Source of the DNA: Artemia franciscana
Taxonomy: Eukaryota; Arthropoda; Branchiopoda; Anostraca; Artemiidae
Assembly (NCBI RefSeq): GCF_032884065.1
Contig: NC_088863.1
Location: 62,441,512-62,505,511, forward strand
DNA length: 64,000 nt
Reading direction: 5' to 3'
Translations under genes and position numbers: made by a program
Part shown: positions 1-64,000 of the stretch, one piece after another
Layout of the letters: every line of letters starts with the position of its first letter
Position numbering within the stretch: the first letter of the stretch is position 1
The notes under the pieces: model-generated
The model's input: the letters and a program-made list of their open reading frames with translations, nothing else
Told to the model about the DNA's origin: nothing
The model's database searches: none

Positions 1-881
1 TTTTTTATTTAATGTTATAAAGAGTCAGCCAATGATATATCTTTTATGAGTATATCCCGTGCCTTTTAAGCCGTTCTTCCAGTTTATCACTAAATATTTG
101 CACCGGCTTAGCACAACTATCGTGAGTTGCAATCTGATTTATCCTTTCTTTTTAATTAATCAAAAAAGTGTCATTTTGTCGATTCAATAAATTATAGCTG
201 GCTCCCTCAATGTCATTGTCTTTGCTTTAGCAGCCTCATATGGTTTTTCAAATGACTATATCTGTGTCTAGCCTCGATCTGTCTTCCTCTCGTGCGTTCG
301 CCCTATAATCAAAATGGGCAATATAGAATCAATGTAAACAATATGCTGGTGTACATTGATAAACCATATCAATCTGCTCGCACCTATCATATCAACTTGT
401 CCCAAGTGATTGTGTGCTGCTTAAACTAAATTAACTCCAACACTATGCAACCTTATTTATAAAATTGAAATGATTTTTTCAATAGGAAACACTGAGTGTA
501 GTGAGATGGTAGCTGAGTGGTTTCGTTGAAAACTAGCAAAATTTTATTTTTACTCAAACACAAGATTAAAAAAATTTAGTTTTTGGTTTTATAATCATAC
601 TTTTATCATCATCTGCTGCATAACTCAGAAACTACCCATCAAATCAGCTTGTCTCAAGTGATTATGTGTTGTTTAAACTAATATCACTCCTACACTATGC
701 AACCTTCGTTAATCAAATTTAATTTTTTTTTTCAATAAGAAACACTGAGTGAAGCGAGATGGTAGCTGAGTTGCTTCGTCGAAAACTAGCAAAATTTTAT
801 TTTCACCCAAACACAAAATAAAAAAAAAAACTTTTTGGTTATATAATCACACTTTTATCATCACTTGCTGCATAACTCAGA

Positions 882-884
882 AAT
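882..884. repeat. Target-site duplication AAT, left
   Basis: AAT precedes the element start and is repeated at 2639-2641. Only one AAT is present at the unoccupied paralogous site near 13780. Confidence 0.8.
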
Positions 885-2638
885 CAAACAGTTCGTGGTA
901 ACGAACTGTAGTAAGGAGCGACCCGGCTCAATAGTAAACGAAACTCTAAAAAACGGAATTTCGATGCTAAAAGATATATCAAAAGAATCGGATTTTTATG
1001 CTGATTTCAAATATATAAGTTTTATCAAGTTTAATTATTGTCATCAAAAGTTACGAGCCTGAGAAAATTTGCCTTATTTTGGAAAATATGGGGTAACACC
1101 CCCTAAAAGTCATAGGATGACCTTTATAGGATAAAAATTACACCATCGCATTCAGCGTATCAGAGAACCCTATAGAAAAAATTTCAAGGTCCAATCTACA
1201 AAAATGTGGAATTTCGTATTTTTTGCCAGAAGACAAATCACGGGTGCGTGTTTATTTGTTTTTTTGTTTTTTGTTTTTTTTTTCCCCAGGGGTCATCGTA
1301 TCGACCAAGTGGTCCTAGAGTGTTGCAAGAGGGCTCATTCTAACGGAAATGAAAAGTTCTAGTGCCATTTTTAAGTGACCAAAAAAATTGGAGGGCACCT
1401 AGGCCCCCTCCCACGCTCATTTTTTTCCCAAAGTCAACGGATCAAAATTTTGAGATAGCCATTTTGTTCCGCAGAGTCGAAAACCATAATAACTATGTCT
1501 TTTGGCATGACTTACCCCCCACAGTGCCTGGGGGAGGGGCTGCAAGTTACAAACTTTGACCAATGTTTACATACAGTAATGGTTACTGGGAAGTGTACCG
1601 ACGTTATCAGGGGGATTTTTTTGGTTTGGGTGTGGGGTTCAGGGGAGGGGGCTATATGGGAGGATCTTTCCTTGGAGGAATATTTCATGGGAGAAGAGAA
1701 ATTCAATGAAAAGGGCGCAGGACTTTCTAGCATTACTATAAAAAAAAACAATGAAAATATAAACATGAAAAAGTTTTTTCAATTGAAAGTAAGGAGAAGC
1801 ACTAAAACTTAAAAAGGAACAGAGATTATTACGCATATGAGGGGTTCAAAAAATACTTTACCATAAAGAGCGAGGTATTTAGGAGGAGATAAACACTTCA
1901 CTCTTTATGCTAAAATTTTTTTAAATAATTTCAACTATTTATTCTACGGCCTTTCTGATTCAGGGGTCATTCTTAAAGAATTGGGACAAAACAAGATTTA
2001 GTGTGAAAAGCGAGGTATTAACGAGGGGCCAACCCCCTCATATATATAATCAAAAATGTAATAATATAAAAGTTTGTTACGTAAGTTAATTCTTAAGTTA
2101 CGTATTTTATTTTACTAATAAAAACGTTCGTTAAAAATAAAAGATCTAGTTGCCTTTTTAAGTAACCGAAAAATTGGAGGGCAACAAGACCTCCTTCCCC
2201 ACCCCTTATTTCTCAAAATCGTCTGAACAAAACTAAGAGAAAGCCATTTAGCCAAAAAAAGAATTAATATGCAAATTTCATTTTAATAATTTATGTACGG
2301 AGAGCCAAAATCAGTCGTGCATTAATTAAAAAACTTTCAGAAATTAAATAAAAAAAAACAAGTTTTTTTAAATGAAAGTAAGGAGCGACATTAAAACTTA
2401 AAACGAACAGAAATTACTCCGTATATGAAAGGGGCTTTTCCTCCTCGACACCCCGCTCCTTGCGCTAAAGTTTGATTCTTTCTCGCAACTCTACTTTTTA
2501 AAACAATAAAAAACTTTAGCGTAAGGAGCGGGCTGTCGAGGAGGAAAAGCCCCTTTCATATACGGAGTAATTTCTGTTCGTTTTAAGTTTTAATGTCGCT
2601 CCTTACTTTCATTTAAAAAAACTTGTTTTTTTTTATTT
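885..2638 (+). mobile_element. Hairpin-rich element, full-length copy 1 (1754 bp)
   Basis: This interspersed element begins CAAACAGTTCG and ends CTTG plus a T-rich run ATTT. It is flanked by AAT on both sides (882-884 and 2639-2641), and copy 2 shows the site without it. The first 30 bases hold a 9-bp stem hairpin (ACAGTTCGT, loop GGTA, ACGAACTGT). The last 300 bases form a long imperfect hairpin with arms 2343-2470 and 2514-2638. Between them are shorter inverted modules and a block with the phrases TTCTAGTGCC and TGGAGGGCA. No long open frame is present, so it is non-autonomous or wholly non-coding. I cannot assign it to a named superfamily: the 3-bp duplication is compatible with several DNA-transposon groups, but the two ends are not simple inverted repeats of each other. 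Confidence 0.85.
2343..2638. repeat. Terminal long hairpin of the element
   Basis: The left arm 2343-2470 is close to the exact reverse complement of the right arm 2514-2638, with a loop of about 43 bases. The arms contain the recurrent phrases AAGGAGCGACATTAAAACTT, CGTATATGAAAGGGGC and CGCTAAAG. The equivalent structures in other copies are 12614-12910 and 18253-18550, with more divergent examples at 31650-31975 and 55290-55632. An arm of this length would fold very stably as single-stranded DNA or RNA. Confidence 0.9.
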
Positions 2639-2839
2639 AATTACCCATAAGGCTGCGCTGTAAGAGGACTTGCTTTCAATCACTCCCTTGAGGCTGCGCA
2701 TGCGTAATGGTTAGAAACAACCTTTGTATCAACCTATCCCTGTCTCTACTAACCCCACTCTCCCATAATATTACAAATTCCTGGAGCTCTTAGAAATTTA
2801 GATTTTTCAAAATTGTAATGATAAAATATATATATATAG

Positions 2840-2842
<3 letters not shown>

Positions 2843-2903
<61 letters not shown>
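2843..2903. repeat. Poly-T tract
   Basis: About 61 consecutive T follow a short TA run. Equivalent tracts are at 13984-14034 (interrupted by A) and 23421-23462 (after the Helitron array). All three are followed by the same flank, AGCAAAGTACAAATGGTT. Confidence 0.95.
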
Positions 2904-2905
<2 letters not shown>

Positions 2906-3149
2906 CAAAGTACAAATGGTTTACCGTTTGAACTTTGCAATGATCCTAAAGGCATAGTTTTTGGACCTTTTAACTATGCTGAATCAAATAGATTTATCAA
3001 ATTTTGATCGGAAAAGTCTTTGGTGAAAAAGAAGAGTGTAAGTGGGGCCAGTTGCCCTTCAAACTTTTTTGTCGCTTTAAAGGGCCCTATTAAATTTTAT
3101 TTGTGTTTGTGTGGGACCCCTCTTAATCTCCTAGGACCTTTTGTTTGAT

Positions 3150-3645
3150 GCGATCATTTCTGAAAAAAAGTAAAAAAAAAAAAAAATAATAAACAGCACC
3201 CGTTATCTTTCCTCTGGCAGAAAAAAACGATATTCCAATTTTTATGTAGATGGTAGCTCCAAACCTCTACAGCAGGGTTCTCTGAAATGCTGAATCTGAT
3301 GGCGTGATTACTGTCAACATTCCATTTTTCGAAAATCATATGAATTTTGTCAGGCTTGTAGCTTTTGATAGGTAACATTAAATCAATAAATTTTTATATA
3401 TTTGGAATCGTTTTAATTGTTATCAGAATTTCGTCTTTTGGAGTTTCGGTTACTATTGGGCCAAGTCGCTCAATACTTACCGCTCGCTTTAAAGAACTAT
3501 TTGGTACCGTAGAGACGACATAATTTTTTGTGATTGTATTTAATTTGTCACTATTCATGTTGTTGAATGTTGAGACCCTTGCCCCTTTTATCAGAAAATA
3601 ATCCTTTTTGAAAATTTTGCTCAATTTTTCTTTAATTGTTATTCT
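3150..3645 (-). repeat. Divergent relative of the hairpin-element 5' region
   Basis: Read on the minus strand this follows the same order of phrases as 905-1300 of the full-length element: GAGCGAC, then CCCAATAGTAACCGAAACTC, then CATCAGATTCAGC, ending in a poly-T-rich run. It contains two open stretches, 3394-3624 (76 codons) and 3154-3378 (74 codons). I regard these as chance frames in an old element copy because the related full-length elements do not keep them open. Copies lie at 14281-14768 and 23700-24190. Confidence 0.6.
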
Positions 3646-5068
3646 TAAGCCATGGACCTAGCTGTTACTACGAGATGTCTTAACAACAATTCACTAATTA
3701 ATCTAAGCCTGAAAATACAGATGAGCGATGATCCATATAGGTTAAATCTAGCCGAAATCTATAAAGAATACTGGATAGTTTCAATTTGATTCGGCCATTC
3801 ACATCCAGAGGAGCTAGGCCCTTACCTCCACGTGATAATTAACCTGCGAGGTTTTGTGTATTGTGGAATTAATCTTGTGTCTGATCCGAGAGTTGAAAGT
3901 TGGGTTTTATATTTTTGTTTTCTTGGTTAGTCAAGGTAGAAACTAGGGTTAGTTGCCTAGAGAAAAGTTGACATTAGATTGATTTGGTATAGGAAGAGAA
4001 TACTCTGCTAAGCAAGATATCTTTTCGGGAGAGAAATAAAGTGAACTGTTGGAGGTTGATGCTTGTAGCCTTTGAAATGGCGTCTTGGGCCAATTAGTGT
4101 GGGACTTTCCTACCGCAGGGGAAATATACTTGTCACGTTAGGGTAATACACCTGAGAAATCCGTGTCGTGTTAGGGTCATCTCTGAACCCTGAGGTAATG
4201 CCAGGAATTTCTAGTGGCATTAGAGATCTCCAAATAGTGGCGGAGGCGGAGTAGGGACCTCCTTCCCCTTTCCTTCACTGATGGTAGCGAGTAAAGGGGT
4301 TATCAGGAGCACTGATAGCAAAAAACACACGTTTCCGAAGATACGGTTGGATTTAGCCTACAAGTAGGAGGCTGTACAAATTTGCAGGGAAAGACAGATT
4401 TGAAGCATTGGGAATGTAAAATTTGATGAGCTAGACTCTAGCTAGAAATGATGCGTTGCATAAGTGAGGATACCTTTGAAGAATGGCTTAGTCCTTGCCC
4501 AAAAACATAAAAATTAGAGAAAAATACGCAAACTGACCATCTTTGCTGGAATAATGAGACAATTGTAAGATTTTGAGAATAAAGAGAAATAACATGGTGT
4601 TAATTGAGTTTTCGGTTTCCAGTGGGGGAATCTCTCCGTATTAGAAAGTTTAACAGGTTGTAAGAACGATTCAGAGAAAATGAAAGTTGGATTATTATTT
4701 GAGTGAATTTGCAGACTTTGAGATAACCTTCAGTAACGACTGTTATAAGATTATTCAAGACAGCAAATTAGGAAAATTTGTCAGTTTCGTTTGCACGTTT
4801 GACATGGAAAGTGACAGGCACCTATCCTGTTGAGTAATCAGCTTAAGTGGATATTACATTTAGAGCACCAGTATCCGGGATGGATACGAGATTTTTTCTG
4901 CAGGGTAGTTTCCCTGTATGATTTTTAGTACAGCTAATGCTATTTTGTTTGTCAGAAATAGATTCCAATCGTGGAAGATTTATTTGCGCCAAATTAAGTT
5001 GTTATTTGCCAATTAAGTTTAGGTATTCCGGCTATTTTAGAGATTGTTGAATATGCTTATGCAGTCCT
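3646..5068. other. Duplicated sequence without recognisable gene
   Basis: A unit shared by copies 1, 2 and 3 (about 14769-16245 and 25391-26870). Stop codons are frequent in all frames, and I see no motif or RNA gene that I can name. Confidence 0.6.
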
Positions 5069-5071
5069 AAT

Positions 5072-7114
5072 CAAACAGTTCGTGGTAACGAACTGTAGTA
5101 AGGAGTGACCCGGCTCAATAGTAACCAAAACTCTAAAAAATGGAATTTTGATACCAATACCTACATCAAAAGAATCGCATTTTAATGCTGATTTTAAATA
5201 TATAAGTTTCATCAAGTTTAGTCTTACCCATCAAAAGTTACGAGCCTGAGAAAATTTGCGTTATTTTAGAAAATAGGGGGAAACGCCACCTAGAAGTCAT
5301 AGAATCTTAACGAAAATCACACCATCAGATTCAGCGTATCAGAAAACCCTACTGTAAAAGTTTCAAGCTCCTATCTACAAAAATGTGGAATTTTGTATTT
5401 TTTGCCAGAAGGCAGATCACGGATGCGTGTTTATTTGTTTTTTTGTTGTTTTTTTTCCCAGGGGTGATCGTATCGACCCAGTTTTCCTAGAATGTTGCAA
5501 GAGGGCTCATTCTAACGGAAATGAAAAGTTCTAGTGCCCTTTTAAGTGACCAAAAAAATTGGAGGGCACCTAGGCCCCCTCCCACGCTAATTATTTTACC
5601 AAAGTCAACAGATCAAAATTCTGAGATAGCCATTTTATTCAGCGTAGTCGAAAAACCTTATAACTATGTCTTTGGGGACGACTTACTCCCCCACAGTCCC
5701 CATGGGAGGGGCAACAAGTTACAAACTTTGACCAATGCTTACATATAGTAATGGTTATTGGGAAGTATACAGGCGTTTTCAGGAGGATTTTTTTGGTTGG
5801 GGGAGGGGTTGAGAAGAGGGGGATATGCTGGGGGAACTTTCCATCGATAATTTGTCATGGGGGAAGAAAATCTCCATGAAGGGAGCGCAGGATTTACTAG
5901 CATTATTTAAAAACACAATGAAAAAAAAATATGAAAAAATCTTTCAGCTGGAAGTAAGGAACAGCATTAAAACTTAAAACAAACGGAAATTATTACCCAT
6001 TTGAAGGGCTCACCTCCTCCTACTACCTCGCTCTTTACGTTAAAGTATTTTTAGTAATTTCAACTATTTATTCTACGGCTTTTGTGATTCTGGGGTCATT
6101 CCTAATGAATTGGGACAAAATTTAAGCTTTAGTGTAAAGAGCGAGGATCTGACAAGGGGGCGAACCCCCTCATATATGTAATAAAAATATGAGAATAAAA
6201 AAGTTCTTTACGTAAGCTAATTTATAAGTTACGTAAATCTTTTACTAATAAAAATATTCGTAAAAAATTAAAAGTTCTAGTTGCCTTTTTAATTAACCAA
6301 AAAATCGGAGGGCAACTAGGCTTCCTCCCCCGCTCTTTTTTTCTCAAAATCATTCGATCAAAATTATGAGAAAGCCATTTAGCCAAAAAAAAAAATGTAA
6401 ATTTCGTTTTAATTATTCCTCTGCGGAGAGCCAAAATCAAAACATGCATTGATTCAAAAACGTTCAGAAATTAAATAAAAAAAAAAAAGTTTTTTTTAAC
6501 TGAAAGTAAGGAGCGACATTAAAACTTAAAACGAACAGAAATTACTTCGTATATGAAAGAGGCTGCTTCCTCATCAACGCCCCGCTCTTTACGCTAAAGT
6601 TTGACTCTGTCTCTCAATTCTTCTTTTTAAAACAGTAAAAAACCCAGATCCGATGTCGGATGTGACCTGTAGGCGTCTAGGAAAAAAAAGTAAATGAATT
6701 TTAAGTGGCTATGCGTGGTTTCTGGAAAACAGGAAAGGAGTTATCGGATCAAGCTGAAATTTCGCGGATAAGCTCCTGGGCCCTAGGGGACCTTAACTAG
6801 TGAATTTCAGCCCGATCGGACAACGTTAAAGGGGGGCTTGGGTTGACAGGTCGAAACTTTTGGCCAGATTTTCCCCATGAAGAAAAAGTTGGAGGGGGAT
6901 GAAATTTTGCACGTTTCTTAGTTGGAGCTCGGGCTACGAAATGCATCCCTCCCCATCCGTCTGCGACCACTGGAACCGAAGATCGCTTAACATTGTAGTG
7001 TCTCGCCTCTTTATAGAGGCACGAGTGTGCCTCCTTGACGAAGTAATTTCTGTTCGTTTTAAGTTTTAATGTCGCTCCTTACTTTCAGTTAAAAAAACTT
7101 GTTTTTTTTTATTT
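5072..7114 (+). mobile_element. Hairpin-rich element, full-length copy 2 (2043 bp)
   Basis: Same family and orientation as the copy at 885. It is flanked by AAT at 5069-5071 and 7115-7117, and the empty site is preserved near 26870. It is longer than copy 1 mainly because the terminal hairpin is interrupted. The left arm (from about 6472) is intact to the loop. Roughly 6648-7042 is then unrelated, more GC-rich sequence, and the outer part of the right arm resumes at about 7043. No intact gene is visible. Confidence 0.85.
6648..7042. other. Foreign segment replacing part of the terminal hairpin
   Basis: About 395 bases, noticeably richer in G and C than their surroundings, sit where the loop and inner right arm of the terminal hairpin should be. 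They contain a small inverted pair, GCCTC and GAGGC, around 7010-7020. I find no long open frame, and the segment is not repeated elsewhere in the window. It could be a nested insertion or captured host DNA. Confidence 0.6.
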
Positions 7115-7599
7115 AATCATTCATAATAGTAATTGTGTATCATAGTTTTTGCATGCGGCAATTGTTGAGTTTGCCATGATTGAATGCTTAATTAAGGGGT
7201 ATTCCCCACGAAGATCACGCGCATGTTCGTACTAGTTGAAAATTTGACTATATTTTAAAGAGAGAATATACAATTTGAGCAAGAAAATGTTGCAAAAAGG
7301 GCAAAAGTATAAGGGTGAGAGCCAGGGAGGACCTCGTTCCCCGGGATTTGTCCATTAGAATGTGTGGTAAGAAATTTACTTGGTATTTAATTAATTAATT
7401 AATTTAAGTCGTTCCCAAAGACATAGTTATTAGGTTCTTCGGGTTGGATTGGAATTGTGAGTTGGATTGAAAATCTGACTATATTTTTAGAGAGAGAAAA
7501 TACCAATCGAACTAGAAAATATTCAATCCCGGACTCACACAAACTTTCTAGCTCTAGGGGTGGTAGCTTCCACTCAAGTCGTAATAAACAAAACTCTAC

Positions 7600-8330
7600 C
7601 GTTGAAAAGTTTGTACAGATATGAAAAGAAAGAAATGCCCGTAGGAAGGCAGATGAGAGAAACCCGTAGAGAGGTTGATAGGAACGAATGAAAAAAAGAA
7701 AAAATAGATCGAGAGATAGACGAAGAGAGAGCTCGTCAATAGTTTAGAAACATACCCCACTGGGAAATTCCAGAAAGTGAGATTTTACGCAAATAACTTC
7801 TGAACTATAAGATGACCATAATAATTTTTGTAAAGATCTATTGAAAGAGAAAGAAAATTATCCAACATTAAATGCTAAGACTTGAAAACATGCTACTTCG
7901 TTAACTTGGCGGGGAGCTAGACTAAAAACGAAATTCTTGATACTCCAGTTTGAAATGTATATAATCCAAAAAATGGGATGTGGAAGTGGCTAGGCAATGT
8001 AATATTAAAAATAGAACGCGCGAAAATGATTTTTCGAAAGAATTTTTAGAAAATAACAAACTTCAAAAGACACTAACGAATACAAGACGTTGACAAGAAC
8101 ATACCAAGGTGAAGCAATCATTCTATCGGAGAAAAATAAGAAAAAAGTTATCCGATGTGCTTTTCCTCGTAAGGATCGAGAATTTTTTACAATGGGGTCT
8201 AAGAAGAAGGACAATATGGACCAAACGGTTATTGAAGACGGTTTGTTTTGGATAATAAATAAATGATAGAAAAGTAAAAAAGAGACAAAAAGCACAAAGA
8301 GAAATATTACACACAAAATAAATTAGTTAT
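7600..8330 (+). pseudogene. Decayed coding-like stretch, family unknown
   Basis: The plus-strand frames are rich in Lys, Arg and Glu and hold several short open runs interrupted by stops and frame changes. The best preserved version is in the duplicate at 27440-28120, with open runs at 27633-27839 and 27770-28045. The composition looks like a broken protein gene or transposon frame rather than random AT-rich DNA. I could not match it to a family. The minus-strand open frame at 8005-8316 is hydrophobic only because it is antisense to these charged codons. Confidence 0.3.
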
Positions 8331-8639
8331 AAAAGAGAGTAAAATTGTAGGAAAAATTACAAAAAACTACGGAAAGACTAAAAGCTTAGGAGGGAGAAGA
8401 TCCACAGCCGATTGGACGAAACTACAGGTGATCATAAGATAGAGTTGGATAAGCTACAACGGGTCATGGAAAAGATTGGAGATACTGAATTTTGGGTTGG
8501 TTTGAAGAGGCTTGGGAAGGAATCTGAAACTGTTCCCATCAATTCAAAATAGGTTTTAGTTTTTTATGAGGGGGAGGAATCCCTTGGTGAGAATATCCTA
8601 CGAGAATACATGAAATAGCTCCAGTCTTATGGGCCAGTT

Positions 8640-9240
8640 GTGATCCCTTTACCGAGGCCTTTCTCTTCCAGTCTTCAATTTCATCTTCAATTGACATCCC
8701 CATTTGTTCATCATGCAAATCTCTTAGGGGTGAGATCCAGAAAAGTTGATTCGCGGTTTGCTCAGATTTTTACCTGATTCCCTGTACCCCATCGTTTTCG
8801 CAGAACTTTAAATTTTCGGCCGTGGATTATTTCAAAATATTCCAAGAGGCAATTCATATTTCAAGTAAGATATTCACTTGTTTTTATCGCTGGAGATCAA
8901 AAGGCTATTTCAGCCAAATTTTCTTGATGGCTCGCTTCATCGAATATACCAGAACCTATTCTAAGCTTCTTTCAAATGTAAATTCGTGAGAGCGAGAAAA
9001 TTTTGACTCAATCACGCTAAGTACGATTAGGTTCCACAAATCGTTTGGATTTTCCTTCTTCGAAATTCCAAACTTGATGAAAAGGGCCAACAGACAATTG
9101 CTTTGATTGGTTGGACAGAGATACTGCATGGCAATGGAACTAAGCCAAGCGGATGTTATAGTTGCAGATCCATGAGCCAACGGGTAGCTTCATTGGACAT
9201 GTACAAACGAAGAAGATCCACAAAAGATACTTGGTGATTT
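8640..9240 (+). pseudogene. Second decayed coding-like stretch, family unknown
   Basis: The plus-strand frames give mixed protein-like runs, for example around FHKSFGFSFFEIPNLMKRAN at about 9030-9090, broken by stops. The duplicate is 28430-29020, with open runs at 28512-28772. A 74-codon minus-strand open frame (8956-9180 and 28739-28963) lies antisense to it and differs by a single residue between copies. Since both copies are recent duplicates, that similarity does not show function. Confidence 0.28.
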
Positions 9241-9988
9241 CAATTTAATTCGGCCATTCATAGCCAGAGGGTAGGAGCTAAGCACTTACCTCCGCGCAAA
9301 AATTTACCCGAGAGGTTTTGAGCAGTTGAATTAATCTTGTGTCTGATTCTGACTCGAGAGTGTAAAGTTGAGTTTGAAAGTAGTAGGCTTTTTTCACATT
9401 TTTCTCTTCTTGGTTAGCCTAGGCAGAAACTAGAGTCAGTAGCCTAGAGAAAGGCTGAGATTAAATGGGTTTGGTATTGGAAGAGATTCATGTACTAAGC
9501 AAGATGTCTTTCCGGGAGGGAAAGAAAGATAATGGTTCGAGTTTAATACATATAGCCTTCGGCATGTTATCTTGAGCCAATTACTGTGGCACTTCTGTAA
9601 AGTGGGGGCAATATACTTGTCAGCACCCTGCCGGTTCTTGAAAACCGACAAGCGGGACGTGTAAAAATCTGTGACGGTGTAGGGTCACCCCTGACCCTAC
9701 CTAAATAGACCTAACAGAATACAGAATAACCTAAAAGCTAGGTTATTCTGGTGGCATTAGAGATATCCAAATAGTACCTGAGGTGGAATAGGGATCTTCC
9801 CCTCCCCCACAGTGAACATCTGTTATATTGGACTTCACAAGGATTTTAAATTTTTTCCTTTTGGGTTTTTATTTATTTTTTACTTTTCTTTATATGTTTA
9901 ATTTAGTTTATTTTTTCCGTTAATAACAAAAGAGTCACTTACTCAGAGAAAAAAAATACTTACTCACAGAGAGAAGGGCAAAAAGGAG

Positions 9989-9991
<3 letters not shown>

Positions 9992-10076
<85 letters not shown>
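9992..10076. repeat. (TA)n microsatellite
   Basis: About 42 TA repeats, ending in AAATAAGTTGTCTG, which is a Helitron 5'-terminal sequence (compare 19641). The tract marks the point where duplication copies 1 and 3 stop matching. Confidence 0.95.
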
Positions 10077-10081
<5 letters not shown>

Positions 10082-10556
10082 GTTGTCTGTGTGTGTGTGT
10101 GTGTGTGTCGAGTAACCTCATGTTTGTATGTCGACTGACGTCTTGTTTGTCGACTGACGTCATTATAAGGATTGAGCTGTATGCGTCATGAAGTTGTTTG
10201 TCGACTGACGTCATGTTTGTCAACTGATGAAATTACATACCGGGACACAAATGACGACCGGGACACAGGGAATATAAATGAGGACCAGGACACAGGGACA
10301 AAACTACAACGGGGACGCCGGGGGCACAGGCGGAATATATAAATGACGACCGGGACACAGGGATTGTTCGAATAGAAATTACAGACCGGGACACCGGGAC
10401 ACAAATGACGACCGGGACACCGGGACACAGGGAATATAAATGACAACCGGGACACCGGGACACAGGGAATATAAATGACGACCGGGACACTCAAAGAGAA
10501 ATTACAAACTGGGACACCGGGACACAAATAACGACCGGGACAAAAAATAAGTATTA
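10065..10556 (+). mobile_element. Helitron 5' fragment with GGGACAC minisatellite
   Basis: Begins within the TA tract and continues AAATAAGTTGTCTGTGTG. Several TGACGTC-containing repeats follow (10135-10215), then about 300 bp of tandem variants of GACCGGGACAC and GGGAATATAAATGACGACC. This order matches the Helitrons at 19641, 21825 and, inverted, 60577-62364. The 3' hairpin and CTAG end are missing, so it is a truncated element. Open minus-strand frames rich in Val, Pro and Ser here are by-products of the minisatellite. Confidence 0.75.
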
Positions 10557-10591
10557 AAAAAAATAACTATTTTGATTTTTGCAACCCCTCT

Positions 10592-11212
10592 TTGATTTTA
10601 GATTTTGATACAGTAAAACCGATTTTGATACAGTAAATGTTCTTTTAGTTTTCTATGTAAATCATTAATCCCAGAGAGGTTCGAATAATAGAGTTCTAAG
10701 AATTTGTTTAAGAAACAAACCTTTCTTAAGAAACGATTTTTCTTGCAGCCACAACATGTGCAAATACCTTTAATCATTGACACTTTATTTCTTTTTGAAA
10801 CTGTCCGAGTTAAGGACTCGGTTGCAGTAATCCTTTTACATTGCATACAATAAATCTCCGTTTATTGCAGAATAAAGTTTTTAAACAAATTTAAACTATT
10901 AAACATATCAATAAAAACTAACAGACTTCTACAATCTTAGGAAAGTCTCAAGAGTAGTAAATAACAAGCATTGAAATTCCTCAGGCTTGACTTTTTTTAG
11001 ATTTGGAATTTGTTTACTAAAATCAGCTCCTAATGAATTGCTGACTTTGCAGAAGGGATTAAAAGTTGTTTACAACGAAAATCCAAACTCGTCAAGATAA
11101 AAGATCAAATACCGCATTATACAATTAATGAATTGCAATCGTTGGCCGAAAACCATAATTTATAGACTATTGGCAAGAAGATTAAAATACCCAATACCAT
11201 CAATGATCATAT
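10592..11212. repeat. Duplicated segment bearing the zinc-ribbon ORF
   Basis: Matches 16255-16859 closely. Beyond the ORF it contains only AT-rich sequence with no frame I recognise. In both places its right edge is the start of a hairpin element. Confidence 0.8.
10598..10846 (-). CDS. Zinc-ribbon ORF resembling a Polinton/adintovirus-type protein
   Basis: An open frame of 82 codons. Two CxxC pairs are visible, C-M-Q-C before the first Met codon and near it, and C-T-C-C plus CGCKKNRF further on. They lie in the pattern YCxxC, about 25 residues, KGxCxxCGxKKxRF. As far as I recall this matches the small zinc-ribbon domain (DUF5679 type) found in Polinton/Maverick and adintovirus-like elements and large DNA viruses. 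In those it normally precedes a longer structural-type protein. Here the frame ends soon after, and no polymerase, integrase, protease or capsid frame is nearby. It is best read as a fragment of an old integrated element, duplicated at 16248-16493. The upstream codons (Glu-Ile-Tyr-Cys) fit the family, so the true reading may start before this Met. Confidence 0.5.
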   Translation of the reverse strand: MQCKRITATESLTRTVSKRNKVSMIKGICTCCGCKKNRFLRKVCFLNKFLELYYSNLSGINDLHRKLKEHLLYQNRFYCIKI

Positions 11213-12910
11213 CAAACAGTTCGTGGTAACGAACTGTAGCAAGGAGCGACCCGGCTCAATAGTAAACGAAACTCTAAAAATTTTTTTTAGAAATTTTCTG
11301 AAATTTTGATAACAATAGTTACATCAAAAGAATTGCATTTTAATGCTGATTTTAAATATATAAGTTTCATCGAGATCAGTTATACCCATCAAAAGTTACG
11401 AGCCTGAGAAAATTTGCCTTTTTTTAGAAAATAGGGGAAAACATCCCCTAAAAGTCGTACAATCTTAACGAAAATCAAACCATCAAATTCAGCGTATCAA
11501 AGAAACCTACTGTAGAAGTTTCAAGCTCCTATCTACAAAAATGTGGAATTTCGCATTTTTTGCCAGAAGACAGATCACGGATGAGTGTTTATTTGTTTTT
11601 TGTTTTTTTTTTTTTTGTTTTTTTTTTTCCAGTTGTTATCGTATCGACTGAGTAGTCCTAGAATGTCGCAATTGGGCTCATTCTAACGGAAATTAAAAGT
11701 TCTAGTGCCCTTTTTGAGTGACCAAAATAATTGGAGGGTACCTAGGCCCCCTCCCACGCTCATTTTCCCCAAAAGTCAGCGGATCAAAATTCTGAGGTAG
11801 ACATTCCCATAATTGAAAAACCTAATAACTATGTCCTTAGCGACGACTTACTCCCCCGCAGTCCCCGTGGGAGGGGCTGCATGTTACAGACTTTGACCTG
11901 TGTTTACATATAGTAATGGTTACTAGGAAGCGTAGAGACGTTTTCAGTTTTTTTTTGTTTAGGGGAAGAGTTAAGGGGGGAGGGGTACGTGGGAGGATAT
12001 TTCCAAGGAGAAAATTCTCATGGGGAAAGATAATTTCAATGAAGGGGGCACAGGATTTTCTAGTATTATTTGAAAAAACAATGAAAAAATAAATATGAAA
12101 AGTTTTTTCTACTGAAAGTAAGGAGCAGCATTAAAACTTAAAACGAACAAAAATTATTATGCATATGAGGGGTTTACCTCCTCGTTGTACCTCACTCTTT
12201 ACGCTAAGGTATTTTTAGTAATTTCAACTGTTTATTCTGCGGCCTTTGTAATTCAGAGGTCATTCTTAAGGAATTGGGACAAAATCTAAGCTTTAGTGTA
12301 AAGAGTGAGGTATCGAAGAGGGTTGAACCCCCTCATATACGCAATAAAAACATACGAATATAGAAGTTCGCTAAGTAAGTTAATTCGTAAGTTAAGTATA
12401 TTTTTCACCAATGAAAGCGTTTGTAAAAAGTTAAAAGTTCTAGTTGCTTTTTTAAGTAACATAAAACTTGGAAAGCAACTAGGCCTCCTCCCTCGCTCCT
12501 TTTTTCTCAAAACCTTCCGATTAATTGCAATTAATTAATATGCAAATTTTGTTTTAATTATTTATGTGTGGAGAGCTAAGATCAAAACATGCATCAATTC
12601 AAAAATGTCCAGAAATTAAATAAAAAAACAAGTTTTTTTTTTAAAAGAAAGTAAGGAGCAACATTAAAACTTAAAACGAACAGAAATTACTCCGTATGTA
12701 AAAGGGGCTTTTCCTCCTCAACGCCCCACTCTTTACGCTAAAGTTTCTTACTGTTTTAAAAATAGAGTTAAGAGAAAGAGTCAAACTTTAGCGTAAAGAG
12801 CGGGGCATTGAGGAGGAAAAGCCCCTTTCATATACGGAGTAATTTCTCTTCGTTTTAAATTGTAATGTTGCTCCTTACTGTCATTTGAAAAAAACTTGTT
12901 TTTTTTATTT
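11213..12910 (+). mobile_element. Hairpin-rich element, copy 3 (1698 bp)
   Basis: Starts CAAACAGTTCG and ends TTATTT like the full-length copies, with terminal hairpin arms near 12614-12745 and 12783-12910. The flanks differ in kind from copies 1 and 2: TAT precedes it and AAT follows it, so no clean target duplication is visible. Its left flank is the zinc-ribbon segment and its right flank is the start of duplication copy 2. It therefore sits exactly on a duplication junction. Confidence 0.82.
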
Positions 12911-15900
12911 AATGTTATAAAGAGTCAGCCAATGATATATCTTTTATGAGTATATCCCGTGCCTTTTAAGCCGTTCTTCCAGTTTATCACTAAATATTTG
13001 CACCGGCTTAGCACAACTATCGTGAGTTGCAATCTGATTTATCCTTTCTTTTTAATTAATCAAAAAAGTGTCATTTTGTCGATTCAATTAATTATAGCTG
13101 GCTCCCTCAATGTCATTGTCTTTGCTTTAGCAGCCTCATATGGTTTTTCAAATGACTATATCTGTGTCTAGCCTCGATCTGTCTTCCTCTCCTGCGTTCG
13201 CCCTATAATCAAAATGGGCAATATAGAATCAATGTAAACAATATGCTGGTGTACATTGATAAACCATATCAATCTGCTCGCACCTATCATATCAACTTGT
13301 CCCAAGTGATTGTGTGCTGCTTAAACTAAATTAACTCCAACACTATGCAACCTTATTTATAAAATTGAAATGATTTTTTCAATAAGAAACACTGAGTGTA
13401 GTGAGATGGTAGCTGAGTGGTTTCGTTGAAAACTAGCAAAATTTTATTTTTACTCAAACACAAGATTAAAAATTTTAGTTTTTGGTTTTATAATCATACT
13501 TTTATCATCATCTGCTGCATAACTCAGAAACTACCCATCAAATCAGCTTGGCTCAAGTGATTATGTGTTGTTTAAACTAATATCACTCCTACACTATGCA
13601 ACCTTCGTTAATCAAATTTAATTTTTTTTTTCAATAAGAAACACTGAGTGAAGCGAGATGGTAGCTGAGTTGCTTCGTCGAAAACTAGCAAAATTTTATT
13701 TTCACCCAAACACAAAATAAATAAAAAACTTTTTGGTTATATAATCACACTTTTATCATCACTTGCTGCATAACTCAGAAATTACCCATAAGGCTGCGCT
13801 GTAAGAGGACTTGCTTTCAATCACTCCCTTGAGGCTGCGCATGCGTAATGGTTAGAAACAACCTTTGTATCAACCTATCCCTGTCTCTACTAACCCCAAT
13901 CTCCCATAATATTACAAATTCCTGGAGCTCTTAGAAATTTTGATTTTTCAAAATTGTAATGATAAAATATATATATATAGATATTTTTTTTTTTTTTTTA
14001 TTTTTTTTTTTTTTTTATTTTTTTTTTTTTTTTTAGCAAAGTACAAATGGTTTACCGTTTGAACTTTGCAATGATCCTAAAGGCATAGTTTTTGGACCTT
14101 TTAACTATGCTGAATCAAATAGATTTATCAAATTTTGATCGGAAAAGTCTTTGGTGAAAAAAAAGAGTGTAAGTGGGGCCAGTTGCCCTTCAAACTTTTT
14201 TGTCGCTTTAAAGGGCCCTATTAAATTTTATTTGTGTTTGTGTGGGACCCCTCTTAATCTCCTAGGACCTTTTGTTTAATGCGATCATTTCTGAAAAAAA
14301 GTAAAAAAAACAACAAATAAACAGCACCCGTTATCTTTCCTCTGGCAGAAAAAAACGATATTCCAATTTTTATGTAGATGGTAGCTCCAAACCTCTACAG
14401 CAGGGTTCTCTGAAATGCTGAATCTGATGGCGTGATTACTGTCAACATTCCATTTTTCGAAAATCATATGAATTTTGTCAGGCTTGTAGCTTTTGATAGG
14501 TAACATTAAATCAATAAATTTTTATATATTTGGAATCGTTTTAATTGTTATCAGAATTTCGTCTTTTTTAGTTTCGGTTACTATTGGGCCAAGTCGCTCA
14601 ATACTTACCGCTCGCTTTAAAGAACTATTTGGTACCGTAGAGACGACATAATTTTTTGTGATTGTATTTAATTTGTCACTATTCATGTTGTTGAATGTTG
14701 AGACCCTTGCCCCTTTTATCAGAAAATAATCCTTTTTGAAAATTTTGCTCAATTTTTCTTTAATTGTTATTCTTAAGCCATGGACCTAGCTGTTACTACG
14801 AGATGTCTTAACAACAATTCACTAATTAATCTAAGCCTGAAAATACAGATGAGCGATGATCCATATAGGCTAAATCTAGCCGAAATCTATAAAGAATACT
14901 GGATAGTTTCAATTTGATTCGGCCATTCACATCCAGAGGAGCTAGGCCCTTACCTCCACGTGATAATTAACCCGCGAGGTTTTGTGTATTGTGGAATTAA
15001 TCTTGTGTCTGATCCGAGAGTTGAAAGTTGGGTTTTATATTTTTGTTTTCTTGGTTAGTCAAGGTAGAAACTAGGGTTAGTTGCCTAGAGAAAAGTTGAC
15101 ATTAGATTGATTTGGTATAGGAAGAGAATACTCTGCTAAGCAAGATATCTTTTCGGGAGAGAAATAAAGTGAACTGTTGGAGGTTGATGCTTGTAGCCTT
15201 TGAAATGGCGTCTTGGGCCAATTAGTGTGGGACTTTCCTACCGCAGGGGAAATATACTTGTCACGTTAGGGTAATACACCTGAGAAATCCGTGTCGTGTT
15301 AGGGTCATCTCTGAACCCTGAGGTAATGCCCAGGAATTTCTAGTGGCATTAGAGATCTCCAAATAGTGGCGGAGGCGGAGTAGGGACCTCCTTCCCCTTT
15401 CCTTCACTGATGGTAGCGAGTAAAGGGGTTATCAGGAGCACTGATAGCAAAAAACACACGTTTCCGAAGATACGGTTGGATTTAGCCTACAGGTAGGAGG
15501 CTGTACAAATTTGCAGGGAAAGACAGATTTGAAGCATTGGGAATGTAAAATTTGATGAGCTAGACTCTAGCTAGAAATGATGCATTGCATAAGTGAGGAT
15601 ACCTTTGAAGAATGGCTTAGTCCTTGCCCAAAAACATAAAAATTAGAGAAAAATACGCAAACTGACCATCTTTGCTGGAATAATGAGACAATTGTAAGAT
15701 TTTGAGAATAAAGAGAAATAACATGGTGTTAATTGAGTTTTCGGTTTCCAGTGGGGGAATCTCTCCGTATTAGAAAATTTAACAGGTTGTAAGAACGATT
15801 CAGAGAAAATGAAAGTTGGATTATTATTTGAGTGAATTTGCAGACTTTGAGATAACCTTCAGTAACGACTGTTATAAGATTATTCAAGACAGCAAATTAG

Positions 15901-16254
15901 GAAAATTTGTCAGTTTCGTTTGCACGTTTGACATGGAAAGTGACAGGCACCTATCCTGTTGAGTAATCAGCTTAAGTGGATATTACATTTAGAGCACCAG
16001 TATCCGGGATGGATACGAGATTTTTTCTGCAGGGTAGTTTCCCTGTATGATTTTTAGTACAGCTAATGCACTAGTGGAATATCCGTACGGTTGCTCAGTT
16101 TACTTCTTGTCTAACCCTTGCTATTTTGTTTGTCAGAAATAGATTCCAATCGTGGAAGATTTATTTGCGCCAAATTAAGTTGTTATTTGCCAATTAAGTT
16201 TAGGTATTCCGGCTATTTTAGAGATTGTTGAATATGCTTATGCAGTCCTAATCA
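12911..16254 (+). repeat. Segmental duplication, copy 2
   Basis: This is nearly identical to 11-5071 without the hairpin element found at 885-2638. It is therefore the empty-site reference for that insertion: the sequence runs AACTCAGAAATTACCCATAA unbroken near 13770. It also keeps the short TA run followed by a T-rich tract near 13965-14034, where copy 3 carries the Helitron array. At 16255 the similarity switches to the sequence of 10592 onward, so this copy is joined to a different flank from copy 1. It carries an extra stretch at about 16069-16118 that copy 1 lacks but copy 3 has. Confidence 0.88.
14281..14768 (-). repeat. Divergent hairpin-element relative (duplicate)
   Basis: The copy-2 counterpart of 3150-3645, with a few substitutions. 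Both open stretches (14285-14506 and 14522-14752) are retained with minor changes, as expected from recent segmental duplication. Confidence 0.6.
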
Positions 16255-16493
16255 AACATTTTAGATTTTGATACAGTAAAACCATGTTCTTTTAGTTTTC
16301 TATGTAAATCATTAATCCCAGAAAGGTTCGAATAATAGAGTTCTAAGAATTTGTTTAAGAAACAAACCTTTCTTAAGAAACGATTTTTCTTGCAGCCACA
16401 ACATGTGCAAATACCTTTAATCATTGACACTTTATTTCTTTTTGAAACTGTCCGAGTTAAGGACTCGGTTGCAGTAATCCTTTTACATTGCAT
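16248..16493 (-). CDS. Zinc-ribbon ORF (duplicate)
   Basis: An 81-codon open frame identical to 10598-10846 through most of its length, including the zinc-ribbon cysteines. It differs at the C-terminus because the flank is rearranged at about 16255: a piece of the segment near 10610-10630 is missing and the frame runs into the end of duplication copy 2. No associated genes are present. It is a fragment copied together with 10592-11212. Confidence 0.48.
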   Translation of the reverse strand: MQCKRITATESLTRTVSKRNKVSMIKGICTCCGCKKNRFLRKVCFLNKFLELYYSNLSGINDLHRKLKEHGFTVSKSKMFD

Positions 16494-16859
16494 ACAATAA
16501 ATCTCCGTTTATTGCAGAATAAAGTTTTTAAACAAATTTAAACTATTAAACATATCAATAAATACTAACAGACTTCTACAATCTTAGGAAAGTCTCAAGA
16601 GTAGTAAATAACAAGCATTGAAATTCCTCAGGCTTGACTTTTTTTAGATTTGGAATTTGTTTACTAAAATCAGCTCCTAATGAATTGCTGACTTTGCAGA
16701 AGGGATTAAAAGTTGTTTACAACGAAAATACAAACTCGTCAAGATAAAAGATCAAATACCGCATTATACAATTAATGAATTGCAATCGTTGGCCGAAAAC
16801 CATAATTTATAGACTATTGGCAAGAAGATTAAAATACCCAATACCATCAATGATCATAT

Positions 16860-18550
16860 CAAACAGTTCGTGGTAACGAACTGTAGCAAGGAGCGACCCG
16901 GCCCAATAGTAGCCGAAACTCTAAAAATCTTTTTAGAAATTTTTGGAAATTTTGATACCAATAGTTACATCAAAAGAATCGCATTTTAATGCTGATTTTA
17001 AATATATAAGTTTCATCGAGATCAGTTATACCCATCAAAAGTTACGAGCCTGAGAAAATTTGCCTCATTTTAGAAAATAGGAAAAAACATCCCCTAAAAG
17101 TCGTACAATCTTAACGAAAATCACACCATCAAATTCAGCGTATCAAAGAAGCCTTCTGTAGAAGTTTCAAGCTCTCATCTACAAAAATGTGGAATTTCGC
17201 ATTATTTGCCAGAAGACAGATCACGGATGAGTGTTTATTTGTTTTTTTTTTTTTTTTTTTTTTTTTTTCCAGTTGTTATCGTATCGACTGAGTAGTCCTA
17301 GAATGTCGCAAGAGGGCTCATTCTAACGGAAATTAAAAGTTCTAGCGCCCTTTTTGAGTGACCAAAATAATTGGAGGGCACCTAGGCCCCCTCCAACGCT
17401 CATTTTCCCCAAAAGTCAGCGGATCAAAATTCTGAGACAGCCATTTTATTCACCATAATCGAAAAACCTAATAACTATGTCTTTCGGCTTACTCCCCCGC
17501 AGTCCCCGTGGGAGGGGCTGCAAGTTACAGACTTTGACCTGTGTTTACATATAGTAATGGTTACTAGGAAGTGTAGAGACGTTTTCAGGTTTTGTTTTGT
17601 TTAGGGGGTGAGTTAGGGGGGGGGTACGTGGGAGGATATTTCCAAGGAGAAACTTCTCATGGGGGAAGAGAATTTCAATGAAGGGGGCACAGGATTTTCT
17701 AGCATTATTTGAAAAAACAATGAAAAAATAAATATGAAAAGTTTTTTTCTACTGAAAGTAAGGGGAAGCATTAAAAATTAAAACGAAAAAAAATTATTAC
17801 GCATATGAGGGGTTTACCTCCTCGTTATACCTCACTCTTTACGCTAAGATAGTTTTATTAATTTCAACTGTTTATTCTACGGCCTTTGTAAATCAGAGGT
17901 CATTCTTAAGGAATTGGGACAAAATCTAATTTTGCCTGTAAAGAGCGAGGTATCGACGAGGGTTGAACCCCCTCATATACGTAATAAAAACATACGAATA
18001 TAGAAGTTCGTTACGTAAGTTAATTCGTAAGTTACGTATATTTTTTACCAATGAAACCGTTTGTAAAAAATTAAAAGTTCTAGTTGCCTGTTTAAGTAAC
18101 CAAAAACTTGGAGAGCAACTAGGCCTCCTCCCTCACTTCTTTTTTCTCAAAATATTCCGATTAATTGCAATTAATTAACATGCAAATTTTGTTTTAATTA
18201 TTTATCTGTGGAGAGCCAAGATCAAAACATGCATTAATTCAAAAACGTCCTGAAATTAAATAAAAAAAAACAAGTTTTTTTAAATGAAAGTAAGGAGCAA
18301 CATTAAAACTTAAAACGAACAGAAATTAATCCGTATATGAAAGGGGCTTTTCCTCCTCAACGCCCCACTCTTTACGCTAAAGTTTCTTACTGCTTTAAAA
18401 ACAGCGTTAAGAGAAAGAGTCAGACATTAGCGTAAAGGGCGGGGCATTGAGGAGGAAAAGCCCCTTTCATATACGGAGTAATATCTGTTCGTTTTATTTT
18501 TTAATGTTGCTCCTTACTTTCATTTGAAACAACTTGTTTTTTTTTTATTT
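16860..18550 (+). mobile_element. Hairpin-rich element, copy 4 (1691 bp)
   Basis: A close relative of 11213-12910 with the same two flanks: the zinc-ribbon segment on the left and the start of duplication copy 3 on the right. It was copied with the surrounding unit rather than inserted independently. The poly-T inside it (about 17240-17268) differs in length from the other copies. Terminal hairpin arms are about 18253-18384 and 18424-18550. Confidence 0.82.
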
Positions 18551-19601
18551 AATGTTATAAAGAGTCAGCCAATGATATATCTTTTATTAGTATATCACGT
18601 GCCTTTTAAGCTGTTCTTCCGGTTTATCACTAAATATTTGCACCGGCTTAGCACAACTATCGTGAGTTACAATCTGATTTATCCTTTCTTTTTAATTTAT
18701 CAAAAAAGGGTCATTTTGTCGATTCCATAAATTATAGCTGTCTCCCAAAATGTCATCGTCTTTGCTTTAGCAGCCTCATAAGGTTTTTCAAATGACTAAA
18801 TCTGTGTCTAGCCTCGATCTGTCTTCCTCTCGTGCGTTCGCCCTATAATCAAAATGGGCAATATAGAATCAATGTAAACAATATGCTGGTGCACATTTAT
18901 AAACCATATCAATCTGCTCGCACCTATCATATCAACTTGTCCCAAGTGATTGTGTGCTGCTTAAACTAAATTAACTCCAACACTATGCAACCTTATTTAT
19001 AAAATTGAAATGATTTTTTCAATAAGAAACACTGAGTGTAGTGAGATGGTAGCTGAGTGGTTTCGTTGAAAACTAGCAAAATTTTATTTTTACTCAAACA
19101 CAAGATTAAAAAAATTTAGTTTTTGGTTTTATAATCATACTTTTATCATCATCTGCTGCATAACTCAGAAACTACCCATCAAATCAGCTTGTCTCAAGTG
19201 ATTATGTGTTGTTTAAACTAATATCACTCCTACACTATGCAAACTTCGTTAATCAATTTTTTTTTCAATAAGAAACACTGAGTGAAGCGAGATGGTAGCT
19301 GAGTGGCTTCGTCGAAAACTAGCAAAATTTTATTTCCACCCAAACACAAAATAAAAAAAAGTACTTTTTGGTTATATAATCACACTTTTATCATCACTTT
19401 CTGCATAACTCAGAAATTACCCATAAAGCTGCGCTGTAAGAGGACTTGCTTTCAATCACTCCCTTGAGGCTGCGCATGCGTAATGGTTAGGAACAACCTT
19501 TGTATCAACCTATCCCTGTCTCTACTAATCCCACTCTCCCATAATATTACAAAGTCCTGGAGCTCTTAGAAATTTTGATTTTTCAAAATTTTAATGACAA
19601 A

Positions 19602-19643
<42 letters not shown>

Positions 19644-19688
19644 ATATATATAAAAATAAGTTGTCTGTGGATGGATGGATGGATGTGT

Positions 19689-19704
19689 CAGGTGACGTCA
19701 CCTG
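19689..19704. promoter_or_regulatory. CRE-like perfect palindrome in Helitron 5' end
   Basis: CAGGTGACGTCACCTG is a 16-bp perfect palindrome containing TGACGTCA, the full CREB/ATF consensus, and also the E-box CAGGTG twice in inverted order. A second TGACGTCA lies at 19721-19728. The same palindrome is at 21313-21328 and 21872-21887. Whether any transcription factor binds is not known from sequence alone. Confidence 0.6.
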
Positions 19705-19729
19705 AAAAAACTGGATCAGGTGACGTCAA

Positions 19730-20395
19730 AACTGAAAAAACTAAAAAAAGGCAAAAACTACAAAAAAAACTAAAAACTAATAAAAAAAATAAAAAAGCTA
19801 AAAAACTAAAAAAACTATAAAGGTAAAAACCAATAAAAAACTAAAAAAAAAACTGAAAAAACTAAAAAAAGGCAAAAACTACAAAAAAAACTAAAAACTA
19901 ATAAAAAAAGTAAAAAAGCTAAAAAACTAAAAAAACTAAAAAAAGGTAAAAAACTAAAAAAAATAAAAAATAAAAAAAACTAAAAAAAAGGAAAAAACTG
20001 AAAAATAAGCTAAAATAAAGGTAAAAACCAATAAAAAACTAAAAAAAAAAGGAAAAAACTAATAAATGACGACACTCAAAGAGAAAAAAAAGGCAAAAAC
20101 TACAAAAAAAAACTAAAAACTAATAAAAAAAATAAAAAAGCTAAAAAACTAAAAAAACTAAAAAAAGGCAAAAACTACAAAAAAAACTAAAAACTAATAA
20201 AAGAGCTAAAAAACTAAAAAAACTAAAAAAAAGGCAAAAACTACAAAAAAACTAAAAACTAATAAAAAAAATAAAAAAGCTAAAAAACTAAAAAAAACTA
20301 AAAAAACTAAAAAAAGGTAAAAAACTAAAAAAACTAAAAACTAAAAAAAACTAAAAAAGGTAAAAACTAAAAGAACTAAAAAAGAAAAAAATAAA
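19730..20395. repeat. A-rich minisatellite
   Basis: Irregular tandem copies of AAAAAACTAAAAA and GGCAAAAACTACAAAA. Matching arrays occur at 21350-21700, 21910-22240 and 22360-22490, and the complementary T-rich version at 61770-62050. Lysine-rich or Phe/Leu-rich frames through these arrays are artefacts of composition. Confidence 0.9.
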
Positions 20396-20449
20396 TGACG
20401 ACACTCAAAGAGAAAGCGACCAGGACAAAAGGAATGTTCGATTAGCAAT

Positions 20450-20800
20450 CAACAAAGCACCGGGACACAGGGAGTATAAATGACGACCCGGGGGAAACAG
20501 GGGGATATAAATGACGACCGGGACAAAAAAACTAAAAAGAAAAAAAACTAAAAACTAATAAAAAAACTAAAAAATCTAAAAATCTAAATAAGCTAAAAAA
20601 GAAAAAAAAAGGAAAAAAATAAAGGAGAAAAACAAAACTAAAAAACGAATGTATATACAGACCGGGACACCGGGATACAAATGACGACCGGGACCCGGGA
20701 CACAGGGAATATAAATGACGACCGGGACACAGGGACACAACTACAACGGGGACACCGGGGGAAACAGGGGGATGTAAATGACGACCGGGACACCGGGACA
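20450..20800. repeat. GGGACAC minisatellite
   Basis: Variants of GACCGGGACACAGGG, AATATAAATGACGACC and GACACCGGGGGAAACAG in tandem. Related arrays are at 10240-10540, 22300-22370, 22520-22650, 22780-22930 and, inverted, 61030-61480 and 61590-61740. They always occur inside Helitrons in this window. Confidence 0.88.
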
Positions 20801-20804
20801 GGGA

Positions 20805-21002
20805 ATGGTCGATTAGCAATCACCATCAACAAAGCTCAAGGGCAATCATTAGAATCATGAGGTATAGATCTGAATACAGATTGTTTTCCCATGGACCATT
20901 ATATGTTGCATGTTCAAGAGTCGGTAAACCTGACAATCTATTTATATGCAAAGACAATGGGACAGCAAAGAATGTTGTATATTCGCAAGTTTTACGTAGT
21001 TA
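20805..21002 (+). pseudogene. Decayed 3' end of Helitron helicase gene
   Basis: The reading frame gives [13 protein letters not shown], a stop, then GIDLNTDCF and VGKPDNLF. It corresponds to the end of the helicase frame at 62808-64000 (motif region [11 protein letters not shown] and the final [11 protein letters not shown]). A stop codon replaces the residue after the SLE motif. It shows that this non-autonomous element derives from a coding Helitron by internal loss. The same remnant is at 22928-23125 and, on the minus strand, 60835-61015. Confidence 0.75.
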
Positions 21003-21146
21003 AAACCATATATATATATATCTATCTATATTCACAGGTGGGACATAGGGACACAACTACAATGGCGCGTAACTATTATGGCGCGTAACGACTTACGCGC
21101 GCGGGGGGGCTTGGGGGGGGCGCGAAGCGCCCCCACCAACTAGGTG

Positions 21147-21179
21147 TTGGGGTGGCGCGAAGCGCCACCCCAACAGCTA

Positions 21180-21180
<1 letters not shown>
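21147..21180 (+). other. Helitron 3' hairpin and CTAG terminus
   Basis: Stem 21147-21158 pairs with 21162-21173 over 12 perfect bases with a GAA loop, then CAG and CTAG at 21177-21180. Host TA repeats follow immediately. Confidence 0.9.

Positions 21181-21268
<88 letters not shown>
21181..21268. repeat. (TA)n tract between Helitrons A and B
   Basis: About 44 TA repeats lie between the CTAG end of one element and the TC start of the next. Confidence 0.95.
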
Positions 21269-21271
<3 letters not shown>

Positions 21272-21824
21272 ATATATATAAAAATAAGTTGTCTGTGGAT
21301 GGATGGATGTGTCAGGTGACGTCACCTGAAAAAACTGGATTAGGTGACGTCAAAACTGAAAAAACTAAAAAAAGGCAAAAACTACAAAAAAAACTAAAAA
21401 CTAATAAAAATAATAAAAAAGCTAAAAAACTGAAAAAACTATAAAGGTAAAAACCAATAAAAAACTAAAAAAAAAAACTGAAAAAACTAAAAAAAGACAA
21501 AAACTACAAAAAAAAACTAAAAACTAATAAAAAAAGTAAAAAAGCTAAAAAACTAAAAAAACTAAAAAAACTAAAAAAAGGTAAAAAACTAAAAAAAATA
21601 AAAAATAAAAAAAAACTAAAAAAAAGGAAAAAACTGAAAAATAAGCTAAAATAAAGGTAAAAACCAATAAAAAACTAAAAAAAAAAAAGGAAAAAACTAA
21701 TAAATGACGACACTCAAAGAGAAAGCGACCAGGACAAAAGGAATGTTCGATTAGCAATCAACAAAGCACCGGGACACAGGGAGTATAAATGACGACCAGG
21801 ACATAAGTAAAAAAAAAAAAACTA
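21269..21824 (+). mobile_element. Helitron B, 5' half only
   Basis: Begins TCTATATATATAAAAATAAG, with the 16-bp palindrome at 21313-21328 and the A-rich minisatellite. It stops at the start of Helitron C without a 3' hairpin or CTAG. It is either truncated by the insertion of C or the product of an unequal exchange within the array. Confidence 0.75.
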
Positions 21825-23462
<1,638 letters not shown>

Positions 23463-23699
23463 AGCAAAGTACAAATGGTTAACCATCTGAACTTTGCAAT
23501 GATCCTAAAGCCATAGTTTATGGACCTTTTAACTATGCTGAATCAAACAGATTTATCAAATTTTGATCGGATGTCTTTGGTGAAAAAGAAGAGTGTAAGT
23601 GGGGCCAGTTGCCCTTCAAACTTTTTGCCGCTTTAAAGGGCCCTATTAAATTTTATTTGTGTTTGTGTGGGATCCCTCCCAATCTCCTAGGACCTTTTG

Positions 23700-24190
23700 T
23701 TTGATGCGATCATTCTTTAAAAAAAAAGCAAAAAAAAAAAATAAACAGCACCTGTTATCTTTCCTCTGGCAAGAAAAAACGATATTCCAATTTTTATGTA
23801 GATGGTAGCTCGAAACCTCTACAGCAGGGTTCTCTGAAATGCTGAATCTGATGGCGTGATTACTGTCAACATACAATTTTTCAAAAATCATATGAACTTT
23901 GTCAGGTTTGTAGCTTTTGATAGGTAACATTAAATTAATAAATTTTTATATATTTGGAATCGTTTTAGTCGTTATCAGAATTTCGTCTTTTGGAGTTTCG
24001 GTCACTATTGGGCCAGGTCGCTCAATACTTACCGCTTGCTTTAAAGAACCATTTGGTACCGTAGAGACGACATAATTTTTTGTGATTGTATTTAATTTGT
24101 CGCTATTCATGTTGGTGAATGTTGGGACCCTTGCCCCTTTTATCAGAAAATAATCCTTTTTGCAAATTTTGATCAATTTATCTTTAATTG
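23700..24190 (-). repeat. Divergent hairpin-element relative (duplicate)
   Basis: The copy-3 counterpart of 3150-3645. A partial second copy of its outer part lies at 25208-25390 because of the local tandem duplication in this unit. Confidence 0.58.
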
Positions 24191-25204
24191 TTATTCTTAA
24201 GCCACAGACCTAGCTGTTACTACGAGTTGTCTTAACAACAATTCACTAATTAATCTAAGCCTGAAAATAATCTAAGGCTGATGCTTGTAGCCTTTGAAAT
24301 GGCGTCTTGGGCCAATTAGTGTGGGACTTTCGTACCGCAGGGGAAATATACTTGTCACGTTAGGGTAACACACCTGAGGAATCCGTGTCGTGTTAGGGTC
24401 ATCTCTGAACCCTGAGGTAATGCCAGGAATTTCTAGTGGCATTAGAGATCTCTTAATAGTGGCAGAGGCGGAGTAGGGACCTCCTTCACCTTTCCTTCAC
24501 TGATGGTAGCGAGTAAAGGGGTTATCAGGAGCACTGATAGCAAAAAACACACGTTTCCGAAGATACGGTTGGATTTAGCCTACAAGTAGGAGGCTGTACA
24601 AATTTGCTGGGAAAGACAGATTTGAAGCAATGGGAATGTAAAATTTGATGAGCTAGACTTTAGCTAGAAATGATGCATTGCATAAGTGAGGATACCTTTG
24701 AAGGATGGCTTAGTCCTTGCCCAAAAACATAAAAATTAGAGAAAAATGCGCAAACTGACCATCTTTGCTGGAATAATGAGACAATTGTAAGATTTTGAGA
24801 ATAAAGAGAAATAACATGGTATTAATTGAGTTTTCGGTTTCCAGTGGGGGAATCTCTCCGTATTAGAAAGTTTAACAGGTTGTAAGAACGGTTCAGAGAA
24901 AATGAAAGTTGGATTATTATTTGAGTGAAATGGCAGACTCTGAGATAACCTTCAGTAGCGACTGTTATAAGGTTATTCAAGACAGCAAATTAGGAAAATT
25001 TGTCAATTTCGTTTGCACATTTGACATGGAAAGTTACAGGCCCCTATCCTGTTGAGTAATCAGCTTAAGTGGATATTATATTTAGAGCACCAGTATCCGG
25101 GGTGGATACGAGATTTGTTCTGCGGGGTAGTTTCCCTGTATGATTTTTAGTACAGCTAATGCACTAGTGGAATATCCGTGCGGTTGCTCAGTTTACTTCT
25201 TGTA

Positions 25205-26730
25205 AACTAACAGGTCGCTCAATACTTACCGCTTGCTTTAAAGAACCATTTGGTACCGTAGAGACGACATAATTTCTTGTGATTGTATTTAATTTGTCGC
25301 TATTCATGTTGGTGAATGTTGGGACCCTTGCCCCTTTTATCAGAAAATAATCCTTTTTGAAAATTTTGATCAATTTATCTTTAATTGTTATTCTTAAGCC
25401 ATAGACCTAGCTGTTACTACGAGATGTCTTAACAACAATTCACTAATTAATCTAAGCCTGAAAATACAGACGAGCGATGATCCATATAGATTAAATCTAG
25501 CCGAAATCTATAAAGAATACTGGGTAGTTCCAATTTGATTCGGCCATTCATATCCAGAGGAGCTAGGCCCTTACCTCCACATGATAATTTACCCGCGAGG
25601 TTTTGTGCATTGTGGAATTAATCTTGTGTCTGATCCGAGAGTTGAAAGTTGGGTTTTATATTTTTGTTTTCTTAGTTAGTCAAGGTAGTAACTAGGGTTA
25701 GTTGCCGAAAGAAAAGTTGAGATAAGATTGATTTGGTATAGGAAGAGAATACTCTGCTAAGCAAGATATCTTTTCAGGAGAGAAATAAAGTGAACTGTTG
25801 GAGGCTGATGCTTGTAGCCTTTGAAATGGCGTCTTGGGCCAATTAGTGTGGGACTTTCGTACCGCAGGGGAAATATACTTGTCACGTTAGGGTAACACAC
25901 CTGAGGAATCCGTGTCGTGTTAGGGTCATCTCTGAACCCTGAGGTAATGCCAGGAATTTCTAGTGGCATTAGAGATCTCCTAATAGTGGCGGAGGCGGAG
26001 TAGGGACCTCTTTCACCTTTCCTTCACTGATGGTAGCGAGTAAAGGGGTTATCAGGAGCACTGATAGCAAAAAACACACGTTTCCGAAGATACGGTTGGA
26101 TTTAGCCTACAAGTAGGAGGCTGTACAAATTTGCTGGGAAAGACAGATTTGAAGCAATGGGAATGTAAAATTTGATGAGCTAGACTCTAGCTAGAAATGA
26201 TGCATTGCATAAGTGAGGATACCTTTGAAGGATGGCTTAGTCCTTGCCCAAAAACATAAAAATTAGAGAAAAATGCGCAAACTGACCATCTTTGCTGGAA
26301 TAATGAGACAATTGTAAGATTTTGAGAATAAAGAGAAATAACATGGTATTAATTGAGTTTTCGGTTTCCAGTGGGGGAATCTCTCCGTATTAGAAAGTTT
26401 AACAGGTTGTAAGAACGGTTCAGAGAAAATGAAAGTTGGATTATTATTTGAGTGAAATGGCAGACTCTGAGATAACCTTCAGTAGCGACTGTTATAAGAT
26501 TATTCAAGACAGCAAATTAGGAAAATTTGTCAATTTCGTTTGCACATTTGACATGGAAAGTTACAGGCCCCTATCCTGTTGAGTAATCAGCTTAAGTGGA
26601 TATTATATTTAGAGCACCAGTATCCGGGGTGGATACGAGATTTGTTCTGCAGGGTAGTTTCCCTGTAGGATTTTTAGTACAGCTAATGCACTAGTGGAAT
26701 ATCCGTGCGGTTGCTCAGTTTACTTCTTGT
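25205..26730 (+). repeat. Local tandem duplication inside copy 3
   Basis: The block from about 24020 to 25200 is repeated from about 25210 to 26725, joined at 25198-25210 where a stretch ending GCTCAGTTTACTTCTTG runs abruptly into GGTCGCTCAATACTTACC. The first copy lacks about 330 bases (present at 25466-25800), removed near 24265. The nearly identical sequence suggests a recent event. Confidence 0.8.
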
Positions 26731-27439
26731 CTAACCCTTGCTATTTTGTTTGTCAGAAATAGATTCAAATCGTGAAAGATTTATTTGCGCCAAATTAAGT
26801 TGTTATTTGCCAATTAAGTTTAGGTATTCCGGCTATTTTAGAGATTGTTGAATATGCTTATGCAGTCCTAATCATTTATAATAGTAATTGTGTATCATAG
26901 TTTTTGCATGCGGCAATTGTTGAGTTTGCCATGATTGAATGCTTATTTAAGGGATATTCCCCACGAAGATCACGCGCATGTTCGTAGTAGTTGAAAATTT
27001 GACTATATTTTTAAAGAGAAAATATACAATTTGAGCAAGAAAATGTTGAATGCCGGACTCACACAGACTCTCTAGCTCTAGGGATGGTAGAGCAAGAAGG
27101 GCAAAAGTATAAGGGTGAGAGCCAGGGAGGACCTCGTTCCCCGGGATTTGTCCATTAGAATGTGTGGTAAGGAATTTACTTGGTATTAATTAATTTAAGA
27201 ATGTTCCCAAAGACATAGTTATTAGGTTCTTCGGGTTGGATTGGAATTTTGAGTTGGATTGAATATCTGACTATATTTTTAGAGAGAAAAAATACCAATT
27301 GAGCTAGAAAATATTCAATCCTGGACTCACACAAACTTTCTAGCTCTAGGGGTGGTAGCTTCCACTCAAGTCGTAATAAGCAAAACTCTACCGTTGAAAA
27401 GTTTAGACAGATATGAAAAGAAAGAAATGCCCGTAGGAA

Positions 27440-28120
27440 GGCAAATGAGAGAAACCCGTAGAGAGGCTGATAGGAACGAATGAGAGAAAGAAAGAATAGA
27501 TCGAGAGATAGACGAAGAGAGAGGTCGTCAATAGTTTAGAAACATACCCCACTGGGAAATTCCAGAAAGTGAGATTTTACCGCAAATAACTTCTGAACTA
27601 TCGGATGACCATAATAATTTTGTAAGGATCTATTGAAAGAGAAAGAAAATTATCCAACATTAAATGCTAAGACTGGAAAACATGCTACTTCGTTGACTTG
27701 GCGGGGAGCTGGACTAAAAATGAAATTCTTGATACTCCAGTTTGAAATGTTTATAATCCAAAAAATGATGTGGAAGTGGCTAGGCAATGTAATAATAAAA
27801 ATAGAACGTGCGAAAATGATTTTTCGAAAGAATTCTTAGAAAATAACAAACTTCAAAAGACACTAACGAATAAAAGACGTCGACAAGAACATACCAAGGT
27901 GAAACAATCATTCTACCGGAGAAAAATAAGAAAAAAGTTATCCGATGTGCTTTTCCTCGTAAGGATCGAGAATTTTTTACAATGGGGTCTAAGAAGAAGG
28001 ACAATATGGTCGAAACGGTTATTGAAGACGGTTTGTTTTGGATAATAAATAAATGATAAAAAAATAAAAAAGAGACAAAAAGCATAAAGAGAAATATTAC
28101 ACACAAAATAAATTAGTTAT
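27440..28120 (+). pseudogene. Decayed coding-like stretch (duplicate)
   Basis: The copy-3 counterpart of 7600-8330. Two overlapping frames together give about 130 codons of basic, coiled-coil-like sequence before a stop. No catalytic or binding motif is recognisable. Confidence 0.3.
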
Positions 28121-29786
28121 AAAAGAGAATAAAATTGTAGGAAAAATTACAAAACTACGGAAAGACTAAAAGCTTAGGAGGGAGAGGATCCATAGCCGAT
28201 TGGACGAAACTACAGGTGATCACAAGATAGAGTTGGATAAGCTACAACGGGTCATGGAAAAGATTGGAGATACTGAATTTTGTGTTGGTTTGAAGAGGCT
28301 TGGGAAGGAATCTGTAACTTTTCCTATCAATTCGAAATAGGTTTTAGTTTCTTATGAGGGGGGGGGGGGGAATCCCTTGGTGAGAATATCCTACGGGAAG
28401 ACATGAAATAGCTCCAGTCTTATGGGCCAGTTGTGATCCCTTTACCGAGGCCTTTCCTTTCCAGTTTTCAATTGACATCCCCATTTGTTCATTATGCAAT
28501 TGTCTTAGGGGGTGAGATCCAGAAAAGTTGATTCGTGGTTTGCTCAGATTTTTACCGGATTTCCTGTACCCCATCGTTTTCGCAGATTTTTACATTTTCG
28601 GCCGTGGATCGTTTCAAACTATTCCAAGAGGCAATTCATATTTCAAGTAAGATATTCACTTGTTTTCATCGCTGGAGATCAAAAGGCTATTTCAGCCAAT
28701 TTTTCTTGGTGGCTCGCCTCATCGAATATACCAGAACCTTATTCTAAGCTTCTTTCAAATGTAAATTCGTGAGAGCGAGAAAATTTTGACCCAATCACGC
28801 TAAGTACGATTAGGTTCCACAAATCGTTTGGATTTTCCTTCTTCGAAATCCCAAACTTTATGAAAAGGGCCAACAGACAATTGCTTTGATTGGTTGGACA
28901 GAGATACTGCATGGCAATGGAACTAAGCCAAGCGGATGTTATAGTTGCAGATCCATGAGCCAACGGGTAGCTTCAGTGGAGATGTACAAACGAAGAAGAT
29001 CCACAAAGGATACTTGGTGACTTCAATTTAATTCGGCCATTCATAGCCAGAGGGTAGGAGCTAAGCACTTACCTCCGCGCAAAAATTTACCCGAGAGGTT
29101 TTGAGCAGTTGAATTAATCTTGTGTCTGATTATGACTCGAGAGTGTAAAGTTGAGTTTGAAAGTAGTAGGCTTTTTTCACATTTCTTTTCTTCTTGGTTA
29201 GCCTAGGCAGAAACTAGAGTCAGTAGCCTAGAGAGAGGCTGAGATTAAATGGGTTTGGTATTGGAAGAGATTCATGTACTAAGCAAGATGTCTTTCCGGG
29301 GGGGGGGAGAAAGATAATGGTTCGAGTTTAATACATGTAGCCTTCGGCATGTTATCTTGGGCCAATTACTGTGGCACTTCTGTAAAGTGGGGGCAATATA
29401 CTTGTCAGCACCCTGCCGGTTGTTGGAAACCGACAAGCGGGACGTGTAAAAATCTGTGACGGTGTAGGGTCACCCCTGACCCTACCTAAATAGACCTAAC
29501 AGAATACAGAATAACCCCTACAGAATAACCTAAAAGCTAGGTTATTCTGGTGGCATTAGAGATATCCAAATAGTACCTGAGGTGGAATAGGGATCCTCCC
29601 CTCCCCCACAGTGAACATCTGTTATATTGGACTTCACAAGGATTTTAAATTTTTTCCTTTTGGGTTTTTATTTATTTTTTACTTTTCTTTATATGTTTAA
29701 TTTAGTTTATTTTTTCTGTTAATAAAAAAAGAGTCACTTACTCAGAGAAAAAAACTACTTACTCACAGAGAGAAGGGCAAAAAGGA

Positions 29787-29815
29787 GGATATATATATAT
29801 ATATATGTATATAGG

Positions 29816-29893
<78 letters not shown>
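29787..29893. repeat. (TA)n microsatellite, duplication edge
   Basis: TA repeats interrupted once near 29806-29817. Similarity to copy 1 ends here. In copy 1 the TA tract leads into a Helitron, whereas here it leads into the 3' end of a LINE relic. Confidence 0.93.
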
Positions 29894-29897
<4 letters not shown>

Positions 29898-30870
29898 AAA
29901 ACTATAGAACACAAACTAAATGGACTTAATATACAAAAATCAATTAAGTATATTAAATATTGAATTGACTCCAATAAAATAATAAAAAAGGAAAATAAAT
30001 AAATAATTGGATAAAAAGGCTTCTGGGAAGCCATAGAATTTTTAACAATTTGTGAACCAACTGAATGAATGACATCTTCGAGCTTATTTAGACAACTTAT
30101 TCTATACAATATGACTCGCCATTAAAGGATTAAAATCTGACCTTACACAAGGAGTAAAAGGAACTTGAATATACTTATTTGTATTACGAAGATTATAATT
30201 ATTCTGATTAAAGTTAAAAGACGGCGGAACACTTAGGGGCTGAGAGAGTTCACCATGAAGCTGAGCAAAAGTAAATCATGCGCACAAAAAAATATGCAGT
30301 GATTCGAGACCGAGTAAAGGAATATTTCCTGAACGACTTGTTTCCTGAATGAAGTTTCTAGCTTTATTGTAAACCCTAGAAAGTGGTTTTAATAGAAAAA
30401 TAAAGGTTAACATCCATACTTATTGGACTAAGATACATACATCCATTCTTATTGGACTAAGAAACGTGAGATTGGATCAAGCAGTGAAAAACGATTGTAA
30501 AAAAAAAATTGAGGAAAAGTATTTTCGAGCTTCCTTAAAATACCAAGATAATTACAAATCTTCATTTTAATCAAATCAATGTGACGCTTGAAAGACCAGT
30601 TTTCATCAACAACCAAGCCCAAAAAACGAACATATCGATCTTTACATCTATGAATTATCTCATATGGATGGTGAATTTCCGATAACTGGGGATAAACCTG
30701 AGAAGCACGCGGAAAAAAACTGGACTTAGCAAAATTAGGGTAAGACTTTAACCATCAAGACATAAAATTCCTCTCTGAAATAAATTTTCCAGCTTTAATG
30801 GAATCTATGATTCGCAATTTCTCGAAGGGTCAAGTTAGCAATGCAACCGAAGACATCAGAAGAAGGCGGC
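29894..30870 (-). pseudogene. Non-LTR retrotransposon reverse transcriptase 3' relic
   Basis: Read from high to low coordinate, the minus strand gives pieces typical of the end of a Jockey/CR1-like reverse transcriptase frame. These are KSYPNFAKSSFFPRA, RYVRFLGLVVDENWSFKRHI and ICNYLGILRKLEN, and then near the end NYNLRNTNKYIQVPF and SDFNPLMASHIV. The FLG...DEN.SF..HI block and the NYNLRNTN block are what I recognise. The frame is broken by several stops and shifts, for example a stop before WLKSYPN near 30756. The 3' end abuts the TA tract. The fingers and palm domains and the endonuclease are absent. Confidence 0.6.
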
Positions 30871-30889
30871 CCAAGGAATGGTCCTGCAA

Positions 30890-31168
30890 CATTTCCAGCC
30901 AATTGGACCTCCAAGAAAAAACCTACCCCCCTCCTCTTACCTCACTTCATGAATCGTCAGTATAAATTATACTTCTAACTAAATCCTTTTCCATGTCAAG
31001 TCTTTGCCTGTGTGTTATTGCGTAAGTGAGTGCCGAGATACTGAACTCGGACTGCAATGAACTTTTATTTGATTCATCTGGTTAGTTGCAATTTGTCTGT
31101 TTAAGAATATAAAAGGGATTTTTTCGTATTTGGACACTTTATTGGAATAGGAAATTAGTCGCCAACAA
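30890..31168 (+). mobile_element. Probable LTR of an LTR retrotransposon (edges uncertain)
   Basis: Placed only by its position directly before a primer-binding site. It contains a TATA-like stretch (TATAAATTATA near 30961). I cannot define the left edge or find the second LTR, so the coordinates are approximate. Confidence 0.35.
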
Positions 31169-31170
31169 AT

Positions 31171-31188
31171 TGGTGTCAGAAGTGGGAT
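31171..31188 (+). other. Retrotransposon primer-binding site (tRNA-Leu type)
   Basis: TGGTGTCAGAAGTGGGAT is the reverse complement of a tRNA 3' end consisting of CCA preceded by an acceptor stem typical of leucine tRNAs. Such a stretch 2-3 bases after an LTR is where minus-strand DNA synthesis starts in LTR retrotransposons. Downstream to about 31640 is AT-rich leader or gag-like sequence with no long open frame, ended by the degenerate hairpin terminus. Confidence 0.6.
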
Positions 31189-31649
31189 ACTAAGACACGT
31201 TTCATTTGTGACAAGGTAAATTTTTATTCAAGATTGGTGAACTTCGCCGTGTGAAAAAATTAAAATAAGTGAAAATTCAGTTAGTTTATTTATGGTTTTT
31301 TCTTAACACTCAATGTGAATTTCTATTGAAATTTAATTAATGAAAAGATTAATTACTTTATTTAATTAATAATAAAACATCAATGTGCGATAATTATATT
31401 CAATGGTCACGAAATGTAAAAAATGGAAAAATACAAAAAGCAATATTACTACAACATTGAACTTTAGTTAAAAGTAATATTAGAAAATGAAATCAAAGAA
31501 AAGAATAAAATTATTTCTGATTTAAAACTTCAATTTAATAGTGTACAAATAAAGATATTACTGAACTTATTTTTTTTTAAATCAAGCAATGTTTCATGGA
31601 GGATGAGCCAGATTTACCAATATTATTTAAAAAACAACCAGAAATTAAA

Positions 31650-31975
31650 TTAAAAAATAAATTTCAACTAAAAGTGAGGAGTAGCCTTAAAATTCAAAAT
31701 GAACCAATTTTTTTCCGTATATGAAGGGGCTGCCTCCCTCCTCAATACCTTGCTTTTTGCACTAGCATTTGAGTGTTTGTCCGATTAAGATGGACTCCTG
31801 AAACACAAAGACGTTTAATTAGATTAGGAAGCTTTTATGTAAGTGCTAAGAAGGTTAGCGCAAAGAGCAGGGTATTGACGGGTGGGGGAGCCCCTTCATA
31901 CACGAAATTATTCCTGTTCATTTCGAGTTTTGATGCTGCTTCTTATTTTCAGCTGAAAAAACTTGTTTTAAGGGG
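31650..31975 (+). repeat. Degenerate hairpin-element terminus
   Basis: Contains AAAGTGAGGAGTAGCCTTAAAA, CCGTATATGAAGGGGCTG and, further on, the inverted partner with AGCGCAAAGAGCAGGGTATT and CCCCTTCATACACG. This is the same two-arm architecture as 2343-2638, with many substitutions and no recognisable 5' part of the element. It abuts the leader of an LTR element. Confidence 0.65.
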
Positions 31976-31979
31976 ACAA

Positions 31980-32670
31980 ATTTAGGGGAAAGTCCATTCA
32001 CAACCATTATTAACAACTTTGAAAGACATAACACGACTTTAAACAGCAAACCTGATCCTCGACATGTTCGATAAGTTTGAGCTCGAATAGTTCGAGCTTT
32101 CCAACACCCAAGCCGGTATAAAGCAATGAGGAACTTTATTATACTACCCGACAATTGGGCCCGTTCTTCCTTTATATCTTAGGGTTCTTTTATTTTCCAC
32201 ATCATTTATTATGTGTTTAATACAATTAGTCTGTGTTTTTTTTTTACCCCTTTCACTCCAAGAACTTTATTTCCAACTATTAAAGAGATGTTTATCTATA
32301 TATCTTTATCTCCAAAATGCGTTCAAAGAATGTGGGAAGAGGGAAAGGGTATTCCTTCTTCAGGTCCCTTTGACTTCGTGGATTTTTCTGGAGGTATGAA
32401 TGTATTTTTACGGGTTTTTCAAGAAATTGAGAAAAAAAAGATTTTAATCATGTTTTACCAGCCAACCAATAGGAACTTAAAAACAAAATGATATATTACT
32501 GTAATACACACAATCACGCTCTTTTATTCGGAAACCAACGTGATATCTGCTGAGTACTCGAATATTCTCCAAAATGAATATTCAGGCTTGTCAGAGTTCG
32601 GCTCCAGCCTCTTTCATCTTATTTACAACTAATCTTAAGGAAAACATAAGAAATTGAAAATACCATAAAA
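31980..32670. other. Intergenic sequence 3' of the transporter gene
   Basis: No recognisable gene. Short open frames at 32211-32491 overlap in two frames and look like chance. Confidence 0.5.
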
Positions 32671-32676
32671 TGAAAT

Positions 32677-32682
32677 TTTATT
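32677..32682 (-). terminator. Polyadenylation signal AATAAA
   Basis: AATAAA on the minus strand, 75-80 bases after the transporter stop codon. Distance and composition suit a short 3' untranslated region. The cleavage site is not determinable. Confidence 0.55.
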
Positions 32683-32756
32683 TTATAACATAAGAATAAA
32701 TTGACACATGACTAATAAAATGCAAATTTGGTACATACGCCTATTAAAGGGGATAG

Positions 32757-32981
32757 TCAATGCTCCTTTTTTAAGTCCTCGCTACTGGAATGTACACTCA
32801 TTGATTCGTTGATGATACCTTTTTCTTGGGGTTCATTAATATTTCCTATTTCACTGTCTTCTTCCGGAATTTTGTTCCAGGGCTGTTCGGTGGCCGATCC
32901 GAAGAATAAGAAGAAAATTGCGTCAGCTCCCAACACTACCGCAGCCATTAAAAACACTAAACGCCATGCTTCGATTGTTTG
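32757..32981 (-). CDS. SLC17-type transporter, last exon and stop
   Basis: 225 bases starting QTIEAWRLVFLMAAVVLGAD (helix 12), then FFLFFGSATEQPWN, the typical SLC17 end motif (FGSxxxQPWN). A 40-residue acidic, serine-containing cytoplasmic tail follows, ending SSSEDLKKEH and TGA. The acceptor is TTTGTAG at 32988-32982. The frame is intact. The tail is not conserved in the family and could carry sorting signals, but I see no named motif. Confidence 0.93.
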   Translation of the reverse strand, partial: QTIEAWRLVFLMAAVVLGADAIFFLFFGSATEQPWNKIPEEDSEIGNINEPQEKGIINESMSVHSSSEDLKKEH

Positions 32982-33639
32982 CTACAAAGAAAAGAATAAA
33001 GATTATTGTACGAAAATACTTAGTTTGTATTTCAAATTATATGATTGATGCCAAACTTTGTTGGTTCCAACCCACTTAGGAAGCGAAATTCTGACTTAGC
33101 TTCTGAATTTTCCAAAAATTGTCATATGATATTATCTAAGTGTAATCATAAGCTTGAGAAAACTAGAAAAACAGCTTTTTGGCATTAATAAAACTTTTAT
33201 ATTCAACCTTTTCCTCTTTGCCAAAAACCTTTACAATGGTGTAGATTTAAAATGGTGGGTTTTAGGCAATTGCCAAGTACCTATATAGAGGTTTGCTGTC
33301 TCTCTTGTCCTAAATGCTACAAACTCTAGTTTTTCAGATTTTTCTTTTGTATCCAAGTTTCGTCCTCAACTATGTGAAATTTATTTGTCCAATGGTTTTA
33401 TTAGTAGACCAAAGAAATTTTCTTTTTAGCGTTTTATTCATTTTCAAAGCAATACGAATAGCATTGCTTACAGTAAAGAGCCATAAGACTTCAAAGTAAT
33501 TTTTTTCGTTCAAGTACCCTTCATAAGGAAGGGGTTGTCGTATAAACTTAGGAAGCAGTTTAGTTCAAAATAGTCCTAGGGTTAAATATTTAAGCCTCTA
33601 GGTTTGACGGCCCTTACAACCACAAGAAAAGGGCTGTAA

Positions 33640-36600
33640 GTTATACTAAATGGCCATTGTTGATATTTAAGGATTTATATTTGAAAAAGAGGGCATATTT
33701 GATCTTAGGTTTCTAGAAAAGTTATTGTAGTAAGGTGAAATTGTAAGAAAAAGTTGAGAGGAATGCCGAAAACAATCAAGTCACAAAATGTTCTTACTGG
33801 TTGTCAAAATTGAATAACAACAATATCTAAAGACTAAATCAGGCTGTTAATATGAAACTTCGGAAAAAGTTAAGGGGTATGTAAAATTAAATCAATATGT
33901 ACTATATACCCTTTGTTTATCAAAAGGAGGGATGTACTATGTCTGAAGAACGTTTGAGGTGTATTAAGTTGAATTTTCCAGAATATATTGAGAAGGAAGT
34001 TGAAAAGTGGTTGGAGAGACCTCAGCTCCCTTCCCATGTCCTTTTTAGTAGTATTCTTCAAAGAAGATCCAATCAAATTTTTGAAATAGCCATCTTGTTT
34101 AAAATAATCTGTAAGTCAAAGTGCTATGCCTATGGAAATGACATAACCACCCACAGCTTTTGAGGGGGTTTCTAAACACAATCAAAATACACTACATAGG
34201 TTAATGAAAGCTGTCATATAGCTAATGATAGGCTCAGCTGTCAAAATGAAATAACATCAGTATCTAAGTAACAGCTGACGGTATTGAGTTGAAACTTTCA
34301 AAGTAGGTTGAAGAAACCTTGAAGACGGATTTGGAGGGAGTCACCTCCCCTCCCCCCTGTTTTTTTCCAGGTGAACCCTCTGCTTAACACTGATCGAAAT
34401 TAAAAATTTTCTTTTGGTTCAAACTAGTCAAAAAGTCTAATAGCTATGTCTGCAGGGATGCCACGACCACCTCAGTCCCAGGGAAAAGATTTTAAAGCAT
34501 TGAGCTTGCCCATTGTTATAAATGCAGAAATTATCATTTAAGAAAGGAGAAATATTTGATTCCGTTTTCATCCAAAAAGGATAAAGTTATTAAGGTGAAA
34601 TTTTGGAGAATGTTCAGGGGTGTGCTAAACTAAAAGACACTATGTGTGTCCAATTTAGCAAAAAGGAGGATCTGCAATATCTTAATAACAGCCGTGGGTG
34701 TTAAGTTGAAAATTTCAGGACATGCTGAGGGAGTGTTGAAAAGTGGGTGAAGGGTCACCTTCCCCACCGCCCTTTTTAGCCGCAATTTCTCTAAAAACAT
34801 TTGGTGAAAATCCTAAAATAGCCAGACCGTTGAAAACAGACTAAAGGTCTAGTATCTATGCCTATAGGGATGACAAAGCCCTCCCCCTCACTTCTTTTGA
34901 GAGGCACGTTATACACAATCAAAACCCACGGTATGTATGCATGTTGTCAAAACGGCTTATCAACGATCTCTAAGAAACACCTGAGGGGACTGTTCTAGTC
35001 GTCCTTTTAAGGGTTAGAATTATCAGAGGGAAACTAGCCCCCTTGTTCTCTTTTTCCCCTAAATGCAGACTGCCAAAATTTTAGGATAGCCATTTTGCTA
35101 AAAAATGGTCCAAAGTCAAAATAACAATGTCTCTGGGATTGAAACCCCCCACAAACACAAACACAGGCCCCGGAGCAGTGGCTGGTATAACCTGCCCATT
35201 GTTAATGTATCAGGTTTTATGCGGAATGGAGGGATGTTTGATCCTGGGTTTCCAAAAAAAGTTTGGTTGTTAAGGTGAAACTTGGGAACTGTTGAAAGGG
35301 ATGCCAAACGGAATCAAAACACACTATGTGCTTACTGGTTCTCAAAAGGGATTATTAGCAATATCTTAGGAATGGCTGAGGATATTAAGTTAAAATTTTA
35401 AGGTATGTTGGATGGATATTGAAAAGTAGCTGGAGGGTAAGGAGAACCTTCCCTCCTTGCCATTTTTAGCTACCCTCTCTTTTAAACACTGATTGAAATT
35501 TTCATTTTCTTCAAACTAGTCAAAACATCTAATAGGTACCCTCCGGAGATACCATGCCACCTCCCCAGCCCTAGGAGAAGATATGTAAATTATAAAGTTT
35601 TCTTTTAGTTTACATGCAGATTTATTCATTACGAAAAGATGATTTGTTTGATTCTGGGTGCATTCAAAAAAGCTAAAGCTATTAAGCTGAAACTTTGGAG
35701 AATGTTCAGGGATATCCTAAACTAAATGAAGTGGTAGTATTTGCATTCATTTTATCGAAAAGGAGTATCTGCCATATCTTAGGAACGGCTGAGGGTATTA
35801 AGTTTAAACTTTCAGGACATATTGAGAATGATTTTGAAAAGTGTTTGAGGGCCAGTAGCTTCCTTCCCATGTCCTGTTTAGCTGCCCTCCAACCAAAATC
35901 ATTCAAAAAATTTTTTAAATAGCCATAGTTTTCAAAATAGTCTAAGGGTCAAATAACTATGTCTGCAGGGATGACATTGCCCCCCCCCCCAGCTTTTGAG
36001 AGGAATGCCAAACATAATAAAAAAGACTATGTATGTCAAAGGGGCGTGTCAGTAATATCGAAATAACGTTTGAGGGTGTCTGTCGATTGGAAATAAGAGG
36101 TTCTAGTGCTCTTTTAGATTCAAGGTCATTGAAGGGAACCTAGTCCCCCTTGTATCATTTCCCCCAAAAACACATCCCATCAAAATTTAAGGTTACCATT
36201 TTCTTTAAAATGGTCCAAAGGTCCAGTAACTGTGTCTCCACGTTTGACAAAACCCCCTAAGCCCCAGGGCAAGTTTTGTAAGTTATGCAAGCTGCCCAGT
36301 GTTAAAATATCAATGTTTGATCTTGGATCTCCCAAAAAACTCTGGATATTAAGGTAAGACCTCAAAGAAGCGTTGACAGGGATGCAAAATGCAACCAGAA
36401 CACACTATGTGCTTGCGAGATCTCAAAAAGGAACATCAGTAATATCTAAGGAACGTCTGAGGGCAATAAGTTGAACTTTCAAGGTACCCTGATGAAATAT
36501 TGAAGAGTGATTAGGGAGTACCACGTCCCCGTCATTCTCCTTTTTAAGTCACCCCTCTCCTCAACACTGATTAAAAATCTCAAATTTTCATTTTGTTCGA

Positions 36601-36760
36601 ACTAGTCAAAAGGTCATCTAAAGGATTCCATCCCCCTACAACTCTAGGGCAAGGACTGTATATTATAAAAGTTTTTCATTGTTTACATGCAGAAGTTATC
36701 ATTAGATAAACGGGAAATTTTTTGTAGGAAAAGGATTGGAAATTCTGTACATATGATGAC
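33640..36760. repeat. Tandem array, period about 1.09 kb, in last intron
   Basis: The phrase ATATCTTAGGAA/ACGGCTGAGGGTATTAAG and its neighbours recur at about 34253, 35345 and 36430. A sister phrase with AATGTTCAGGG recurs at 34612 and 35698. The spacing is 1085-1092 bases, so about three diverged copies. Each contains the same TTCTAGTGC...GGAGGGCAAC...AAATTTTGAGATAGCCATTT module found inside the hairpin element. Short open frames are incidental. Confidence 0.75.
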
Positions 36761-37510
36761 AGATGCCAAATGAATGCCACGTGGGTGGGGGGGGGGAAGC
36801 CGCATAATGTCATGGTGGCTTGAAGTGTGTTTTGGGCACCATGAAAGGGTGTGCTTACCAAAACCACGAGCTAACGAAGTTAAAGCATAATTTATTATTA
36901 AGAAAATGTGTAAAAATAGTTTAGAAATTATTAAGGGTGTAAGAGGGTGCAGTATTTCAGCCATTCAGTGTTATAGCTGGGAATTGGCATGGAACATCGC
37001 AATATAACAATGAAATGACAGGATTCCGCTTTTCAAATAAAGACAATAGTTAGTTTTAGATGTAAATTTATTTTTCTGAGGAAAAGGTTGAAAAACCATA
37101 AGGTGCAATAATATGCTCCAAGTGGGTGTCATAGGAGCTGATATATTATGCCACGCTGGCCTGAATTGTTAGGAGTCACCAGAAGAAACACTAATGATGA
37201 TTTTTGGATTAAGTTTAAACGATCGATTCTAGGAGAAACGAATATTTGTGCAGAAAAATGCCCAAGAAATACCATTTGTGATAATGCCTGCTAGAGGGTG
37301 CCGAATGTTTGCCATTAAGTGTCAAAGGCTGGGGATTGTCAAGGATCATCACAACCTAATAATGAAATGGCAGGTTTCCGCTGTTCAAATAAAAACAATG
37401 GTCATTTTTTAGTTTATGAATTTGAAAGAACATGTTAAAAAACCCTCAGGTGTGATAATGTGCCCCAGAGGGTGTCATCGAGGCTGGTACATTATGCTGC
37501 ACTGGCAATT
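36760..37510. repeat. Two diverged direct repeats, about 355 bp apart
   Basis: The phrase GCTGGGAATTGGCATGGAACATCGCAATATAACAATGAAATG-like at 36975 is matched near 37330 with substitutions, and flanking text such as CGCTGTTCAAATAAAAACAATGG follows in both. The sequence is non-coding and intronic. Confidence 0.6.
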
Positions 37511-39200
37511 AATAAAATTATTTATTTAAAAAATCTTCACTTTTCATGAACTTAAAGTTAAGACGTTGATGTTTGAACATCAATGAAAATATGCAATCAA
37601 TGTTTCAAACTGCGGTTTTTGTTTGTTCAAGATCAGCCTCTAATATAAGTGTTAAATTCTGTGTAGTGAAGAGGAACAGAAAAACTTTTGATTATGTATG
37701 AAGATGTACCATATTCTAACCATAACGGTACTCTCAATTTTATTTTATTTCTGGTACCACATTCAGGTTTTAATAGAGTAAGAGACTCTATTACTAAGAA
37801 ATGCGCTATAAAGCATTAGATAACACTCTATGAAGTATTACTTAACAAACGAGTGAATATGAAATTTAAGTGATCTCTAGTAATCGATTTTCGCCTCTGC
37901 ATGTCAATTATAGCAGCCATATGGGATCACACAATTCATTTAATCATTCTAGAATTCGAATACAGAAAATTCTCCTGTAGTGCAATAGGTAATTTTGTGA
38001 AATATATTAGCCGAATCAAAATTGTATATAGACTTTCAAGGTCCAACTGGTTAGCACCCTATTCCACTGAGGGGGAATCCTAATTTTGACACAAAATCTT
38101 TGGAATATAAAGGTTCCCTTATAAAAACGCCGTGAAATTAAATGAAACCTCAAAAAAGAAAAAAAATGCCGTGTTAGAGATTTAAAACAATTAAAGTATT
38201 GTTTAATATTCCACAGGTGTATCCTCCTCATTTAAAAGTGGGGATTCCCCACCGGCCCTGAAGAAACAAGTCCCATTAGAATGCGCCATCCTTAACACTA
38301 GTAAACATTCCCTATTACGTAACAACCAAAAATAAACAAACCCTGTTAACAAGCACCAGTGTCTTGAAGAAGTTTAAAAACAACTGTCTGGATCTGGAAG
38401 GCATAGGCGCCTTGTAAAACTTATTATGCTGTTACTACTGTTACTCAATACTAAAACTGGCTAGTTTTAAAACAACATTAAACCACAGCCAAGAGAGAGC
38501 TTGTTTGACTGACTTTATTAAAACAGTATATATTAACAAAAATATGGTTTTGATCCTACTTTTTAGTGCTACAAAAAACAAAATCTGGCTTGACCATGTT
38601 CTACGCATGGCATCACAAAGATTGTAAGTTATCCTATGCGGGGTAAAAATAAGCAATAGGGATCCAAACGCGAAAGGATCCAAACGCGGCTAAAACATCA
38701 TGGAAGAGGTGAAAAATAAGCTTTAAATATATTGAAGTGAAGGAGGAATACACACAACTGTCTTTTCCTCTGATGACTTGATGCTACAGTAAGTTGCTAG
38801 GAGTAGTGGTAGCAGTAATTGTAGCAGTAAGGGCGCCATTGCAACAAATTTGTTTATTTAATAGTTATCTACTATTTTTAAACAGTTTTTATTAATAAGT
38901 TTTTATTAATAAATAGGCACATTAGCTCTCTTGGTGCAATCCAGTAACTATGACCTTTTGGAAAAATATTAAATAATATAATACTACGTGTCTTGGGTGT
39001 TTGCATTAAGTGGATAAATTCGATTAAAAGATTTATAGAGCAAAAATTAATGTGGCTAATAAAAAATCATATTCAATGAGAAACAGAAAGACAGACAAAG
39101 AATACGGAAACAAGTCTGGAGGGCATTTAGTCAAAAAGTTTCAGTCAGTCAAGCAAGATAAATGTTGCGAAAAAATCTTATGTTGCAACACTTTTTGATA
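37510..39200. other. Intron sequence, nothing recognised
   Basis: AT-rich sequence with no frames, RNA genes or repeats that I can identify, apart from short runs. Confidence 0.5.
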
Positions 39201-39204
39201 TTTT

Positions 39205-39735
39205 AAAAACTAAATAAAAACTAACTACTGATTTTCAACTTGGATATTTATATTAATTTACAGGAAAGTTTAACCTTTATAAGGGCCCAAATCCTGGAAC
39301 TAGGCGTATATGTAAATTTTCTTCATTCTGATTCAGATGTTCAGTTTAAAATTATATGAGCAAGTTGTTTTCTTTGGATTAGACTATTGGAAAGAATACT
39401 GAAGTGGGGGGGGGTCCTTCGTATTCCCCTTACTGTATAATAAGATTACAGGTGATATTTAGGTTAATTTTGCACCCCTTCTAACATTTTCAAAAAATTA
39501 AATAAAGCTATAATTTTCATCTTGAACCTTCTTATTAACTTATAAGAAAGTTTAACCTTTCTAGGGGCCAGAATCCTCGAATTAGGAGTAGAGGTAAATT
39601 TGCTTCAATTCGATTCAGATGTTAAGTTTAGAATTACATGGTCACGTTGGTTTCTTTGGATTAGGCTATTGGGACGAATACTGTAGGGGGGGGGGGGGCT
39701 TCGTGGTATTCCCCTTATTGTAAAATAAATTGACA
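39205..39735. repeat. Tandem duplication (about 290 bp) beside exon 4
   Basis: 39205-39440 and 39495-39735 share the order GGAAAGTTTAACCTTTATAA-type, GATTCAGATGTT, TTTCTTTGGATTAG, a G-run and ATTCCCCTTA. The second copy ends only about 6 bases from the exon 4 donor hexamer, so the duplication left the splice site intact. Confidence 0.75.
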
Positions 39736-39747
39736 GTTGATACTTAC

Positions 39748-39833
39748 ATTATCTTGAACTATTACTCCAACCAGAGGGGGTCCGAACCATGAGGGTATTA
39801 TTCCCAATCCATTTGTTATTCCAAAGAGTAATC
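39748..39833 (-). CDS. SLC17-type transporter, fourth visible exon
   Basis: 86 bases, completing the split Gly and reading LLFGITNGLGIIPSWFGPPL then VGVIVQDN. This is the ITNGxGxIPxxxxPxxVG stretch of helix 11 and its loop, highly typical of SLC17. The acceptor CTTCTAG ends at 39834 and the donor is GTAAGT at 39747-39742. A tandem duplication of intron sequence ends about 13 bases beyond the donor. Confidence 0.92.
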
Positions 39834-40453
39834 CTAGAAGATGTTTTTTTCATATATGAAAAAGTAGAATAACAATGATCAGTCTATCAAATGTGTACTT
39901 AACAGGAGAGATTCCATAATCTTCTATCTAATTATATTAATTGTGTTCGAAAGTTGGGATAAGTAAAACTATATCATTGTCACAAATTAAAGCAGGCTTT
40001 CGGCTTGGTTATAAAAACAGCTGTTTTGTTTTGGTTTAACAGGTTTAAAAGAGATACAAAAAAGAAAACATTTATTTGAATTTAAATTAGCATTGGGTTC
40101 CAATGGTTACATAGCTATTATATAAAAGTGAATTTGCTTGCATTTTTATTTTTGCAGTATTTAGATTTCTTCAGTAAGCAGGATACGAAGATTTTTTCAA
40201 AAGCAAGTATAAGCGAAATACTTATACTAGCTAAATCTGCTTGGCAATGCGTAGTACCCGAAGCGATTCCCGCTGCAGCAAGGTTGGCTGGCAAGTTTGC
40301 TACTTGTCCCTGTAAAAAACACCCAGCTACTGAAACGTCGATTCGACGCCCTATTCAATAGCAATGGCTCAGGAGGATCTTTATCCTTATTCTTTAGTAT
40401 AAGTAAAACTCCCTCAATATTACATATTAAAGTTAGTCGTTTACTTGGTAATT

Positions 40454-40934
40454 AAATAAAAAAACTAATTTTTTTAGCTGAAAGTAAGGAGCGACATTAA
40501 AACTTAAAACGAACAGAAATTACTCCGTATATGAAATGGGTTGTCTCCTCCGCAATTCCTCGCTCTTTACGCTAAAGCTTTTAATTGTAGTAGAATTGTG
40601 GCAAAAAATACAAAATTCCACATTTTTGTAGATAGGAGCTTGAAACTTCTACAATAGGGTTCTCTGATACGCTGAATCCGATGGTGCCATTTTCGTTAAG
40701 ATCCTACGACTTTTAGGGGGTGTTTCCCCCTATTTTCCTAAATAAGGCAAATTTTCTCAGGCTCGTAACTTTTGATGGGTTAGACTAAACTTGATGAAAC
40801 TTATATATTTAAAATCAGCATTAAAATGCGATTCTTTTGATGTAGCTATTTATATCAAAATTCAATTTTTTAGAGTTTTGGTTACTATTGAGCCAGGTCG
40901 CTCCTTACTACAGTTCGTTACCACGAACTGTTTG
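40454..40934 (-). mobile_element. Hairpin-rich element, 481-bp deletion derivative
   Basis: In reverse orientation this has the same start (CAAACAG, hairpin stem ACGAACTGT) and the same end as the 1.7-2.0 kb copies. It is flanked by ATT at 40451-40453 and 40935-40937, the complement of the AAT seen elsewhere. Almost all of the middle is missing and only one arm of the terminal hairpin remains. It lies between exon 3 and exon 4 of the transporter gene. It shows that the two ends are enough to define a mobile unit, as in MITE-like derivatives. Confidence 0.8.
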
Positions 40935-40982
40935 ATTAGCGTCAAAGATCGATCAGGGCATAAACAAAGGATTCATTCAGTT

Positions 40983-41335
40983 CTGTTTGGTAGGACAAAA
41001 GGAAATAGAAAAGAAGAAAAGAGATATAGAGAGCATTAGCATGCGCATAAGCATAATACTATATTCAGTTTTCTTTTGAAGGACAAAAAGAAAAAGAAAA
41101 GAAGAAAAGATATATAGAGAGCAAAGAGAGTATTTGCAAACGCATAAGCAAGATCTATAGAAACCATGAGCATAATTCTTTACTCAATTTTCTTTTGTAG
41201 GACAAAAAAAGAGAAAAGAAGAAAAGGTATATAGAGAGCAGAGAGAGCATTAGCATACGCATAAGCAAGATCTATAGAAACCATGAGCATAATACTTTAC
41301 TCAATTTTCTTGTGTAGGACAAAAAGAATTATGAG
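40983..41335. repeat. Purine-rich tandem repeat
   Basis: Four starts of TAGGACAAAA or AAGGACAAAA at about 40992, 41080, 41198 and 41316 give periods of 88, 118 and 118. Each unit contains AGAAGAAAAG, ATATAGAGAGCA and GCATAAGCA. It is intronic. Confidence 0.8.
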
Positions 41336-41965
41336 GTTCCGATAAAGATATATCTATTAGGCAAAAAAAATTGTAAAACAAAAATAATTGATAATATAAA
41401 TAATAATTAAATAATAATTAATAAAATAATTAATAAAACAAAAAAGTAAAACAATAAAACAAAAAATAATTCTTGTAAAACGAAAATGTATCCTCAGATT
41501 TCAGAAATTCTAAACACAAAACAATTATAATTCTTACAAAACAAAAAATAATTCTAACAAAACAAAAATACATCCTAAATAATTTTCTTTTTTACATTTT
41601 GAAGGTTTTATGTTTGTTTTTATTATTCCTTCTATTCAAAAGCTGAGGCATGTAAAAGTACCTAATTAAAAACCATTCAACTTCTGGTCTAGTGATTAGC
41701 TTTTGGATTATGTGGAGACCTTACACAGAACTATTCAATTTTTTTTGTTAAAAAGGAATTGAGAAAAAAAGAAAAGTTCCAGCGCATGTATGCTTGTTTC
41801 TTTTTTCAGATTTGGAATTTCGAAAATTCTTGTTGAAAAGGCCCTCAGAGCTAAAGTTATATTATTATTGCACCTTAATGAACATTCTGACTTATTATGT
41901 AGCATCATGACTAGAAATAAAGTTGGAACAAAAATTGAACTCGGTCTTTTATTGGAACTTCGGAA

Positions 41966-41966
41966 T

Positions 41967-42034
<68 letters not shown>
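41966..42034. repeat. (GA)n microsatellite
   Basis: An interrupted run of about 34 GA units. Arg/Glu-repeat frames through it are not genes. Confidence 0.95.
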
Positions 42035-42035
<1 letters not shown>

Positions 42036-42436
42036 AAACAAACCTAGGTAATGAGGACGGGAGTTTGGGAAGAAAAAACTCCCTCGTACTGATCCTTTTC
42101 ATGAGGAGTTCTTATCTACATAATTTATTTTTCTTGAACTAAATAGTTAATACAGATGATTTACACAAAAATAAAATGCATTTATGGAAACCATCACATA
42201 GAGCAATTCCCAACCTCTTGGAAATGAGAGTGTAGGAAAAACAGCACCAAAAGAGGAGGTTGATAGAAACTCCCAAGTCAATCCTGGTAAGAAAAAACTA
42301 CTCCCTGTATTAGTTCATGCCCCCTAGGACACTCCCTGGTGGGGCTTTTCATGGCATATAATTCTCATACCCCAATTATAAAATTCCGCTATGCTGAAAG
42401 TTTCCTATTTAGGTATCTCTTGTTAAGCTTTCCGAG

Positions 42437-42709
42437 TTGCTAGGCCTTACAGGCTACGAACCACTAACGCACAACAGAATATATAACGCACAACTGAATA
42501 ATAATATTTCCTTCAATAGAGACTTGGGAGAATATTCACTAAATGCTCTACACACATATTTGATTAAAAATGACCTTACAAAATATTATAAAACACCAAT
42601 AGATATTATCACAGAACCTGTCACCAATAGACCTATCAGATCAGCAGCCAAAAAAGGCAAGATTGGCATTAAGAAAGTGTTTTTAGATCATTTTCTGTCA
42701 TTTCAATGA
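42437..42709 (+). CDS. Unassigned 90-codon open frame
   Basis: A plus-strand frame antisense to the transporter gene, in its third-to-fourth exon intron. The composition is protein-like rather than low complexity: NNNISFNRDLGEYSLNALHT, then a basic end RPIRSAAKKGKIGIKK. I recognise no domain. There is no evident promoter, and neighbours give no context. It may be a remnant of a mobile element frame or chance. The chosen Met is simply the first in frame, and the frame may be open further upstream. Confidence 0.22.
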   Translation: MLGLTGYEPLTHNRIYNAQLNNNISFNRDLGEYSLNALHTYLIKNDLTKYYKTPIDIITEPVTNRPIRSAAKKGKIGIKKVFLDHFLSFQ

Positions 42710-43431
42710 ATTGCCTCGTTTCATCACAATTTATTTGTCAGTCGTGGTTGAATTTCGCTGAGGTAAGGATGCTGGGACTGTTTTGAAAAAATTTTCTTCT
42801 TAGTTTTATTGATTTTATTCTGATGTGAGTTTTGTCTTCTTATATATTATGGCATTGCTGAGGACGGCCCTTGGACACAGGGTAGAAATATTCATTTTAA
42901 TTTGTTTCCCACTGTCTTGAGAAATTCCCTACTGTTCTTCTTGTTTTTGGTGTTTAAGAAATAAATAATGTTAGAAAAAGAGTGAAAAAAAGTATTTAAG
43001 TTATTTATTCTGCCCATATAGCACGTGTATAGGAATTTTTTTGAATTATGATGTTTGGAGGGGAGAGGGAGAATGTAACTTCAAAAGAATAGCTTCAATG
43101 GACGAACTATGCACTTAACACACTTTAGCGCACCACAGCTAAAGGAACATTTTCGAAAACTCGTAAAAAGACTTTGACTTCCTGGAGAACGGTTTACTTT
43201 GTAAGAGTACCCAAAGTATTTTTGCAAATTATAATATAAATTTGAAATTTTCACAAACGCTACGATTAGCTTCACTATACCTTATAATTTTTCTTATAGA
43301 CAATGAAGCCTAAGTGGAAGGGGAACAGTAGGAAAATTATATTATCATTGTCAAAGTAGTCTATTACATGAAATGAAATGAAAAAGCTTCTAACTTCTGA
43401 CATAAACGAACACAAAATATGAGAACAGTAC

Positions 43432-43587
43432 CTGAGTAGTTGGGAGCAAGATCAATATGGTTGATAAACCATCCACCATAAACTGCTGCTTGTAAAGATT
43501 GTCCCAGTGCCAACATTGCAATGACCAATGCTAAGTTACAACCAGAGAATGCAACAACCACAAGGGTAAGAGCTGGTCCAAAGTGCC
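43432..43587 (-). CDS. SLC17-type transporter, third visible exon
   Basis: 156 bases, beginning HFGPALTLVVVAFSGC after a split Gly codon. It covers a helix (LALVIAMLALGQSLQAAVYG) and the family-typical GGWFINHIDLAPNYSG. In SLC17 proteins the segment N-x-x-D-L-x-P-x-(F/Y)-(A/S)-G lies near helix 10. The acceptor TTTTTCAG ends at 43588 and the donor is GTACTG. The exon is phase 1 at both ends. Confidence 0.92.
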
Positions 43588-44414
43588 CTGAAAAAGGATA
43601 GATGTAAATTACGTAACAAATGAAGCAAAGATTTTAACTATGACGTGCAAAAATTTGAACTTAGAACCGAGGTAGGTCAAGCAGCTCTTTAGATTTTATC
43701 GATAAATAAGCTTTTAAAACAGTTTCAATTTTTTGTAACATGGTTCAGTTTGGACTTTAAACCACTAGAAAATATTAGCTCGATGCTCAGGATTCGAAGC
43801 TCATTTCTAAAGGATAGTTAGGCATAATTGGGGTAAAAGTTCTGGGCAGCTTGTGCCTGAAAAGTTTGGTTCTCATCAACATCTAAAGTTTTATGTCAAG
43901 GCCACATTATAGCCAAACATGTCGGTGAAATCAAAATTACGCATGATTACAGTGCCAATTATGTTCTCGAATAGAACATTTTTCAATTTTCAAGCATAAA
44001 ATTATTGACCGAATCAGAAACTTGATTTGAATCTTGATTAAATCATTGAATCAGAGTTGAGTTTTAAGACATAATCATTAAAACTGAAAAGATGGGAACA
44101 GTGGTATTTTATATTTGATAATAAAATAACAAATGTTAAGAAAATATAGTATTAGTAGAAAGAAGTAGGGAACAAACGAGCGTGCAAACTCTGTAAATTA
44201 ATTTCCTGCAATTTTAATTTTCCATTTCTGAAATACAAGTGTAGCACTAAAATCAAGAAAAATGCCATGGCATAAGTAAAATTTGGCTTTTTTTAATCGA
44301 CAGATGTGACTATGATATGGATTGGGCATCAGTCTAAGTTTAATTAATTAATTTAAAAAAAAAAAAATCGGAAAAATATTTCAAGCAAAAGTAAAAACCT
44401 ACATTAAGCCAAAC

Positions 44415-44512
44415 ATGAGTAGATCATTTAAGTAGATCAGTATTTAAGTAGATCAGATATATAAGTAGATCAGTATTTAAGTAGATCAGATATATAAGTA
44501 GATCAGTAGCAT
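44415..44512. repeat. Minisatellite of AGTAGATCA units
   Basis: Six AGTAGATCA words are spaced about 17 bases apart. Spacer words TATTTA and GATATATA alternate, giving a higher-order period of about 34. Confidence 0.88.
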
Positions 44513-44939
44513 CATTTTACAAGGATAGAACTACCTACCATAAATGACAATCATAAGCAAATGGAATGCAAAAGGAAAGGAATTATATACTCAAACGTCA
44601 GACTCAAAATGAGCAGACACCACCACAAAGAAGAGCAGGGCCCGTGACCCTATTCTACAGGCCAGAAAATAATTTGTCCTTTACTGAAATCAAAAGTCGA
44701 AAAAAAATCGTGGAATAAGTTTTAAAATTTTATTTCTGCTTGTTTTTAATTAATATTGTATTTTTAATTGGCTATGTAAATAATATTTCAATTTTTTTTG
44801 GCTTATCATTAGCAGCGCAATAGCGCTGCCTGAGTAAAGAATGATGTGGGTACAATGCTTTTTTCTTGTTTTTCTTTTGGTTTTGGACCAGGGCACTTCG
44901 TATCGAACTATTCGTCGTAGAAACAAAAGAGCTCATTCG

Positions 44940-46149
<1,210 letters not shown>

Positions 46150-46150
<1 letters not shown>

Positions 46151-48430
46151 CAGAAAAAGGGTCGTAGGCTATGCCCTGGAGACATGCAAAGTATATACAG
46201 AAAGGGTGATCGTCTAAACTTTGGAAAGGGCCCATTGGACTAATAATGTCACCGTCCGTTTCCCCGAACACATCCAATCAAAATTTTGAAATGGCCTTAT
46301 TCCCCAACTCAATTGAAAGATCCTGATATTATGTCTTTAAGGATGACAATCCCATCACAGGCGTCATGCTAAGGGTCGTAAGTTACGCTCTGGGGGCATA
46401 TAAGGTTTTTATAGAAAGGGTTGTCATATAAACTTTGGTGGGGGATCATTCGATTGGAAATCGGAAGGACTAATGCCCTTTTTATTGGTCAAAAGTAATT
46501 GACCCCCCCCCCCCTATATCACATCAACTTCCAAAACACACCTAATAAAAAATTTTGAGATAGTAATTTTGTTCAGCGAAGTTGGGAAGTCTGGAAATTA
46601 TGTCTTTGAAGATGACAGCCACCCCATAGCCTTCAACGCAAGGATGATTGTAGGTTATGCCCTGAGGGCATATTTGTTTTTATGGAAAGGGTGGTGGTAA
46701 AAACTCTAGAATGGACTCATTTGATTGGAAATCAGATGTTCAAGTGTCATTTTAATGAGTCAAAGTTATCACAGGGCAGTCATTCTCCCATGACGTATTT
46801 TCCACAAATGCATCCAATAGAAATTTTGAGATTATCATTTGTTCCAAAATAATCCGAAAATCACATAAAAAGTTTTTTGGGGTTGACAAGACCTCCAAGA
46901 GTCTTGGGGTAAGGGTTGTAAGTTAAGCTTTGGGGTATATAAAGTTTTTATGAAAGAGAGGGGGTTCGTTTGAACTTTAGAATAGGCTCATTTGATGGAT
47001 GTGTGTAGTTCTAGTTGTCTTGCAAGAATCTAAAGTCATTGAGGACAACTAGCTCCTCCCTGACATCCTTTTTCCTGAAACGTATTCAGTTGAAATTGAA
47101 AGATAGTCATTTTGTTACCAATAGTCTAAAATTATGCAACTATGTCTTTAGGGTGGACACAATCCCTAGACCCCATGGGCAAGGGGTCTAAGTTATATTC
47201 TGGGGGATATAAGACTTTTACGGAACGGTTGGTTGTATAAGGTTTTGATCGGATGGAGCTCATTTGATTGGAAGTCAGAACTTTCAGTGCCCCTTTTAAA
47301 ATTCAAAATGAATGGAGGGCCATCCGTCCCCCCTCCCAAGCCTACCATTCTCCAAAATATATCCAACTGAAGTTTTAACAGGTCTATTTTGTTCAGCCTT
47401 GTTGAAAGGTCCAGTGATTCTTTGGGGACGTCAACCTTCCTAAAGTCCTCAGGACAAGGGCTGTAAGCTAGGTAAAACGTTCATTGTTTACATATGGTAT
47501 ATTTAAAAAGGTATAACTTTAATTTCCAAGAAGTCAAAGAGTATTGAAGTGAGCCTTTCAGAGAGTGTTGATGGGAGTTTTGAACTAAGTCAAAACACGT
47601 TATGTGTAGGCTATAAGGATTGTCACAAGTGTGTAACACAAAAATAACTGAGTATATTTAATTTGGAAATTTTAGGAAATGATAAGGCATGTAATCAAAA
47701 AGACAATATTTGCATGCTACTGATGATACTACAACTACCGCCACTACTATTACAAGACAGTCTTTTAATTACTGTATTGAAGGTAAATTCAAACTAAATC
47801 AAAAGACACTATGTGCAATTGTCAAAATAGCGCATCTCAAGAATTGAGTTGGGTATTAAATTGGAACTTACATAGAATGCTTAAAGAGAAACTTCGTCTC
47901 ACCAAAAGGCAATAATTGCACACTACTGGTAATATTACTGTTACTGCTATATATACTACAACTGCTACTACTCCTTGTATTGCAACTACTTGTAAGGTTA
48001 AGAGCATTGAGACAAAAATTTCAAGAAGTATACGAAGATCAGGTTACCAAAATGACATACCAGCAATGTCATAGCGATGGCTATTTCTAATAGATTGAGA
48101 CTTCAAGGACTGAATGTGAGGGATGTTCTACAGACCAAAAGACAATAAACTCCTAATGCTAGTAGTACTACCGTTATTCAATAATTTTACTAGTAAAATC
48201 AATACTACTACTGTGACTACTATTACGATTATACCTAAGCTTATGAAGGTGAAATTTTCAAGGAATTTTGAGGGGGAACGTAAACTGAATCACAACATGC
48301 CATCTGTGCCCTTAGTTTACTTGCCTAAGTGCGCCCTAGCCTGCGCAGTTGCAATAGTTATAGCAGTATTAGTAGCAGTATACGCAACACTGGTTTCTTC
48401 AACATCCCCATCAATACACGCTGAAAGTTT
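46150..48430 (+). repeat. Left arm of large imperfect palindrome
   Basis: The reverse complement of 48680-50640 in matching order. 46186-46250 (TATACAGAAAGGGTGATCGT) pairs with 50560-50630, 47240-47300 pairs with 49500-49570, and 47991-48026 pairs with 49047-49080. 48123-48330 pairs with 48700-48950. The left arm holds about 280 extra bases around 47500-47800. The module phrases of the hairpin element run through the arm. Confidence 0.8.
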
Positions 48431-48679
48431 CATCTAAATCTATCAACCGTTCCTGAAGCATTTTTGATGCGTCTGCTCGACAACTTGTGTGGGCATAGTG
48501 TGTCTTGATTTAGTTCCCAAACTTTTTGCCTTAATATCCTTAGTTTTAAGAGCAGTAGTAGCAGTAATAGCTGTAGCATTAATTGCAGTAGCCTCAGCTT
48601 TAGTGGCAGTAATAGCAATGAAAGTAGTAGTATTATGATGCAAATATTTTCTTTTGTTTAGTTCAACATCTCTCACAAT
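48431..48679. other. Palindrome centre
   Basis: About 250 bases between the arms, containing a run of AGCAGTAGTAGCAGTAATAGC-like trinucleotide variants. No gene is recognised. Confidence 0.5.
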
Positions 48680-50640
48680 AAACTCCAATTTTTTAAATTC
48701 ACGCAGCAGACTGATCCTAAGATATTGCTGTTACATCCTTTTGGCATCCTGCATACAGACGACATGTTGTGATTCAGTTCACCTTCACCCCCAAAATTCC
48801 TTGGAAATTTAACCTTCATACCCTTAGGCACAGTTTTAACAGTAGTCACAGTGGTAGTATTGATGTTACTAGTATAGTTACTGAACAGCGGCAGAACTAC
48901 TAGCATTGCTAGTATTAAATTATTGCCTTTTGGTCAGTAAAACATCCCTCTCATTCAGTCCTTGAAGTTTCAACTTAATAGAACTAGCCATTACTATGGC
49001 ATTGCTGGTATGTCCTTTTGATAACCTGTATTTTCGTATAATTCTTGAAATTTTTGTCTCAGTGCTCTTAAACTTACAAGTAGTTGCAATACCAGTAGCA
49101 GTAGCAGTTTTAGTAAATATTGTAGTAACAATAGTATTAACTGATGTGTGCAATTATTGCCTTTTGGTGAGACGATCTTCCCCTTTCAGCATTCTTTGTA
49201 AGTTCCAATTTAATACTCAAATCAATTCTTGAGATACGCCATTTTGAAAATCGCAAATGCATATCTTTCTAAATAACATGCCATGCCATACCATGTGTAA
49301 ACAGTGAACGAATTGCCTAGCTTACAGCCCTAGTCCTGATGACTGTGGGGAGGTTGACATCCCCAAAGATATAATTACTGGACTTTTCAACAAAGCCGAG
49401 CAAAATACATCTCTTAAAATTTTAATTGGATATATTTTTGGAGAATGATAGGCTTGGGAGGGGGTGCTGATGGTCCTGAATTCATTTTCGACTATTAAAA
49501 AGGGCACTAAAGCTTCCGCATTCCAATCAAATGAGATCCATCCGATCCAAAGCTTATGCAACCAACCGTTCGGTAAAACTCTTATGCCCTGAGGAATAAC
49601 TTACAACCCTTGCCCATGCGGTCTGGGGGATTGTGTCCAACCTAAAGATATAGTTGCATAATTTTTGACTATTGGTAACAAATTGACTATCTTTCAATTT
49701 CAACTGAATGCGTTTCGGGAAGAGAGTATGTCAAGGGGGGCTAGTTGCTCTCAATCACTTTAAACTCTTGAAAAACAACTAGAACTATACATTTCCAGTC
49801 AAATAAGCCTCTTCTAAAGTTCAAACGACCTCTCTCTCTTCCATAGAAACCTTATATGCCCCTGGGGCATAACTTACAACCCTTACCCCCAGACTCTGGG
49901 GGGTCTTGTCAACCCCAAGAACTTTTTATGTGACCTTTGGAGTAGGTTGTAATAAATGATCATATCAAAACTTTTATTGGATGCATTTGTGGAAAATACG
50001 ACACTGGGGGAGCAACTACCCTCTGATCAGTTTGACTCATAAAAAGGACACTAGAACATCTAATTTTCAATCAAACAAGTCAATCCTGGAGTTTTCACCA
50101 CCACCCTTTCCATTAAAATATATATGCCCTCGGGGCATAACTTACAGCCCTTGTGTTGAAGGCTGGAGGGGAGGGAGAGGGCTGTCATCATCAAAGACAT
50201 AATTTCCAGACTTCCCAACTTCGCTGAACAAAATGGATATCTCAAGATTTTTGATTATATATATTTGGGAGTTGATGTGCGTGGGGGGGACTCGTTACCT
50301 TCCCATCCTTTTGACTAATAAAAGGGGCACTAGCCCTTCCAATCTCTAATCGAATGAGTCCCCACTAAATTTTATTTCATCACCCTTTCTATATAAACCT
50401 TATATGCCCCCAGGGCGTAACTTACAACCCTTATCCTGACGTCTGTGGTGGATTTGTCATCCTTAAAGACAAAATTCCCTGACCTATCAGTTATGTTGAA
50501 GAAAATGGCCATCTCAAAATTCTTATAGGATATGTATTGGGAAATGGGTGGCTAGATCACCAATCCAATGGGCCCTCTCCGAAGTTTATACGATCACCCT
50601 TTCTGTATATACCTTACATGTCCCAAATGCATAATAAAAA
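48680..50640 (-). repeat. Right arm of large imperfect palindrome
   Basis: The inverted partner of 46150-48430. Short frames at 48123-48437 (plus) and 48673-48906 (minus) look alike only because the arms are inverted copies. The arms are diverged by many substitutions and small indels, so the structure is not a recent assembly foldback. Confidence 0.8.
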
Positions 50641-53600
50641 CCCTTTTCCACAAAACATATTTTCAATGAAAAGTAAAGAGCCCTATCTAGCAAAAACGAG
50701 CAGAAATAAAGTTAAATAATCTACAAAGCGTAAAACTACCATAAACCACTGTCAATAAATAAATAAAACTCAAAACAAACAAGAACTTTAATGAATGGCC
50801 GAGTGAAACTAAAAAATAGCAGAATTTAACATGAGTAGGGCTGTTAGCCCCAACGCCTTCTCATGACCAGAACATGATTTGCATTTTGCTAAAAACAAAA
50901 TGCATTTTAATTGTTTTCACTTTTTTTACTTTCATAAATAAAAATTTTTCAAACTTTTAAGGAACAAATATCTGTATATGTCAATTAAACTGTCAATCCA
51001 TGGTTATTTGTTCTTTTGTTTTTCAGTAAAGTGTAAATTATAATCTTTTCTTGAGAAGGCATGAGGATTATCAGCGCTAGTCATGTTAATTTCTGCTCAT
51101 TTTGAGTTTAACTCGGCTATTTATTTTAATAATAGTATAATTAAATATGATTGTTTAATAATATTTTAATCATATTTTAATTTAATTTTAATAAATTAGT
51201 AGAAGTTGTGGACTAACAATAGAAGTAGTAGCAGTTCAACACTCCCGCTTATGAATGGAAGAAAAAAAAAATTAAATTCTCTAGAACATATAAAGAAAAA
51301 GAAAAATAGAAAAAAGCAGCACAAAGAAAAATCCAAAGAATTCAGAGCATCTTAATATTGTCCAATATGTCATGTTCGGCAAATCATTACTTTGCTTTTA
51401 TGCGACATATCCCTATAACACTGTCTCGAGTAAACTGGCTCGTAATATCTTCTTACATTTGAGGACTTCAAAAAAACTAGTTTCTGGAAAACCATTCTTG
51501 AAAACTAAACTTTCTTTAGTTGTTTTAGAGAATCAAAATCGTGTGTAAAATTTATTGATTCCATGGCCGTTAAAATTGTATTGAGAACTTTAAGAACTAT
51601 TTTCTAAGTTTTTACTAATTTTTTCTGTATATAATCCTCTATTGTTACATATATTTTGTAATTCGAGTTAAGGACTAGTTTTCCAGAATTCTTCGAATAT
51701 ATAGAAACATCACATACCACTTTGTTTGAACACAAATTTGAAAAATATATTGCTTAAATATTTTGTTCATTTGAAGTTTCACTTTTCCTCTTTACTTTCA
51801 TTGGAAAAATGTCTTTCTTTAAAAATTTATATGTGTATAAACTAAAATGGATATCGATGGGACGGATGCAAAAAAAAGAAGAAATGAGTGTAGATAAAGG
51901 CGCCGTCCCTTAAAATTTCTTATCAAAGTTTCTTTGCTTAAATGAAATAAAATTGTAGTTTTTAAAACTTTGACACAAACTAAGACAAAGATAGTTTAGA
52001 CAAAGATGCATCATTCCTTGTATCTTTTTATTTTTTATCCCAGCCTCGTCACATCGAATGGATGATGGAGAAAATCTTGGAGAACTCTTGGAGTGGAGGA
52101 ATCGGGATGAAGCTTGGTGGGTAGAATAAGCAAATGTCCTTGATACGTGATTGACATAACCATACTGGATTCACTCTCTTTGGGGGAGTTGGGGGGAGGG
52201 GTTCAGTGATTTGGTGATTTTGCTTCTGGACGTGCTAGGACGATGAAAATTGGTAGGCGTGTCAGGGAGCTGCACAAATTGACTTGATAAAGTCGTTTTC
52301 CCAGATTTAACCATCTGGGGAGCGAAAGGGAGTGGAAAAATTAGAAAAAAATAGGTATTTAAAACTTACGAGTGGTTGATCGGATCTTAATGAATTTTGA
52401 TATTTAGAAGGACATCTTGACTCAGAGCTCTTATTTTAAATCCTGACCGGCATTAAACCTCTGATTTTTCTTTTAAATCAATCTTTTGATTCTTAGAATT
52501 TTGTTAGAGCTCATACCATATGAGCTCTTGGCTCTTAGCTCTTCTTGCCTCGTCACAAGTGCCATATGAGCTCTTAGCTCTTGTTCTATATAGATGTTTG
52601 TTTTTGTTTGAAATAATTAATATAAATGGAAATTATAGGAATTTTCAGCTTTTTTGCCACAGCCACCTCACATAGAACAATTGATCGCAGCAGGTTAAGT
52701 AGTAACTCATTCTATAGAAAACAGTGCCCTTTTTAAACCAAATTGATAAGAGTGTACCCTTAATTTTGTTTTCAGCCACTCTGTTTCCCAGCATTGATTT
52801 CGGTCAATATATCAAGATAGTTGCCTTAACCAAAACGGTCAAATTGCATTGAAAAATACATAAAAGGGAACATGAAGCGTGCAGTTCCGGGAGTAAGGGC
52901 ATCAAATTACACATATAGCTAATTTAAAATAGGCTCTACTGTCGCTATTCCATTCAGTTCCATTTACAAGACTACTCCCACCAAAACTTTTTACTACAAC
53001 TGCTCCTTTTAAGGACAGGTAGATATGTCACCCCTAGCTGAAATCAGAACCATGAAATCGGTTTTAGTCTGTATAAACAGTGGACCAAAGATGGCCTGTT
53101 TTGACTCAAGTGGGAGCCCTAATATTTTTGGTGATGTCTGTAATAATTAGTTTTAATTTCATCAGTCATTTTGAGCTCTTTTCGTTTGAGGTTTGAAAAA
53201 TTTATGCTTGTAAGAATGCAAGTTGACCATATATAATTTAAATTGTAAAAGTTTTCAGGTTTGAATTTTTGTGTGATTTAACTGGTGCTCATTTTGAGTC
53301 TTAATATAGCTCTTTACTTTTCTTTGAAGAATGTAGTTCTATATCTTGAAACGAGGGAACAGTAAAATAGCGCCTAGTTAAAATGTGCTTGGTGTCTTTG
53401 GTTAATCACTTCAATATTTCTATGTGAGACATGATTTCTTGATTTTAGCCATCATTTTTTGAAAACGTTTTCGTCTTTCGCTGACAAAACTTTGGTATCT
53501 GCTCATCAACAGATACTTCTAAAATAACAATAAATCATACGTAGTTTATAAAATATCTTTTGACTGAAAAAAAATCCAGAAATATCAGCAAAAACAAAAA
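50641..53600. other. Intron sequence, nothing recognised
   Basis: AT-rich sequence with scattered GAGCTCTTAGCTC words near 52500-52590. No coding, RNA or mobile-element features could be supported. Confidence 0.45.
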
Positions 53601-53614
53601 GAACTTGTACATAC

Positions 53615-53747
53615 CAAACATAGTGAAGACTTTACGCACCCAAATAGTTTTCATCCATCCTTTTCGCTTGCAAAGGTCGGCCAGTGGACTTGCAGCCAAA
53701 CTTGCAAACCATGATAATAGATAAGGGAATGAAGTAATCAAAGAATT
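53615..53747 (-). CDS. SLC17-type transporter, second visible exon
   Basis: 133 bases, beginning NSLITSFPYLLSWFASLAAS and ending RKVFTMFG. With the previous exon it reads GFDIKS-NSLITSFPYLLSW, the usual SLC17 transition into helix 8. ADLCKRKGWMKTIWVRKVF corresponds to the cytoplasmic loop with the conserved Arg-Lys before the next helix. The acceptor is TTTCAG at 53748-53753 and the donor starts GTATGT at 53614. The exon ends in phase 1. Confidence 0.9.
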
Positions 53748-53759
53748 CTGAAATAAAAC

Positions 53760-54965
53760 AGATTAAAATTTATGGTTATCACTAAAATTAGGTCTTTGGT
53801 AGTTGATCCAGTGCTTTTTTGAATGCTTTTTGGAATATAAATTTACCGAAATTTATACCGCATAATACCAACAAATAAAAGTGAGCATTATATTATCAGG
53901 CTGAATATAAGAGGTAAAGGAGCTCTTTGTGATATTTGGTAATTTCAGCAATTAAATCACTTCTTAGCCATAAAAAGTTCCTAGTTTGGGTCCAAAAAGA
54001 GACTCCTAGGAATTTTTTTTTTCTGTGTATCTCTTGGTTATAACAGCCATGGATATTTTATGTAAAGATAAATATAGTTTTGATTCTTATGATTTCAAGT
54101 ATTTGGTTCCCAGTCAACTCGGGTTGAGGTTATAGATGATAAAAGATTTGTTTTCAGATTTATGCTATTAAATAATTAATGGCTTAAGTCTTCCTATCCT
54201 AACCATTTTAGAAAGTAATAACCCCACTGGTGCCCTCTCTGATGTGCTAACATGCAATCATCGGTCTGTATTTTCCCCCTAACACTGGAATCAGAAACGA
54301 ACAACCCCGATTTCAGATACTAAGCACATCTTCTCTGTCTTTCTAAATGCAGCTATCTCCCCATTTCTTTCTAGCTATATCTTTCCCTCTTTTTTATTAA
54401 GTCATAGCAAATTTATTCTGCATCTCCATTCAAAAGTACAGTAATTGCCGCATTCAAAATTATGGAAGTGCAAACTGGAAATATGCAATTATGGAAAAAT
54501 CATGGAAACAGGCAAACTGGACATTTTGATGGAATAAAAGTTCACAAAAAGAACATCAGTGACTTGCTAAAATACCTGCTGAACAAATCCAAAAACCGTC
54601 CCATTCTGTGATAGTGAACCAAATAAACTAACTAAAATGGAATTAAGGAAAATTTTCAAGATCAAGTGCGGTAGTGCCAGCTGAAGAACTGTTGATTTGG
54701 AGGGTACCCAAAGTAACCGAAAAATAATTACTGTTTCCAAGCCTGACACTTCTGCAACCGAGAATGCGCTTAGTAGCTGTAACAGCTCCATCTCCACTAA
54801 AGTTAATAGTCGCGCTCATTTTGTAATCAATGAACGTATTCCAAATGGTAGGGTGTCTGATGATGTCAAAGGTCTTGTGCCAAACTGCAGCAAAATATAA
54901 CAAATTGGCAAAATCAAATCTTACCGACTGAAAATTGAAACATGAATTTTTACTGGGAATGAGTC
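53760..54965. other. Intron sequence, weak frames only
   Basis: Open frames at 54567-54903 (minus) and 54697-54900 (plus) overlap one another and match nothing I know. Neither continues the transporter reading frame. Confidence 0.4.
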
Positions 54966-54969
54966 TCTA

Positions 54970-54981
54970 AAAGTAATTTAA
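54970..54981. repeat. SINE target-site duplication, left copy
   Basis: AAAGTAATTTAA, repeated exactly at 55278-55289. Confidence 0.85.
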
Positions 54982-55277
54982 AGGTAAAGGTAAAGGATAC
55001 GGCATTAGACTTTACAGTCCGTACCGGCGGTGCTGATCTCCGTTTCTTGGCCCTTCAGCCAAGAAGTGCAATGGGGGGTTGGGGGCCAGCCAACCTCTGC
55101 TTTTGCACACCCATCCTGTTTAACTTCCCCAGATTTTTCCAGGTACCCATTTAGAGCTGGGTCGACTCTGACTAAGCTTACAGAGTCACGCCACTGACCC
55201 CTGTCCCAAACCGAAAAATTGGGTACACCGGGATTCGAACCCGCGTCCTCTCAGACAAGGGGTCCCGAATCCAGCGC
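54982..55277 (-). mobile_element. tRNA-derived SINE, 5'-truncated
   Basis: On the minus strand it begins within a tRNA-like anticodon region (GACCCCTTGTCTGAGAGGAC), then GGGTTCGAATCCCGG, a canonical B box/T-arm. A non-tRNA body of about 200 bases follows, ending in a CTTTAC-repeat tail. The A box half of the tRNA head is missing. The unit is bounded by a 12-bp direct repeat, AAAGTAATTTAA, at 54970-54981 and 55278-55289. That length is expected of LINE-driven insertion. It lies in an intron of the transporter gene, in the same orientation. Confidence 0.85.
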
Positions 55278-55289
55278 AAAGTAATTTAA
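55278..55289. repeat. SINE target-site duplication, right copy
   Basis: An exact copy of AAAGTAATTTAA at 54970-54981. The degenerate hairpin terminus starts immediately after it. Confidence 0.85.
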
Positions 55290-55632
55290 CCAATAAAAAA
55301 AAACTTTTTTTTAACTAAAAGTAAGGAGCAACATCAAAAACCAAAACGAAAAGAAATTATTCTCTATACACAAAGATTGACTCTTTCCTCAATACCTTTC
55401 TCTTTACGCTAGGACTTTTAGAACTTTCACAAAACCTTTATATTCTAATTAAATGACCCCTATGTTTCAAGAGTCGTTTCTAAAAAACTGGCACAAACAG
55501 TCAAACTTAGTGTAAAGAGCAAGGCATTGACGAGCGGGACAACCGCTTCACATATAGAATAATTTCTGGTATTTTTGAGATTTAATGTTGCTCCTTACTT
55601 TCACTTCAAAAACTTGTATTTTTAAATTTAGG
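55290..55632 (+). repeat. Degenerate hairpin-element terminus
   Basis: Starts at an A-rich run, then AAAGTAAGGAGCAACATCAA, with the inverted partner near the end (AATGTTGCTCCTTACTTTCA). Only the terminal hairpin module is present, not the CAAACAG end. It begins directly beside the right target duplication of the SINE at 54982-55277 and lies in an intron of the transporter gene. Confidence 0.65.
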
Positions 55633-55639
55633 TTCTGGC

Positions 55640-56620
55640 CGTTTCTTATAAAATCAGGCTTATCCTCCATGAAAAATCTCCCTCCTTACGGGAAACTCCC
55701 CCGTGGATATTTCCTCTCACGTAAAATACAACCAACTGTCTAAAATTCCTTCCTGGAAGTTCTATCGTTGCTGGAAATCCCTTCCCCCTCCCCCTTCAAT
55801 TTCTTGCCAACGATTTAGCCTGAAAAAAATTTCTTGGCCTGCTTTCGCTTGAAGAATACTTTTATTCTTAATCATTTTCTTGGTCACTCCGGAAACCCTG
55901 CATTCGCCGGAAATCGCATCACGATAAAATTGCTATGAAAAAAAAAATGTATACTGATTGGTGGTAAAGTCTGACTTCTTCAGTTTTCTTGCTTAAGAAT
56001 TAGTATTTACGATTTTAATTATAATTTAGGACAAAATTAGAACATATAGTCAAAAGTAGAATTGCTTAATGAGTTTTTAATAATATTTCTACAACAGAAT
56101 TTGGATGGACGAAAGGGGTATCATTATTTATATGGATGGAAATTCTGCTTGACTTTTTACCTTATTTGCGGAAGTGAGTCTTTTCTTGATGTCATGGCGT
56201 CCAAGTGGACCTTAAATTAGAAGTAGTGCCTTTGTAAAATTACGTTTTTTTCATTGGACCTTTAACTTTTTCCACCTCTGTTTCCTTTAATTGTTCAGGT
56301 GATGGGACTAAACATTCTCTTTCTTCAAACGATTTATCTAGTACAGGTTTTTATTTTTTAAAGATGGGGTAGGCATTGATAACCACCTTTGTTTAGTTTA
56401 ATTGTTTAGGTGCTGGGAGAAAAACTTCTTTTTCTTCCAACGACTTATCTAGTCTAGGTGCAAACTGTTCAAATAGGTTCAATGTTCAAAGGTATGAATA
56501 CAAATTGCCGGGCTTAGGTTTTCTCTAATAAAGGTATGGTATACATTGATGATCTTATCCATGTCAAAATACCAAACCAAATCCTCATCAAAACATGAAG
56601 GACATGTTTTGATTGCAGAT
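55640..56620. other. Intron sequence, nothing recognised
   Basis: No features could be supported. Confidence 0.45.
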
Positions 56621-56639
56621 GTCCAGGTTGAATGTCACT

Positions 56640-56841
56640 TACTCGTTCACATGTTCGGTCTTGCATGTGTACTAATCACGTGTGTCTTTGCTCTTCATTT
56701 TTCATTTTTACATGCTGCCACTGTTCTTCTAATTGCGTGTGTATTTGCTCTTTATTTACATTTTTGACTCGATCACATAATCGGTGTCGCATGTCTTCTA
56801 ACCACGAGTATCTTTGCTCTTCATTTTTCATTTTGACACGT

Positions 56842-56845
<4 letters not shown>
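56640..56845. repeat. Three-copy tandem repeat, period about 63
   Basis: The phrase CTAATCACGTGTGTCTTTGC, followed by TCTTCATTTTTC, occurs at about 56672 and again with changes at about 56733 and 56798. The overlapping open frames here arise from the repeat. Confidence 0.75.
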
Positions 56846-56895
<50 letters not shown>

Positions 56896-56926
56896 GAAAA
56901 GAGAAATCACCAATGCTACAGCACAA

Positions 56927-56993
<67 letters not shown>
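56844..56993. repeat. (TA)n, (CA)n and poly-A tracts
   Basis: (TA)n at 56844-56893, (CA)n ending near 56938, then about 54 consecutive A to 56993. The poly-A could be the tail of an old retroposed insert, but no body is identifiable. Confidence 0.9.
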
Positions 56994-56996
<3 letters not shown>

Positions 56997-57099
56997 ACAG
57001 AAGGAGAAAAGGAAGACTGTTTTCCTAAATTAGTGATTAATATAGACCAGCACTTGAATGAGGCCTTAACCCTACTCATCCATACAATCACATAGGTCA

Positions 57100-57795
57100 T
57101 TTTTTTAATTTAATTACATATTAGCTCAAGTGTCATTATATATATCAAAGTAAAAACTTTCATTAGTGCTTACTTAGGTCAATAGCTTTACCATAGAGAA
57201 GGTTCAACTTGTATCCTTCTTCTTAAATGGAGAGTCTTATAACCGCTACACTGTGATTTCTGAAGGAGGGTATCCTAGCTATCGTTATGATACTTAAAAA
57301 CATTTCTTTGTGACAAACGCATATTGAACACATATCGTATTATGAATTACATATTCGAAACTTCTCTCTTATCCTTAGCATAGCGTGGTCTGAATCTTTC
57401 TTATTAAAATGAGACTGTCATCGCTGTTGTGCCGTAAGACCTAAAAGTTTTGCTTTGTAAATAGCGATCCTCACTGCAGAGAAGACAACACTCAATCGTC
57501 TGTTTCTAAAGAAGAGTACCATTACCACCGTACTGCGATAGCTAATAAGCAGCCATAGTAATGAGGCACAGATGTTTTAACTACACCAACCTAGACTTAA
57601 AGGTTAAACCTTGTTAGTAGAAGGCAATCAGTGGAACCCCACAGTAGCTGAAGATTGATCGAGGCAGTCTTGGGCCTCTGTTCAGGGACCTCTGGAACTT
57701 CGGCCCTCATAAACAAGGGCCGAACCTTTACAAGGTCAATGCTCAAGCCTTGGACCCGTGAATGCCTGTTATCATAGCATAACTTCAATTTTTTT
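57100..57795. other. Intron sequence, nothing recognised
   Basis: Slightly more GC-rich around 57600-57780, with an open minus frame running into the TA tract. No protein family is recognised. Confidence 0.4.
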
Positions 57796-57815
57796 TTGGT
57801 TTTAGTTTTTTTTAA

Positions 57816-57943
<128 letters not shown>

Positions 57944-58234
57944 GGATATTGAAATTTTCAACTTTCAAGTTCAACAAATTATAAATTTCTTCAATTCAAA
58001 TGATTGCATAGACACGCAAACAAAAATTCAAAACCTGACAGACAATCCCAGCCCTGAAAAATTTACAGGGCTTATAAAGTGTGACGGTCTCTTTCAATCG
58101 TAACTCTAGTAATTTTCGTTTCGTGGAGTAAAAATAATACGAATTTCTGATCCAAGACAAATTTGAAGTATTGATTTGGATTTTCCTTCGAATTTCTTAG
58201 AAAAAAATCTTGAAAGTATTAACCAAATACTTAC

Positions 58235-58384
58235 ACTCTTGATGTCAAATCCAAAAATATTTTTCATGTAAATGGGGAGCTCAGTAAGCAGGATCAGAAA
58301 TCCCCAATTATGACCAATATTGCAAAACAGAATAGCATAAAATGGTAGCGAAGTAAATATTGACTTCCATGGCACAGATGCAGA
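58235..58384 (-). CDS. SLC17-type transporter, first visible exon (50 codons)
   Basis: The acceptor TATAG ends at 58385 and the donor GTAAGT begins at 58234. The 50 codons start SASVPWKSIFTSLPFYAILF and include GHNWGFLILLTELPIYMKN and GFDIKS. In SLC17 proteins this is the short loop after the central cytoplasmic region, transmembrane helix 7, and the conserved TELPxYMK segment. The exon is phase 0 at both ends. The preceding exon is not found between here and the N run at 58571, nor on its far side, where Helitron sequence begins. Confidence 0.9.
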
Positions 58385-58570
58385 CTATAAGAAAGTAAAT
58401 ATTTATAAAACAAAAATATAAGATAATCCGACTCTATATACAAGTATCTAAATAAAAAAAAATTAACTGGACAAAAATTAAAATAATATTTTCGTTATTA
58501 AAGGTTATATAAATGCCAAGTCTATACTTCATAATCATATTAACAGAAATATAAATCTACGACATGAGAG

Positions 58571-58670
58571 NNNNNNNNNNNNNNNNNNNNNNNNNNNNNN
58601 NNNNNNNNNNNNNNNNNNNNNNNNNNNNNNNNNNNNNNNNNNNNNNNNNNNNNNNNNNNNNNNNNNNNNN
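58571..58670. other. Assembly gap (100 N)
   Basis: Exactly 100 unknown bases, the conventional size for a gap of unknown length. It interrupts the Helitron Rep-region frame on its high-coordinate side and lies 187 bases before the first visible transporter exon. The junction across it is therefore not proven contiguous. Confidence 0.98.
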
Positions 58671-60193
58671 TCAGGCGGATATATAGCAAACGTTCTGATT
58701 CAATTTTAGCATACATATCAACGACAAATTGGTGAAACAATTCACGGCATTTTAAAATATTATTTTCTTCATCCTGCCGAATCATTAGTCTATAGGAATA
58801 ATAATGCATTTCACTGCATTTCTTATTCATTTCTTTGTTAGTCGCTGGATTCATCAATTTAATATTAAAGTGATAGCCGTCGGCTCCATCCCAAAAAATG
58901 ATAGGATATTATAGGGCATCGTAGCATCGATGAGTTTCAGCAATTCTTAACAACTGAGCGTTTCGCTATGAAGAATAATATCTCGAGGTAAAAACTGATC
59001 ACCGACCATAACGATTGCCACTTCGTCGATAGTTGGAGCATTGTATCTACGCACATGTTGGCCAGGAGGCGTTTTGTCAGCGGAAATAACAATTTTATGC
59101 GTATCAGTAGGCATCAAATCGATGGCTGTTTTGAACAGACGCACTAAATTATTATTTTCGTGGAAAAGATGTTGCAATTGGGAAACGATTGTCCTTTCAA
59201 CGTTGGGAGAAATTTCGCAAAGTGCATTCAATTCAGAATTTCTATCACTGATGAAGTACAATTGTAAAAATTTATGATTCTCGCCTGAGAATGATAGAAG
59301 GGACCCTGCTCTATGATAAATTTGCCCTTTTACTTTGAAAGTAGACATAAATTGATCTGGATTTTCGATTTGGGCTCCAAACGACGTCATTTGGAAACAT
59401 GAGTTGTATTTTCTGATTTTTGACAAAAAACGCTTAGATTCTGACGTAGTTCCAGTAAGGAAAGTCTTCAATGGCTCTGGTGGTGCAGCCAATAGAGGAA
59501 GTTTAACTTTTCCTGAGGCGCAACACATTCCCATTGTTTCACCATTGAATTTCAAGGCCTTGCAATAGGGACAAATTTTAGACATTGTCCCGATTTGAAC
59601 ACATCTACTCAAGCTATAATCATCGACTGGGTTGTATATGAATGCCAGGCGATAACTTTCAGGTTGCTCTGATTCCTCGGCACGCTTTCTTTTCTTACTT
59701 TCTCTATCAGCAGCAAGCCTGATTTCTTGCTGTTCTTGTGATTCCTCGGCACGCTTTCTTTTCTTACTTTCTCTATCAGCAGCAAGCCTGATTTCTTGCT
59801 GTTCTTGTAATTCCTCGGCACGCTTCTTTTTTCACTTTCTCTTTTAGCAGCAAGTCTGCTTCCGCGTTGCTCTGGTAGTTCCTCGGCACGCTTTCTGTTC
59901 ATTCTTTCTCTATCAGCCTCAAGCCTGTTTCCTTGCTGTTCTTTTGATTCCTCGGCACGCTTTCTGTTCTTTCTTTCTCTATCAGCCTCAAGCCTGTTTC
60001 CTTGCTGTTCTTTTGATTCCTCGGCACGCCTTCTTTTAGCAGCAAGTCTGCTTTCGCGTTGCTCTGGTAGTTCCTTGGCACGCTTTCTTTTCTGACTTTC
60101 TCTATCAGCAGCAAGTTTTTTGGCATAGACTCTTTGAGCATCTTCATCGGCTTTTGCCATGGTAAGTTCATCTGTCATTGTAAACTTAAACAT
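58671..60193 (-). pseudogene. Helitron transposase N-terminal and Rep region, broken
   Basis: Possible start at 60193. Roughly six to seven repeats of about 28 residues (RLAADRE.KRKRAEE.EQ type, 60140-59660) form a basic, probably coiled-coil N-terminus. A zinc-finger-like block follows (CPYCKALKFNGETMGMCC, about 59580-59530), then the Helitron-specific stretch ending at 58947. Next come YHFNIKLMNP and MHYYSYRLMIRQ (about 58870-58780), just before the Rep nicking domain, which would lie in or beyond the gap. Breaks: a frameshift near 59821-59832 within the repeats, another near 58955-58975, and an in-frame TAA at 58909-58911. It normally encodes the rolling-circle nickase-helicase. This copy cannot make it. 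Confidence 0.82.
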
Positions 60194-60358
60194 TAATAGA
60201 TTTCTACGTGAACATATGTCTTAAATATCTTGAATGACGTCTCCGTCAAAGCAAAAAAGACGACAACTAATTTCATGACGTCAGTCAACACAGAAACATG
60301 ACGTCACCTGATCCACAGACAGACACACAGACAGACAACTTATTTTTATATATATAGA
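58671..60358 (-). mobile_element. Helitron H4, 5' part, cut by the gap
   Basis: The minus strand starts TCTATATATATAAAAATAAG at 60358. CTGTCTGTGGATCAGG with TGACGTCA repeats follows, then the N-terminal half of a Helitron protein. It is truncated at the N run. The 3' half (helicase, hairpin, CTAG) is not seen on the far side. Confidence 0.85.
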
Positions 60359-60362
60359 TATA

Positions 60363-60576
60363 CTAGCTGTTACAATTAAAAATTTCTCTTTGAACGACCT
60401 TCTTACAATTAAAATTTTCTCTTTGAACGATCTTCTTAAATACTTATAATGACGTCATATACTAAGCATCGTCATAACAAACATGACGACAACTAACTTT
60501 ATGACGACATACAGCTCAATCCTTATAATGACGTCAGTCGACAGACAGACAAACAAATTATTTTTATATATATAGA
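60363..60576 (-). mobile_element. Miniature Helitron H3 (214 bp)
   Basis: The minus strand begins TCTATATATATAAAAATAAT at 60576 and ends AACAGCTAG at 60363. It is directly followed by a few bases and the TC start of H4 at 60358. It has TGACGTCA-type repeats and a duplicated phrase CGTTCAAAGAGAAA near the 3' end, but not the 12-bp GC hairpin of its neighbours. It contains no coding sequence. Confidence 0.65.
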
Positions 60577-60719
60577 CTAGCTGTTGGGGTGGCGCTTCGC
60601 GCCACCCCATAACCTAGTTCGTGGGGGCACTAAGCGCCCCCCAGGCCCCCAGTGCGTGCAAGTCGTTGAGCGCCATATTAGTTACGCGCCATTGTAGTTG
60701 TGTCCCTGTGTCCCACCTG

Positions 60720-60823
<104 letters not shown>

Positions 60824-60834
60824 TTAACTACGTA

Positions 60835-61015
60835 AAATTTGCGAATATACAACATCCTTCGCTGTCCCATTGTCTGTGCATATAAATAGATTGTCAGGTT
60901 TACCGACTCTTGAACATGCAACATATAATTGTCCATGGGAAAAACAATCCGTATTCAGATCTATACCTCAATATTCTAATGATTGCTCTTGAGCTTTGTT
61001 GATGGTGTTTGCTAG
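60835..61015 (-). pseudogene. Decayed 3' end of Helitron helicase gene
   Basis: The minus-strand frame gives TINKAQEQSLEY, a stop, GIDLNTDCF and VGKPDNLF. It is homologous to the end of the intact frame in H1. Confidence 0.7.
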
Positions 61016-62141
61016 TCGAACATTCTCTGTGCCCCCGTCGTCATTTATATATCCCCCTGTGCCTTTCCGGCGTCCCTGTTGTAGTTGTGTCCCTGTGTCC
61101 CGGTCATCATTTATATTCCCTGTGTCCCGGTCGTCATTTGCGTCCCGGTGTCCCAGTCTGTAATTTCTCTTTGAGTGTCCCGGTCGTCATTTATATTCCC
61201 TGTGTCCAGATGTCCGGTCGTCATTTGTGTCCCGGTGTCCCGGCCTGTAATTTCTCTTCAAACATTCCCTGTGTCCGGGTCGTCATTTATTTATCCCCCC
61301 TGTGCCCCCGGCGTCACTGTTGTAGTTGTGTCCCTGTGTCCCGGTCATCATTTATATTCCCTGTGTCCCGGTCGTTATTCGTGTCCCGGTGTCCCAGTCT
61401 GTAATTTCTCTTTGAGTGTCCCGGTCGTCATTTATATTCCCTGTGTCCCGGTGTCCCGGTCTGTATATACATTCGTTTTTGAATTGGTCTTTTTTTTAGT
61501 TTTTAGTTTTTTACCTTTTGTTTTAGTTTTTTTTAGTTATACCTCATGATTCTAATGATTGCCCTTGAGCTTTGTTGGTGGTGATTGCTACTCAAACATT
61601 CCATATGTCCCCGTCGTCATTTATATATCCCCCTGTGCCCCCTGGCGTCCCCGTTGTAGTTGTGTCCCTGTGTCCCGGTGCCATTTATATTCCCTGTGTC
61701 CAGGTCGTCATTTGTGTCCCGGTGTCCCGGTCTGTATATACATTCGTTTTTGAAATGGTATACGATGAAATAAATTTTTGTGTTTTTCCCCTTTTTTTTC
61801 TTTTTAGTTTTTTTTTTGTTTTTACCTTTTTTTAGTTTTTTTTAGTTTTCTTCTTTTTTCTTTTAGTTTTTTTTATTTTTATTTTTTTAGTTTTGTTTTT
61901 CTCCTTTATTTTTAAGTTTTTTCCTTTTTTCATTTTCTTTTCTTTATTAGTTTTTTTAGTTTTTAGTTTTTTTATTAGTTTTTAGTTTTTTTTCTTTTTA
62001 GTTTTTTTGTAGTTTTTACTTTTTTTTTAGTTTTTTTAGTTTTTTTGGCTTGAATACATTCGTTTTTGAATTGGTATATGATGAAATAATTCAGATGTCA
62101 TATGCGGACAGACAGACAGACAGACATAACACATAAACAAC

Positions 62142-62365
<224 letters not shown>

Positions 62366-62538
62366 TAGCTGTTGGGGTGGCGCTTCGCGCCACCCCAGCA
62401 CCTAGTTGGTGGGGCAATTTACGTACCACCCCAAGCCCCTCCGCGCGCGTAAGTCGTTACGCGCCATATTAGTTACGCGCCATTGTAGTTGTGTCCCTGT
62501 GTCCCATTTGTGAATATAGATAGATTTATATATGTGTT

Positions 62539-62865
62539 TCAAACTACGTAAAAATTGCGAATATACAACATTCTTGGCTTTCCCATTGTCTGTCCATATA
62601 CAAAGCCGTATGTACTAATAAAAATAAGTATTTTTTTTACGGCAAGTCGCGTGCCATTGCAAAGCTTTGGTGGGTTGATATTTCTTAAAAGTATTATTGG
62701 TACGCCTATTTTTAGTTGTAGCAGGTGTGGTGGACACCCTGAAGGATCTATGGAATTTAAAAATTCAGATGGATAATTAACCGCTTCATTTGGTTCCGAA
62801 ATACAAATTAACTGCGTAAAACTTGCGAATATACAACATTCTTCACTGTCCAATTCTCGCTGCAT
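62539..62865 (-). pseudogene. Duplicated helicase gene fragment
   Basis: The minus frame repeats [37 protein letters not shown] and [13 protein letters not shown], already present at 63138-63305 in the main frame. It then runs into a second copy of the gene-end phrase [10 protein letters not shown]. The fragment sits downstream of the real stop, so it is a local direct duplication, not an added domain. Confidence 0.75.
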
Positions 62866-64000
62866 ATAAATAGATTGTCAGGTTTACCGACCCTCGAACA
62901 TGCAACGTACAATTGTCCATGGGAAAAACAATCAGTATTAAGATCAATACCACATTTTTCTAATGATTGACCTTGAGCTTTGTTAATGGTGATTGCAAAT
63001 GCTAATCGAATTGGGAATTGCAATCTTTTAAATTGAAAAGGCAGATCTGTTGGAATCATGGGAATGCGAGGAATAAGAACAGCCTCACCCTCAAAAGGCC
63101 CTGTCAGGATTGTGGCCTCTATTAGGTTTTCCATTGTTTTTTTTACGGCAAGTCGAGTGCCATTGCAAAGCTTTGGTGGGTTTATATTTCTTAAAAGTAT
63201 TATTGGTACGCCTATTTTTAGTTGTAGCACGTGTGGTGGAAACCCTGAAAGATCTATGGAATTTAAAAATTCAGATGGATAATTAACCGCTTCATTTGGT
63301 TCCAAAACTGTGTCGACTGACTTGTAAAGGACTGCCTGGTCTTGAATCTTGGTCAAAACAATATTGTTGATTTCGTGGACGTCTATATTTTTGGGTGCGA
63401 GAATCGCTCTTTCACTTAGCCATTTATTATTTTTATAATTTTTTAGAATATTCGGAAATACTTTTTCAATCAATTCATTTTTGGACGTCACTAAATTACA
63501 GAAATCAGCAGGTAGTTGTATACGTCCTGAAATTGAGTCTACTGGGAGCTTTCCGTTTCCCATTGCCAGCAATTGATCTGAAAATGTTTGACCAGAGTCA
63601 TCGTTTTGCAATCGGACACGCATATTTGTAGTTAATTTTAATGTTTTTACGTGTGCCCATAAATTAGAATTTTTCAGGCAAGCATTCATTTCGTCTGCAG
63701 GAGTTGATCTAGGTATTATAGGTAATGTTTGCCTGAAATCTCCCGCAAGCAATATTAATGTGCTGCCAAAGGGTTTCGACTTCCCTCGCAAATCTTTAAA
63801 GCATTGATCCAGAGCCTCGAGCGATTTTTTGTGTGCCATTGTGCGCTCATCCCAAATAATAAGTTTGCATTGCTGCAATACTTTACCCATCCCAGATGAT
63901 TTGGAAATATTGCACGTGGGAGTTTCTGTAGAATGCAAGTTCAGAGGCAATTTCAAAGCGGAATGAGCAGTTCTTCCACCAGGCAGCATGTTGCGGCTAT
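62808..64000 (-). CDS. Helitron Pif1-family helicase, C-terminal part (runs off window)
   Basis: The minus frame is open from the window edge (IAAT then [15 protein letters not shown]) to a stop at 62808, 393 codons counted from the first Met plus a few before it. Motifs in order: TAHSALKLP (Ia region), [20 protein letters not shown] (Walker B, DE), [13 protein letters not shown] (motif III), LTTNMRV (motif IV region), [20 protein letters not shown], then [16 protein letters not shown] (motif V) and [15 protein letters not shown] (motif VI). The Walker A GxGKT motif should lie just beyond 64000. In the Helitron protein this part unwinds DNA during rolling-circle transposition. No break is visible in this portion, so the copy may be comparatively young. 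Confidence 0.92.

Follow-up and report, generated by a model that had tools for sequence, protein, structure and literature searches.

What kind of element occupies positions 884 to 2641 of the 64,000-nt stretch of Artemia franciscana DNA analyzed here (the window; C1:62441512-62505511), where exactly does it begin and end, and how would it have come to be inserted? Copies were sought in the window and in the genome as a whole (1,270,528,402 bases, 6,468 contigs). Their structure is (T)CAAACAG...ATTTAAT, the start being alternatively written as TCAAACAG-hairpin, and the Artemia element, as we refer to it below, is probably a non-autonomous, non-coding rolling-circle (HUH, Helitron-like) transposon.

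The 24-nt start, CAAACAGTTCGTGGTAACGAACTG, has five exact matches in the window (0 mismatches), at positions 885, 5072, 11213, 16860 and, on the minus strand, 40934, compared to a mean of 0.00 in 100 shuffles. With exact starts where none would be expected by chance, the repeated element that the initial annotation had recognized at 885, 5072, and minus 40454 is real. Its count of three independent copies holds for those three, but the window contains four independent insertions, the one overlooked having been duplicated (copies A and B). The copies and the features related to them are as follows.

884..2641, + strand: copy e1, from the ambiguous T (884) and CAAACAG to ATTTAAT; earlier given as 885-2638, to which the element-encoded AAT is added
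5071..7117, + strand: copy e2, with an empty site at 26813-26933
11212..12913, + strand: copy A, left flank TAT, right end AAT
16859..18553, + strand: copy B, tandem duplicate with copy A, flanks shared
40451..40935, - strand: copy C, ~485 bp, made up of the start region, a single arm, and the 3' end
1..13, + strand: third A-type copy, represented by its 3' end (ATTTAAT) and starting upstream of the window (upstream sequence L048)
16253..16258, + strand: CAAACA remnant in a duplicated block, at the position corresponding to the e2 insertion, with the remainder gone at the duplication breakpoint
2945..3503, - strand: old degenerate relative, ~67% alike, duplicated at 14076-14631 and partly at 23504-23861
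13723..13839, + strand: empty site of e1, compared with the joined flanks
26813..26933, + strand: empty site of e2, compared with the joined flanks

The subfamilies are ~78 to 83% alike overall, yet the start 24-mer is identical in all five window copies. Positions 1-29882 of the window contain nested tandem and segmental duplications, mostly 93 to 99% alike, and one duplication breakpoint (16258-16264) lies 6 nt into the start of an element, at the base of the hairpin. If C1 is chromosome 1 (Z), the far edge of the window coincides with the start of the 62.5- to 70-Mb non-pseudoautosomal stretch of that chromosome (PMC11492255).

Empty sites had been noted in the window for two insertions, and those of e1 (885) and e2 (5072) bear this out. 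The e1 empty site at 13723-13839 is identical to the joined e1 flanks at 117/117 positions, and a second one, at 19363-19474, shows 98.2% identity to them. The e2 site at 26813-26933, compared by eye, has a single AAT and one difference in the next seven bases.

These sites, together with the AAT found on both sides of several copies, had been taken as a 3-bp AAT target duplication around an element ending at ATTT (2638), a reading that the genomic copies refute. We examined 38 copies fetched from 41 listed matches (2,676 candidates at first look, 40 scored), the window's own copy, one on the short contig C4835, and a partial match beside L021 being left out. The base preceding CAAACAG was T in all 38, and the base before that T was A in 27, G in 6, T in 5, and C in none. 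The left trinucleotides were accordingly variable (TAT 15, AAT 7, TTT 5, CAT 4, TGT 3, AGT 3, GAT 1), so that a boundary of AAT with CAAACAG...ATTT is not what the copies have in common (left AAT in 7/38). On the right, AAT directly followed ATTT in 29/29 copies in which the 3' end was anchored at the nearest full anchor without demanding AAT; left and right trinucleotides were equal in 7 of these 29 and unequal in 22. Since AAT follows ATTT in every one of them without being demanded, it is part of the element, whose actual end is therefore ATTTAAT (2641). The duplication reading arose from a small sample, three of the four independent window insertions sitting after AAT; the fourth, represented by the duplicated pair A and B, follows TAT on the left, with AAT at its right end.

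Other ways of placing the 3' end were also applied. With the furthest end taken and partial anchors allowed, 34 rows resulted and AAT stood straight after the anchor in 27; in the other seven, four anchors were short and were then followed by ATTTAAT, and three (L013, L024, and L026) landed on a neighbouring copy with a different end. A pattern itself demanding TTTAAT located the 3' end in 35/38 copies. The remaining three were L023 and L037, cut inside the right arm, and L046, cut near consensus position 924; no rule behind the 3' loss was found for these three. Eight additional loci (L049-L056) contained 14 starts, 8 of them with a reachable 3' end and 5 clearly ending in TAAT; left and right trinucleotides were equal in one of these five, a copy that abuts another copy. 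In a wider set including old copies, T precedes the start in 61/65 (C in 3, G in 1). The A before the T (27/38) has a p of ~1e-6 against an expectation of 32.5%, and the next target base is T in 22/35 (p ~2e-4 against 32.5%). A target-site duplication of at least 2 bp is thus absent, and insertion occurs after T, mostly after AT; the shared T at the left border is ambiguous, being attributable to either element or target.

The ends so delimited have a common architecture. Read from the left, the order is T or nothing, CAAA, a 9-bp hairpin, and the 13-mer AGTAAGGAGCGAC; from the right, it is AAT, ATTT, an A/T palindrome, and the inverted 13-mer. In e1, these features are located at the following positions.

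888..909, + strand: 5' terminal hairpin, stem of 9 bp (888-896 / 901-909), loop of 4 nt
910..922, + strand: left 13-bp inverted repeat, AGTAAGGAGCGAC, immediately inside the 5' hairpin
2595..2607, - strand: right 13-bp inverted repeat (the + strand reads GTCGCTCCTTACT), immediately inside the 3' A/T palindrome
2614..2635, + strand: 3' A/T palindrome, an A-run, CTTG, and a T-run (CTAG in some copies)
2635..2641, + strand: 3' terminus ATTTAAT, its AAT element-encoded

The short hairpin that had been described at the CAAACAG end does fold with 9 bp (DNA, -9.4 kcal/mol; z -5.19; 0/200 shuffles as good). The 3' A/T palindrome folds weakly (DNA, -3.8 kcal/mol; z -1.87; 10/200 shuffles as good). The initial annotation was mistaken in stating that neither end is an inverted copy of the other, as AGTAAGGAGCGAC at 910-922 recurs inverted at 2595-2607. 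The two copies of this repeat are differently placed: on the 5' side it starts 26 nt from the element end, directly after the hairpin, and on the 3' side its distance to the consensus end is 33 nt, and it stops 6 nt short of the palindrome. Between subfamilies, the first 50 nt are 96 to 98% alike and the following 50 nt 59 to 80%, the pattern that an end acting in cis would be expected to show. In older copies, the 5' hairpin has undergone little compensatory change, variation there being too sparse for a judgement. The model of the 3' end was built on seven rows, one of which extends 4 bases past the end. A variant start was observed at 1874 and 2760 of L067, with TTTGA after the start hairpin in place of TAGTAAGG; its match to the consensus begins only at about position 96, and the 13-mer may be absent there.

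Inside the 3' end, e1 also carries the long-arm hairpin that had been reported for that side, with arms that are 98% complementary.

2342..2473, + strand: long terminal palindrome, left arm (spacer of 37 nt)
2511..2642, - strand: long terminal palindrome, right arm

Copy C has one arm of this palindrome alone, and in e2, ~400 bp of unrelated sequence (~6644-7037) replace much of the right arm. As it is reduced in the one and largely replaced in the other, both between proper ends, the long palindrome is probably not essential. Stop-to-stop frames that overlap e1 reach 117 codons at most, in agreement with the earlier statement that no coding frame is present. The initial annotation was right that this transposable element is non-coding, has palindromes at its two ends, and inserts precisely.

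Family sequences account for 16.6% of the window and for 23.1% of six arbitrary 10-kb stretches (60 kb; 0 to 44% each; 9 starts), as measured by blastn at 1e-6 in what is a small sample with old relatives also counted. The published A. franciscana annotation gives 8.81% for Helitrons, a figure that may or may not include the Artemia element (PMC11492255). If the sampled density holds, a single family of non-coding, rolling-circle-like elements would count among the largest constituents of this animal genome of 1.27 Gb. Among the 35 complete copies, likeness averages 97.7%, a value that applies to the e1 subfamily because the copies were the best matches to it, and this likeness points to a recent burst of that subfamily. 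A 20-nt piece of the start gave 0 matches in viral_contigs and genome_contigs.

Copies of the element are also found joined head to tail. The exact junction, TTATTTAAT directly followed by CAAACAGTTCGTGGTAACGAACTG, occurs 184 times genome-wide (83 forward, 101 reverse; head-to-tail counted alone), and the junction pattern read backwards occurs 0 times genome-wide. From the 100 of the 184 places that were listed, four loci holding 7 junctions were fetched, three of them picked for two closely spaced junctions. L065 has three successive junctions, two exact and one with CTATTTAAT, and its units of 511 and 516 bp are 94.6% alike; in L067, two neighbours have their first 552 nt identical, a different middle, and the last ~150 nt 79% alike. 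In L066 and L068, the joined copies are less alike or rearranged. The near-identical neighbours, present at two of the four fetched loci (L065 and L067), fit multimers from one event, and plain tandem duplication might also have produced them. Some junctions look as though a young copy had inserted precisely where an old one ends, e.g., that of L051, where an older and a younger copy meet; serial insertion into an older copy's terminal AAT, or tandem duplication, could lie behind some of the 184. Such arrays make it possible to test rolling-circle copying in an animal.

The termini and their conservation, the lack of a duplication of at least 2 bp, the empty sites, the target preference, and the head-to-tail junctions and arrays are observed directly. 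From the lack of a duplication, the AT motif at the cuts, the palindromes, the subterminal inverted repeat, and the arrays, we infer a single-strand chemistry carried out by an HUH enzyme, with rolling-circle replication and a direction given by the end cut first. An HUH endonuclease acting in trans would cut one strand after T, usually AT, at three places, namely, the left junction ..AT/CAAACAG, the element end ..ATTTAAT/, and the target ..AT/N (the slash marks the cut). This endonuclease would probably recognize the palindromes at the ends together with the 13-bp inverted repeat. The target's T would be kept on the left and the element would supply AAT on the right, nothing being duplicated beyond the ambiguous T, and head-to-tail multimers would form whenever the end signal is passed over. 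The ends of the Artemia element would thus provide a clean cutting rule (AT/). Read backwards, the element's strong hairpin would be the Helitron-type 3' hairpin.

Single-strand cutting could also be the work of an HUH transposase of a non-Helitron kind, either IS200/IS605-like ("peel and paste") or Replitron-like. IS200/IS605 elements are cut according to a fixed short motif at the target and the element junctions, and the Artemia element has AT/ at the target, the left junction, and the right end, in addition to palindromes at both ends. Terminal hairpins and absence of duplication are likewise described for IS200/605 (PMC3627910). The inverted 13-mer and the head-to-tail arrays, however, suit rolling-circle replication better. 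Replitrons, according to a review, have direct terminal repeats of 5 to 11 bp and duplications of 2 to 8 bp (PMC10741241), neither of which is seen here: apart from a T, no direct repeat is common to CAAACAG.. and ..ATTTAAT, there is no such duplication, and a Replitron proper was therefore rejected. On the whole, we regard a non-Helitron HUH transposase as unlikely. A tyrosine recombinase (Crypton-like) or serine recombinase (IS607-like) element with the shared T as crossover site would account for nothing being duplicated beyond one T; the strong 5' hairpin, the inverted subterminal repeat, the head-to-tail arrays, and a terminal direct repeat no longer than that T speak against it and make it quite improbable.

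Two further explanations have next to no probability in our estimation. One is a DDE cut-and-paste element with a 3-bp AAT duplication, as suggested by AAT on both sides in three window copies and 7/29 genomic copies; such an element would not leave unequal trinucleotides in 22/29 with a right AAT in 29/29. The other is that the sequence is not mobile at all and owes its spread to segmental duplication. Tandem and segmental duplications are indeed plentiful in the first half of the window, but the 38 copies lie on many contigs in different, unrelated flanks and the empty sites are precise, which excludes spread by segmental duplication alone.

A rolling-circle transposon without coding capacity calls for an enzyme from elsewhere. 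A search for RepHel sequences gave 7,435 candidates, of which 150 were scored and 8 loci fetched, and RepHel genes are numerous in the genome. The ends of the Artemia element were found within 3,543 bases of RepHel in 0/8 of the fetched loci, the end models being unmatched there. One or both of the canonical Helitron end and start motifs (CAACAGCTAG and TCTATATATATA, also present in the window) were found in four of the eight, and neither in the other four. Genome-wide, 17 starts have an altered sequence after the 13-mer, with 14 different continuations, one occurring twice and one three times; the filter used passes an estimated ~13% of unrelated sequences (0.75^7), so this search says little. 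The copy at L010/L049, which shares the first 47 nt only, was considered as an autonomous partner and taken as a truncated copy, because the longest stop-to-stop frame in the 10 kb downstream has 121 codons and no 3' end was seen. No printed occurrence of GTTCGTGGTAACGAAC or GTTCGTTACCACGAAC was found in the set of papers searched.

Canonical Helitrons (Helitron1) of the same genome provide one comparison. Their ends, with a G+C-rich hairpin and CAACAGCTAG, lie in the window at 20642-21300, 22765-23300, 60500-60980 (-), and 62040-62640 (-); the frames there are presumably those of the helicase-like C-terminal part, and long TA repeats adjoin. At ~60.6 kb (-), a CTAG end is directly followed by a Helitron-like start, TCTATATATATAAAAATAA, forming a head-to-tail tandem. 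The frames at 58540-60220 (-) resemble the N terminus of a Helitron; repeats in the upstream frame match Pfam STPRs (PF21107, E 3.6e-06), the other frame has no Pfam match at E 0.1, and the next one contains a 100-N run. Like the Artemia element, these Helitrons have a TC start and occur in head-to-tail tandem in the window; unlike it, they have a G+C-rich hairpin, a CTAG end, and the start TCTATATATATAAAAA. Helitron1 is characterized by 5' TC, 3' CTRR, a 3' palindrome of 16 to 20 nt ~11 nt from the end, and insertion between A and T. The Artemia element is compatible with the 5' TC, has A before the T in 27/38, and ends in ATTTAA(T), not in CTRR. As in Helitron-like elements generally, there is no target-site duplication, the right AAT being fixed and the left side sharing T alone.

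FoHeli1 and FoHeli2 of Fusarium oxysporum start with TC, end with ATTTT, and insert after TNAT, the next base being A in the text and T in the legend of that report (PMC5148889). The Artemia element shares with them the TC start (or C after an ambiguous T) leading into a hairpin and the A/T-rich 3' end, and inserts after (T)AT where they insert after TNAT; they differ from it in having the repeat within the 5' hairpin and in coding for RepHel, the Artemia element being non-coding (PMC5148889). Helentrons and DINE-1/HINE are likewise non-coding and abundant in arthropods; they have subterminal inverted repeats as well as palindromes and leave the target unchanged (PMC4067079). Unlike the Artemia element, they use T-rich or TT sites with a variable number of terminal Ts, and the repeats of mite HINE lie ~2 to 4 nt from the 5' end (PMC4067079).

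The initial annotation knew no named superfamily with this layout. The layout does resemble, though not in every detail, that of Helitron2 (PMC3627910, PMC5148889), which carries a hairpin at either end and whose terminal inverted repeats are asymmetric (Bao and Jurka 2013, PMC3627910). The 5' repeat of Helitron2 is placed 0 to 2 bp from the end, within the hairpin, and that of the Artemia element 26 nt from it, after the hairpin (PMC3627910). The element further differs in its 3' terminus, ATTTAA(T), and in that a RepHel partner was not found in the 8 fetched loci; it also lacks the 7- to 19-bp duplications of some Chlamydomonas Helitron2 members (PMC3627910). Owing to the position of its 5' repeat, the RepHel partner not found in those loci, and the weak 3' hairpin, we do not file it as Helitron2. 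It is doubtful that the Artemia element represents a separate eukaryotic HUH lineage, apart from Helitron1, Helitron2, and Replitron, that cuts at AT/, has a hairpin followed by an inverted repeat at both ends, would possess its own transposase, and would make up about a fifth of the A. franciscana genome. Helitron2 is the nearest known system, and the one that the element would work like: both have palindromes on both ends, including a 5' hairpin (here with a 9-bp stem, z -5.19), asymmetric inverted repeats, a T at the 5' end, and a 3' repeat upstream of the 3' hairpin (in the Artemia element, of the weakly folding A/T palindrome), at 33 nt here, slightly beyond the published ~20 to 30 (PMC3627910).
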